Made by a program: the position numbers and the translations under genes. DNA of 64,000 nucleotides, from NCBI RefSeq assembly GCF_000002425.4, contig NC_037271.1, forward strand, positions 13,058,014 to 13,122,013, written 5' to 3'. This stretch comes from Physcomitrium patens (Eukaryota; Streptophyta; Bryopsida; Funariales; Funariaceae). Shown in pieces: positions 1 through 64,000 of this stretch. The notes under the pieces were generated by a model. That model worked only from the letters and a program-made list of their open reading frames with translations, was not told the DNA's origin and did not search any database. How positions within the stretch are numbered: the first letter of the stretch is position 1; every line of letters begins with the position of its first letter.

Positions 1-918
1 AGTGAGTTTAGATTCTCCATAATATAAGCACAATCCTTTTTGATGGTGACAAGTCTTTTCTTGCTCAATAAGAAGTTTAAAATATATCACATTAATTTAC
101 ATAACTTCTACTTCTGAATGTATGTGTTGAGGAGATTTTGGTGTTACCATCAAATTGTAGTAACGTTGAGGCTCATTTATGTAACTCTTAGATTAAAATT
201 TAAAAAGCCAATTGTCGCACTTCATAGCAAAGTCAATTGCTCGACTCAATATTTGAAGATCAGATAAGTTGAGCATCAATTTTTTTACTTCATATTGTAA
301 TTTATAGAGAAATTGACTAATAAGTGCAGCATCATCTCACTTGATATCAGTTCTAAGTTATCAAAACTATGAAGCATATAATGCTACAGATCAATTGTTT
401 TATTGTATAATATGGATCTTATTGGTTGCAACACGAGTTGCATCATGTTTTCCATACATAAATCGAAATTTTACCAAAAATGCCTTCATAATATCAAACA
501 TAGATCTCATTGTTCAAGAAGAGATGAAAACCATGATAGTACTAAATGCAAAAGAAGTGTATCAATAAATCTAACTTATGATCTTAGAATTGGATAGCTT
601 TGAGATTGAAGTTCAATTACAAGTTGTACTTGATTGTTAAATCCTCAAAATTTGAATCTTATACCATCAAATTTCTTGAACATGGCAATTCTTGGTTTTT
701 TAAAACTTGAAGGATATTCCATTGTTGGTGGAAGGATATGATTTGGTACAGATGTTGAAGTAGCTCTAATCATCTCTATATCTTCACTTCTTGCTATTTT
801 TATTGATTATTGTAGTGGTAAGTTAAGTTGACACATCACAAGCATCAATTTCCTCAATTGCTCTTGCATTTGTGCCATTACACTCTTCATTTTAACAAGT
901 TCTACTATAATAATACTC
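1..918 (-). pseudogene. gag pseudogene of element D
   Basis: This is the decayed capsid/nucleocapsid gene of a gypsy element, read on the minus strand. The first 60 bases encode the region of the CCHC zinc knuckle (a match to C-L-Y-x-G-E-P-K-H in elements C and E). The start codon is lost: the ATG-GCA of E reads ATA-GTA here, near base 918. Many stop codons interrupt the frame, so no protein can be made. The call rests on collinear similarity to the gag of element E. Confidence 0.8.
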
Positions 919-1101
919 TTAAAATTATCTAATACTATTCAAACAAATAAAAGAAAGGACTTGAGGATAAAAAAAAATACTAAAAAGAATATTAATTTAG
1001 AAGAGGTTAATCTATAAATTCTAATATGCTTATGTCTTATCATAAAAAAAGACTAATCCTCTCTTAATCAAAATATGATAAAGCTCTGATATTATAAGTA
1101 T

Positions 1102-1112
1102 ACTCTTATCAA
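1102..1112 (-). promoter_or_regulatory. Self-primer binding site of element D (decayed)
   Basis: On the minus strand, 2 nt after the LTR, lies TTGATAAGAGT. It pairs with the predicted transcript start inside the LTR (1,288-1,298) at 10 Watson-Crick positions plus one G-U pair. Spacing and position equal those of element E. The ATATCAGAGC-like motif follows a few bases later. Confidence 0.6.
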
Positions 1113-1114
1113 TC

Positions 1115-1663
1115 TGTCAAGGACATGAACTGAAAGATGATGCATAAACTAATGAAATCCGTATCAAAGAAAAAGTGACAAAATAGAAATAAGAAAGTAC
1201 ATATATTAAAAAGAAACCAGAATGGCTTATTGCCAAAAGACAAGAAAACTTGAGACTCTTAAAACTAGACTAGAAACAAGAAAGGAATTGATAAAAGTGA
1301 AGAAGGCTTCATTCTTGCCTCTATATATAATTTCTAATTAAGAATTATGTAGCAATGTTCTATAGGACCTCTAATATGTGTTGACTTTGCAGGACACATG
1401 TCTTAGCTTACAAGGTAAGTTTTCTATATGTGGGCCATATATGAAGCTTGTTCTTTAAGCTATTAATAGGTGTGGTACATGGCCAATTTATTGACCATGT
1501 TTCTAATCCAAAAAATCAATTAAAGATACTTATAAAGTCAAAGCAACATCTATGAAGCTTCTAAAAAGCTATTATAGAAGATATTATGGAATTGATCTAC
1601 TTTTACCTACTATTATCTAAATCATATAAGTAATTATTGGTTTACATGTGTATGTTTGTGACA
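1115..1663 (-). repeat. 5' LTR of element D (549 bp)
   Basis: This minus-strand LTR is bounded by TGTCA and CTTGACA, like the LTR of element E (59,696-60,257), with clear similarity throughout. A TATATATA box sits near 1,325 and the predicted transcript start near 1,298. The right boundary is the TGACA end at 1,663. The partner LTR lies outside the window, so target duplications cannot be checked. Confidence 0.85.
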
Positions 1664-1741
1664 CCAACTAATACCTAAATTGATTTTAGAATTTATTATC
1701 TATTTGGTTTATGCAAACTTCTTCAAATTTTTTGTGCTTTT

Positions 1742-3551
1742 TGTTAATTTTATTATTAAAAAGTTTGCATAGTTTGAATCAAAATGAATAGTTCAATCAT
1801 TTGTTATTGAATTTTTAATTTGCTATAGAATTGTTAAAATTTTTGTTTAAGATTTAAAATTTGATTTAAGATTGAATAGGATTGGTTTAGGATCCAAGAT
1901 TTGATTAGAGTTTGATTAAGATTTAGGATTTTTTTAGATTTATCTAAGGTTAAGATTGATTAGAGCTGTAGCTTCTAATTTAACTATCTACTTAGAGAAA
2001 AAATTTGAACGAAAATGCCACTTTAGGTCTTCTATGTATTCACATTAAAATAATTCATATCAAATTAACTTACAAAGTATGAAAAAATACCCAAAAACCA
2101 TACTAATATTATTTAGCTACCAACTTGAAAGTTGATGCAAATGTTCCAGCAATGATTTCTCCTTCTTCAATTATTAACATCAATTAAAAATTTATGTATA
2201 GCTTTATCTTTAAGTCTTCTAATATCATGCCAAATTTCACTTTGATCTAACTTGTGGATCTTCAAATATCATAGAAATTCTATCAAATTCTAAACTACTA
2301 ACTTCTAATACCTTCTTGTATCAAAACCTAGATATCTCTCAATTACACCATTAGATTATGATAAAATTTTACATACACTTAGCACACCCAATTAACCAAG
2401 TATTGTCAAATTTCGAACTGTAGATATAACACCAATTTTATGAACTAGCTAAGAATGTTATCTTTTATTGTATTGCATAAATTCCGAGTCACCAATATAA
2501 ACCCTGATTTTGAACAATAATTACAAAGTCAAACCAAATCCTACAAAAGTAAGTCTTATGTCTTTAGAATAAGCTCTAAGCTAGCTCTCTAATTGTAATC
2601 GCCAATCTTCAAATGCCCCCATATTTGGCCCTAAGCCATCATTTCAATAACTAGAGGTCTGATTTCAATCATGTTTCACATATGGTCAACCCTTAAGTAT
2701 CAATCTAATAAATCCTAGGGATTTTTTAGCCCAATATTATCCTCAACTTAATCTTAGTATAAACCATAGTAATTATTAACCTCTTTTAATTTGATTTTAT
2801 AAATTTATGGTCTTTCTAAAGTAGTAAAAGAATCTTTATAACCTAGAAGATAAAATTACTAATCAATCTTTAACCTATTAACTATTAAGATAAAAAAATA
2901 AACTAAGAGGCTTTTATAAAAGCCATTTTTATGTATCTTGAATTATAATTGAACCAAGATAATTAGATATTAATTAAAATTTTATTTTTAATTATATTTT
3001 TACTATATATTTGTATTATAATACAACAATGGTTGGTCTAAGATTTAGGATTTTATTAGGATTTCATTAAGAATTTGACCTAAAATTTTATTAAGGTCTA
3101 TTAAGGTTTTAATTAAGGTTTCAATTAAGATTTGACCTAATATTTGATTAAGGCTCATTAGAATTTCAATTATGACTAAATTATGATTTAATTAGGATTT
3201 TTTTAAGATTTATCATAGAATTTCTATTTTTAATATTTCTTTAAGATTTTTTATTATTTTTTTGATTTTTTTTATTTATAATATTTTTTAAATATTAATA
3301 TTATTTCTTAAAATATTTATTTTATATTTTTAATATTTCTTATTAATTTTCCTTGAGATTAATTTAAGACTTCTTTGTTTTCTTTTGTAACTTCTTTTAA
3401 ATTTATTTTAGATTGATTAAAGTTTGATTAAGATTATTAATGTTTATTCAAAGTTTATTTAAGATTATATTAGACTTAGTAGGATAATTGTTACATTTCT
3501 ATTTATCTTCCACAACTAAGTATCTAGTACATTCTCAAGCAAAAATATACA
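1742..3551 (+). repeat. Left LTR of element F
   Basis: Starts TGTTAATTTT and ends ATATACA, just before the leader that matches the leader of element G. Much of it is a degenerate array of GATTAGGATTT / GATTTGACCTAA-like units. A central piece (about 1,980-3,000) is absent from the right LTR and may be a nested insertion. The last 60 bases align with the end of the element G LTR, with CG sites turned to TA or CA. Confidence 0.6.
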
Positions 3552-3637
3552 TAGTATAATATAAATAGTTAATTTAATATAAAGCTTAAGGTGGGAGGTC
3601 TTGAAATTTGTTTATTTTTATTTTTATTTTGATTTAA

Positions 3638-5406
3638 TAGAAAATAAAAGCAAGAGTTTTGAAGGAGCTATAGAAGTAGCTTCAAGTGGAGCTTCTACTG
3701 AAATTTCTACTGAAGTTTCTAGTGAGTGACACGGTATGTATAGAGATCCGCCTATTACAAGCATGTTTTTAATTTTTATATTATTTATGCAATAATAATA
3801 AAGAAATGATTCCAAAAAAGCTTTGGCAACCAAAGCATTGCAAGTAGTGGTTAACAACATTGGCCAATTTCATAGAAGAGATATTTCAAAGTATTTAAGA
3901 TGTTATATATAAAAAATAAAATAAAATTAATTATGAAGTATTATAGGAGTTTATAGGAGACATTTTCACATGTATTAAAAGACAAATATTTCTTGAAAGA
4001 TATTAATTGTATTACTAAGAAATAATTTCTATAATAGATTGAGTAGTCCAATAAGAATTTATAAGCAACAAAGCTATTAAGAGAGTTTAAAAGGTAGTAT
4101 TCTTAATTATCAAAAGTGGAGAAGTTAACATTAGAGCCAAATAAGATTGAATTATTTCTTCAAGCTTCTGATGGAGAATTACAAGAAAAATTGGAGTTGC
4201 TTCTTGAAGACAAAGAAAAAGTTGAAGGATTAACAACAAAGTAAAGAAATTTTGAAAATGTAGTAGATTTGTTACAAAACAAGAGAGGAAGAAAGATAGG
4301 ATTAATATTCTAAGAGTAATATAAGCATCTAAAATTCAAATACATACAACACAATCAATAATGCCTATTCTTTTATCTTCATTATTTACATCAATAAAAG
4401 AAGATATGAAAGTTGAGGAAATTATATGTAGTATGTGAGATCTTTAAATCGAATTGACAAGGCTTAAAGAAAAGACTTCTACAAACAATTTGAAAGCTAT
4501 TTCTAAACAAGAATATCTACAAAGATGTATTTGATGTGACAATTTTTTTCATACTAAAAAGGATTTTAATGAATTTAATAATATGATGCAACAATAAGTC
4601 ATTTTTTGAAAAAATTGAAAGGTGGCATTAAAAGATATAAGAGACTTTCTCTTAACCAATTTTGGCAAGGGATATATGAAAGCATTGATTCAAGACTAAT
4701 TAGTAGTACATAGAGTAGCAAAAAAAGAAACTATAAATTATTATATCAGAATAGATGATGACTTTGATGGAAGTATATAAATAAATAGATTTTAGACTTT
4801 TGCCATTTTTATAATGTAAAAAATAAAGATACCTTCGAAAGCATTATTAAATATTAATGCAATAATATGTGGTGCAATAAATTAAGAAGACCGTGTAAAA
4901 GCTCTTTTAATTCATGCATATATTGCTAAGAGCCAACATAAAGCCTTAATGAAAGAAAAGAGATGAAATTTTTTTAATAATATAAAAAAAAGAAATTCTT
5001 TTAAGAAACAAACTTAAAGAGACAAGGCTTATGAAGCAACTTCATAAGAATTGCCTACAAAGAATACTTCAAAAAAATTTGAAGAAAAATAATAAAAGAA
5101 ATAAAAGATAAAGATAAATCAATAACTAATAAACTAATCTTTGATATTGAAGCAACAACAGATTTAAAGAGAGTGTTAAAAGAACATGTACTAAATGCTA
5201 AGGTGGAATTCACATTGAAAGAAATTTTAAAAATTACAAAGAAAGAATTTCATGATGTTATTATTGGTAGCATTAAAAGAAAGAAACAATTAATAGGTGA
5301 AGCTAGAATAAATCATGCTATTGATGCAAGGATATACAAAGATGAAGAAGATGTTGATAATTGTTACAAAAAATCTTCAAGTAAAAAAAATGGTTATAAT
5401 CAATAA
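3638..5406 (+). pseudogene. gag pseudogene of element F
   Basis: This region aligns with the open gag of element G at 63,436-64,000, for example the run A-L-A-T-K-A-L-Q at about 3,820. The start codon is ATA where G has ATG, and stops are frequent. The part at 5,173-5,406 is an open 77-codon stretch with E-F-H-D-V-I-I-G, probably the gag-protease junction. It is not functional. Confidence 0.7.
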
Positions 5407-5479
5407 GTGCATTTTAAGGATTATAGTAATATAAAAATAGAAGCTTCAAAGTATTATATTTGAAAGCATTGAATAAGGG

Positions 5480-5880
5480 CAATTACAAAAGTATTAGTGA
5501 AGTTAGAAAATATAGAACTAGTTGTTGTTTTAATTGACTATGGTTTTGAAATAAATCTTATGTCTAAGGATCTTTATAAGAAGCGAAAATGGTCAATTGT
5601 TATGGAGCATGGATGGACAATATGAGTAGCTAATAATATACAAGGTGAATTATATGGAACTTGTTTAAATATTAAAATCCACATTAGAGATATTACAATA
5701 GAATAACATTTCTTTGTTCAAGATACAACATCTTATCTAATTTTTTTAAGACAACCATATATTATGGCAACATAAGTGGAAATAAAAGTTCTTAATAATA
5801 GTTCAACTTATGTATGAATATGTAGTGAAGATAAAAGAAAAGTAATAAAATTTATAACTATACCTCTTAATCATAAATGA
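5480..5880 (+). pseudogene. Retropepsin pseudogene of element F
   Basis: An aspartic protease-like stretch reads L-I-D-Y-G-F-E-I-N-L-M-S-K near 5,540, followed by a second conserved block (L-R-Q-P-Y-I) near 5,750. The active-site triplet is D-Y-G instead of the usual D-S-G or D-T-G. Because C-to-T change is rampant here, D-H-G is a likely ancestor. Several stops break the frame. Confidence 0.6.
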
Positions 5881-6088
5881 AATTGAGATAAGTTGAGAAA
5901 GAAGCCGTTGCTAAGAATTATTGAAGAATTTAAGGATTTTAAAAAAAATAATATTATAAAAAGAAATTATAGAGGTACAAAAGGGGAAGTACTTTTGAAA
6001 GATGCAGATACCTTTGATATAAGTTTTATTAGTATTTTTGAAAATAAAAGTTTTAAATACAAGAAAATTCAAGATTTGAAAAGAAAAG

Positions 6089-6090
<2 letters not shown>

Positions 6091-6129
<39 letters not shown>
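6091..6129. repeat. (TA)n microsatellite inside decayed pol of F
   Basis: About 19 TA units. They translate as an Ile-Tyr run and create a spurious ORF. Confidence 0.95.
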
Positions 6130-6132
<3 letters not shown>

Positions 6133-6753
6133 ATTAAAAAATAATTATGTAAGTTAATGACATTATAAGATGATGAGAGGATTTTAGATATTTATGAAGA
6201 AAATGGATTGGAAGATTTTTGAGAATTAATTGTATTTATTGGATTAAAAGATGATAATAAGATTATAAAAATTCAATCAATAGAGGATTATTCAATACTT
6301 GAATTTTTTCAAGTACTAAAAGTTATTGTAGAAAAAAAATATAAAACAATAGAGAAAAAAGTAAAATCTATTGTCAAACCTTTATTAAAAGATTCTATAA
6401 AATAATTAAAAGGCATCAAAAAGAGAGAGTTTAAGAGATCTTAAGAATATTGGAAATCAATTTATAAAAGAAAATTTTGAAGAATTGAAGATTAGATGTC
6501 TTAACTTATAAGAAAATTATGTAATTATGATTTTTTTTAAATCTATAATTCTTTGTTATTAATAAAAATTGAATATTTTAAAGAAATATTTGTAAAACAT
6601 GGTGAATCATTTACCTTTGGACCTTATGAGATAAAATGTGTAAATCCTAATATTATTGCTCCTATGATTATCTTCAAAGCATCACATGTGCTTTGGAACT
6701 TAAGGCCAATTTTTAAACTTATGGCATACTTGCTTAAATTGATAGAATTATTA

Positions 6754-6756
<3 letters not shown>

Positions 6757-6792
<36 letters not shown>
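6757..6792. repeat. (TA)n microsatellite inside decayed RT of F
   Basis: About 18 TA units, sitting between the L-I-E-L-L-K and I-L-E-P-S blocks of the former RT. Confidence 0.95.
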
Positions 6793-6795
<3 letters not shown>

Positions 6796-6850
6796 AATAA
6801 AGATTTTAGAGCCTTCTTTTGTACCATATTCTAATTGTTCATTTATAGTA

Positions 6851-8453
6851 TTATATTGTAATTTGGCTACCATCTGAAAATAATGTGTTTATATATTTAA
6901 TATACAATTATCTTAGCAACATGGTGAGAACCATATTATTGGAATTTATTTGATTGTAGAATGTAGTTAAATTACTAATTTAAAAAGAAGTTGTTTAAAA
7001 AGATTACTGTTAGAATTTGTATAACTTTATTTTCTTTTGATAATGGTTTTTAAAGTTGATTTGTTGGTAGTTACTTTATACATTTAGAGTCACCTTTGTT
7101 AGACATTGGTGACCCTTAAAGTTTTTATTTTGGTTCTTTAATTTGATGTTTAAGGCATATAATATGTAAATCTTATATGAAAAGGGATTGAAGAGGGATT
7201 TTGGTAGCAAAAAACATAGTTAGGATATCCATGTGAATGAATGGAGATGGATTATATAAATCTCCATTCCTATTGGTCAAAAATCATCACCAATGGGCTT
7301 CAAGGAGACTACTCAAGGCCATATTAGGAATTAGTGTTAGTCTTTCAAGAGGATTTTTGAACATCAAAGGCTAAGATCGGCAAGTTCAGGTTTTTGGCTA
7401 TGTTTTTGGTGCAAATTTTGAGTCATTTGGAGTTTTTATGAAGGAGATATAGGTGCTCAAAGTCAAGGTGTTGGTTTTGTACCTACTATCACTCTTTTAG
7501 ATATAATGCACACATACAAATAGAAACAGAGGATTGGCGACTAGAATTGAAGAAAAACATTTCTTAGCTATACTTTATATATATTTTTTGATAAATTCTA
7601 AGATAGATTGAGGGAGATATTGGAAGTTGAAGTCAGTGCTTGGAATCTAAGGAGTAGTAAGTGACCTGAATTGCTAATGGTTGTATTTTGAGCTATATCT
7701 TGTACAATTTGATAAGATTTTAGTTAAAACTTTTTAAAAATGTGTATTTTCATGTTATTAAACTTTATACATAAGTTTTGTGGTATTTGAGTTTTGGATT
7801 TATGAGATATGAAAAAAATAATATTCAAGTACTTTTAAATTAGGATTTGAAGTTCTTGTTAGGATTTTTAAGATGTTAGACGATTGGTAGAAAATTTACA
7901 TTTGAATTCTTTTTCAATAACGCTTAAGGATAAATTATATATTATTTGTAAATTTGACAAAAATTGAATAGTTGGATCAAGAGATATGAATTTCTAAAAT
8001 TCTAGAAAAAGAATTACTCTGCAAGAAAAATATGTTTTGAAGGGTTTTATTACAATTTGAACATTTTATATAAAGTAAAGGGATTTTTTGGAAATTAAGA
8101 CTTTATATATATGTTGAAGATGGATTTATGGAGCTATAATTAAATTTTGATATAAAGATGAGTTTTTGAGAGGAGATTATGGATTTTCTTTGGAATTATT
8201 AAATACCAGCAAATAGTTAGTTATGATTTGGTATAATCAAGAATGTTAGGAAATTTCTAGATATTTTACAAAGCCTTATGTACAAATCTACTCAAATTTA
8301 AAAGGTTTTACTATTACAATATCTTTTGATATTATATTATTTATTTGTCTTATATTTTAAAGCTTAAATAACTTATTGAAGCTTGGCTAATGAATTAAAA
8401 CTAAACTCTCTATGGCTAGGTATCCAGTGTATTCTCAAATAAAAAATCACTCA
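6851..8453 (+). repeat. Inserted solo LTR-like block within element F
   Basis: This 1.6-kb non-coding block interrupts the RT of F between two copies of ATAGTA (6,845-6,850 and 8,454-8,459), which is probably its target-site duplication. It resembles the insert in element C at about 45,898-47,149; both contain TTCCTATTGGTCAAA and the same order of conserved patches. Its last 50 bases resemble the LTR end of F. It reads as a solo LTR of a related long-LTR gypsy family. Confidence 0.65.
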
Positions 8454-9875
8454 ATAGTACCTAAAAAAAAATATTATTACATTTTATTCAAGATATGTAG
8501 CCACAAAATGCAATAACTATTAAAAATATAGATATAAGACCTTTAATAGATAAGTTTATTGAAGCATTTGGAAGAAGAGCAATTTATTGAATAGATGATT
8601 TATATTTAGGCTATGATCAATTTTAACTTGTATGTGGAAGTTAAGATCTAAAAATAATAAAAATATCACTTGGATTACTTCAAATATGTATTCTTTTATA
8701 AAGTGCTACAAACTCAATTGTACATATGATGAATAGAATGAACAAGGTATTGAAAGACTTTATTTTTAAAAAGTTATGTCATTTTTAGATGTTGTTCCTA
8801 TTAAAAGATGTAAAAAAGAAGAAAAAATGAGACTCCAGATCTACTTATATATATCAAGTATAACAATATGTACTCTTGTATTATAAGTATATTTCTAATT
8901 ATATACAAGATTGTAAAAAGATTTTATCTCGACTTGAAGAAATTCATCTTATACTTTTGAAAGAAAAATCTACATTTGAAGTATAAGAAGTTATCATTAT
9001 TGGATATTTATAAGGATTTTATTAAAAAAAACCAGATCCAAATAAAGTTAATATAATTAAAAAGATAAAAGATATATATTATTTTTTAACAAAAGAATGC
9101 AAGTTTTTAGGAGCTTGTATATTTTTTCATATATAGATTCTTCATTATGTTCATATAAAAGATTCATTATATGAATTATTATCTAAAGATTATCAATTTA
9201 AATAGAAAAGAATGCATATTGAAGCAATAAAAAAGCTAAAGATATTAATATTGAAACATCCAATTTTAAGAAGAATTAATTAAGAATATAATAGACAAAT
9301 AATACTTATTATAGATATTAATCTTATTACTATTGAATGGCCTATGGATTAAGATGGTTTAAGTTGAAACAAATTTGCAATATGATTTAGAGCTAAAGTT
9401 TTAAGTACTTGTCAATATCTATATTTACAAGTCAAAAGAGAATTATGAAAGGTTGTTTTGGCTCTAAAAGCTAAAAAAGATTATTTGATTAGTATAGTGG
9501 TAGTAATTGAAATAGATTACTTGCTATTGCTTAAAATGATTGTTAATTGTTCAATACCAAATATTACAATATTAAAATGAATTGTTTATATCAAATCATT
9601 AAATCTAGAATTTAGGCATATTGTTAGAAAAGAAAATTTGGTGGCAAACATGTTGTCTCAAGCAAGATATGATAGAGAAGATAAGATGGTTGAAGACATT
9701 GATGATATAGGATCAAAATTCTATTTAGTATCAAATCTTAGCAAAGAAGATAATTTTTTTTGAAGAGCTTTATAAAAGAAAATTAGTAGATATTGGTTAT
9801 TATTTGAATACCTTGATTAAAAAAAAATTAGTCTATTAAAAAATTTAAATGAATAAAAAAATAATTTATACTTGT

Positions 9876-11552
9876 TGTTAACTTAGTTATTATAAGGTAT
9901 ATAAAATTTGAATCAAAATTAGTGATTCAATTATTTATTATTGAATTTTTAATCTTCTATAGAATTATTAAGAATTTTATTTTAGATTTAAGGTTCAATT
10001 ATAGATTGATTAGGATTAATTTAAGATTTTATTAAAATTTAATATTTTTTAAAAATTTAGTTAGAATTTAGGATTTTATTTGGATTTGATTAAGATTTAA
10101 GAAGGATTTAATTAAAATTTGACTGAGAATTGATTAGGATTTTTCTAAGATTCATCTAAGATTTTATTAGGATTGATCTCGACTTTAGGATTTTATTAGA
10201 ATCTATTTAAGATTTGACCTAAGATTTTATTAAAGTTCATTAAGATTTCAATTAGAATTAAATGAAGGCACAAAACTATGTACTTACTATGATTCTTGGA
10301 TTCTTTTGTAGATTGGATAAAGGTATTTCAGAGAAAACTTCAAAAAATATTTTTAGGCATTAATTTCATGTCGTTTAAATAAATATTGAGATTTTGAAGG
10401 ATTTTTAAAATTAGTGATGTTCTTGGTAGGATTAAAATTTGAAAAATAAAAATATATTTATAAATTTGAAGATTTCTTAAGTTTTATAGTATGTACACAA
10501 GTGAAATTTGGGAAATGTATTGGTGTACTTATTGTAAATGTATATGCAAATTTTGAAATCAATCAACCATTTAGATTGAATTATATGAGGATTTTTGTAG
10601 ATTGAGGTTTTAAAAATTGAAATTTGAGGGTCAATGAGTGTTTATAAGAACTTCAACAATTTGTCAATTAGATTGAAGTGAAAAAAATTTATATGGATAC
10701 TAGACTTGATTTTTAATGTTTGGATGAAAATTGAGAGCAATTCAATGGTTCAAAAAAGATACATTGGCACTAAGAATTCAACATTCAGGTTGGAGTATGA
10801 GGCCACCTAACATCCAATAAGATTATCTTGCATTTCTTTCAGATGATAAGTAGGATTGATTTCATCTTTCTTAAGTTTGTTTCTACCTAAGATATTAAAA
10901 AATATGCAAATTTTGAGTTGATATCAATAGTTTGAGCATTAATTGTTGATGTTCCATTTTGCTATAGATTTTGTTAAGAGTTTGATTAAGATCTAAGGTT
11001 TGATTAGGATTTGGTTTACAATCTGGTCTAAGATTTTGTAAGGATTAAGATTTTTTTAAGATTTGATTTAGAACTTGACTAGAATTTTATTATGATTTAT
11101 TTAGGATTTATCTAGGATTTTATTAGAATTCGACCTAAAATTTGGATATGGTTCAATTAAGATTTTAATTATGATTTCATCTAAAATTTGGTTAAAAATC
11201 AATAAGGATTTTAATTAATATTATATTAGAGTTTTTATTTTTAAGATTATTTATTATTTCTTTAAATTTTCTATTTCTAATATTTCTTTAAGATTATTGT
11301 TATTTTTTTAAAGATTTATTTTTATATTTTTTAAATATTTCTTATTATTTTTTTTGAGATTAAATCATGACTTCTTTATATTTCTTTTGTGACTTCTTTC
11401 AAATTTATTTCAATAGGTTAAAGTATGATTAGATTTATTAGAGATTACTTAAAGTTTATTTAAGATTCTATTAGTCTTGATAGAATTGTTGTTCCATTTT
11501 TACTTACCTTCCACAGCTACATGTTTCGTGTATTTTCAAAAAAAAAAACACA
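9876..11552 (+). repeat. Right LTR of element F
   Basis: This segment shares its start (TGTTAAC...), its GATTAGGATTT-type arrays and its end (CTTCCACAGC..., then ACACA) with the left LTR. About 700 bp near 10,264-10,960 has no counterpart on the left and may be another insertion. A copia RNase H scrap begins immediately after its end. Confidence 0.55.
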
Positions 11553-11830
11553 TCTAATATGACAACATCTTATTTATGAACTTGGATTTGGAGAAAAAAA
11601 ATCTACTACTATTTAGTGTGATAATTAAAGCTCCATCAAAATATCAAGAAATTTAGTATTCTACAACAAAACTAAATATTTTGAAGTTGATCTTTACTTT
11701 ATTTGTCAAAAAGTAAAAGATGGTACTATTAAAATACAATTCAAAGATTTTGTTGATCAATTAGTAAAAAAATTTATGAATGTATTAGATATGCTAAAAT
11801 TCAAAAAATAAAAAAATAAAATTAATTCTA
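11553..11830 (+). pseudogene. Ty1/copia RNase H fragment
   Basis: The plus strand encodes C-D-N-[stop]-S-S-I-K-I-S-R-N, then N-K-T-K-Y-F-E-V-D, then V-K-D-G-T-I-K-I-Q. This is the classic C-terminal copia RNase H pattern (CDNQ-S, TKHI-E-V). Only the end of pol is present, directly after the right LTR of F, so F may have inserted into this older copia element. No copia LTR was recognised. Confidence 0.7.
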
Positions 11831-12979
11831 AGATAATAAAAGATGAATTATCATATACTCAATTTAACTTTAAAATCCTAAATTAGAAATATTTATCTAG
11901 ATAAACTTAGCCTTGATGTAAAAAATCCTTTGTCTTGCTCTAAGACTTGATACTCTTTTAATGAACATTGTAGTAATCAACTATCTTGTACTCATACTCT
12001 ACCCATGAAGGATAGATATTTGGTCGTCTTTTCACATATTCAACATAATAATGCCTTCTAATCAATGATGCTAGTTCTTTTGAAGACATCTACAAAGATG
12101 TTCATAAGTTAAGTAGAAAACAACTACCTCAAAGATCAATCACTGATATACCAATATATGTGATTGCTTAGCTTAATACTTGTTCTACTCTCAAAAGATC
12201 AAATGTTCTATCACCACAATCAACTTAACAATATATCAATGAAAGAATAATAAGCTTGACCACAATAATAATAATAATAATAAGACATAGATCTATATCC
12301 AGCTTTATATCAGTAGCATATTTCAAACTAAACTCTAAAAAAGAAATATATATAAAATTATAGATTTATTAGCAATAAATCACACATTTGTTGGAATTTG
12401 TCCATAAGTATTGTACAAATACAAAACTATAAAATTCAAGCAAGAAGAGATGTTATTAATTTTTGTAATTATTTTTTTTATTCATCTTTGTTAAACTATC
12501 TTCTTATAGTATAAAAACTCAATTTCTAGCCATTCATAAGTAGTGCTTTTGATTTATACTAAGATACTTATTATTAGCTATTTTATTAATTGATAAAATT
12601 AATCTTATTCTTCCTATTCAATTGGCCTACGTTATTCAATCATATTTTTTTTTCTAACTTTGATTCATACAAAACTTATTTGAACACAAACTTAATAGTT
12701 ATATAGATTAAGAAGACAAGTTAAAAACTTTTTATTGATATAAAAAAAATATTGAAAATATACATCAAGATTTATAATATCTATTCATAGAAATATATAT
12801 ATATATAAGAAAATTTTAATGAGATCCATTCTTTTACTAAATCAATCTACCTTTAATGAAGAATATGATAATGATGATGAATGTAGTTGGTTTTCATTGG
12901 TTCTAAATCTAGTAGTAAAAGAATAAATCTAAAGATCTTTTTTTTCTTTTTTTTCATTCATAATGCTTAGAATGGATAG
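11831..12979. other. AT-rich stretch, no gene seen
   Basis: Low-complexity AT-rich sequence with a short (AAT)n run near 12,264-12,284 and a short (TA)n near 12,794. It may include the remainder of the copia element, but no LTR, domain or host gene could be supported. Confidence 0.5.
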
Positions 12980-13488
12980 ATATCAAGGACATGAATCTTA
13001 AAGAAAGAAATTCTATACATACTCTTGTATCACTCAAAGATGATATAATATTAAACTAGAATGACTATTATTAAAGATAAGAAGACTAGAAAGTCTTGAA
13101 ATAAGACTAAAGACTAGAAAGGCATTAGCAAGAGTGAAAAAAGCATCACTCATGTCTCTATATATACTCTTAATTAAGAGCTATGTGATAATGTCCTATA
13201 GAACCTCCAAAATATGTTGATTTTGTGAAACTAGTATCTTTACTTATAAGATAAGTTTTCTATATGTACCCCATATAGTTAACTTGTTCTACAAGCTATC
13301 AATATGTGATTCACTTATTGATCAAGTTTCTAACCTACCAAATAACTACAAACATATGTAAAATCAAAACAACATCCATGAAGCTTTTTAGAAGCTTTTC
13401 TATAAAATATTATAAAATAAATTTATTTTTATCTACTTCTATTTAAATATATAGAGAAATATTATTATAAATATGTATATCCATGATA
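12980..13488 (-). repeat. 3' LTR of element K
   Basis: Minus-strand LTR of the E family: the TGTCAAGG start is TATCAAGG here, and the other end lies at the purine-rich AGAAAGAGATATAA tract that marks the polypurine tract. It aligns with LTRs D, C and E across the TATA and start-site region. Confidence 0.8.
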
Positions 13489-13559
13489 TTATATCTCTTT
13501 CTAAGAAAAAGTTCCATAAGGAGTGATCATCATATATTGAAAAAATCCAAAATATAATA

Positions 13560-13775
13560 AATCGTATTTACCATATATTTTAATCTTTGTTCTCTTTAAA
13601 GATGATTGATAGGTTCTCTCAACCATTAATAGTCTCTCATACTAGGACAAAAAGACTACCATATTACTTGATCATTGTTGAGGCCTTCATAACTTCTTTC
13701 AAATAAAACATTTAAAATATTGTCAGGAGTTATTCCTACCTTTGATAAAATCACCAAATATTTGGGATTTCTTCT
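13560..13775 (-). pseudogene. Accessory ORF (ORF3) remnant of element K
   Basis: Between the end of pol and the 3' LTR, the minus strand encodes a stretch matching ORF3 of element A. It has K-Y-L-V-I-L near 13,755 and then, further on, W-L-R-E-P-I-N-H-L and R-E-Q-R-L-K (compare W-L-Q-G-S-M-N-H-L and R-E-Q-Q-L-E in A). Stops are present. Its position is the same as in A and C. Confidence 0.65.
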
Positions 13776-13959
13776 AAGATCATAATATTAAATATATTAT
13801 ATCTCACCATCTATTTAGAGAAGGACATATTGTTCTTGAGGATATTTATTTTGAGGATCTTCATTTTGAAGATTGTGACAATCATAATATTTCATTTGAT
13901 AACTCAATAAGTAATAGTTCTTCAATTAAATGTGTTGGTTGTTGATTCTCCTCACATTA

Positions 13960-16900
13960 ATATCACAAATATACAGGAGTAACAAAAAAAAATAGAAAAT
14001 AGAATATTATCTTCATTTTATCTTGTTTTTTTTTATAGTAAAGATTTTTTATTCTTCAGCTTGATTTTAATAGATGATGTCATTAAAAATCTTCAATTTT
14101 TTTTGTTGCATTCGTAAAGTTCTTTATTGGCTTCTATATGCATTCATTAATATCATATTGATATCAATGAACAAGATATTTTAATCTATTTTGGCATTGT
14201 ATTAAATTTAAGACTTCTTTTACCTCAAATTCTTGATTATTATGTATTTTTGTAGAAAGAAGTGGCATTTGTCTTCTTTCCAAAATATTCACTATTTTAT
14301 ATAGCTAAAAAAGAGACATGTGGAATATAGGATGAATCTTCAAAGAATTTGGTAGATATAATCAATAAGCAATAAAATTGACTTATTCACAAATAGAAAA
14401 AGGTCCAAGCTTATAATAGTCCAACTTATCATAAAGACAAGTAGTCTTGATATTGCAACAAAATAGCTATACTTTATTATCCATAGTGAATTATGGTTAT
14501 TTCTTGTAATAAGCATCCACATTGATCTTTTGTTGTTCTCGAGCTTCTTTTAACTGTGCTTTTATTGTAGTATGTAGCTCTAACAAATAATTTAACAAAT
14601 CTTCTATCATAGGATTATCAATTTTTGAAAAGTCAAAAGTATCAAGTCATGGATGATAACCATAATTGATAAAGAAAGGTATTTTTTGAGTAGAAGAATG
14701 TACCAAATTATTATATACAAACTCTACCAATGACAAAAGAGTTGTCCAATCATCTTGATGATAATTGATAGTACATCTTAAATACTACTCCAACACTTAA
14801 TTCACCTATTCAATTTGCCTATTAGTTTGAAGATAAAAAATCAAAGAGACCTTTACATCCACTTTTAGAATCTTAAAAAATATTTTTTAAAATCTCAATA
14901 TACATTGAATCCTCTTATATAATATAATATCTTTAGATAATCAATGATAGCAATAGATGTTTTTAAAAAAAAAACTTAGTTGTTTCTTCAATTATGAAAG
15001 ATTTTGTATAAAGTATAAAATATTCCATCTTGGTAAAACAATCTTCTATCACAAATATAAAATCATAGAAAGCTAAGATTGAAAGATCTATGTTAAAATC
15101 TATAGAAATAAAAAAAAAACTATGGTTATTTTGAAATAGATAATGGCTAAAAAAATCTATAAGATTGATGACGAGATGTTTTTGATCTTAAAAAAATATT
15201 ACATGATTATAAAAATTCTTTAACTACCTTTTAAATTTGAAGCCACCTAAAATCTCTTGATATTAGCTCCAAAGTCTTACTATATCTAAAATTTCTGATT
15301 GTTGAAAAGTCATGATGAGCTTGAAGAACACGTAATTGTACTTTGTCTTGTACAATATATAAATGCCACTCAAAATAAAATAGATTATTCTTAAACTTCA
15401 ACTTGAAAGTATTATGAAATTTAGAAGAATTATTCTTGATATCATAAATAAGAGGATCAAAAGATATACTTGATTGAATTTGCTTAACAAAGAATAAATC
15501 AACAATCAATATTGATTTTATTTTTCAAAGATGAAAATAATGTAGCTTCAAAAAAATCATTCTTTATTTATTAAAATTTGTATCTCTTTCTTTTGGTATA
15601 AAATAAAAATATCTAAAAACAACATCTCACAAATCTTGTTATTTATTGCATTGATAAATAATCTTAAAATTAAATCTTGATAAAGACATGGTCTAACATG
15701 CTTAGCAATGATTCAAAATATGTATTCATATGAAGTACTTAAGTTTCTTGTAATCTATATATATATGATAACTAGATTAAAAGTCCATTTTAGATAATAA
15801 TGTCATTTTTGAAATGAATCCATGATTGTAAGAAGCTCTTTGTTATAGATCACTTAGTTAATCTTGGGCACTAAAAATTTCTTAGAATAAAAAGCTATTG
15901 AGTAGAGCTTGTCATTTGCTCCCATTTGTGATAAAACAACATCTATTGCAAAGTTTGGTATATTTGTTTCCATAAAAAATATCTTCAAAAAATCAATACA
16001 ATACAAGATTAATGTAAAAATAAATATTGCCTTTAAGGCTTCAAAAGATCCTTTAGCTTCTTTGTTCCACTCAAGTTTGTCTTTATATGTCAATCATATA
16101 ATAAGAGTTGCAACTTCAAAAAAATTCTTGATAAAGATTTGATAATAATTGACAAATCTCAAAAAATATTGAATATTTTTAATTATTTTTGAAATCTTAC
16201 AATTTATGATAGTTTAAAACTTCTTAGAATCTATTATAAGACCATTGTTTGAATTGATATATCTTAAGAAGTCAACTTGAATAATATAAAATATGCACTT
16301 TTTTTTATCTTGGCATATTATCCTACATCTTTTAGTTTTTATAACATACAATGGACATGAGCTTCATAAAATTTTGTATTCTTAGAGCAAATCAAGATAT
16401 CATCTAAATAATAGATAATAAAATCATCAAGCGACTTATAAAAAATATCATTCATTAGATGTTGGGAAGTAGTTATCACATTTGAAATACCTATATCTGG
16501 TTCTTAATATAATTTTTTATTTATTTTTTTTAATGTATATTAGATTATATGTTCTTTATAGATCTATTTTTGTATAAATCTTTGTTTAATTTAGTTGATT
16601 AAAAAGTTCTTAAATCATTAATAGAAAGTACCTATTTTTTATAGTGATCTTGTTGAATCATCAATAGTCCATACACATCTACAAAGATTTTTTTTTTTTC
16701 TTCACAAATAAGATAGGAGCCTCAACTTGAGATTTAGAATAGTGTTTGAAGTTTTTAGCTAAATTTTCATGAATATATTTCTTAAATATAGCCAATTTTT
16801 TTTGTGATAGACTATAGATTGGTCAAAATGGTGGTTGAATTCTTTCTTAAAGATTAATAGAACAATCATAAAGATGATGCTTTGGATGAATATCTATATA

Positions 16901-17493
16901 TTTTTTTTTTTCAAAGATGTCTTGATAATCTTGGTATTAGTTCAGAATGTTATTTGAAATCTTTTCTCCATCAACAATAGGTGTGGCATATATAACAAAA
17001 GTTGACCCTTCTTTTATAGCATACATGAAAGTTCTTGCACCTATCAATAATAGTTTACATATATTAATCTTATGGATTTTTACTTGCTTAGAAAAATCTT
17101 AGGCTAAATCATGGAAAAAATCAAGATTATAAGAAACTCAATCTATCTAAAGGTAATATCTTTCTAACTATGATAATCCTAAAATAATTAGATTAATAGG
17201 AGATCTAATCACATTAAATATTACTAAACTATTATAACTATTAATTGCTACTTCTACATGAATAGTTTATGTATAACATCTCTAGAAGATAATAAATGAC
17301 TATCTATTACTTCTACATGTATATCTTTGATTTTTTTAATTAAAAATATATCTTATTTTTTGACAAAATCTTTATCTATAAAATAGGCTAAAGCTCTTGA
17401 ATCTAATAAGATTAAGACTTTGTGATTTTTTAGTCTTAAACAAACTTCTATTGTAAAACAAGGTGAAGGATTTAAAGAAAGAATAAGACCTTT
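13960..17493 (-). pseudogene. Protease-pol pseudogene of element K
   Basis: Read on the minus strand: protease near 17,400 (L-L-D-S-R-A-L), RT with the palm motif Y-L-D-D still present at about 16,394-16,412, RNase H with A-I-D-V-V-L-S-Q-M at 15,854-16,093, then integrase. The zinc-finger part of integrase (L-Q-A-H-H-D-F, E-L-I-S-R-D-F) is at 15,231-15,509. The order matches the pol of element A. Many stops and small indels show it is dead. The upstream end is the A insertion point. Confidence 0.8.
17489..17493 (+). repeat. Target-site duplication of A, left copy (CCTTT)
   Basis: CCTTT abuts the 5' LTR and is repeated at 23,628-23,632 right after the 3' LTR. Removing A and one copy restores a continuous element K. 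Confidence 0.9.
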
Positions 17494-17532
17494 TGTTAGG
17501 GACATAGTCCTTAGAACCTTCTAGAGACAAGT

Positions 17533-17753
17533 TTCTAGAATCTTCTAGAAGCAAGTCTCTGGAACTTTCTAGAAGCTTCTTAGTTGGTAGAAGATGTTAG
17601 GAACATAGTCCTTAGAACCTTCTAGAGATAAGTTTCTAGAACCTTCAAGAAGCAAGTCTCTAGAACCTTCTAGAAGCAAGTCTCTAGAACCTTCTAGAAG
17701 CTTCTTAGTTGATAGAAGTTGCTTGAGAAGCTTCCTAAATAGGAGTATATATT
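17533..17753 (+). promoter_or_regulatory. Heat-shock-element ladder and TATA box of element A
   Basis: Perfect alternating GAA/TTC units at 2-nt spacing occur at 17,533-17,550 (4 units), 17,562-17,579 (4), 17,634-17,651 (4), 17,663-17,675 (3) and 17,687-17,704 (4). Three or more such units are the known binding site of heat-shock factors. TATATATT follows at 17,746-17,753. Heat-inducible transcription is inferred, not shown. Confidence 0.75.
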
Positions 17754-17777
17754 GGAATCGAGGCTGAAGAGTTCTTC

Positions 17778-17788
17778 AGTCTCGACAA
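17778..17788 (+). promoter_or_regulatory. Predicted transcript 5' end and self-primer of element A
   Basis: AGTCTCGACAA starts 32 nt after the first base of the TATA box at a C|A step, the usual initiation context. It is perfectly complementary to 17,912-17,922. It also forms the right arm of an inverted repeat (left arm TCGAGGCTGAAG, from about 17,757). Confidence 0.7.
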
Positions 17789-17911
17789 TACATCTCTTAG
17801 AGCTCTAGCTCACCTCTCTGGTGTTGTTTACATTTAATTAATTTAATTCTTGTCAGTTCTTCCTGAACTTCTTGTTAGATCTTGAGTTTGTATTTCTGTG
17901 TCCATGACAGT

Positions 17912-17922
17912 TTGTCGAGACT
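17912..17922 (+). promoter_or_regulatory. Self-primer binding site of element A
   Basis: TTGTCGAGACT lies 2 nt after the LTR end and pairs over exactly 11 nt with the predicted mRNA start. No tRNA 3'-end complement (TGG...) is found at this position. The same architecture occurs in element E with covarying bases. Confidence 0.75.
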
Positions 17923-17965
17923 TCACTCACCTCAGATATCAGAGTTAGTTTCTTCCTTGTTAGAG

Positions 17966-18145
17966 TGCGGATTACCCCTCTGCTTGGAAGTGTACTAGCA
18001 TTTTAGAGGTTGCGGATTACCCTCCTCTAAACTGATACTTTTTTTGTTATAATATTGGAGTCTTATTCTTCTTTGAGAGAGTGGATTACCCCTTTTCTTG
18101 AAGTTCTTAAGGCATTTTAGAGGTTACGGAGTACCCTCCTCTAAA
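17966..18145 (+). promoter_or_regulatory. Duplicated leader hairpin of element A
   Basis: Two copies of a module occur in the untranslated leader. Each has GTGGATTACCCC-like sequence, then a hairpin with stem TTTAGAGG/CCTCTAAA and a 14-nt loop: TTGCGGATTACCCT at 18,002-18,031, and a variant at 18,116-18,145. Element E has one copy (60,311-60,376) with a compensated stem pair. A packaging or translation signal is possible (inference). Confidence 0.55.
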
Positions 18146-18189
18146 CCAATATTGTCTTCTTGTAGAGTCATTTCTGTCCTTCTCTTAGA

Positions 18190-19215
18190 ATGGCCGGAGG
18201 CCAAGACATTAGTATGATGGAAAGTTTGGAGTCCAAGTTGGATGCTATCATGAATGCCTTTGCTACGTTATCGCAAAGAACTGCAGAGATTGAAGAAGTC
18301 GTGGCAAGGCTTCATAATGATGGAGCATCTGGGATAGCACAATCTAGGTTGCACCAGCCTCAAACTTCTATACTTGGAGAAGCAACTTTGCCTCAGGTTC
18401 GATAAGCACCATTGGTTCTATAACATAAGGAGCCCCAAGTTAGCCTTCCGGACAAGTTCGATGGTATGCGTTCCAAGTTTTGAGGATTTGTCAATCAAAT
18501 CAGGTTGATAACAGTTTTACAGCCCGAATGCTATCCAATGGAGGAGTCACGTATTGGGCTTGTTGGAACCTTACTTACAGGGCAAGCTCTATCATGGTTT
18601 GCTCCTTTGTTTGAGAAACCATCGTCCATACTAAACAACTTTGAAACCTTTTTGGAGGCGTTTGCGGAAGCATTTGCTGAACACAAAAAGATTCGATGGA
18701 CTACAACAAATATCCAGTCACTACGACAAGGGATGCACTCTACATCAGTCTATGCATTGGACTTTAGGCAATTAGCATGCGACATCAATTGGGACGAAGA
18801 AGCATTGATGAGTCAATTCTATTGGGGTTTAAGGAATGATGTGAAGGATTTGCTATTAACTCTTCCTGATCCACAAACGCTCAACAAAGCTATTAGCCAA
18901 GCTGTGAAGTGTGATAATCGCCTATTCCAACGCTGCCAAGACCAACGTTTAAGACAACATACGGTTTGCCACGCCCCAACTATGTCGGCAAGCAGCGTGA
19001 ATACACATTCAGAGGTAGAAGACATGTAAATTGATGCGGTACGTGTCAAATCCCTTATCCAAGAAGAAAAAAAGCGACGTATAGAAGAAGGTCTATGCTT
19101 GTATTGCTGTGAAGAAGGCCACAAAGTTGGAAACTGCCCCAAGAAGCAAAATCGATGTATTGTCAAGACTAGGGGCGAGTTTATTCAGAAAAACGAGGAT
19201 GCCCAGCCACAATAA
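18190..19215 (+). pseudogene. gag of element A (stops in frame)
   Basis: Capsid-nucleocapsid gene, 342 codons counting from ATG 18,190 to TAA 19,213. It contains the gag domain of gypsy elements (G-Q-A-L-S-W-F-A-P-L near 18,580) and a CCHC knuckle C-L-Y-C-C-E-E-G-H-K-V-G-N-C near 19,095. In-frame stops lie at 18,403, 18,421, 18,481 and 19,027; at 18,481 and 19,027 element E still has CGA and CAA. The next gene, pol, lies in the -1 frame and overlaps its end. Apart from the stops the frame is intact, so decay is recent relative to C, K and F. Confidence 0.9.
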
Positions 19216-19220
19216 GAATC

Positions 19221-22200
19221 GTGCGGCTGGACAGTGAAATATCGCAACAACAACCAGGTTCCTTTCTTTCCGCTCAACCTGCCCTTTGCTTTACAATCCC
19301 TTTGTTTATTGGCCCTCAGAAACTAAGAACCTTAGCATTATTAGATTCAGGAGCATCTGCTTGTTTCTTAGACGAAGAATTTGCGAAGCGTCATAAGATC
19401 CCTTTAGTACAAAAATCCAAACCTGTTCACGTTGAGGTCATAGATGGGCGACTTTTATTGTCTTGTAGAGTCACCCATGACTTAAAACCTATAGAAGTGA
19501 CGTTTAAGGGCCATAGTAGTCATATTATTTTTAATATTATTAGAATTCCATCAAATCCTATTATTCTTGGTCTTTCTTGGTTGGAAAAGCATAATCCATC
19601 CATAGATTGGAGGTTGCGGAAGATGACCTTTCCCATAAAACCACCTAAAAGTAAGCCTAGTAGAAAACCCTGAATAGAGAAATCCTTATTCATTGGAGCA
19701 AGAGCGTTTATGAGATCGTCCAAGGAAGGCACACCGTTTGTAATTTATGCCGCTCCAACTACCGGGGAGAAGATCTCGACAACAAGTATACTTGAGCAAT
19801 ATAAGGATTTTAAAGACGTGTTTCAAAAGAAGAATGCCGACATGCTACCGGAACACCGACCATATGATTGTGCCATAGACTTGCAAGAAGGAGCACAACC
19901 GCCTTTTGGCCCAATCTACAATCTATCGCAGACGGAGTTGGCGGAGTTGCGAAAGTATATCAACGAGAATCTAGCCAAGAACTTCATCCGTCATTCAAAA
20001 CCGTCAACTGGAGCACCCATCTTATTTGTGAAGAAGAAAGATGGCTCGTTGCGGATGTGCGTGGATTATTGAGGCCTCAACAAGATAACAAAGAAGAATC
20101 GTTATCCATTACCCTTGATTTTTGGTCTCTTAGAACAACTTGGACGTGCAAGGATCTTTACAAAAATTGATCTAAGGGGAGCTTACAACCTCCTAAGAAT
20201 CAATGAAGGAGATGAGTGGAAGACAGCGTTCCATACAAGGTATGGCCATTTTGACTATAATGTCATGGCCTTTGGTCTTACCAATGCTCCAGCGGTCTTT
20301 CAACATATGATGAATGACATTTTTCGAGAGCACCTTGACGATTTTGTTGTCATCTATTTGGATGATATTCTGATATTTTCCAAAAATGAGGAAGAGCATG
20401 AAAAGCACATTCGTTTGGTCTTGAAGAAACTATGCGAGCGAGGACTATATGCCAAGTTGGAGAAGTGTTTATTTCACCAAATAGAGATGGAATTTTTGGG
20501 ATTCATTGCGACTACGGAAGGCTTGAAGATAGATCCCAAGAAGGTGGAAGCAATCGTGTCCTGAAAGGTTTCGAAGATGGTTAGAGACGTACAATGCTTT
20601 CTTGGTTTTGCCAACTTCTATCAGATCTTCATCAAGAATTACTCTCAAGTTGCTGCTCCTCTCACTCGGTTGACATGCAAGGATAAGCTGGAATGGGAAC
20701 CTCTAGTAGAAAAGGCGTTTCAAGACCTGAAGACCACATTTACTATGGCTCCAATCTTGGTACATCTAGACTTTACAAAGGCCTTTTATTTAGAAACTGA
20801 TGCTTCGGATTTTGCTTTGGGAGCTGTACTTTCACAAATGGGAGAATATAAGAAGCTCCATCCAGTTGCATTCTATTCTCGAAAGTTCTTTGGTGCTGAA
20901 ATCAATTATGAGATCCACGATAAGGAACTTCTTGCTATAGTGGATTCTTTCCAAAAATGGCATCACTTTCTTGAAGGAGCTGCACACCCAGTGACTGTAT
21001 ACACAGATCACAAGAATTTGGAGTATTTCATGTCAGCTCGAGTTCTAAATCAACGTTAAGCTCGATGGAGTATGTTACTATCTAGGTTTGATTTTGTTAT
21101 CACTTATCGGCCTGGAAAGCAGCAAGGACTATCTGATGCCTTATCAAGGAGATCGTATCTTGTACCAAAGGCTGGAAAAGCAATGTTTGATCAACAATGT
21201 ACGACATTGTTGAATCCAGAGCAATTTCAGCTTTGTGCTACTATTGTGCTAATTGATGCTGACTTCCTGAATCAGATACGTGTCGTGACTATTGAAGATT
21301 CAGTAGCCATTGATATTAAGTAGCATGCCAATGATGACAAGTTCAAGGTGGAGGGAGAACTTTTATACTTTGAGGAGCGGTTATATATCCCAAAAGGACC
21401 AGCACGACTCCGAGTTCTTCAATCTCGCCATGATTTTCCAGCTGCGGGACATTTTGGATTCAACAAGACCTTGGAGCTTATTTCTTGAGATTTTTGGTGG
21501 CCCCAAATGTGGAAGGATGTGAAAGATTTTTTCCTCTTTTGTGACATCTGTTCAAGATTCAAGAATCCTCGGCATCGCCCTTATGGACTCCTACAGCCAT
21601 TGCCGATTCCATGTCGACCATGGTCTTTAATTTCCATGGACTTCATCACGGACCTGCCATCATCGAACTCATTTGACAACATCTTTGTCGTGGTAGATCG
21701 GCTTACAAAAATGGCACACTTCGTCCCTTGTAAGAAAACATCATCCAATGAAGTCACAGCAAGGCTCTTTCTCGATAATGTGTATCGATATCATGAACTA
21801 TTAGATGATATCGTATCAGATCGAGGAACCCAGTTTGTATCAAAGTTTTGAAAATCTCTCTTTGAGATACTGAAGGTGGATATCAAGCTTTCTTCGGCTT
21901 TTCATCTTCAAACTGACGGCCAAACGGAATGGATGAACTAAGTCTTGGAACAATACTTACGATGCAGCATCAACTATCAGCAAGACGATTGGACCACATA
22001 TCTATCGCTAGCTGAGTTTGCATATAACAACACCCTCCATGCGTCAACTCAATACACACCATTCTTTTCCAACTATGGGTATCATCCGAAGATTGATTTA
22101 TTGAGTCCATCAAAAAATAACAATCTAGCAGCTGAAGGATTTGGAAAACAACTATCAGAGCTTCAAAATACGTTGAAGCTTCAATTACAATCCGCTCAAG

Positions 22201-22691
22201 AATCCTACAAGGCGTCTGCAGATAGATTTTGAAATCAAGTACCTACTTTCAAAATTGGAGATAAAGCATGGCTTCTTCGACGGAATATCAAGACCAAGCG
22301 ACCATGTGATAAGTTGGACTATCGAAGATTGGGACCATTTATCATCCAAAAGCAAATCAATCCAGTGGCGTACCGTCTGGAATTACCGGCTTCTATGAAG
22401 ATACATCCAGTCTTTCATGTTTCTTTGTTGGAGCCTTATCGAAAGTCGTCTTTTCCTGGAAGAGTGCAATGTCCACCACTTAGTATTGAGATCGAGAACC
22501 ACGAGGAATACGAGGTTGAAAAGATGTTGGATTCATGGTGAAGGTGGGACAAGTTAGAGTATCTTGTTCATTGGTGTGGCTACGACATTAATGAGCGAAC
22601 GTGGGAGCCAGCTAAAAATCTCACCAATGCGCCACAAAAGGTAGAAGAGTTTCATCAACAACATCCTCATAAACCTAAGCCGGTTCGATGA
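19221..22691 (+). pseudogene. pol of element A: PR-RT-RH-IN-chromodomain (stops in frame)
   Basis: A single frame holds, in order, protease (L-L-D-S-G-A, about 19,338), RT with I-Y-L-D-D at 20,352-20,366, RNase H (L-E-T-D-A-S-D near 20,790; Y-T-D-H-K-N near 21,000), integrase with HHCC finger (about 21,410-21,560) and D-D-E residues (D-F-I-T-D, S-D-R-G, Q-T-E-W), a G-P-F module, and a C-terminal chromodomain (E-Y-E-V-E-K near 22,510; Y-L-V-H-W-C-G-Y near 22,560; T-W-E-P). Ten in-frame stops begin at 19,671, 20,070, 20,562, 21,057, 21,321, 21,486, 21,849, 21,939, 22,230 and 22,539. The true end is TGA 22,689. It lies in the -1 frame relative to gag. Confidence 0.93.
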
Positions 22692-22849
22692 TAGCTTCCT
22701 TTTGAAGCTTGCTCACCCAAGAATATAAGAAAATGGAAGAGCACCACCAAAGTTTGTAGTTGATGTAGTTATTTTCTCCAAGATAAAATAGAATTTTTCC
22801 AGTAGCCATAGTTTGGTCTTCTGATATTGATAGCCAAGAGATAGATACT

Positions 22850-23179
22850 ATGCTAGTCAGATTATCTCAATCGACTACCTCACGAAAGCGACCCCGAGAT
22901 GAAGAACCGCCTATACCACGACGACGACGGAGGATACTAAGTAATCGATCACTGGTGATTGTATTTGAGTCTAAGCCTGCTTACTATGATTAGCCAGAAG
23001 GCATATTTGCAGGACAATTTCACAATGAAGACACGAAAGTTCATGCTTGGTCAGAAGTTGAAGGAGTGGGCCACTACCGTTGGCTTCAAGGGTCGATGAA
23101 CCACTTACCTCGTGAACAACAGTTGGAGTTCATAGCAGACGTTATGCGACAGATCTTCATTTTCTTACGTTGGTATTGA
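22850..23179 (+). pseudogene. Accessory ORF (ORF3) of element A, between pol and 3' LTR
   Basis: One frame is open from 22,787 to 23,179 except for a single TAG at 22,991 (one transition from CAG). From the first ATG (22,850) it would give 109 residues. The N-terminal part is strongly basic (R-K-R-P-R-D, then five consecutive Arg at about 22,918-22,932), as in nuclear-localisation or RNA-binding segments. The C-terminal part has L-V-I-V-F-E-S, H-Y-R-W-L-Q-G-S-M-N-H-L and R-E-Q-Q-L-E-F. Counterparts occur at the same place in elements C and K. I recognise no family. Whether it is a separate ORF or was once joined to pol is open. Confidence 0.6.
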
Positions 23180-23215
23180 TTAACAATAACATTACTTCTC
23201 AAAGACCTCGAAGCT

Positions 23216-23229
23216 AAAGGAGGGGGTGA
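23216..23229 (+). promoter_or_regulatory. Polypurine tract of element A
   Basis: AAAGGAGGGGGTGA abuts the 3' LTR, the expected place and composition for the plus-strand primer. Confidence 0.85.
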
Positions 23230-23627
23230 TGTTAGGGACATAGTCCTTAGAACCTTCTAGAGACAAGTTTCTAGAACCTTCTAGAGACAAGTCTCGAGAA
23301 CCTTCTAGAAGCTTCTTAGTTGCTAGAAGATGTTAGGAACATAGTCCTTAGAACCTTCTAGAGATAAGTTTCTAGAACCTTCTAGAAGCAAGTCTCTGGA
23401 ACCTTCTAGAAGCTTCCTAATTAGTAGAAGTTGCTTGAGAAGCTTCCTAAATAGGAGTATATATTGGAATCGAGGCTGAAGAGTTCTTCAGTCTTGACAA
23501 CACATCTCTTGGAGCTCTAGCTCACCTCTCTGGTGTTGTTCTTGTATTCATCTGATTAATCTAGTTCTTGCCAGTTCTTCTTGAACTTCTTGTTAGATCT
23601 CGAATCTGTATTTCTGTGTCCGTGATA
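23230..23627 (+). repeat. 3' LTR of element A
   Basis: Matches the 5' LTR apart from scattered transitions and the loss or non-gain of one 24-bp HSE unit. Its end is GTGATA (CA to TA). Its copy of the self-primer reads AGTCTTGACAA, with the CG decayed. CCTTT follows. Confidence 0.95.
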
Positions 23628-23632
23628 CCTTT

Positions 23633-24742
23633 ACGAGAAATTACATAAGTTTCTACTTGCTCGGTCTCTATTATAGTTGAAAAAACTCATTTTCCAATAC
23701 ATTGTCTTCTTTAGCAAGTATGCTTCTTATTTTCTAATTATATTGCTTCTTTAAATAATATTAAATAATATACTTGGATTCTCCACAATATAAGTACAAA
23801 TCTTTTTGATAATGATGAGTCTTTTCTTCCTCAATAAAAGATTTTAAACGTATCATATCAATTTGCATTGGTTTTGACCTTGATAAATAAGTTTCAAAAA
23901 AATTAAGAACTGCCGTCAATACTTGATTTATTCTTTTTTGGCCAAATCTTTATTTTTGATATCTTTCAAATAATCAATTATTGCATACAATAGATTGAGT
24001 AATAAATTGTTTGTAAGATTTTGCTTTTGATATTATCAATAACAAATCTTTGATGTTGTCTTTCAATCCATATCAAAATTGATTGATAAGGGCTTTTTCA
24101 TTCTATTCTATGTTGCAAAGAAGGTTTTGGAATTCAATAGCATGTATGATAATTGACCATGATCCTTGTTGTAAAAATAAGAGCTTTGTGTTTGCTATTC
24201 TTTCTTAATTACTTTCTTTGAATGTGGTTGTAAATACTTTTAGAAATGAATTCAAATCATAAAAGAGTCGTGAATCTTTTTCCATCAAAGGTGCAACCAA
24301 GAGAGAGCACTTGTAGATAAAAGTGCACCTATGAATCCAACTTTAATAAATCCATCAGAGATTTGAAGGGATGCAACTTTAAATAGAGCTTCACTTGTTG
24401 CATAAATCTTCAAAATTTTGATCTTATTCAATCAAATTTCTTGGGCACACTAATCCTTATTCTAGTTGCACTTATAGAAGCAAAAATCCTTAGATTTGGT
24501 TATGACATTGATCTACTTGTTCCCTTCAATTGCACAACTTTTTGATATAGACTTTAAACTTCTTCTATAGAGATAGGATTAATGTTTCCTTGATTGGTGT
24601 TGATAATGCATGAAATTTCTATCCTATAAGTATTGACAAGTTTGTGAAGATTTGTAATAGTTACAAATCTATTTTTATTTCTACCAAGTGTAGCATCCAT
24701 AATTTTTTCTTCTATTTCAAACAACTTAACAAATAAATCCAC
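23633..24742 (-). pseudogene. gag pseudogene of element K
   Basis: Read on the minus strand, this begins near 24,742 (K-L-F-E-I-E-E, compare K-L-L-E-M-K in E) and runs to the CCHC region near 23,800. It then reaches the gag-protease junction, where element A inserted. It is heavily broken by stops and small changes but collinear with the gag of E. The 5' leader (24,743-24,964) is degraded, and the primer site after the LTR reads TTGACAAAAAT. Confidence 0.75.
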
Positions 24743-24964
24743 AAGTCAAATTAAAAGAGGATAATCTACAATCTCTAATGTCAAAGGAAAATTTCTACAA
24801 AGAAGGATAATCTACTCTCTTTAAGAAAATAATTAGTATTAAAAAACTAAATAATTTTTTTAAAGGTGGAAAATTTGCAACCTTCAAAATACAACAATAG
24901 AAGTAGAGTAATCTACTCAGTTCTAAAACAAGATAAGAATAATGAATTAGGATTTTTGTCAAAC

Positions 24965-25381
24965 TATCAAGGATATGAATCTCGAAGAAAGAATCCTCAA
25001 TACACTCTTGTGTCACTCAAAAGAACTAGAAAGTCACTCAAAGATGATATAAAATTAAACTAGAATGGCTATTGCTAAAGACAAGACTAGAAAGTCTTGA
25101 AAGAAGACTAAAGATTAGAAAGACATTGACAAGAATGAAGAAGGCTTTACTCTTGCCTCTATATACAGTCTTAACTAAGAGCTATGTGGTGATATCCTAT
25201 AGGACCTCCTAAACATATTGACTTTGTAAGACTCATATTTTAACTTATAAGATAGGTTTTCTATATGTGCACTATATAGTTAGCTTGTTCCACAAGCTAT
25301 CAACAAATGGTTGATTTGTTGACTAAGTTTCTAACCTACCAATCAACTACAAACATATATAAAGTCAAAGCAGTATCCATG
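24965..25381 (-). repeat. 5' LTR of element K, truncated
   Basis: Minus-strand LTR matching 12,980-13,488 from its primer-site end (TATCAAGG) through the TATA region. It breaks off at 25,381 inside U3. The following sequence (TGGTATGTAATAAAATTT, then a (TA)n) has no LTR similarity. Confidence 0.8.
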
Positions 25382-25410
25382 TGGTATGTAATAAAATTTA
25401 AGTTTGAATT

Positions 25411-25452
<42 letters not shown>

Positions 25453-26240
25453 ATTTATATAGATACATAGAGCTATAATTTGGTTGAATCAAAATAATAC
25501 AAATATTATATAAATTAATAAAATTATATTATCTAAAAAATAGATTTATTACATAAATTAGAATTAAATTTTTTAAATATAAATATAATATAATTTAATT
25601 AATTTTAATTAATTAAATTATATTAAATATTTTTATTTTTGATATTTTATTATAAATTTAAAACCTTTTTAATTTTTAAATAATATAACTTACTATAACA
25701 TCAAAAGATATTATTTTAATTATATTATCTTTTTTATTTAATATTATGGATTACTTTTATACTATTCTTTTAACCTAAATTACTAATATTTTTTATTTAA
25801 TAATTAAATTGGACCTTAATACTTTATTAAATGACATTGATAGTGATTGAAGTTTATTAAATTAAAATTTTAACAAATAAATGATGGAAGCTTTAAATAA
25901 TATCTATTTTATTACCTTTATTATTTTTTTAGTTAAAAATATAAATAAATAATTTATAAATAGAAAATTATATTATATTTAATATTAAGAAATCTATAAG
26001 CTTATGTAAGCATCTTGATGAAGGATAAATAGGTATATTGTAAAAATATTGTATAACTTATTTGTTATAACTCAATTCATAGTTTCTATTGCTTAGTTTT
26101 CAAAGTTTTAGTTTTAATTTTAATTTTTTATTATGATTGTTAATTTTCAACACTTGAATAAGGTAAAGAAATGTAAAAATTCTAAATTAGCTAGAAATTT
26201 AAAATAAAATCATGTTATAATTGCACATAGTATTCAAATT
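25382..26240. other. Very AT-rich spacer with (TA)n
   Basis: Contains a long (TA)n at 25,412-25,450 and then AT-rich non-coding sequence. There are no domains, no LTR ends and no gene. It forms the transition to the GC-richer island. Confidence 0.6.
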
Positions 26241-29200
26241 CGTTATTGTTTACTCTTATGATAACCATCTCCCAACACTCATCAAAATCCACTAATTCAG
26301 ATAAGAACGTAGAGTTGACCCGCAGGCGTTGACTCAAGATCGTTGACAATGGAGAGTCAACGCCTGATCAGATCCCAACTCAGCAAATCGCCACACATGA
26401 AACATCTCGTTATCCGCGCAATGCTGGGAATCAGCCCTTGTCGGATTTCATGAGGATGGTGTGAGGCTCATCTCGCAACCATCATGCTTCAAATTCACAC
26501 TGTCGTGTGATGTTGCTCAACCTGATCGATGCCCAAGAGACTCGGGCGATAGAGTGCGAGACCTCGGCGCAGGAACAAAGCCAGCGATCATTCAAAGTAG
26601 GGGGATTGACATCGTGTTTGCAAGCTTGGAACTGTAGTTTCCAGGTCACGAAATAGTATCCCGCAGCTCTGTCATCATACAGGTGGTCTCTACACGTCGC
26701 TGTTAGCTAAAGAGCAAAACGCTGGGAGTTGAACAGCATTACGAGTTGTGCATTGGCTCAGTGCGCGTCGCAACCACTGGTTGAGTGGATTTGCTACAAC
26801 GAGCACATTCTAGCAAGATACTGTACATCTTCTGTTTTGCAATTTGCAGAATGTGACTTCACTTGCGGAAGAGAAGTCTTGGTAGCAAATGGTTGATGGA
26901 GTCTTATCACTGCTGGTTAACTGAGGCAACCAATTCCCCCTCATTAAATGAGCTTCCTGCTCGTGGAGCAAGGTCTCAGTGGTCTAGTCTCCTTTTCTCG
27001 CCCAGTAGAGGCTTCAGTGATGGAATGCTGTAAGTTGCGAAAGCAGTGGGCTTTAACCTTATCTGCTTGCAGAAGGTCCATTCGATTCCTATCTGCAAGT
27101 CCTTCCGAATGTGTCACAATCTGGCCAATCTGCATTCTAGTCCTTGGGACCACAAAATGAGATAACGTACTCTTCTCTACGTTGTTTCAAAGAATGTTCG
27201 AAAGTTGAGCTGGTTGAAGTGATGATACGAACACAGTGACCGCAAGCAATTAGAAGAAAATTTGGTTACTAGGAGACGGGTCACTGAAATAAATCTGAAC
27301 GAGGTTATGGAACGTGATTCGAGAACTCCCGAAAGAGAGGTGAAATTTACTTGAGAAGTTTCAGGTCAAGGTGGAAGCAAATAGTGTTACTGCATTCTGC
27401 TCCTCTCACTGTTAAGATGTGTGTAGTTTCTTTTCTAATCTTAAAGCTAGGAAAGTTGGAAATTGATTCCACAGAATTGGCTATGATCCCCCATCTCAAC
27501 CTTAGATGTAATAATGTAGTGGCAGAACCTTTACGAGGTCTCCTTAAGCAAGGCGGAGTCTCATCTTGTGTGATCTCCGTAGCGGGCACCAGCTTTCTTA
27601 AAACTACCTGAAAGCTCTGACGAAAGCTCGTAGTCATTTTTATTTTTAACGACGATCAATTGTGTAGAATGATTGATTATGCAAAGTCGTCTATTACTTC
27701 ATTGAGCTACTCGGTTCTGAATCCTGCCGACGGAACAAGGCGCCAAGAAATCAGATCAAAAGAATTCAATATCTTCATAGAGACTATCAAGTGGCACTAG
27801 AAGATTCTACTCATGGCTGCTTGGCCAATGCTTTGAATTGAAAGTCATTCCAGAATAAGTAACCTGGAATATATAGCTCAAATAAATGCACGTACACGAA
27901 ATTTGGATTGTTGTTGACGACGATCAATTAGTCGTTCGAAAGAGTTTCTAGAATCTAGGCACTGCAGAACGAATTGTCTTACTACGTCACCGGGTCATTG
28001 AGAGTTGAAAAATTAAATCAACAGCTTTGGTAGTGGATAAAGGTCCTGCAACTTGCGCCTCGATTGTGTTACAAAATGTAAAAGATGAGAGTGGGCCAGG
28101 TCTTTGTTGCGGCAAGTCACCTATATTTCCTTAAATAGTTTTTCGAACTATTGCAAGAGCTGATTTCGGGGAGTGTTATGTACCAGGCATTCGGTGTTTC
28201 ATTCAAACTCATTTCGTTATTATGTTATCATTTACTCCACAGAAACTTGACCGTACCCGAAAACTCAGTCCCACTCTGCCCATACTCTTCGTCCTTTACT
28301 GAACGTTTTCAATATACGATTTCATTTCGCTTGACCCTCCCCTCGCTCTCTCGTATCTGAAGCTTGGTCTTTCGAATGAAAGTCCAACAAGTTGCAAAAT
28401 TAACTTCACTTCAAACGTTAGGAAGTGACGACATGCGGTTGGGAATCTCTTCCCAGAGGACACTGCCATCGTGGATGACGATGATAAGCTTGAACTCGAG
28501 CTTCACTTCGGGCTTCACCTCCAGATTCATCACCCACCCGGACTCCATGTGGACACTCCATCAACTCAATAACCAAAAAAGTACGGATGTTTCAAACATT
28601 TCAAATCTAGAGGCTAGCCATGGATTGAAGAATGCAGGTGCACACCCGCGTTTCTAATTATGACGTAGAAACTGAGGCTCTATGGCCGCTGACAGGTTTG
28701 AAACAGAACCTGTTTATCAGGAGTGATTTTAAGGAAGAGTTGGGTCCACTTCTCTAGAGCAGTAACATCCACAACATGAGAAAAAAAACAAACAAACAAA
28801 CAAACAAAAAAAAGAAAAAAGTATGTCAAGTTGCACCAAGGAATGTAACGACTTGCTCAAGATTTCCTTTCTGAAATGCATCAAAATTTAGTTTCAGAAC
28901 TGGATGAGTCAAAGATGGCAGACTCGACAAGTTGGAAGTTCCACTGACAAAACAAAGACTATGTAGCGCCAGTCAGTGGTTTCATCTTGAGTGCATGGCT
29001 GCCAGATGTTGGGCTCAGAAGAGCCGTTACATCTACAAAGAATTTTGGTTAAAATATGTTAATTTACCCATTTAATAGAAATTCTTTATACTTTCCAATT
29101 TTTTCCACATTCACACAGGGTGCTGGAAGTCAGGTCTACGATTTATAGAGGTTTGTGTCAGTCGCAATGAATAGTAGGATGTGAAGTGCATTAGCAACCA

Positions 29201-31830
29201 AAATTAAGCATCTGCAACTCTCACAACTGCTCATAGTGGCCGGAAATTCATTCAACAATCTGTTTCTCCACTCGAACTCGTCGTGTACAGCACTTGATAC
29301 ACCAACTTCTTGATCCTTGACATTATTCTCTCGTCCAAGCTAACGTGATCTCCGCAATACATGTTGAATCAAATTACAAGAAATACTCACACGCTTGACT
29401 TTGTCATCATCAAACTCGTGAAAGGGAAGAGGAACAAAACAAAATGAAAACGAGAAATTCCAATTTCATATCGTGCACACAAACTAATCCAACTAGGATT
29501 ATGACTCCAATGCGACTGTCCCCTGTGAATGACATAGCCAACCCTCGTACCGACAACTCGATTTTCAAATCCTAGACTAAGAAGCAAGAGTTTCGAGGTT
29601 GCTTGCACATCAAGCTGATGTGCATAGATACAAGGCTTAGATAGAATTAGGCAAGCAAAACTCAAGCAGATGGACAAACATACGGACAGAAAAATAAATG
29701 AAAACTTGACGAACATGAACCCTAATATGGTCTGAGTGTGACTTCCTTTGCTGGATAGGTGAAAGCAGGGGGTTCCGTCACCTGGAAAGTGCAGGCCGTC
29801 CTACACAACACTGAGATCGATCGAGAAATTGACGACACTGCTCTGCAAACGAAACAAACAACAGGCGGTCTCAACTCATCAACTCCAATCGTTTAACCTA
29901 CGACATTAAACAGGAGTCGAGAGCGTGTGAAGTTCTTATTGGAAGAATTGTCTAAAAAACCACCGATCACGTAACAGTGCAAGTAATAGCTTCGCAACCA
30001 TTCTGCAGCTGCAAGAACGGTGTGCATCCTTCCAACAGAAGTTTACCTATTGTTCATTCCCACTCCGTTACACTTCAATGACGAGCTTCACTCATCACAA
30101 TCATCTGTCACTTCGCACCAAGGTCGTCAGTCGTATCAAAATTTAGGATCTTGATGTGCATCATTTGGTATATCCATTCACTGTGCGTTCCAAACTGTGA
30201 AGCACTATTCAAGCCACATTGTTACGGTAAGAATGTTAACTTGTGCTTTTGCCGGAGAACCTGAAGGTACCCTCCCGAGTACACTCGATCTTGACAGACC
30301 AGCTTCTCTGGTATTCCAATATTCAAATTGGTGCGAACTGCTGTGGACGTCCTCAAACCAATGTTCAACGCGATCTACACCATCAGAGGTCGCTTCAGAG
30401 GATGACGCGTTTCAAGTAACCTGGATTCGAGATTCTGGATGGAACATAACGCTTGCTTTGACCGAATAGAACGGCTCCATCTGTAGAGGCAGAATCCTGA
30501 ACGAAATGACGAGCCATAATCCACACACGCTGTCCAGCATTTACAGATTAGCAATCACTCTTCCGCTCCCTGAAGAGATTCGAAATGCTCGTAATCTCCA
30601 CCACTACAACCCCTGATACGAGGTATATCATCCCTCCATGCGAAGGACTCCTCCAGACATCCGCTAGAAAAAGATGTTCCGAATACCGGCATATCGCTTC
30701 TCCAACCGGAACATGATGCATTATAACATCTTCTGTTCCTGTGGTCGTGATTACTCTCTTGATCTTGTGCATGAAATGTACCTTTTCTCATTTTACCGTA
30801 TGAGTCGTGAGAATCGATCCGTAAGTAAAAGAATTTTCGATTGCTATGTAGGCACGAATACCGACTTTCGCATTTATCTGAAGACAGATGGTGGTTAGTA
30901 AGAAAACGTCACCTCCTGCTCGGGATCAGCTCGTCAGGTTCGAGACTGCTTCGGGATCCACCTTGATGATCACTGTCACCTTCGAAGGGCGCCTTTCACC
31001 ACTTCGTACACGCCTGTAAAATCCGCAGTAAGCGCAAGGCAGTCACCACAACCTCTACCACAGTATGCAGGGCAAGCACCACTTATGCAGCCGCCACTGA
31101 AAATTCACCTGGTTTCAAGAGCAATTCAGCATCCATAACTCTTGAAACGGGACAGACCTCAGGTCTCAATCCAAAGATAAAACTACCATTCCTTTTGATC
31201 CTGGAGCACAGGAAAATGTGGCTGCACTTCGCGGTTGCCGATGTGAGGAGCTTCCACAAAACAAGGCAAAGGCTTACCCACACAAGGATTCAAACCAGCA
31301 AGGTACACAGAATCCTGAGTAGGACCGCACAAAGCATCGACAAAAAGAAACCCAAATCATAGGATGACTCGCTGAAATAGTATCAACACATCATTTTCTT
31401 CCAAAGCAGCAAACTCTTACAGTTCTCAATAGCAGAAAGGCATACTGAGAATGACACTCTCAGAAGCAGTCTTCTTCGGAGCAGGTGAAATGGTACCGCA
31501 GCAGTCACTTCCTGCCCAGCCATGCTAGTTCGGCCATGGCAGCCAGATGAGTTTCGAGCATGAGTTGTGTCTGCGGCTGTGGATCAAGCGCAGCGGAATT
31601 ATGCCTGCATGCGCCATTCACAGCGGTGGCGACACTCCGATGCGGGAGCTTAGTCGAAGGCAATACGAACGAACGAAAGTACGAGCGAAAGGACAAACTT
31701 AACGATGGAAGGAAGGAAGGACGGATGGCGGGGCGAATGGATGGACGGAGACAGAATGGATGAAAAGGAGAACGAACGAACGAGGAAGAAACCAGTGACG
31801 AAGTGGAGATGGGCAAACAGTTTTAGTGAA
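26241..31830. other. GC-richer island, left part: no supported gene
   Basis: Base composition changes abruptly here and CG dinucleotides are common. Open frames are short (below about 110 codons), overlap on both strands and match nothing I recognise. No exon chain with consistent splice phase was found. A (CAAA)n run lies at about 28,783-28,812. The region may be unmethylated host intergenic or regulatory DNA, or hold non-coding transcripts. Confidence 0.5.
31668..31790. repeat. Cryptic GAAC/GGAA/GGAT tetranucleotide-rich tract
   Basis: Purine-rich stretch with interleaved GAAC, GGAA, GGAC and GGAT units on the plus strand. It explains the Pro/Ser/Arg-rich reading frames here. Confidence 0.7.
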
Positions 31831-32108
31831 TTAAAAGATACATCTGATCCATTATTTTTTGTACATAATTAAAATGCATTGTCATCAGAAATATTGCCCC
31901 AGGAGGAAAAAAATTCCACTCTAATTTTTATATTTGCATGATATTAATTTTCCAGTTTCTTAGTTTTTAATATATTAAGTCTTTAAACTTTTGATATCTC
32001 TTTATATTTCTTAAAGTTTTTTAGAAACATATTTTCTAATTTTTAAAAATATATTTATATTTATATATACATATATATATTTATATATATATATATATAT
32101 ATATCTAT

Positions 32109-32142
<34 letters not shown>

Positions 32143-32462
32143 ATAATCATTCTTCAAATTTCACGTACAGCATATCATTCTTCCATGATTTTCAATATTC
32201 TATTCATATTTTATTAATATTTTTATGACAATGTATCAATAGGTAGTTTAAATTTTCTTTAAATATACTACCTTTTTTATTTTTAATTCAAAATAAAATT
32301 TAGGTTTTTATTAAGGATAAATTTTGATATTTTAAAATTAATAAGTGATAAAATAAAATCAAATAAATGTAAAATTAAAATAAAATTACTTATATTATAA
32401 TAAAATAAAATGAAAATTTTTATTTAAATATTAAATTTAGAAAATCTTCATAAAAAATTGTC

Positions 32463-32499
<37 letters not shown>

Positions 32500-32807
32500 A
32501 AGTATAAATGTGTGAACATATTTTAGAGCTTATTATAGCTATGATATATGTTTTTTTTTATTATTTCCAAAGATAAAATATATTTTATAGTACCAATTCT
32601 TTCAAATTATCTTCATGGTTTTATTGAGTGCATTACATATTTTATTTATATTAAATTATGCATATCTATATTTCTAAATATTTAATTAATTTAAATATAT
32701 ATATATATATATACTAAAATATTAACCACATTGTCATAGATATCTTCAATATTTAAGTAAAGAAGATTTGTATTTGTATAGACTTTTTTCTAATGTTTTT
32801 ATTTAGA

Positions 32808-32843
<36 letters not shown>

Positions 32844-32892
32844 TTTTAAAACTATTAATAAATTACATACATATATATTTCAATTGTACAAT

Positions 32893-33165
32893 AAAACAAA
32901 AGATTTGATGCTTGTAATGCATCAATTTATTTTTCACCAAATATAATATTAGGAGCAATTAGTCCTAAACACAAAAAGATGGCAAAATTTTCTTTAATAA
33001 CTTTATAATTTTTGTAAATTTATCTTATTGTAAATTAATAAAGAAATTTAAATTCATCCATTAATAAACCAAGATTTGTTCTTGAGAAGTTTGATGGTAC
33101 TAGATCTAAGCTTCAAAGTTTTATTAACCAATTATAATTAAATATTAATATTATTATCTTAAGTT
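32893..33165 (+). pseudogene. gag fragment of the E/C gypsy family
   Basis: Two patches align with the gag of E: GATGCTTGTAATGCATCAA (E 60,532 onward) and GAGAAGTTTGATGGTACTAG (E 60,700 onward). The spacing between them is similar but the sequence is badly decayed. No zinc knuckle or pol follows. Confidence 0.6.
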
Positions 33166-33230
33166 AGATTTATTTTTTAAAAATTAAAAATATAATACAT
33201 ATTTATTTTATTTGTTTAAGAAAAGTATGA

Positions 33231-33299
<69 letters not shown>

Positions 33300-34068
33300 T
33301 TGGTAAAATTACATATGCTTAAAAACCAGGTGACAATCTATGAAGAAACTAACTAGATGTAGGATATTCAATAGAAAAATAATAATTTATAATTTTATAT
33401 GCTTAACAGTTCTTTCATCTAGCAATTATTTTAAAAAAAGAAAATTAGTATATTTCTTTATAAAAACTTGTAATTATTTTTTGTAAAATTTAGCAATATA
33501 AAATATACTTTCTAAAAAAAACAAATTTATTATACTAAAATCATCTAGATGCTGGTAAATAAAACCTTTATCAAAAAAATTAATAAAACTATTGGTATAT
33601 AGTCATAGAAATTTCAATAATTTAACAAAAAAACATGCTATTAACAAAAAAAATCTTTTTAAATTTATTTTCACAAAGAGTTTTACTATCTATAAGTAAA
33701 TGCATCATTTTATGTTTTTAATTTTTTTCTTGAATGTTTTTTGTGGTAAAATATATTTTTCTAATTTTTTCACAAAATGAAAATTTTTTATTCTAAAGAA
33801 CTTATTCTAGCTATAAAATCATGTTTGTTTTTATATTAAAAAAACTCAAATTTTAAAGACCATAAAAAAAATTAAAAATATATATTTTTTAATACAAGCA
33901 GAGCCTTTAGCACATAGTATTTTAAATCTTGATCTTAAGCTAAATACTTTAAAATTTTCAAATTTATATTGATTGAAAAAATTCTAAGACTATTATGTAT
34001 TTTATTTAATATAAATAGATCTATATAGAATAGTGTAATATACAAATGACATATTATAGTGGAAGAGC

Positions 34069-34099
<31 letters not shown>

Positions 34100-34357
34100 A
34101 ATTTCTTATTTTTATTTTATAAAATAATATTAATTTCTCAAAATACACAAAAATTGTAATAATTTTAAAAACAGCCTTTTTTAATTCTAAAAATGTAAAC
34201 ATGTTTTAAAATTTAAGTGTGTCTATATGAACTTAAAAACCAACATCAAATTTTCTTGTAATCTTATGTATTTCTTTTTAAAAATTCTACAATTTCAACA
34301 CTTCTTTTATAAGCCTTGTAGTCTTTAAGAAACTTCTACATGGTCTTTTTTATTAAC

Positions 34358-34512
34358 CCGTGCATGTATAGATAAGATTGAGGTCATTTTCACTCTTTTC
34401 AAGACTTTTCTTCTACTCTAATATGGATTCAAGACTTGCTAGTTTCTTGTTCTTGAAAATAGCCACTTCAAAAATATACCTCTTCTTGATCTTTTTTTGT
34501 ATTCTTAAACAA
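34358..34512 (+). repeat. LTR fragment of the E/C gypsy family
   Basis: Aligns with LTR E from about 60,030 to 60,180 (patches CACTCTTTTCAAGAC and GAAAATAGCCACTTC). Only the R/U5-side part survives, with no flanking duplications. Confidence 0.5.
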
Positions 34513-34640
34513 ACAAATATATATTTATTGAATCAGTACAAAATTCATGGAAAAGGACATCGCACACGTATTTTTTAAAAAAAAATACCAAAAAAAAATT
34601 GTTAAATCACAACAATGTTCAAATTTCACATATCACAAAT

Positions 34641-37012
34641 ATAAAAAAATAATGTGAGTTCAATTGTATCGATACATGTTCGATAAGCGTCTCTTCAATA
34701 AAAACTTGTAATTTAGAAGCAAATAGTATAGATGTAAAATATTCCGAGTGAGTGGAGCATGGCCGAAACAGCGGTCTCGGTGGAGACAGTTACAGGAGAG
34801 CTTTAGCAGAGAGCAGAAACTGCCACATGAAAGCTGACAACAGGAAGACAATCGGTGGCAGAGGAGCAGAAGATACAGCAGCAGCACCAGCAGGAGAAGC
34901 AATAACAACGTGGAAGCAAAGGTTCATGGGCAGGGAGGGGGAGGGAATTTAGTTCCAGACCCAGTTCCTTGTGATTGCGTTGTTATCCATCTGGCGTGCT
35001 GGCATCTGCCCCTCCTGCTTCTTCGTACCACTTGGACATGCGGCACACCTTTTGTCTTCAAGCTCTCGTTCGGGAGCCAGAGAAATAGGAGGAGTGCAGG
35101 AGCTCAAGCTCACGAGAGTACCAGTACGTTGGATGTCGGAGTGTTGATCGATCTGATCGATCTGATCGACATGCAGTTCATGAGTTCACGTATGTCTTTG
35201 CAGGCGAGCAACATGCTGCAAGTGGACTGCACCCCATTAACTTACTCTCGGGTATTCCACAGGTTTTTTCATACTAGTGATCAGATGGCACTTGAATTTG
35301 TCACTATGAGCTCTGCGGCGTGATCTCAAGGAGGAACACATCGCCTTCCACTGAATAGAGGAGGGTACTGTGGTGGCAGGTGATGCAGATGGTCGCTCAG
35401 ACGAGAGCACTACTACAGTGTGCTTGCCGGTTTTTTTTTTCTTTAGTATTATTTCGTGGTGTGGAATCGAAACTCTCGATGGATGACCACCGAAAGTGAC
35501 TGTACGCGATGAACCCTGCCGCCATGGTGGGTGCGAATTCAAGAGGCCGATGATCTAACGATCGGATGATCAGTGCACATGCAGGCCCGCCTCCTTCAGA
35601 TTCTTCCGATCGGAATTCGTTGGAATCGCTGTTTGCGGCGTTGCGAAAGTACCCGCGAATCACGCCTAACGCTTACACGAAGTTTACGGTTACGGTTATG
35701 GGCCATTACTTGTGGAGAGTAGCTGATAAAGATGATCCACGGATGCTGCTCTGACCGTCACCGTGATCAAAGCTGATAAGGGGGGTCCGGAAACTGATCT
35801 GGTGGCAGGAGCCCGTCATGCAAAGTTGTGCGGAACGAAAACTTACTAAGGACATGCACAGGGTTTGGCCCTTCATTGACCCACTGGTTGTAACTTCCGG
35901 GAGGTGGGGCAGCGCTCGCTCTGCAATGTGCTGTATTGCACAGCTGAGTTGAATGGTGCCATTACAGAACAAGCCTTTGGGGAAGGAATGGACAAGTTAG
36001 CTGGCAAGCGGTCAGTCGATCAGAGCTGGCGCTACGGTAAACTGTGAGGACGTGACAACGGACATGTAAGAAACCACAAATGCCACACGCTTGTCGAAGT
36101 ACAGGTTGGACGCACGTCGATCAACAACCAGGTTCCAATATGGTGGCAAGTAAAACTGGTGATGATTATGAAGTCGCTCCCAATGTCCACGTGAAGCGTG
36201 CCGTGATCTACCACCTGAAAGACGGATGTGGGTTATTATGAGAAAGGTCCAACACTAACTCACCACGGTGCAGTATGTGTGCACATCGTAGTAGGTCACT
36301 GTTCTTCCACGGTACAAGGGGCACGAAAGGCGTTGCACTCCTACCCCTAGAAGACAGCTAGACAACTTGTTTGCATACGTACCTACTCAAGTCTAACCAT
36401 ATTTGCACAACCTGTGAGCTAGCTATCTCCATTGTAGTGCAATACCTGAAATATTACATAACTCTACAACACCATCATGCGAAAAATGTTGCATATTCTA
36501 CCAAAAGATGAGGCAGTGCAAGAACCAAAACTTCAACCCCAGATAGAGAATGCGAACAATTCTTGTATTTTCTTTGAGCAATTAAGCACCGACCTCCGAA
36601 ATGGATCACAAGAATGTAATAAATTCTCTACAACTCCAAAAAAATAATTGGGGTGCATGTACACATCTTCAGAGGGGTTGATCATGCTAACTATTGGAAG
36701 TAACTGGTTGGCTGTAAAACCTTGCGATGCATACACAGCAGTAGCGTGTGCAGTTAAATCAGCCTTGCCCGACGTATCCACATTCCCTCTCTTCAAGCGA
36801 ATAAATGATAACCCTATACCGATTACCCAAATACGGTATCCACTGAAAGTCTGTTGACTATACATGAACACTTCTTCTTTTTCTTTTTTTTTCTTCTCTT
36901 TTTTTTTCTTTCTGTGCAGTGATATATGATCATGTAATAGCTCTGTTTTTGTTGGTGCCTTATGACCCACTGTTAGATTCCTGGAACTGTGATGGGATTA
37001 ATCGTTTATACG
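34641..37012. other. GC-richer island, segment downstream of the RING gene
   Basis: No supported gene. It includes the likely 3' untranslated region of the minus-strand RING gene just below 37,013 and a 2.5-copy GATCGATCT repeat at about 35,148-35,170. At 36,876-36,917 there is a long pyrimidine tract ending in GTGCAG, which resembles a plus-strand 3' splice site but is not attached to any exon I could find. Confidence 0.5.
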
Positions 37013-38669
37013 TCATGACATATACACTTGCACACTAGCATTCTTCGGTGTTCGGCATAGGGGGCACGCGTGAAGCTGTCCTTCGCAACCCAGACACAGG
37101 CACAAATGCCGGCACGGCAAGAGGAGCATGGAGACGTCCTTGCATCGGCAAACCCTGCAAGTGCGCTGCTCCCGAAGCTCCTTGTTCTCGTTGATGGTGC
37201 GAGTGTGGGCGTCGTTGCGGTCATCCACGTAAGAAGACGCGCAGTCATCCGCCTCGCTGTCCCCGCATCCTTCCTTGCTTTGTTCCCTGCTTGGTGGGTA
37301 CGCCTGCTGCTGCTGCTGAGCCTGATGCAAATTGGACCTCAAGATGTTCACCATGGCTTCTGTGGTGCGAAGCTTGTTTTGCCAATGATACGATTCTGCA
37401 TTAAGCTGCGTGAAACGTTCCATCAATTCCTGGTTCTGGAGTTTCACCTTCTCCATTTCCACGTCTTTCTCGCGTAGCCTGCGTGAAAATCCCTCCTCCA
37501 CTACGGCTACCAGTTGGCGAGAATGCCGCTGTCTCATCTGTTCCAGAAAGGCTTTAAGTTGGTCCCTCTGCAGAGGCAAATTAAAATTCAACCCCAAGGA
37601 GTGAGTGCACTGGATCGAAACAATTGCTAAAACCTAGCGGGCCAGTCATCGAAATGCCTTCGGTATCGCAATCAATGTCAAATCAATTCTTTCGACCATG
37701 GCAATGCATCTTGCACAGATTAAAAGGTCATGACAAGCACGCTGAGTACCTGAGTTTTCAAAAGCTGCTCAATCTCATCCCTCTCTTGCTGCAAATGCGT
37801 GCCGAAGTTTTCAGCAATGCTGGAGGTAAAAATCTTCGTGGCCTCTAACCTTCCGCTGGTGGAGACGGGGGAAGAAGACCGCAGACGGTCATCCTCAAAG
37901 GTGAGCCGCAATCCCGTCGAAACACCTGTTGATTGGGGGTTTACCACAGATCCAGGACCCGTATTCTGGTGGAATTCAGATACAGTGTTCATTAGAAGCT
38001 GCTGTTGCTGCTGCCATTGACTGCGAAGGTCTTCAGCTTCTCGTGACCTTTTTCTCGACCCAAGAAGATTGTTTGCGACAATTTCTTTGTCTGCACCGTT
38101 CGGGAGCGACGCATCAAGCTGCGACGTAAATCCCTGGCGCCCGCCTGCCACTGCAAAATCGATAGGGCATACAATTTCATCAGCCTGATTCGCAAATCTG
38201 AGAGCTTCTCAGAAATTCATCGAGAAATTGAAAACGATCCAAATGTGAAGGCTTCTCTACAATGAACCGGGAAAATTCAGGGATTCAATGCCCAAGGCCT
38301 CACGTTGATTGAAGACATGGTATTGGTTAGATTCGGGCATCACGGTCGATGGATTCCGGAACTTTCCGAGGTTGAACGCGTTCTGATTAATACCACCCGC
38401 CGTCAAGAAATTGGGGTGCTCTTCATTTCCAACTACAGCCGGGGCCCTGATCCAATTTAGAGCACAAATCAGCTTGCCAACCCCTCGTCTTGACAACGGA
38501 ACGAGTGACAAGACTCTTCAGTTTATTGCAAACAACCAACAGCTACAAGAAGATCAACATATGATGTTTTCATATTCGCCCGAGTAGAAATCCAAGAAGG
38601 TGATCAAGACCTGTTGGAGCCGTCGTCTGGAAGAACGACGTTGGGCAGATACTGCGATTGCACTGCCAT
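37013..38669 (-). CDS. BOI/SBP1-type RING E3 ubiquitin ligase (4 exons)
   Basis: Host gene on the minus strand. The exons, in order, are 38,669-38,611, 38,446-38,268, 38,150-37,750 and 37,567-37,013. All introns (164, 117, 182 bp) are GT-AG and join in phase to give 397 residues. The protein begins M-A-V-Q-S-Q-Y-L-P-N, typical of the BOI/BRG family. It has the family block S-T-G-L-R-L-T-F near residue 150-160 and a long coiled coil (about 190-305). The C-terminal RING spans about 350-384 (C-R-V-C, then L-L-P-C-R-H-L-C-L-C, then C-P-L-C). Known members ubiquitinate substrates in stress, cell-death and gibberellin (DELLA) signalling; the substrate here is unknown. The start is the first in-frame ATG and matches the family N-terminus. 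No defects were seen. Confidence 0.9.
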
Positions 38670-40066
38670 TGAGCCTACCACCAATCCCCCAGTACCGACG
38701 CCAATGCTCTTAAATGCAGTTTAATTCTCTACACTCATCAACGCGGCTACTCCTTTTGCAAACAGTGAACAGAATTGTCCGGCGCCAATCTCAGGCATAT
38801 AGTTTCTCTACTCAAGGAAGCGCGTCGTCCTTTCAGTAATACCAAGGGTGAAGTCGACGGCGCAGGACCCAGCGTCAAAAATGTACTTTCTTTGTGCAAT
38901 TCTTCAATCAAAACTAGCATCCAAAGTCTCGTGACGGGAGGAAGGACCACCAGGCAAGAAGTGAAGTCCTGATGGGAGCGTATGAATGAGCTCAATCTCG
39001 CCACTTTCTTGCTTGTCAATTATAAAGGCGAGCAGTAACACCAAAAGAGCGTTTCGAGAGGTGCAGTTGGTTGACGTACTTGACACCAGGAGAATTAAAA
39101 GGCAAGGCACAACGCACACATGACAGAGAGGGGAGGACGCAGACTCAGACACTGAGGTACGCGACAGCAGACGCAAAGACTCCACCACCAACAAGCATCT
39201 AAGCCGGCTGCAGACAACGGACAATAAAGAATTAATAATTGCGAAGTAATGATGGCGATGTTAACGATTTGACCGGTGAACTCATTTCCTGCCAGGCGCA
39301 ACAACCATCTCTACTACTACTACCACTACTCAACTTCATCACCCAACACTAGTAGTAACTTCAAACGCTTCTGTTTCGTTCTCTCTCGATCTCGCTCTCA
39401 CTCTCGTCGCTCCAGTGATCAAACTCGATTTCGCCTTCCACTTCTGTGACTCTGTCTGCCTGCCAGCCAACTGATGACCCTCGGAATTGTCAATCATCTG
39501 CAAAGGTGGGTCGCCTCATCATCACTCGCCAGTCGTCGCCACTAAGCTACATCATACGACATTATCCCGAGGCTGGTCTTCTCGTCGAATGCCATAAAAA
39601 GGGGGGGCCAGTTCGCCCCGTGATGCCTGGCATTTGGAGCAGTCTGACCGACCTTAACTCGCGTGCTTAAACTTGTATTATTTAATTAATAAAATCTGCT
39701 TTCATGCTCTTGAATCCCTGACAAGCCAATCCGCCTCCCCCACCATTCCCTCCCACACGTACCCTGCCTTCAGCAACCAGCCGATGGACCACTCCCTGTG
39801 AAGCCCATTCTATTCTCCTCAATGTCCCTGCTGCTCGGATAAATCCAACCCACCTGTGAGCTCCATCGTGTGAATGTGAACCCACTCAACCGTCGCCTTC
39901 TGATCCGCTCTGGGAATAGGCCCCTCCCTGTTCCTGGAGACCTCCTAATTTAGCTCCGAATAACTATATTCTACTGCCGATTTACATCGCCTGCATGCAT
40001 GCATTTCCGTGGAACAAGATTCGGTTGTTAGGGTAAATCTCTGATGCTCCCTTTCCCCATACTTCT

Positions 40067-40071
<5 letters not shown>

Positions 40072-40097
<26 letters not shown>

Positions 40098-40099
40098 TT
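40072..40099. repeat. Homopolymer T28
   Basis: 28 consecutive T. Its length is unreliable in most assemblies. Confidence 0.9.
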
Positions 40100-40948
40100 C
40101 TCTCTTCTTTTCTTCATGTGTTGCCACACAACCCCAGCCATGCCTGCTAAACAACCAACCACCCCAACCCCTACTTTCTTTCTCCTCATTTCTTTGTGTG
40201 TTATGGTTATCATCCACCCCTAAAAATAATAACAACACATCCACCTCAATGTGCCCTTCGCATCCTCCGCTTGCGAGCCTACCCGTAATGGTCTCCAGAA
40301 GGAGAAAACGAGCACCTTGCATGGTCACGAATATGGCATTATCTCGGCCGTGAAGAAAAACATGCGTTCATTTGCACAAATATGAAGATTCTGTTGCCTA
40401 GAAATGTCACAAATGATTCCATTCGAAGAGATGTGTTTTAAATAGTATGTGTTTTCGTGTCAGCATGAAGCATCGAGCATCTATTGTTAGCTGGAGAAAA
40501 CGAATAATAACCTAAATGGGGTTAGTGGCTGTTGTCACGAACTAAAAGCTCAATGACGACATCCAGTAACTTTTTTTCTGCCCACCGTCTGTCCGCTCAA
40601 ACAAAAAAATCCTCGTGGTCATTAGCCTGAGCTCCAGTGATACATGTGAAAAGTTGGAGTAATGCCTGTACGATTGTCGAGCTGCAATGAAAAGTTAAAG
40701 AGAACTAAACAGAGACTTCTACATTGGTGCCGGCCGCAGGAAACGGAAAAAAAGTAGATGTGATAAAAATATAATAAAATAAAGATAGAATGAGTAGATT
40801 GTATCGACGTAACAGTAAAACGAGATGCAGACAATGCCGCAGAGATCGTCGGAGACTTGGAAAAGTATCAAGTCTTGGTTGTGTACATCACTAGCCTTGT
40901 TGTGATGCTTCGGTGAATTATTTCTTCCCCTATCGGACACGGTGACAC

Positions 40949-40969
40949 GGGGGGGGGGGGGGGGGGGGG
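40949..40969. repeat. Homopolymer G21
   Basis: 21 consecutive G, capable of quadruplex formation. It is unusual in such an AT-rich genome and may also be an assembly-length artefact. Confidence 0.9.
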
Positions 40970-42271
40970 ACTCCATTCTGTCAAATTCCTCTTTTAGAGA
41001 CTACCACTAAGGCACTTGCACTGGCACTGGCACCGATTTGCGACGGATTTCGGAGGCCATGATCTCTGAGATTCGAGCGACTTCCGAGCTGGACTTGCTA
41101 ATTCGGCGTTCTTGCAGACAAAACTCGGGTTCTGTTCTGGCATTGATGTAATTTGAGCTTTGGAAAGGCCGTATTATCATGCTCTCTCTCTCGACTTCTT
41201 TATCGAAAACTATAAAGTGGGTCGTCATTCACGTGAAAAAATCGCAAATTTGTTACTTTCCAAAGCATCTAAATATTACCTTTTCCGAATTAAAAATCGC
41301 GCAATTGATAATTATGACAACATTGATAATAAGTCAATTTGAATTGTTCCAGCACTTTTGTTTTCTTTTTCTTTTTCTTTTCTCCACTATTATGGGGGAT
41401 CTTCACTTTTTCAGCATTTGTAATTCGAGTGTTAGTCTCGAGCTTCAGACTGACCATTTTTGCTAAAATTTCTAAACAAACTACATTTCATTATTGTCCG
41501 TGAATATGTAGGAAACTTTGCATGTACCCAATCCAGACTTCCATGTGCGTCAATGAGAATTTAGGATTTTTTTCATTTTTGCAGAAAAGGAAACAAACAA
41601 TCCAAAGTTTACAACAGGACCACATAGCAGCAGATCTAGACAGAGGCCAAAATCAGAACTGCAGATGAAGACGTGGAGAGTAGGTGGGTGGGGAAAATCA
41701 TCGCGGCGGTCTGATTCGGGCGAATCGAGCTTCATGAATCGTGGATCGCGTAGAATTTTTTGCGAGACATGCTCATGACAAGGCAAAGGAGAGAGTGCGT
41801 GGGGTGATGGTAATCAACGAGGTGGGGCAATGCACTCTTCTTCCTGCTACTGCGGCCACGACGGGGAGGGACACCATGTGGCAAGATGGCGCCGCTTACA
41901 CGGCTGCCAATCGAGCAAGGGAAGACGGAAGAAGAGGGATGCCAAAGTTGATTCTAGTCGACGCGAAGCAGGAAAAAAAATAATGGCAACCATCACTTTG
42001 GCGAGAGGAGAATTACGCACTCCTCGCTGGCTGCCAGGCCCACAAGAATAATGGCATACCTGGGGGAACCCCTTTTGGCAGAAAATTTTGCGATGTTAGT
42101 GCGCAAGGTCAGCCTCCTTCCCTGGCGCCGCTCGGTGCTGCAAAAGAAAAGAGTAGGCAACTAAAAGAGGCCTGCAACCACGAGGACCCATGTCACTCAT
42201 TTTCCACCCTCTCCACCCTCCCTCACTACTTGTTGTTATTGGGGTTTTCTCGTTCTTCTTCTCCAACACTT

Positions 42272-42709
42272 TGTATTATAAATGTTACCTAGGTAATATG
42301 AATAAGTAGAAGTACATAAAAGTAGATTAATTTCATAATACCTTTTAGAAAAACTTCTTAGAAGCTTTCAAGATGTTGTTTTAAATTTTCATGTGTTTGT
42401 AGTTGATTAATAGGTTAGAAACTTGATCAACAAGCTAACCATGTACCACATATGTTGATGGCTTGCGAAAATAAGCTAATTATGTGGCGCCATATAAAAA
42501 ACTTGTCTTGCAAGTTAAGATACATGTCATACAAAGTCAACACGTTATTAGAAGTCCTATAGAACATCACGACATAGATCCTAAAGAGAGAGTATATATA
42601 GAAGCAAGAATGAAGTCTTTTTCCCTCTTATCAACTCCTTACTTGTTTCTAGTCTAGTTTCAAGTGTCTTTGATTTCTTTATCTTTTAGCAATAGCCATT
42701 CTAGTTTAT

Positions 42710-42750
<41 letters not shown>

Positions 42751-42830
42751 TTTTCTATTTCTATTTTGTCATATTTCTTTGAAAAAGCCTCTTTTGTTTA
42801 TTTGCTTTCATTGAATTCTTGTCATTAAAA
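42272..42830 (+). repeat. 5' LTR of element C
   Basis: Aligns with 49,374-49,926 and LTR E. The first ~20 bases are missing at the island border. The LTR end is decayed (CATTAAAA where E has CCTTGACA). A (TA)n has grown at 42,715-42,748. The primer site follows at 42,833 (TTGACATGAAT). Confidence 0.85.
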
Positions 42831-43055
42831 AATTGACATGAATACACTTATAATATCAAAGCTTTGTCTTTTTTTAATTAAAAGTGGATTATTTCTTTTT
42901 CTTATTAAAATTTAAGCATATTAAGAGTTGCAAATTATCCTCTTCTAAATTGATGTTGTCATTAGTATTTTTTTCTTTATTTTTAAGTCTTTTCTTTTAT
43001 TTGTCTTGAGCAATATTATACATCTTCTCTTCTTTAAGTGCTATTATCGCATAGC

Positions 43056-44052
43056 TTCTTGAAATGAAAAGTCCAATGATACAAATGCTAGAGTAATTAA
43101 AGGAGTTAATGCTTGCAATGCATCAATTCAATTTACAACAACAAAAAGTAACAAGAATGGTAGGAAGCGAAGATATAAAGATGATTGGAATTGCTTCAAT
43201 ATATGCACTAAATTATGTCTCTTCTCTTATGGTAGAACACCCTACAAATATTAAAGAACCAAGGGTTACATTGCTTGAGAAGTTTGTTGGCATAAAAACC
43301 AAGTTTCAAGGATTTATCAATTAAGTACAACTTGTGATTGAACTTCAATTCTAAAGCTATTCAACTCCAAGATCACAACTTAGATTCATTGATACATTTC
43401 TTTCAAGTTAAATATTATCATGGTTTTCACCTTTTTTTGAATGATAAGATCTAATATTAGAAAATCTACAAGCTTTTTTCATAGAATTTTGATCTATGTA
43501 TAAAGAACATGACACAATTCATGTTGTAATCAATAAGATCCGTATTTTGCAAGAAGATGATTAATCAAGAATGTTATATGCTTCATAATTTTGACAACTT
43601 GCAACTAATATCAAGGAAAATGATGCTACATTTTTTAACCAATTTGTCTACGGATTATAATATGAAGTAAAAAAATTGATGCTCAACTTACTTGATCGTT
43701 AAACATTAAGTCAAATAATTGACTTCGTTGTGAGGTGTGATAATCAATTTTTGAATTTCAATTTGAAAGTCACACAAGTGCACTTCAACATTACTATATT
43801 TCAATGACAATGCTAATGTATTCTCAACACATACATTTGAAAATAAAGGATATGCAAATTTATGTGGTATATTTCAAACCTCTTACTGAGCAAAAAAAGA
43901 CTTGCTGTTGTCAGAAAGGATTGTGCTTGTATTATGGAGAACCTAAGCACACTGCTCAACATTGTTCAAAGAAAAAACGTAATTACAAAATGAAGAGTTT
44001 GGCTATCAAAGAAGATAGTATGTTAGACAACAAGTTTGTCCAACTACAATAG
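43056..44052 (+). pseudogene. gag pseudogene of element C
   Basis: Collinear with the gag of E: L-M-L-A-M-H-Q near 43,105, E-K-F-V-G near 43,275, and a zinc knuckle with C-L-Y-Y-G-E-P-K-H-T-A-Q-H-C near 43,925, where the second Cys has become Tyr. It is interrupted by stops and at least one frame change (the 43,109 and 43,804 pieces lie in different frames). It ends at TAG 44,050. Confidence 0.85.
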
Positions 44053-44059
44053 GGATTAT

Positions 44060-47000
44060 GCGGTTGGAACCTTGTACAACACCTAGTGAAGGTCCTATTC
44101 TCTTCTTAGAATCCTCTCCTTGTTTTATAATAAATGTTATTTTACAACCTAAATATCACAAAGCTTGTGCCTTATTAGATTTAGAAGCCTCACTGTGTTT
44201 CTAAGATGAAGAATTTGCTAAAAGACATAGCATATCTTTAGTGAACAAAACTAAATCTGTTCACGTAGAAGTCATAGATGATTATCGATTGTCTTCAATA
44301 AATATTATTCATGAAATTCTTCCTATAAAAATAATAATTAATAGTTATAGTAGTTTTGTAATATTTAATAGCATTAGATTTTCTTTTAATCTAATCATTT
44401 TAGATTTATCATGGCTAAACAAATATAATCAAAAAATAAATTAGATTTCTCGTAGTCTTAACTATTCTCAAAATATAACTAAGAGTATAATTGAGTAATA
44501 AGTCATAAGTAAAAAGTCATAAATCAAGTGTAATTAAACTTTTATTTTTTGGTACAAGAGCTTTCTTGGATGTTGTAAAAAGAAGATTATCTTATATCAT
44601 TTATATTACACCTATTTTTAATAATTGAAAGACTTCAAGTGGCATTTTAAGCTAATATTAAGATTTTAAAGGTATATTTGAAAAAAAAAATGTAGATACT
44701 CTACTAGAACATCATCCCTATGATTACTCAATTGACTTTCAAGAAAGAGTTTAACTACCATTTTGATCAATTTATAGTTTATCACAAAATGAGTTGGCTA
44801 AATTCAAGGAATATATTGAAGAAAATCTAGTCAAAAACTTCATATACCATTCCAAATCTCTTGCAAAAGCTCCAATTTTATTTGAGAGGAAAAAAGATGG
44901 ATTATTGCAAATGTATGTTGATTATCAAGGACTCAATAAAATCACCATCAAGAATAGGTATTCACCATCTTTAATATCTAGACTTCTTAATTAGTTGAAT
45001 CAAGTTGAAATCCATATAAAAATAGATCTACAAAGAGCATAGAATGTGGTATGTACATAAAAAAGAGATGAATGGAAGATTGTATTTTGAACAAGATATG
45101 GACATTTTTTAATACAATGTCATACCTTTTGGACTTACAAATAGACTAGAAGCTTTCCAACATCTAATGAATGATGTTTCTTAAGAGTTTTTAGATGATT
45201 TTGTTATTTTTTACCTAAACAACATCTTAATCTATTCTAAGAATACAAAAGAACATGAACTTCATATTTGACTTGTGTTACAAAAACTAAGAGATGGGGG
45301 ATTCCATGCCAAGATAAAAAATTATGTATTGCATATTACTTAAGTCGACTTCTTGAGATACATCATTTCAAATGATAGACTTATGAAAGATCCTAAGAAA
45401 GTTCAAACTATTATGGATTGAAAGATCTCAAAAACAATAAGAAATATCAAATATTTTTTAGGATTTTTTAACTAATATCAAATCTTCATTAAGAACTTTT
45501 TTATAATTATAGCTCTACTTACATGTTTAACTTGTAAAGATAAACTTCAATGGAATGAAGAAGCAGAAGCAACATTTGAAGCTCTAAAGACAATCTTAAC
45601 TTTTACACTAATCTTATATTATATTGACTTCTTTTAGCCATTTTTTTATAAAAAAAGATATATTGAACTTTATTTTAGGTGCTATATTATCACAAATAGA
45701 AACAAATGATGAACTTCATCCAATAGCTTCTCATTCAAGAAAATTTTTAATAGTCAAGATTAACTACAAGATTTTTGACAAAGAACTTCTTGAAATTGTA
45801 GATTTGATTAACAAATGGTGCCATTATCTAAAAAGTACTTCTAATCCAATCACTATTTATATTAACCATAAAAATCTTGAATATTTTATGTCAACATTGT
45901 GGTATTATAATTGCTTATAGTATGTAAAAATTAGTTAGGAAATATAATATGTTCATAAGTCTTGGTGTATGTTAGAATGGTTAATAGATTAATTTAAAGA
46001 GAATAGATATAAAAAACTTTATTTTGAATTTTATCTATTTTAATCATAGCATTTTAAAAAATTATAAGACCTAAATGTTTAATATGAAGCCTTGAGAGGA
46101 GATTAAAGCCTAAAGAATAAATTCTTAATCAGTAGGAGGCTTATTGGGAAGGATGAAAGCAAGACATGGTTGGATGAAGGCAAGAAATGGATATCTTCAT
46201 TCCTATTGGTCAAAGGTCATGCCCAATAGGCTTCAAGGAGGCTGTCCGAGGCCTTATTAGGGATTAGGGTTTTTTTTTGAATTCATTCGAGCTTTGGAGG
46301 CTAGGGTCAGCAATTTTAGGATTTTGGATACAAATTGGATGCAAATTTTGTGTGATTTGGAGTTTTTATGAAGGAGTTATTGGCACTCAAAGTTAAGGTG
46401 TCAATTTAATACCTACTGTCACTCGTTGGGGCATAACATATGTTTATGGAGAGCAACAAAGGATTTGCAACTGAGGTTAGAGAGAGCACTTCTTTGACCA
46501 CAGTTTTCATATACTATTTGATGAATTTGGAATTTGGATGAAGAACTTATAGAGGGTTGAAGTCAGCACATCCAAATTAAGGGCACTAAGTAAGTGATTT
46601 TGTTCATAGTAATGGTTGGAGCCATATCTTGAGTTTCTAGATAAAGTTTTGACTCAAACCTTTTGAAAAAGATAGATAATTGTGTTAAAAAGCTATATAT
46701 ACAAATTTTGTGGCATTTGAGTGCTTAATTTGTGCGATATGAAGAAAATTACACGCAGGTGTATAAAAACTAAGGTTTGAAGCTACTATTAGGATTTTAG
46801 TGATATCTTAAGATCCGCAATGAATTTTTAGTTGAAATTTGTTGTGGTAGTTTTAAGAAGTATATCAATAATTCATATAAATTTTGAATGTGTTTGAATA
46901 AGCCAATTGAAAGATATGAGTATTAGAAGTTTGGAAAAAATACCCTATAATGATATTTAAGGATTTAGAGGTTTTATCATATTTTGGATGTTTTTGAGAA

Positions 47001-48812
47001 CTTAAGACTTACATATTTGGTGTAATTTCTCCTAAAAGTATTACGTATATATACAATCATAGCCTTTCTTATATCAAGACTTAATTGAGCAATTAGTGAT
47101 AGCCAAGAGCCCAACGCTTTCTTGAGGCAAACTCTCTCTACTCCGACAGCACATGTTTCAAATTATTGCCAAGTTCCTTGAAATTTGTCTTTGTTGAGAT
47201 TTGATTTTAAGATCACTTATTGATCCAAAAAACAACAAGGTTTGTCAAATGTCCTTTCTAGACATTCTTATCTTGTACCAAAAGAAGGAGATGCATCTTT
47301 TGATCAACAAAGAAAGATTTCTTTCAAGCCACAGCATTTTTACCTTTAAGTAATAAAATCAACATTGATTGTTGATTCAATCCTTATTAAAAAATTTAAT
47401 TAAGTATGTATTTTGATCCTCTTAATTATGATATTAAGAATCCTTCTTTTAAGTCTCATGATGCTTTCAAGTTCAAGTTTTAAAAAAACCTACTCTATTT
47501 TGAAGAAGAATACATTCAAGAAGGAGAAGCATTTTTATGTGTTTTTCAAATACGTCATGACTTTCCAATGGCCAAATATTTTGGATACAACAAGACTTTA
47601 GAACTTATATTTAGAGATTTTTAATTAATACAAATGTGGAAAGTAGTAAAAGACTTTGTCCAATCATGTAACATTTATTCAAGATAAAAAAAACTTCTTG
47701 TCATTGATAATATGGACTTCCTCAAACTTTATCCATTCCAAAATAATTATAGTCTTTTTTTTCCTATAGATTCTTATTACAAATCTTATAATCTCAGGTT
47801 CTTATGACTCTATATTCAAAATAGTAGATTATTTCATCAATATGATAAATTTTTTATTATGTACAAAAACTATCACAGGTAAAGAAATAGCCAAGCTTTT
47901 CCTTGATAATATCTATTGCTATCATGGATTGAATAACAATATTATACTAGATATGAGAATTCAATTTGTATCAAGATTTTAGGGAACACTTTTTAATATT
48001 TTAAAAGTCGACATAAAACTATTTATGGCTTTTTATACTCAAATTGATAGACAAATAAAGTATGTAAATCAAGTTTTGGAGCAATATTTGAGGTATACAA
48101 TTAATTACCAATAAGATAATTAGACAATTCTTTTACTATTGGTAGAGTTTTCTTATAATAATATAGTATATTCTTCTATGCAACAAATACCTTTCTTTGC
48201 TATTTATCATTATCATCCACAACTTGATGCTTTTAACTTTTTAATAGTTGATAAGCTTGTGGCAAAAGATTTGACAAATCATTTATCTGAGCTACATACA
48301 ACAATAAAGGTGTGACTAAAAGAGGCTCAAAAATAACAAAGAGCAATGCGGATGCTTATTGTAAGGAACAACCTCATTTTTACATCGGTGATAAGATATG
48401 GTTACTTTGTCATAATATTAAAATTATTCATTCTTGTGATAAATTAGATTATTATAAATTTTAACCATTTCTTATTTGAAAATAAGTCAATCCAATTGCT
48501 TATCAATTATATCTATTGGAGTCTATGAAAATCCATCACATATTTCACATGTTTCTTTTAGAGCCATATAACATAGAAAATATCTCAAAAAGTAGACAAA
48601 TACCACTGCCTCTTATAGAAGCTGATAATAATCAAGAATTTGAGGTAAAAGAAGTCTTAGACTTAAGACATTGCCGACATAGGTTGGAATATCTTATTTA
48701 TTAACACAGATACAATAATAATAAATTCACATGGAAGCTAGCAAAAAATCTTACAAATGCAGCAGAGAAGATCAAAGCTTTTCATCGACAACATCCATCA
48801 AAACTAAGATGA
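44060..48812 (+). pseudogene. Protease-pol pseudogene of element C, interrupted by an LTR insert
   Basis: Protease: near 44,180 the D-S-G of A reads D-L-E. RT at 44,600-45,400: the palm motif reads Y-L-N-N at about 45,211, both catalytic Asp codons having changed G to A. RNase H at 45,624-45,897 is cut by the insert. It resumes at about 47,150, with integrase to about 48,330 and a decayed chromodomain near 48,640-48,790. It ends at TGA 48,810. Order and similarity follow the pol of element A throughout. Confidence 0.85.
45898..47149 (+). repeat. Solo LTR-like insert in pol of element C
   Basis: About 1.25 kb of non-coding DNA interrupts RNase H. Pol similarity stops after the A-T-T-T-T-A-T-G-T-C-A patch at 45,892 and resumes at GTTTCAAATTATTG (47,154). 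It is related to 6,851-8,453 (shared TTCCTATTGGTCAAAGGTCA patch). Boundaries are uncertain by a few bases; AACAT/CACAT may be the target duplication. Confidence 0.7.
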
Positions 48813-49099
48813 AGGATGGCAAACCTTTGCTTTAAAAAATATATAATTTAAAAAATATTACATTCTACTTTCAATCCTTCTTTGTAGTTACTATATAATT
48901 GTGATATTAAGAAGATGGAGAATCAACAATGAGTGGATTCAAGTCAAAAACCATCATTTGCAGACTTATCAGACAAGACATTATAATTAATACAACCTTC
49001 AAGACAATATAATAGGGATAAAGATCTTCAAGAATGATATATTTTTTCTTAAATAGATGGTAAGTTATAATGCATTTGATATCATGATTTGAAAAAAGA

Positions 49100-49262
49100 C
49101 TCAATATTTGGTGATTTTATTGGAGGTAGGAACAATTCTTGATGGTGTTAAAAATATTTTGTTTGAAGGAAGTTATGAAGATTTCAACAATGATCAAATA
49201 ACAAAGTGGTCTTTCTATACTAGAATGAAACATTATCAATGGCTCAGAGGACCTATCAATTA
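49100..49262 (+). pseudogene. Accessory ORF (ORF3) remnant of element C
   Basis: Lies between the end of pol and the 3' LTR. The frame reads Y-L-V-I-L-L-E-V near 49,108, I-L-F-E-G-S-Y near 49,155 and H-Y-Q-W-L-R-G-P-I-N near 49,230. It parallels L-V-I-V-F-E-S, I-F-A-G-Q-F and H-Y-R-W-L-Q-G-S-M-N of ORF3 in A, with the same order and spacing. The upstream part is too decayed to align. Confidence 0.65.
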
Positions 49263-49373
49263 ATTTTAAAAGAAATAAAGACCAGAGTATGTAGCTAATA
49301 TAATTTGGTGCATCTTAAACTTTCTTAATATGTGATTATTATTCCTCATGAAACTTGTTCCTAGAAAGAGGGA

Positions 49374-49926
49374 TAATATGATAAATATATATCTATTATA
49401 AATATTATCTAGATAATATGAATATGTAGAAGTAAATAAAAGTAGATTAATTTCATAATATCTTCTAAAATAGCTTCTTAGAAGCTTCATAGATAGTGTT
49501 TTGACTTTATATGTATTAATAATTGATTGATAGGTTAGAAACTTGGTCAATAAGCTAAGCACATGCAACATGTATTGGTAGCTTGTTAAACAAGCTAATT
49601 ATGTGGTGGCCATATAGAAAAATTGCTTTGCAAGTTAAGATACATGTCATACAAAATCAACACATTTTTAGAGATCCTGTAGAATGTTGCTACATAGATC
49701 TTAGGTAGATAGTATATATAGAAGTTAGAATGAAGACTTCTTCACTCTTGTCAATTCTTTACTTGCTTCTAGTCTAGTTTCAAGAGTCTCTAGTTTCCTT
49801 ATGTTTTGGCAATAGTCATTCTAGTTTCTTTTTTTAATATATATACTTTTCTATTTCTATTTTTTCATATTTCTTTGAAAGAACATCATTTGTTCATTTG
49901 CTTTCTTTGAGTTCTTATCCTTGACA
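49374..49926 (+). repeat. 3' LTR of element C
   Basis: Follows the purine tract AGAAAGAGGGA and ends CTTGACA. It keeps the self-primer sequence ACTCTTGTCAA intact near 49,745, identical to that of element E. The 5-bp target duplication cannot be confirmed because the left end is lost. Confidence 0.9.
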
Positions 49927-50889
49927 ATTAGTCTCAATTATAATTCTAATATCCCATTGTATATTTCTATATGAATTTTTACATTCATCAATAGTAATTA
50001 AAATTTAAAAATTTATAATATAAGTTCATAATTTTAGCATTATTTTGAAAAAATCTCATATTTTTTCAATTAAAATTTGAAAATTATCCACAAACATTTG
50101 ATGGAATTGAAGTTAGAGATTTATGCATGCTAGTTCAAATAAATAACTCCTTCTTGATTTAATAACAAAGTTGCAACTTTAGACTTATGCTTTGAATCAT
50201 TATTGTGTTGAATAATCATATTTTAAAATTGCAAATTACATACATACAATATATAAATGAACTTACATTCTAAATTTTCATTGTACAGATGTAAATTATT
50301 TATTCCCTCAATTTTTCTTATTATATTAAGGCCTATTATAATCATATAATCCTATATTATTACTTCACCATCTCATGTATTCATTTAATACTCAAAGTTT
50401 CTTTATTGCAAATCTAACATGAACTACAAACATCAAAATTAAACCAATTTACTTTTATTTTTAACAAAAAATATAATATGTGTCTAATTATCATTTGTCC
50501 AATATTCATGATTTTTTGCAAATCCTAAACTTGACTTTATTTAACAATGTATAAAATTTAGGTTCTTCAGCTTAACTTTAAATTTCAAGCCTATTTGATA
50601 TAATATCCTTCTTATAGTTGAATCAAAGATAGTAATATGTATCTCATTTTTTTTACACATGCCTACTTTGGATGTAATTTAAAAAATATTTATAGTAATT
50701 ACTTATATATATGTCTTCTAATTTGCTAAATTCACATTCTTTTTCTACCACTAATATAAAGATTTATATCATTTAAGTTATTCAAATATTACTTACAAAG
50801 TTGTGGAATCAAATTCTAAGATACATGCAAATCTTTTTGTAATTATTTTAGTATTCTTACTTCTTTTCAACCTTGCCACACTACTAATC
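49927..50889. other. AT-rich spacer, no gene seen
   Basis: Non-coding AT-rich sequence between elements C and J. No LTR ends, domains or splice-consistent exons were recognised. Confidence 0.55.
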
Positions 50890-51416
50890 TGGAATAAGAC
50901 TACATACTTTAAGATCTAAAATCTTATCAAATCTATAATAACAAATATCTCAATACAACATAAGACCAAGCTTACTAGAATAAAATAAAAAATAACTAAA
51001 CAGAATAAAATATGATAGATAAGACTGAGTAAAAGAGAATTGAACCAAATAGAATCAAATAAAATCAAATAGAACGGAACAAGAAAATCAAACTTTATAC
51101 AAAAAAAAGAGTTTGAAGCCATACCTAACCAAATATCCTACATCACTTCAATCAATTTTATTTTTACTTTGTTCAATTATCTTGGAACTTTTTAAAATGT
51201 CTCTAATGATAGATTCCATAAAGATAACTGCCCTTCTAAAAGATTCTAGATGTAGGCTCTACCATGATAATTCCTTTAAGCCTTTTTAGAAGGTTCTATG
51301 GTAGATCTTACATAAACCACTATCCTCACTTCAATTCTAGAAGCTTTTCAAAAACAACTCTAAGTACGTATCTTTATATACAAATAATACAACCATCCTA
51401 TCTATACTTTGTTATA
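50890..51416 (-). repeat. 3' LTR of element J
   Basis: Plus-strand bounds TGGAATAAG...TTGTTATA. On the minus strand it follows the purine tract AGAGGAGGATTAGC. It aligns with the 5' LTR and the solo LTR, and contains GAA/TTC repeats upstream of the TATA region. Confidence 0.85.
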
Positions 51417-53777
51417 GCTAATCCTCCTCTACTATTGTGCAACGTCCTCATTTTGCTTTTGATGGTATTTTTAAATGGTTTCTTGATAATGAATGAAGTT
51501 TTGCATAAGTTTTCATGTTGTATCGTAGATGGAACAACCTTTCTAAAACACTTTGTACTAAAGTTGTGGATATTTATTGCCATGACAAAAGTAGCAATGC
51601 TCCAAAATATTATCCACTTTATACTCATGTTGGTCATCATTTTCAACCAGTGGTGGCAGTGGTGGTTGGTGTTGGTCCAAAAAGCGCCTTAGTTCAATAT
51701 GAAACTTTTTGAGCTGCAAAACATAGAAGACTAGATGGATGCAAAAATGTAGCAAAAACTTGAAGGAATATGCAACATCAAAAATTATTGAAGAAGTACA
51801 AAAAGATCTAAACCATCAAGGTACTAACTTACGGACTTGGGTTGATGTAACAAGTCAAAGGTTGATATTAGAGAATAATACCTCATTATTTTTTTGAAAG
51901 GTCTTGTGTTGCCAATGGTTATCTACATATTACTTTTGTCAATTTTGTGCAGTAAAAAGATGATATCGTGTCTCTTGCAAGATCATTGTAAGTTGTTGTA
52001 TAAACTCTTTTGTTATGAGATTGTTGGTGTCAATGGGACAATGAAGGATTGTTGGTGTAATTGGATGCTGATCCAAGTTAAAGAAAAATAGTGAATAATC
52101 AGCACTTGCTTAAATACTATCATTATAAGCAAACTCTAAAGACATCAAATATGCATCCCAATTATTATGGTGAATCGCCACAAATGTCCATAATATATTT
52201 TCTAGGATCCAATTTATATGCTTTATTTCTCCATCTATTTGAGGATAAAAGGCCGTAGATATAGCAAGTCGTGTGTCTAGTAGCTTGAATAAGGCTTGCC
52301 AAAAATTCTACGTAAAGCACAAATCTCAATACAAAATAATGACTCAAGGTAATTAATGTTGATAAAAAATAAAATTAAAGAAGACATGTGCAAGTGCTAG
52401 GACATCAATATCAGAGTACATTGCAGCCAAGTGAAGTTGCTTCAAGAGTTGGTCCACAAAAACAACAACCACAGTGTAATTGTAAAGCGATTGTGATAAG
52501 CATATAATGAGATCCATAGTCACTTACTCTCAATGTGTTATAGGTAGTCAAATTAGATGTAATAGTCTAAGAGATGCTTCATTGTTTGCCTTGTTATATT
52601 TGCATGATTAACAAGAGTATACAAAAGTCCAAACATCACGATCTAAACCTACTTAAAATCATGTCATTGAGATTTGTTCTAGAGACTTTTTTTGCCTTGG
52701 TTGTCCAAATATTAGAATATCATGTCTTCCTTGAAGTATGCGTGTCCAAAATATAGTATTATCAAGTACATAAATCTACCTCTTGAAATAGAAAAAACCA
52801 TTACTAAGATTGTAATCTTGATATTATACATCATCCACCTTCAATCAGTTGCTAATCATTTTAAAATAAACATCTTAATGTATAGATTACTTCGATTTTA
52901 CCTCTTTGATTAGGTTTGAGCTGACACTACTAATGGTAGCAACTTTTTTTTTATCTCCTAATTCGACCTTTAAATCTAGTCTCTATGATAAATTGTTGAG
53001 TATAATATTTTATTGCCTTTGCTTGTACTCAAGCTGAATGTCAAAAAGTTACAACTGCTCTTATCAACAATAATGTTGTTATTTCATATTTTTCAAATGT
53101 AAATCCTATAACAAGGATTGATAGTTAGTCCAAACAATTGCTTGCTTTTCTAATAAATAGTATTGTCACACCTTTTTGGAAAATATAATTATTAATTATC
53201 CTTGATAATTGATGCAAAGTCAAAGTCCACTATCTTTTTTGGATGCAAAGAGTATAAGTGCTCTCTATGAGAACATGCTTTTTTAAATGAGGCCTTTTTC
53301 CAATAGCTCATCTAATGACTTTCACAACTTTTAAAGTTTATTTGATACTAGTCAATAAATTGGATGACTAGTCGGTTTAGCTCCAAATACTAGTTTTATT
53401 TGAAAGAAGGCACCTCAATTAGGTATTATACTACTAAGTAAATTGGTTCAAAAGACATTCTAATATTCATGTATGAGTTGTTCTATCCCTTCTTTTTTCT
53501 TGGTTGTCTAATAAAACTAGCACATTCATGTATAAGTGGCTCTATCCTTTGATATTCCATTGACGTAAGATTTGAAACCATCACATATATTAATTGCTTA
53601 TACCAATTTGCTTCTTCATAAATGTCATTGTTACGAATAAGCTCTTAGCTGTAGATTGTTTTGCTGCCCTACTTAATATATGGGCACAAAAAGTCACAGT
53701 GCATGCTTTATCTTTAAAAAAGATTGTCCTTGCTAGTCAATTGACCTCTTTATTTTCTACTTTTAGCCATGACATAC
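51417..53777 (-). pseudogene. pol pseudogene of element J with chromodomain
   Basis: Read on the minus strand: the protease tail continues from 54,333 (M-S-W-L-K), an RT N-terminal segment lies near 53,450-53,300, integrase is poorly preserved, and a C-terminal chromodomain occupies 51,558-51,720 (E-Y-K-V-D-N-I-L-E-H, then H-G-N-K-Y-P-Q-L). Stops are very frequent and the RT core is missing. Confidence 0.65.
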
Positions 53778-54332
53778 TGTAAAAAGGTATAGATAAGATA
53801 ATTATATAAATAATTAGAACCATGGAAGTTTTTAGAATTGAGGTTAGGTTAGCTAATCAGATAGGATTTATCGTAGAACATTCTAGAAAAGATTTAAAGC
53901 GGTTATTTAGATAGGGCCTACCATAGAACGTTCTAGAAGAAATCTTGAGGGAGTTATCTAGATAAAGCCTACCATAGAATCTTCTAAAAAAACGAGTGTA
54001 AGACGGTTATTTAAGTAGGATTTAATATCTAAGAACATTTTAGAAAGTTTAGGATGATAGGATAAGGTATAAATAGGACTAACCAAGGCCTTTTGGAGCA
54101 TTTGGTCAAGTATGGCTTTAGATCTTTTTTTTTAGTAAATTTTGGTTCTGCATCTTTCTATTCAGATATGTTCTATTATGTTTCTGTTTACTCAATATTA
54201 TCTTTCATATCTTATTCTATTTAGTTTTATTCAATATTATTTTAGTCTATTTTTTTCTATTTTAAGAGGAGGCCTTACATTATTGTGGATTGAAAGGATC
54301 TTAGATTTTTGAGTTAATCTAGTCTTATTTTA
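53778..54332 (+). repeat. Solo LTR of the J family, inserted in J
   Basis: Plus-oriented, TGTAAAAAGG...TCTTATTTTA, similar over its length to the J LTRs, flanked by CATAC/AATAC (4 of 5 match). It interrupts the protease of J. It carries GAA-nn-TTC-nn-GAA triplets at 53,876-53,888 and 53,926-53,938 and a TATAAATA at 54,068-54,075. Confidence 0.8.
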
Positions 54333-55483
54333 AATACCAAAAATAACATCATATCTAAGCTTTTTTATTCTAAACTTTTTCCTCAAGGCATAGGTGTCAC
54401 TTAGCGTTAGGATTTTTACTTCACTTTTCTTACTCAACATGTTCTCTTGATCATCTACTAGGTATATGCTTTTTCTTTTAATCACCTTTGTTTTAATCCC
54501 AAGTTGGTTGGTAATTACTATTGAGATGCAATTTTTTATAGAGCCGCAATCCATAAGCACTTGACAGAACTGCCCTCTTAGTTGATGTATTAGACATACT
54601 AGTTGATCCTTCTAATAGTTTTTCAAGGTCATATTATTTTTCTTTGAAAAACAATAACTATTTTTAATATTTTTTTTAATACTTTTATTAAAGAATCTCA
54701 TTTTTTTTTATCTTTTTTCTTTATCAATTTGGTAGACCTTGAGATTGAAAATCTATTGTCATTTGTTGGTGCTTGAATTTTCACGTTTTGAATAGTCTTT
54801 CATCTGATGATCTAATTCTTGATAATAAAATCACAATCTCTTTTACATCAATAATTATCATCTTTGTGGTGTCAATGGTCCTTGCAGAGCATTAATCTTC
54901 ATTGACATTGTTTGTTGCACCATAGTATCGGCTAGTAGCATAAGTTTCCATACTATATGTCATATTCCTTAATTTTTGAAATCTATAGCATTGACCTTCT
55001 CTGCAATCCTAATTTCCTCCTCAAATATTTGTGGATCTCTTAATTTCACTTCTTATTGGATTACATATTTCAATCCTTATACAAACTAATCCATCATTTT
55101 TGCCTCAAAAATATTACAAATTTGGATACATAAGAACTTAAATTGTGAGACATAATCTTATATTGACTTGGATTATATAAGATTAATCAATTAATCACAT
55201 ATTAACTTCTCAAATTGAATCTTAAGCTTGGTTTCAAACTCTTCTTAGCAAAATCTGCCTTGAGCTCCATAGCTTTGAACTCAATATTGCCACCAAAGAG
55301 CTCATGCACCTCTCAAATAACTGAAGGCATATATAATTTCTTTGCTATTGTAATGCCTTCTCTCCTTCCAGCTGACTTCTTAAAGTAGCTCATTGTAGCT
55401 TCAAAATAATACTCGATGTGATCACAACAATTGACTATCAACTAAATGGTTTCTATCAACATACTACCAAAAAATAGACTAAC
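54333..55483 (-). pseudogene. gag-protease pseudogene of element J
   Basis: The minus strand at 54,330-54,560 encodes a retropepsin-like domain: L-M-D-C-G-S (active site D-C-G for D-S/C-G), then L-V-D-D-Q-E, then Y-D-V-I-F-G-I. Upstream (to about 55,480) is decayed gag with many stops. Order and position fit a chromovirus. Confidence 0.75.
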
Positions 55484-55488
55484 ACTCA

Positions 55489-55499
55489 CTTTGATATCA
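55489..55499 (-). promoter_or_regulatory. tRNA-iMet-type primer-binding site of element J
   Basis: Directly beside the 5' LTR, the minus strand reads TGATATCAAAG, two G-to-A changes away from TGGTATCAGAG, the usual plant initiator-tRNA-Met site. This contrasts with the self-primer sites of A and E. Confidence 0.7.
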
Positions 55500-55500
55500 A

Positions 55501-55984
55501 TGAAATAAGATTGAATACTCTAAGGTCTAAAACCTTATCAAATCTATAACAACAAAGATCTCAATACAACATAAGACCAAGCACACTAGAACAAAATTGA
55601 AAGTAATTAAACAAAATAGAACATGAAAGATATGACTGAATAAAACAGAATAGAATCAAATAGAAGCAATTAGAATTAAATAGAATAGAACAAGAAAACC
55701 AAATTTCACTTAAAGAAAGAGTCTAAAGCCATACCTGATCAAATGCTTCAAATGGCCTCAATCTGACTTATTTGTACTTTGTTCAATTATCCTAAAATTT
55801 TTTAGAATATTCTTAATAGTGGATTGTATTAAAATAATTGCTCTTTTAAAAGTTTTTAGAGATGTATCCTATCATAATAACTACCTTAAGCTTTTCTAAA
55901 AGGTTCTATGGTGGATCCCTGATGAATAACTATCATAACCACAATTCTATAAGCTTCTCAAAAAAGACTCTAAGTACATATCTT
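55501..55984 (-). repeat. 5' LTR of element J, cut by copia element I
   Basis: TGAAATAAG...TACATATCTT aligns with 50,890-51,378 and then stops where the copia LTR begins. The missing ~40 bp should lie beyond the other end of the copia element. Confidence 0.85.
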
Positions 55985-56965
55985 TGTTGAAGTAAGTAAG
56001 TAAAAATAGAATAAATTATGTAATAAAAGATATTATCTTAAATAAGTTGCTAATAATTAAAGAATTGACTCTTTGTATATGAAAAGGGCATCCTATAGAT
56101 ATAAGATGAGGTCAAGGACCAAGAATCAAAGTCAAGAGGATAAAGTATGAACTAGGAAATATCCAAAGACTAGGTAAGAATAATTAGTATTTGGCATAAG
56201 ATACTCTTGTGGATAGTAAGATGCCAAAGGATCCAAAGACCATAGGATCATGTGTATAAAAATCAAATAGTGGAAGTTGTCTTATAGGACAATAACCACA
56301 ATTTATAAGTATAGGATGTTGAAAGTGAGAGATATCTTATTCCATACTCTCTTTGTGTGTAACCTTATTGATGCTATGTGTTGTGACTTCAAAGTTCTAT
56401 TTCTTTAATAGGTTATGGACCCACTCACCTTTAGTTGTGAGTTTTGAAGTTCTTTGAAGTCTTTGTTTTTATGAAAAGTAGATCTTATGGTTATTGCTTA
56501 TGTTACGATTTGATATCTTCTAAATCTCTTTTTGCATCTAGTTGTTGATACAGTTATGCTTTTACTTGTTATTAAGTGCATTTATGGTCTTGAAGATTAT
56601 TATATAATTTAGAATGTTGTTTTAGAACACTAGTAGTGTGTTTCTTTATTGATCTACCTCATTGATACACTAACATTGAACTTTCATGTACTTAAGTCTT
56701 TAATAGATCTTCTTATAGTGAAAAGAGATGTCATGAGACATTAGAGGTGATAAAAGAATGGCAAAGCTTGCAAGAGAGGTTAAGATAGTATATAAGACTT
56801 GTGAAAAATCTTATAAGTGAAATTGAGAGTTATCAAAGAGTAAAATTACTAGTTTATTTACAAAGAGGGCATTCTCGGATTCTAAGGTAGCAACACCTTT
56901 TTGTTGATTTTTAGAGTTTTATATTCTCTTTTCTTAATTTTCTTTAATACATCCTTTCTTTAGAC
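55985..56965 (+). repeat. 5' LTR and leader of copia element I
   Basis: Non-coding stretch from the TGTTGAAG start to the gag ATG. The LTR end is not resolved: no clear CA end with adjacent primer site is visible, though a TATCAAAGAG at about 56,835 resembles the initiator-tRNA site. Confidence 0.5.
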
Positions 56966-59695
56966 ATGGCTTCAATTGAGGGTGAGGGTTTGAGAGTGAT
57001 TGAAAAGTTTAGAGGTGACAACTTCTACCATTGGAAGAAAAAAATAGAACTTTTATTGGCTTTATTGGTTCTTTGGAACATTGTTGATGAAAGTGAAGAG
57101 CTTCTAAGTGATGATGCTGATGTCAAGATGAAGAAGGAGTAAAAACAATATAAAAAGAAGGCTTTTGGCATGATTGCAATAAATCTTGATGATGCCAATT
57201 TTTCACATGTAATTGCTTATAATGGACCAACAAAAGCATGGAAGATTCTTTGTAACATTTATGAAAGAATAAACCTTGTGAATATTCTATGGACAAGGAA
57301 GAAGTTCTTAACGATAAAAATGGAAGAAGAAGATGACCTCATGGCTCATGTCAATAAGATAAAAGCACTTACAAACTAACTAGCAGTTATTGACACACCA
57401 ATTGATGATAGAAAAATTATGTTGACATTACTCATGAGCCTTCCAAAGTCCTACTAATACTTCATTGTGGCAATGGAGTCTATCAACATGAAGGAGCTTA
57501 CTATGAATTATGTCATATCAAAAATTATACATGAAGTAACCAAGAGGAAAGAAAAAGAGCTTCAAAATGATAATTCGGCTCTATTCTCAAGACAAGGCAA
57601 AGATAGCTTCTACACCAATGTGATAATTCAAAAAGTAATAAAAAGAAATTGTTATATTTATAGAAAACTAAGTCATTTTGCTAGAAATTGCTATAAGGCC
57701 ATGATAAGAGATAGGAAAAATGCAAACAATGTTAGTAAAAATTTTAGTAGAAATGATTATGCTTTCATGGCAAGTGAAGGAGCCTCCATAGCTACCATAT
57801 CTAAGTGGATTATAGATTCAAGTACTATTAAGCACATGATACCATACAAGTATTTATTTAACACTTATGAAGTAATTTCAATAATAAAAGTATGATTGAG
57901 AAATAATAGCATGGTACAAGCTATTGGAATTGGCTCCATTGTGGTAGAGGTTGTGGTAAAGGACCAAATGAAGAGGATTAGATTGAAGGAAGTTTTACAT
58001 GTGCCAAAGATAAAGAAGAATCTTCTTTTGATGAATAAACTTGTATCATATGCTTGTAAAGTTTAATTTGACATAGATGGATGTTTTGTAAAGACATTGA
58101 CTAAACAACATGTTGTCAAAGGCCTTAGAGATGGCAACCTCTACTTCATCAACTATAAGAAGGTGAATGAAATTGAAATAGTAGCATATGCCGATTTTGC
58201 ACAAAATCAAGACAAGTTTGGTATTTGGCATTAATGACTTAGTCATTTGAATGCCAAAAGTATGAAGGAGTTCGAATCTATGATAAGTGGCTTGAATCTT
58301 GGTCAATTCAACTACAATGCTATGACACTTGCTTGTAAAGGTTTTATCCAAGGCAAACAATAAAGGGCTTTGTTTTCAAGTCGAATTGTAACACGTACAA
58401 GCAAATTTTTGGAGATGATTCATTTTGATGTTTGTGAATCAATGAAGATACCATCAATTGGAAGAGCAAGGTATTTTGTCACATTTATTGATGATTTTTC
58501 AAGAAAGGCGTGGATATACATCATTAAAGCCAAGAGTGACTGTTTCTCAAGGTTTAAAGAATTTAAGGTATTTATGGAGAAGCAATGTGAGTATAAAATG
58601 AAAGTATTATACACAAACAATGGAAGTAAGTACATATCAAAGCATTTTAATAAATTTTTGAGAAATCAAGGCATTGGAAGATAAATCTCTATTCCTTATA
58701 CTCTACAACAAAATGGAGTTGCTGAAAGATCAAATTGTACAATTATGGAGATGGTAAGGAATATACTTCATGCTTAAAATCTTGGGCATGAATATTGGAT
58801 AGAAGATGTGATCAATGCAGATTATATAAGGAATAGATGTCTAACAAGTGCACTCACATCAATGACTCCACAAGAAGCTTGGAGTGGCAAAAAACCTTAT
58901 GTTATATATATGAGGATCTTTGGATGTATTACTTGTGCAAAGAAACTAGATTGTATGAGCTCCAAAAGGAATAAAATGTATATTTGTTGGATATTGTAAA
59001 GGTACCAAAGAATATAGACTCATGTGATTAAAAACCAAAAAAATCATTAAAAGTCGTGATGTGGATATTTAGAGTACAAAATTCTTGTAAACACTTGGAG
59101 ATGTGTCCAAGTAGAAGTAATGGTATATTTGTAGACACATCTTTAAATCCAATAATGAAAGAAAAAGAAAAAGAAAAGATGATGATGATAGTGAAGATAG
59201 TGGAATCTCAAATCAAGATGAAGAATCAAAAAAGATAGATAATGAGGTACCTACAATTTCTAAAACCAGCAATGAAGACAATCAAGATATTGAGGATAAT
59301 GATGGTGATGAGGAATATCAACCTTTAAGTGTGAAGAGATAAGATTTAAAAAAAAAGAAGATTGCAAGAGCTATTAGAGTGCGTGAAGGTGAATCTTCAT
59401 CAAATAAAAAGAGATATCCTTTAAGAGATCGAAAACAACTTAGTGCATGGTAGAATAACCACATCTTTTCTTAATTAAGTAAAAAATATGTCAATATTGC
59501 ACTCTTAACTCATTCATTGAGTTTGAGTGATGCAATAAAGCCGACAGATGCTATGAAGTTGGAAAATACCATAGAAGAAGAATAAAAATCACTCATAGAA
59601 AATAGAACACGAGAAATTGACTCAAATTCCACCAAATCAATCTTCAATTGCTTGTAAGTGGGTGTTTAGAACCAAAAGAGATGCAACAGGTAATG
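56966..59695 (+). pseudogene. Copia gag-protease-integrase pseudogene
   Basis: From ATG 56,966: copia gag (F-R-G-D-N-F-Y-H-W-K near 57,010), a zinc knuckle that has lost its second Cys (C-Y-I-Y, then H-F-A-R-N-C near 57,680), protease (W-I-I-D-S-S near 57,807, normally D-S-G), GAG-pre-integrase, and integrase at about 58,400-58,780 (H-F-D-V, then Y-T-N-N-G with the second catalytic Asp now Asn, then G-V-A-E-R). Near 59,370-59,450 the K-R-Y-P-L-R-D-R linker before RT is seen. Stops break the frame throughout. Confidence 0.85.
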
Positions 59696-60257
59696 TGTCA
59701 CGGCCATAATCATGTAAGCTAATAATTACATATAGAAATAGGTAGAAGTAAGTAAAAGTAGATAAAAGTAAGTTAATTCTATAATATTTAATATGGAAGC
59801 TTCTTAGAAGCTTCCGAGATGGTGCTTTGACTTCATAGGTGTCTTTAATTGACTTTTTGGATTAGAAACATGGTCAACAAGTTGGCCATGTGCCACACAT
59901 GTTGTTAGCTTGAAGATCAAGCTAACTATGTGGCCCACACGTAGAAAAACTTGCCTTGTAAGTCAAGGCATGTGTCCTACAAAGTCAACACATATTGGAG
60001 GTCCTATAGAACGTCACCACGTAGCCCCTAGTTAGATAGTATATATAGAGACAAGAGTGAAGGCTTCTTCACTCTTGTCAACTCCTTTCTTGCTTCTAGT
60101 CTAGTTTCAAGGGTCTCTAGTTTTCTTGTCTTTTGGCAATAGCCATTCCAGTTCCTCTTTCGATATATATACTTATTTAAATATATTTTGTTACCTCTCT
60201 TTGAGTGAAGGCTCACTTGTCTGAATTATTTTTTTCATCGAGTTCTTGTCCTTGACA
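59696..60257 (+). repeat. 5' LTR of element E (562 bp)
   Basis: TGTCACGGCC...CCTTGACA. U3 contains the inverted repeat GAAGCTTCTTAGAAGCTTC near 59,813. The TATA box is TATATATA at 60,040-60,047, and an inverted repeat spans the predicted start site. Confidence 0.9.
60050..60081 (+). promoter_or_regulatory. Start-site inverted repeat and self-primer of element E
   Basis: GACAAGAGTGAAG (60,050-60,062) and CTTCACTCTTGTC (60,067-60,079) form a perfect 13-bp inverted repeat with a 4-nt loop. The predicted transcript start is A60,071, 31 nt after the TATA start and preceded by C. The first 11 nt, ACTCTTGTCAA, are complementary to 60,260-60,270. Confidence 0.7.
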
Positions 60258-60259
60258 GA

Positions 60260-60270
60260 TTGACAAGAGT
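60260..60270 (+). promoter_or_regulatory. Self-primer binding site of element E
   Basis: TTGACAAGAGT, 2 nt after the LTR end, pairs perfectly over 11 nt with the predicted mRNA start. Ten bases further on lies ATATCAGAGC (60,280-60,289), which resembles the core of the initiator-tRNA primer site but lacks the TGG. Confidence 0.75.
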
Positions 60271-60310
60271 ACACGTACAATATCAGAGCTTTGTCTAATC
60301 TTGATTAAGA

Positions 60311-60376
60311 GTGGATTACTCCATTTTCTTGATAAGATATAAGCGTATTAGAAGTTGCGGATTATCCTCTTCTAAA
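60311..60376 (+). promoter_or_regulatory. Leader hairpin of element E
   Basis: GTGGATTACTCC followed by a hairpin: TTAGAAG (60,348-60,354), 14-nt loop TTGCGGATTATCCT, CTTCTAA. The loop is nearly identical to element A, while one stem pair is G-C in A and A-T here. Confidence 0.5.
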
Positions 60377-60469
60377 CTGATATTGTCCTTAGTATTTTCT
60401 TTGTCCGCAAGTCCTCTTTTCTAACTTTCTTGAGCGATATTAGACATCTTCTCTCTTCTAAGTGTTATC

Positions 60470-61477
60470 ATGGCAAAACTTCTTGAAATGAAGAGTGCAA
60501 TGGCACAAATACAAGAGCAATTGAGGGAGTTAATGCTTGCAATGCATCAACTCAATTTACCACCGCAAGGAGCAACAAGATTGGCAAGAAGTGAAGATAT
60601 AGAAATGGTTGGAGCTGCTTCAACATCTGTACCAAACCATATCCTTTCTCCTATGGTGGAATGCCCTTCAAATGTTAGAGAACCAAGAATTGCCCTACCC
60701 GAGAAGTTTGATGGTACCAGATCCAAGTTTCGAGGATTTATCAATCAAGTGCAACTTGTGATTGAACTTCAACCCCAAAGCTATCCAACTCTAGGATCAC
60801 AAGTTACATTCATTGGTATGCTTCTTTCAGGTTCGGCACTATCGTGGTTTTCATCTCTTCTTGAAAGACGAGATCCAATATTGGATAATCTAGAGGCTTT
60901 TTTGGCGGAGTTTCGATCCATGTATGGAGAACATGATGCAATTTGTGTTGCAACCAATAAGATCCGTATTTTACGACAAGACAATCGATCAATAACGTTA
61001 TATGCTTCACAATTTTGATAACTTGCAACTGATATCAAGTGAGATGATGCTGCACTTATTAGCCAATTTCTCTCCGGATTACAATATGAGGTAAAAAAAT
61101 TAATGCTCAACTTACCTGATCCTCAAACATTGAGTCAAGCAATTGACTTTGTTGTGAAGTGCGACAATCGCCTTTTTGAATTCCGATCTGAGAACCGTAC
61201 AAGTGGACCTCAACGTTACTATAATTCAATGGCAACACCAACACCTCTTCAACACATACATTCGGAAGTAGAAGATATGCAAATTGATGCAGTACGTTTC
61301 AAACCTCTTACTGAGCAAGAAAAGACTCGTCGTCGTCAAGAAAGATTATGTTTATATTGTGGAGAACCAAAGCACATTGCTCAACATTGTCCAAAGAAAT
61401 GACGCAATCACAAAATGAGGAGTATGGCTGTGAAAGAAGATAATATGTCGGAAAACGAGTTTGTCCAGTTACAATAG
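60470..61477 (+). pseudogene. gag of element E (few stops)
   Basis: From ATG 60,470 to TAG 61,475: an N-terminal coiled-coil-like stretch, the gypsy gag domain (G-S-A-L-S-W-F-S-S-L near 60,835) and an intact CCHC knuckle C-L-Y-C-G-E-P-K-H-I-A-Q-H-C near 61,352. In-frame stops occur at 61,016 and 61,019, near 61,040, and near 61,400 (TGA where CGA is expected). Pol follows in the -1 frame, as in element A. Confidence 0.88.
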
Positions 61478-62030
61478 GGACCGTACTGATGGAACCTTGC
61501 ACAACTTCTAGTAAAGGTCCTATTCTCTCCTTAGAGCCCTCTCTTTGTTTTATATTAAATATTATTTTAGGACCTAAACATTACAAAGTCTCTGCCTTGT
61601 TAGATTCAAGAGCCTCAGCATGTTTTTTAGATGAAGAATTTACTAAAAGACATAGCATATCTTTAGTAAAGAAAACTAAACTTGTTCATGTAGAAGTCAT
61701 AGATGGTCGTCCATTGTCTTCTGGAGATATTACTCACGAAACCCTTCCTATAGAAGTAATAATCAATGGTCATAATAGTTTTGTAGTATTTAATATCATT
61801 AGATCTCCCTCTAATCCAGTCATTTTAGGTTTATCGTGGTTAGAAAAATACAACCCTCAAATAGACTGGATTTCGCGAACTCTTATTTTCTGTTAAAGTA
61901 TAACTAACAATGTAATTAAGCAAGTAGAGAGTCATAAGTCTAGTTCAATTAAAGCCATATTTATAGGTGCAAAAGCTTTCTTGCATGCTGCTATGAAAGA
62001 ATCACCATACATTATTTATGCTACACCCGT
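61478..62030 (+). pseudogene. Protease fragment of element E, truncated
   Basis: The frame holds a retropepsin: L-L-D-S-R-A-S-A-C-F-L-D near 61,600 (D-S-R where A has D-S-G), V-E-V-I-D-G-R and V-I-L-G-L-S-W-L-E-K. A TAA at 61,894 and the G insertion end it. The RT and everything further downstream are missing. Confidence 0.85.
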
Positions 62031-63354
62031 TGTCGTGTTGTAACACGAGTATACAGTGAAAATAAAAAGAAAGGGGAATTTTATTAATATTCAGTTACCT
62101 TGAATATTGGGAGCATCGATCAACTCGAGTACAAATACTGAGTGGTCAGGTTCAGTCACTCCGTTACAGTCAGCCGGGGCATACTGAAATGCTCCATTCG
62201 ATTCCAATAACGGGAGTCAGCAGGAAGAGAAGGACCAATTCACACGACGGGTTCGAGGAGCCAATTGGATCCAATTTCGATAATCCAATCTGGGTCCTCT
62301 TATCCAATATGAGACCTGAATTGGCCGGTCAACCCAATGTGGTCTAATTACGGGAAATCCAGGTCTTACTACGGATCTTAGCCAATCTGATGCGAGGACC
62401 AATTTGACCCAATTACGGGAACATCCAGGTTACTACGGGCATCTTTCCCAATATAGGACCTGAATTGGTCGGGCGACTCAATGTGGTCCCGATTACGGGG
62501 TTCGATTCTATTTCAGGCTATCCTGTTCTCTGTGCCGTTTCAGGGAACGTTGTTTTTGGTAAATGGATTTCTTAAAGGTAAAAACGGAGGAGAAAGCTTG
62601 ACGGCGAGAGCCAATTTCGGATCCAAGCTTGAGGTGGGAGCCAATTCCGGATCTAAGACGGAAGATTGAAGAAATTCAGAGGATAAGGTTAGGGGGGATA
62701 TAGTTTTGAGGAGGGGGGTTTTTTTTTTCAAGGGAATCGAGGGGGGAGCTAGTTTTCAAGCTTTTGCAAGGTTACCAGTTCGGTTTTCATTGGAGGTTTT
62801 TTGAAGATCAGGGGAATTAGAGAGAGGAGCTTCATGCTTCGGGTCGGGGAAGGAAAGACATAGAATTTGGATTTTTCTTCTTCGTAGAGTTTTGGGAAGA
62901 CTGAGGCAATCGCTGCTGAAGTCAGTGTTGTAATGGTGAATCGGGATTTTTAAATGAAGTGGGTTTGAATACTCTTGACTATTTGTGAAATCGAGTTACG
63001 TCTGTGATTGAAAGATTAAAAGGGTGTCTATAGGATTGAGTATGCGGAGTGAATGAAATTTATTGGGTTAATCTAACAAGACAGTCAATAGATACAAGAT
63101 CGTAAGTACAAAGCAGTATTGAAGGTTAACAGTTTGGGTTGTACGGGGTTCTCTGTAACATCTAGAGACCTACCGGCTGGGGCAAAAAAGGACTTTGACA
63201 AGCAGTCGAAGAGCACCCGTATAGATTTACGGTACATTGTTGCAGTCGTTTATATTCCAGCAGTCAAAAACTGATAGACTGCTTGACTATCGGCGAATCT
63301 CCATACTACCTTCTACAACCAGACGCTCGGCGCGTTCTCGAGCAGGAAAGCACG
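62031..63354 (+). repeat. 5' LTR of element G (about 1.3 kb)
   Basis: Begins TGTCGTGTTGTAACACGAG, where protease similarity of E stops, and ends near GGAAAGCACG, by alignment with the F LTRs. It contains a repeated block: 62,303-62,354 and 62,447-62,499 share AATATRRGACCTGAATTGG, CAATGTGGTC and ATTACGGG. The exact ends need the partner LTR. Confidence 0.65.
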
Positions 63355-63435
63355 TAATACGACATAAGTGGTGAACCCGACATGAAAGCTTGAGGTAGAA
63401 GGTATTGGATTTCGGTTGATTTTATCTTTATTTTT

Positions 63436-64000
63436 ATGGAAAACAAAAATAAAAATTTTGAAGGATTTTTGGGAGAAGTTTCTGGTGGGGAGTCTTCTAA
63501 AAGACAAGGTATGCACATGGATCCGTCTATTGCTAGTTTGTTTCAAGCCTTCTCATTGTCAAAGCAGCAACAGCAAAGCAATGATCGAAAGGAAGCTTTG
63601 GCAACCAAAGCATTGCAAGCAGTGGTCAATAAAATTGATCAATTTGATGGGAGGAATATTTCAAGGTATTTAAGATGTTATGTTCGTGAAATGGAATTAA
63701 ATCGGGTTTCTGAGAAGAAAATGGTTGCACTATTTGGACTTGCCACGATACTGGAGATAAGGGACCACATTACATCGATTACGGATCGTTGTGGGAATTC
63801 ATGGGAGGATTTTTCACATGCATTGAAAGACGAATATTTCTTGGAAGATGCTGATCGCGTTACTAAGAAGCTCTTTCTGGGATGGATTGAACGGCCCAAT
63901 AAGAATTTGCAAGCAACAGAGCTACTAAGGGAATTTGAGAGGCAGTACTCTCAATTATCGAAGGTAGAAAAATTGACATTGGAGCCGAACAAAGTTGATC
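63436..64000 (+). CDS. gag of element G, open to window edge (partial)
   Basis: From ATG 63,436 the frame stays open for 188 codons to the end of the window. It begins M-E-N-K-N-K-N-F and includes E-A-L-A-T-K-A-L-Q-A-V-V, then R-Y-L-R-C-Y-V-R-E-M-E-L-N, then F-S-H-A-L-K-D-E-Y-F, a retrotransposon gag capsid pattern. The homologous region of element F (3,638 onward) confirms the frame and shows the start codon as ATA there. The zinc knuckle and pol would follow outside the window. This start is the first ATG after the leader. Confidence 0.85.
   Translation, partial: MENKNKNFEGFLGEVSGGESSKRQGMHMDPSIASLFQAFSLSKQQQQSNDRKEALATKALQAVVNKIDQFDGRNISRYLRCYVREMELNRVSEKKMVALFGLATILEIRDHITSITDRCGNSWEDFSHALKDEYFLEDADRVTKKLFLGWIERPNKNLQATELLREFERQYSQLSKVEKLTLEPNKVD

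What the first reader, a model, noticed from the sequence alone, without database searches (positions are those of the whole stretch)
17778..17922. Tf1-like self-priming signature in chromovirus A
Seen: AGTCTCGACAA (17,778-17,788), starting 32 nt after the TATA box at a C|A step, is perfectly complementary to TTGTCGAGACT (17,912-17,922), which lies 2 nt after the 5' LTR. The pairing is exactly 11 nt and does not extend. A chance match at one preset position would be 1 in 4^11. Known: in fission-yeast Tf1 the first 11 nt of the mRNA fold back on a site beside the LTR and prime reverse transcription instead of a tRNA. Inference: this plant element self-primed. I know of no described case in plants, but cannot search.
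Basis: partly seen in the sequence, partly recalled or inferred. Interest (0 to 1): 0.92.

Follow-up and report, generated by a model that had tools for sequence, protein, structure and literature searches.

The report
Self-priming signature of an LTR retrotransposon
A decayed jumping gene, probably from a moss, carries the sequence signature of copying itself into DNA by using the folded-back start of its own RNA as primer; that signature was already predicted for such elements in print, but here its two halves change together between families, and a hairpin over the presumed start site changes with them.

Summary
AGTCTCGACAA (17778-17788) is perfectly complementary to 17912-17922, 32 nt after TATATA and 2 nt after the 5' LTR. 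It is not chance. A diverged relative in the window (E4) has the same geometry with another 11-mer, compensated at all 3 changed positions. Six contigs from two other assemblies repeat it, five with different letters. In 200 kb plus the window, searched by similarity, 5 of 5 A-type copies (A included) pair along all 11 nt if G.U counts; of 6 E4-type copies, 3 do. Self-priming as in Tf1 is the best reading.

It is not new for plants: Neumann et al. 2019 (PMC6317226) predicted it for the moss/club-moss Tcn1 clade.

Two features I did not find in the passages read. (1) The 11-mer has a third partner, a U3 arm just upstream, giving a 12-13 bp hairpin across the presumed start; it could mask the 3' copy of the primer. 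One self-primed relative (L006) lacks it. (2) A tRNA-Met-like site (TGGTATCAGAGC, 12/12 in 3 copies) begins 21-25 nt past the LTR, perhaps a displaced older PBS. Transcript ends were not mapped.

The parts
17489..17493 (+). left target site duplication CCTTT of element A (right copy 23628-23632)
17494..17909 (+). 5' LTR of element A (TG...CA)
   Evidence: 364 of 391 aligned bases identical to the 3' LTR, 31 gap columns
17746..17753 (+). TATA box TATATATT, 32 nt before the 11-mer
   Evidence: TATATA (19) or TTTATA (1) at the same distance in 20 of 20 fetched genomic loci
17758..17769 (+). U3 arm of the hairpin that spans the presumed start site (pairs with 17774-17785)
   Evidence: MFE -18.9; 0 of 2000 shuffles of the U3 part as low
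17778..17788 (+). self-primer 11-mer AGTCTCGACAA, presumed first 11 nt of the RNA
   Evidence: start site inferred
17912..17922 (+). primer binding site TTGTCGAGACT, 2 nt after the LTR
17934..17945 (+). tRNA-Met-PBS-like stretch AGATATCAGAGT (9 of 12 matches to TGGTATCAGAGC; core TATCAGAG 17937-17944)
18484..19029 (+). gag piece (Retrotrans_gag)
19173..19673 (+). protease piece (RVP_2)
20073..20564 (+). reverse transcriptase piece (RVT_1)
20565..21059 (+). RNase H piece
21489..21851 (+). integrase piece (rve, below its gathering score; H2C2 just above)
22233..22691 (+). integrase tail (SH3_Tf2-1) and chromodomain, in two open pieces
23230..23627 (+). 3' LTR of element A; hairpin 23470-23497, 11-mer copy AGTCTTGACAA 23490-23500
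13030..25381 (-). element E2 (approximate ends), into which A is inserted; 11-mer 25136-25126, PBS 24962-24952
1102..1319 (-). element E1: hairpin and 11-mer 1319-1288, PBS 1112-1102 (10 Watson-Crick + 1 G.U)
42603..42843 (+). element E3 (decayed): hairpin and 11-mer 42603-42634, PBS 42833-42843 (7 of 11)
60050..60081 (+). element E4: perfect 13-bp hairpin (60050-60079) and 11-mer ACTCTTGTCAA (60071-60081)
60260..60270 (+). element E4: PBS TTGACAAGAGT, 2 nt after the LTR end at 60257

Best explanation
Element A is a decayed copy of a Ty3/gypsy chromovirus that primed its own reverse transcription, as Tf1 does. Transcription starts at 17778, so the RNA begins with the 11-mer. These 11 nt fold onto the PBS 2 nt past the LTR, RNase H cuts after nt 11, and the freed 11-mer primes minus-strand DNA. 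Shown: the sequences, their geometry, and their joint change between families. Inferred: the start site, the cut and the priming. A second layer is inferred more weakly. The 3' LTR copy of the same 11-mer sits in the RNA next to a U3 arm that can lock it in a hairpin. The 5' copy lacks that arm because U3 is not transcribed there. So only an RNA that begins exactly at the start site would have a free primer; the 3' copy, and read-through transcripts, would be masked. The stated confidence is for the first layer.
For: Exact pairing and geometry. Compensation: A and E4 differ at 11-mer positions 2, 6 and 8; the PBS follows at 3 of 3 and the U3 arm at 3 of 3; L003 and L004 differ at position 5 and both follow. 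Own 11-mer x own PBS gives 10-11 Watson-Crick pairs in 9 of 10 elements of the matrix (E3 7); A against E4 gives 8, A against L004 5 (L006 has 12 of 12 and was left out of the matrix for its length). Relatives in other assemblies: L001, L003, L004, L005, L006, L012 have TATA 32-33 nt upstream, CA + 2 nt and a perfect 11- or 12-nt pair. Genome: AGTCTCGACAA 3629 forward and 3648 reverse, reversed control 47 and 38; 25 inverted pairs 134-140 bp apart among the first 100 places listed, 0 in the opposite order. Copies found by similarity: A-type 5 of 5 pair 11/11 with G.U (A included). Folding the 5' leader gives pair probability at least 0.95 at positions 2-9 in 8 of 8 elements. Hairpin: shuffles of the U3 part reach the MFE in 0 of 2000 for A, A's 3' LTR, L001, E4, L003, L004, L005, L012. 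A and L001 have a G.U pair in the hairpin at +3, as sense RNA would allow.
Against: No transcript 5' or 3' ends were available. E3 does not pair (7 of 11), and of 6 E4-type copies three pair at 7, 9 or 10 of 11 even with G.U. Within a class, specificity is weak: E2's 11-mer pairs equally well (10) with the PBS of E4 and E3, and E4's with that of E1. In E1 and E2 compensation is partial. L006 is self-complementary over 12 nt but has no such hairpin (0.63 of shuffles), and E1's is eroded (0.11). If the place of the hairpin is not preset, it is less striking: the best 13-bp match anywhere in 400 nt of shuffled LTR reached A's value in 14 of 300, E4's in 1, E2's in 18, E1's in 96, E3's in 300. In cofolding the PBS displaces the hairpin in E1, E2, L003, L004 and L006 (5 of 11); the hairpin holds in A, L001, E4, L005 and L012; E3 is mixed. 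The upstream pretzel helix of Tf1 is not seen in A, L001, E1 or L012. A tRNA-Met-like site lies nearby.
Confidence: 0.9

Rival explanations
1. The element is primed by initiator tRNA-Met at the TGGTATCAGAGC-like site that begins 21-25 nt past the LTR, and the 11-mer pair serves something else.
For: TATCAGAG is intact in 26 of 32 5' regions of this genome, between variable flanks; 12 of 12 matches to the plant PBS in L031, L036, L042; TGGTATCAGAGC is a known plant PBS (PMC7215508, passages).
Against: A tRNA primer there would leave more than 20 extra nt beyond the LTR's terminal CA, whereas the LTR ends 2 nt before the 11-mer site (inference). The relative L001 lacks the tRNA-like site (6 of 12 at best) but keeps the 11-mer pair exactly. 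11-mer and PBS covary.
Confidence: 0.05
2. The tRNA-Met-like site is a displaced fossil PBS, or an accessory site: the lineage was once tRNA-primed, and the self-PBS came to lie between LTR and old PBS.
For: Same place in A-type and E-type families although the spacer between varies; tRNA-Met is the most frequent plant PBS (39% of elements, PMC6317226).
Against: A dead site should decay, yet it is conserved. Part of it (GAGCTAG) can pair with R in A-type copies, which could explain part of the conservation. 20 of the 32 regions were chosen for intact 11-mers, and 7 were found with probes that contain this stretch. The tRNA gene of this genome was not checked.
Confidence: 0.4
3. The hairpin across the start site acts in DNA or in transcription (start-site palindrome), or in 3' end formation or strand transfer, not in masking the primer.
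For: It lies between TATA and start site and spans the start. A passage says that LTR promoters often involve a hairpin structure (PMC3601003, passages).
Against: The 11-mers differ at up to 7 of 11 positions between classes while pairing is kept (rows), unlike a fixed protein binding site; a G.U pair in A and L001 suits sense RNA. 3' end formation and strand transfer are not excluded.
Confidence: 0.4
4. The 11-nt pair is a chance match in a decayed AT-rich element.
For: A itself is decayed.
Against: Null mean 0.045 per set; genome-wide excess; covariation.
Confidence: 0.005

Closest known systems
Tf1/Tf2 of fission yeast and the Tf1/sushi group
   Same: First 11 nt of the RNA (here inferred) complementary to a PBS beside the 5' LTR; in Tf1 RNase H cuts between nt 11 and 12 (PMC7175516, passages); chromodomain; a helix between R and sequence after the PBS is possible in A (0.013 of shuffles).
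   Different: The upstream pretzel helix was not found in A or L001; it is strong in L003 and L005 and weaker in L004 and L006 (uncorrected for 20 tests). The U3/R hairpin is not mentioned in the passages I read; the original Tf1 papers were not held.
Plant Tcn1-clade chromoviruses (moss, club-moss)
   Same: Neumann et al. 2019 predicted self-priming for the majority of them and found the aromatic cage in 95% (PMC6317226, passages).
   Different: Their criterion was complementarity of at least 10 bp starting 0-5 bp after the LTR; hairpin and covariation are not mentioned in the passages I read; their additional files were not seen. Novikova et al. 2010 found no self-priming in SM-Tcn1 of Selaginella (PMC2864245, passages).
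RLG1 of Physcomitrium patens
   Different: Identity of A with RLG1 is inferred; no RLG1 sequence was compared. The paper's main text holds no 'PBS'.
TAR-lineage Ty1/copia elements (Houba, Osr-1)
   Same: Predicted self-priming in plants.
   Different: Different superfamily; not examined here.

Membership tests
Tf1/sushi self-primed chromoviruses | gag-PR-RT-RH-INT order of Ty3/gypsy | tested here: met
   Pfam on separate open pieces
Tf1/sushi self-primed chromoviruses | chromodomain at the integrase end | tested here: met
   PF00385 1.4e-12
Tf1/sushi self-primed chromoviruses | R start complementary to a PBS next to the 5' LTR | tested here: met
   that R starts there is inferred
Tf1/sushi self-primed chromoviruses | no tRNA PBS (TGG...) at the LTR junction | tested here: met
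   LTR is followed by GTTTGTCGAGACT; a tRNA-Met-like stretch begins at the 25th nt after the LTR
Tf1/sushi self-primed chromoviruses | three-duplex 'pretzel' leader | tested here: inconclusive
   post-PBS duplex possible in A (0.013 of shuffles), pre-PBS duplex not (0.85)
Tf1/sushi self-primed chromoviruses | RNA starts at the 11-mer; RNase H cleavage after nt 11 | not testable with these tools
   no transcript or biochemical data
Tcn1 clade (plants) | RT-INT phylogeny with Tcn1 and Tf1/sushi | tested here: inconclusive
   RT-only tree of 30 rows without named Tcn1 or Tf1 references; a hit named from a snake (P0118) falls in the same 21-row group (support 89/85) as A, L001, L006 and the L002-L007 clade
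Tcn1 clade (plants) | aromatic cage in the chromodomain | tested here: inconclusive
   read by eye (Y, W, Y at the places recalled for HP1); no alignment made
RLG1 of P. patens | sequence identity to RLG1 | not tested

The most novel reading that the evidence does not exclude
Self-primed LTR elements carry a start-site-spanning hairpin whose U3 arm masks every copy of the primer except one that begins exactly at the RNA's 5' end, so priming authenticates the transcript; and the moss families preserve, beside the self-PBS, the displaced tRNA-Met PBS of a tRNA-primed ancestor, recording the switch from tRNA priming to self-priming.
Probability: 0.25. Interest if true: 0.82.

Novelty: new variant of a known kind. 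Interest (0 to 1): 0.55.

Why it matters
How self-priming arose from tRNA priming, and how an element with two copies of its primer sequence uses only one of them, become testable here. If the family is RLG1, it is the most abundant and a transcribed element of a laboratory moss, so both can be tested in a standard plant. If the tRNA-Met-like site is a fossil, it also bears on whether these elements came from fungi, since Neumann et al. took self-priming as support for horizontal transfer.

Tried and rejected
Chance pairing: rejected by shuffles and relatives. tRNA priming at the 11-mer site: rejected, no TGG at the junction. Viral contigs for relatives: none confirmed. Rfam (gathering threshold) and tRNA scans of the window: nothing. 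Other repeats of the window (50890-55985, 3039-11553) as controls: ends not resolved. Upstream pretzel helix in A: not found. Genome-wide counts of the full pair, of self-PBS + TATCAGAG and of the leaders were asked for but not obtained, because the genome search answered only once; the genome's tRNA-Met gene was never asked for. Of loci L001-L015, 9 (L002, L007-L011, L013-L015) gave no convincing 5' LTR signature; L009 had two AT-rich 11-nt pairs that met the loose flags, which I set aside. In one search, BLAST pieces that did not span hairpin and 11-mer were dropped, and E2 counted there as LTR only.

Full report
Observation. Element A is an LTR element: 5' LTR 17494-17909, 3' LTR 23230-23627, TSD CCTTT on both sides. 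It is inserted in another chromovirus, E2, on the minus strand. Separate open pieces of A match gag, protease, RT, RNase H, integrase, the Tf2-type integrase tail and a chromodomain. The LTRs agree at 364 of 391 aligned bases, with 31 gap columns, and the coding region is broken into several open pieces, so this copy is old.

Is it chance? In 4 of 5 window elements with a 5' LTR, the best complement of the site at LTR+2 anywhere in the LTR is the 11-mer 29-32 nt after the last TATATA: A 11/11, E4 11/11, E1 10 plus one G.U, E2 10/11; E3 fails. A joint signature (TATA box, spacing, CA/TA end, 2-nt spacer, exact complement) gives 9 distinct sites in the window plus loci L001-L015 against a mean of 0.045 in 200 shuffled sets; one of the nine is an AT-rich site that I take as chance.

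Relatives. A scan of bacterial and archaeal assemblies with an RT alignment found 15 loci, apparently eukaryotic DNA mis-binned in metagenome assemblies (my inference). L001 is a close relative of A (81.7% identity over 3539 aligned nt). L001, L003, L004, L005, L006 and L012 have a perfect 11- or 12-nt pair, TATA 32-33 nt upstream and CA + 2 nt before the PBS; the other 9 loci show no convincing pair. Five of the six come from one Trichormus bin, so they are not fully independent. The letters differ: AGTCTCGACAA (A, L001), ACTCTTGTCAA (E4), AAGGTGAACAA (L003), AAGGCGAACAA (L004, L005, L012), ACTCTTGATCAA (L006).

Genome. The 11-mer occurs 3629 times forward and 3648 reverse, the reversed control 47 and 38. 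Among the first 100 places listed, 25 inverted pairs lie 134-140 bp apart and none in the opposite order. Of these 25 I fetched 20, so both 11-mers are intact by choice: all 20 have TATATA (19) or TTTATA (1) at -32 and CA or TA + 2 nt before the PBS. Less biased, 200 kb from two other contigs plus the window, searched by similarity to the 5' regions of A and E4: A-type 5' regions 5 of 5 (A included) pair at 11/11 with G.U (Watson-Crick 11, 11, 11, 10, 9); E4-type, 6 regions (E4, E1, E3 included), Watson-Crick 11, 11, 10, 9, 8, 7 and with G.U 11, 11, 11, 9, 10, 7.

A third partner. Positions +1 to +9 of the 11-mer also pair with a U3 stretch just upstream, giving a 12-13 bp stem with a 4-nt loop across the presumed start; in A, L001, E4, L004, L005 and L012 at least the last two bases, AA, stay free. 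Shuffling the 24-nt U3 part never reached the folding energy in 2000 trials for A, its 3' LTR, L001, E4, L003, L004, L005 and L012; E2 0.006, E1 0.11, L006 0.63. A weaker control, which asks only for the best stem anywhere in 400 shuffled nt, reached A's value in 14 of 300 and E4's in 1 of 300, and E3's always. In 23 LTR rows of the window and the 200 kb, +1 to +9 form 7-9 pairs with the arm in 11 of 11 A-type rows and 5-9 in 12 E4-type rows. Between A and E4 the 11-mer differs at positions 2, 6 and 8, and both PBS and U3 arm compensate at all three; between L003 and L004 at position 5, again both. In E1 and E2, which are decayed, compensation is partial. Because U3 is not transcribed at the 5' end, this hairpin can form only at the 3' end of the RNA or in read-through transcripts. 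I propose that it hides the 3' copy of the primer. Against this: L006 does without it, and cofolding favours the PBS over the hairpin in 5 of 11 rows, L003 and L004 among the intact ones. Roles in 3' end formation, strand transfer or transcription are not excluded.

A tRNA-like site. In this genome the core TATCAGAG lies 11-15 nt after the self-PBS in 26 of 32 examined 5' regions, between variable flanks; 20 of the 32 were chosen for intact 11-mers, 7 were found with probes that contain this stretch, and 5 are the window's. L001 lacks it. L031, L036 and L042 match TGGTATCAGAGC, the plant PBS named in PMC7215508 (passages), at 12 of 12, beginning at the 24th nt past the LTR; A has 9 of 12. That this is the initiator tRNA-Met site is recalled; the tRNA gene of this genome was not checked. 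Part of the region can also pair with R in A-type copies. I read it as a displaced older PBS or accessory site, at 0.4.

Known. Tf1 uses the first 11 nt and RNase H cleavage after nt 11 (PMC7175516, passages) and a three-duplex 'pretzel' (PMC10085805, passages and section 28 part 1). Tj1 is similar (PMC4600332, passages). Novikova et al. 2010 found neither tRNA nor self-priming in SM-Tcn1 (PMC2864245, passages). RLG1 of P. patens fits by abundance and chromodomain (PMC7466625, passages). Searches on self-priming with chromovirus, Tf1, moss, Tcn1, hairpin, PBS and stem-loop listed further papers that I did not open; in the passages read from six of the listed ones (PMC6317226, PMC2864245, PMC4600332, PMC7175516, PMC10085805, PMC3601003) I saw no U3/R hairpin of this kind, though PMC3601003 remarks that LTR promoters often involve a hairpin structure. 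Figures and supplements were not seen, and the original Tf1 papers are not held, so it may be described there.

Verdict. Self-priming is well supported as a sequence prediction (0.9) and already known in kind. The covarying hairpin and the neighbouring tRNA-like site are the parts worth following.

Noticed in passing
window 17937-17944, 60281-60288, 1091-1084 (-); loci L024-L043: Conserved TATCAGAG (tRNA-Met-PBS-like, TGGTATCAGAGC in some copies) 11-15 nt after the self-PBS.
   Followed up: partly
L001-L015: Contigs in prokaryote metagenome assemblies carry eukaryotic-type gypsy elements, apparently mis-binned host DNA; L002-L007 and L012 come from one Trichormus bin.
   Followed up: partly
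L003 702-854, L004 38-171, L005 84-258, L006 206-357: R +17 to about +25 can pair with the LTR end just before the PBS, like the upstream helix of the Tf1 pretzel, with different letters between families; L012 does not stand out.
   Followed up: partly
window 17962-18158: The leader of A has two copies (77% alike) of a unit with GGATTACCCC...TTTTAGAGGTTGCGGA; a related unit is in E4 at 60307-60389 (64%).
   Followed up: no
window 17494-17701: The U3 of A holds repeated AGAACCTTCTAGA-type units (read by eye).
   Followed up: no
window 12828-12924: AT-rich site that meets the self-priming signature; probably chance.
   Followed up: partly
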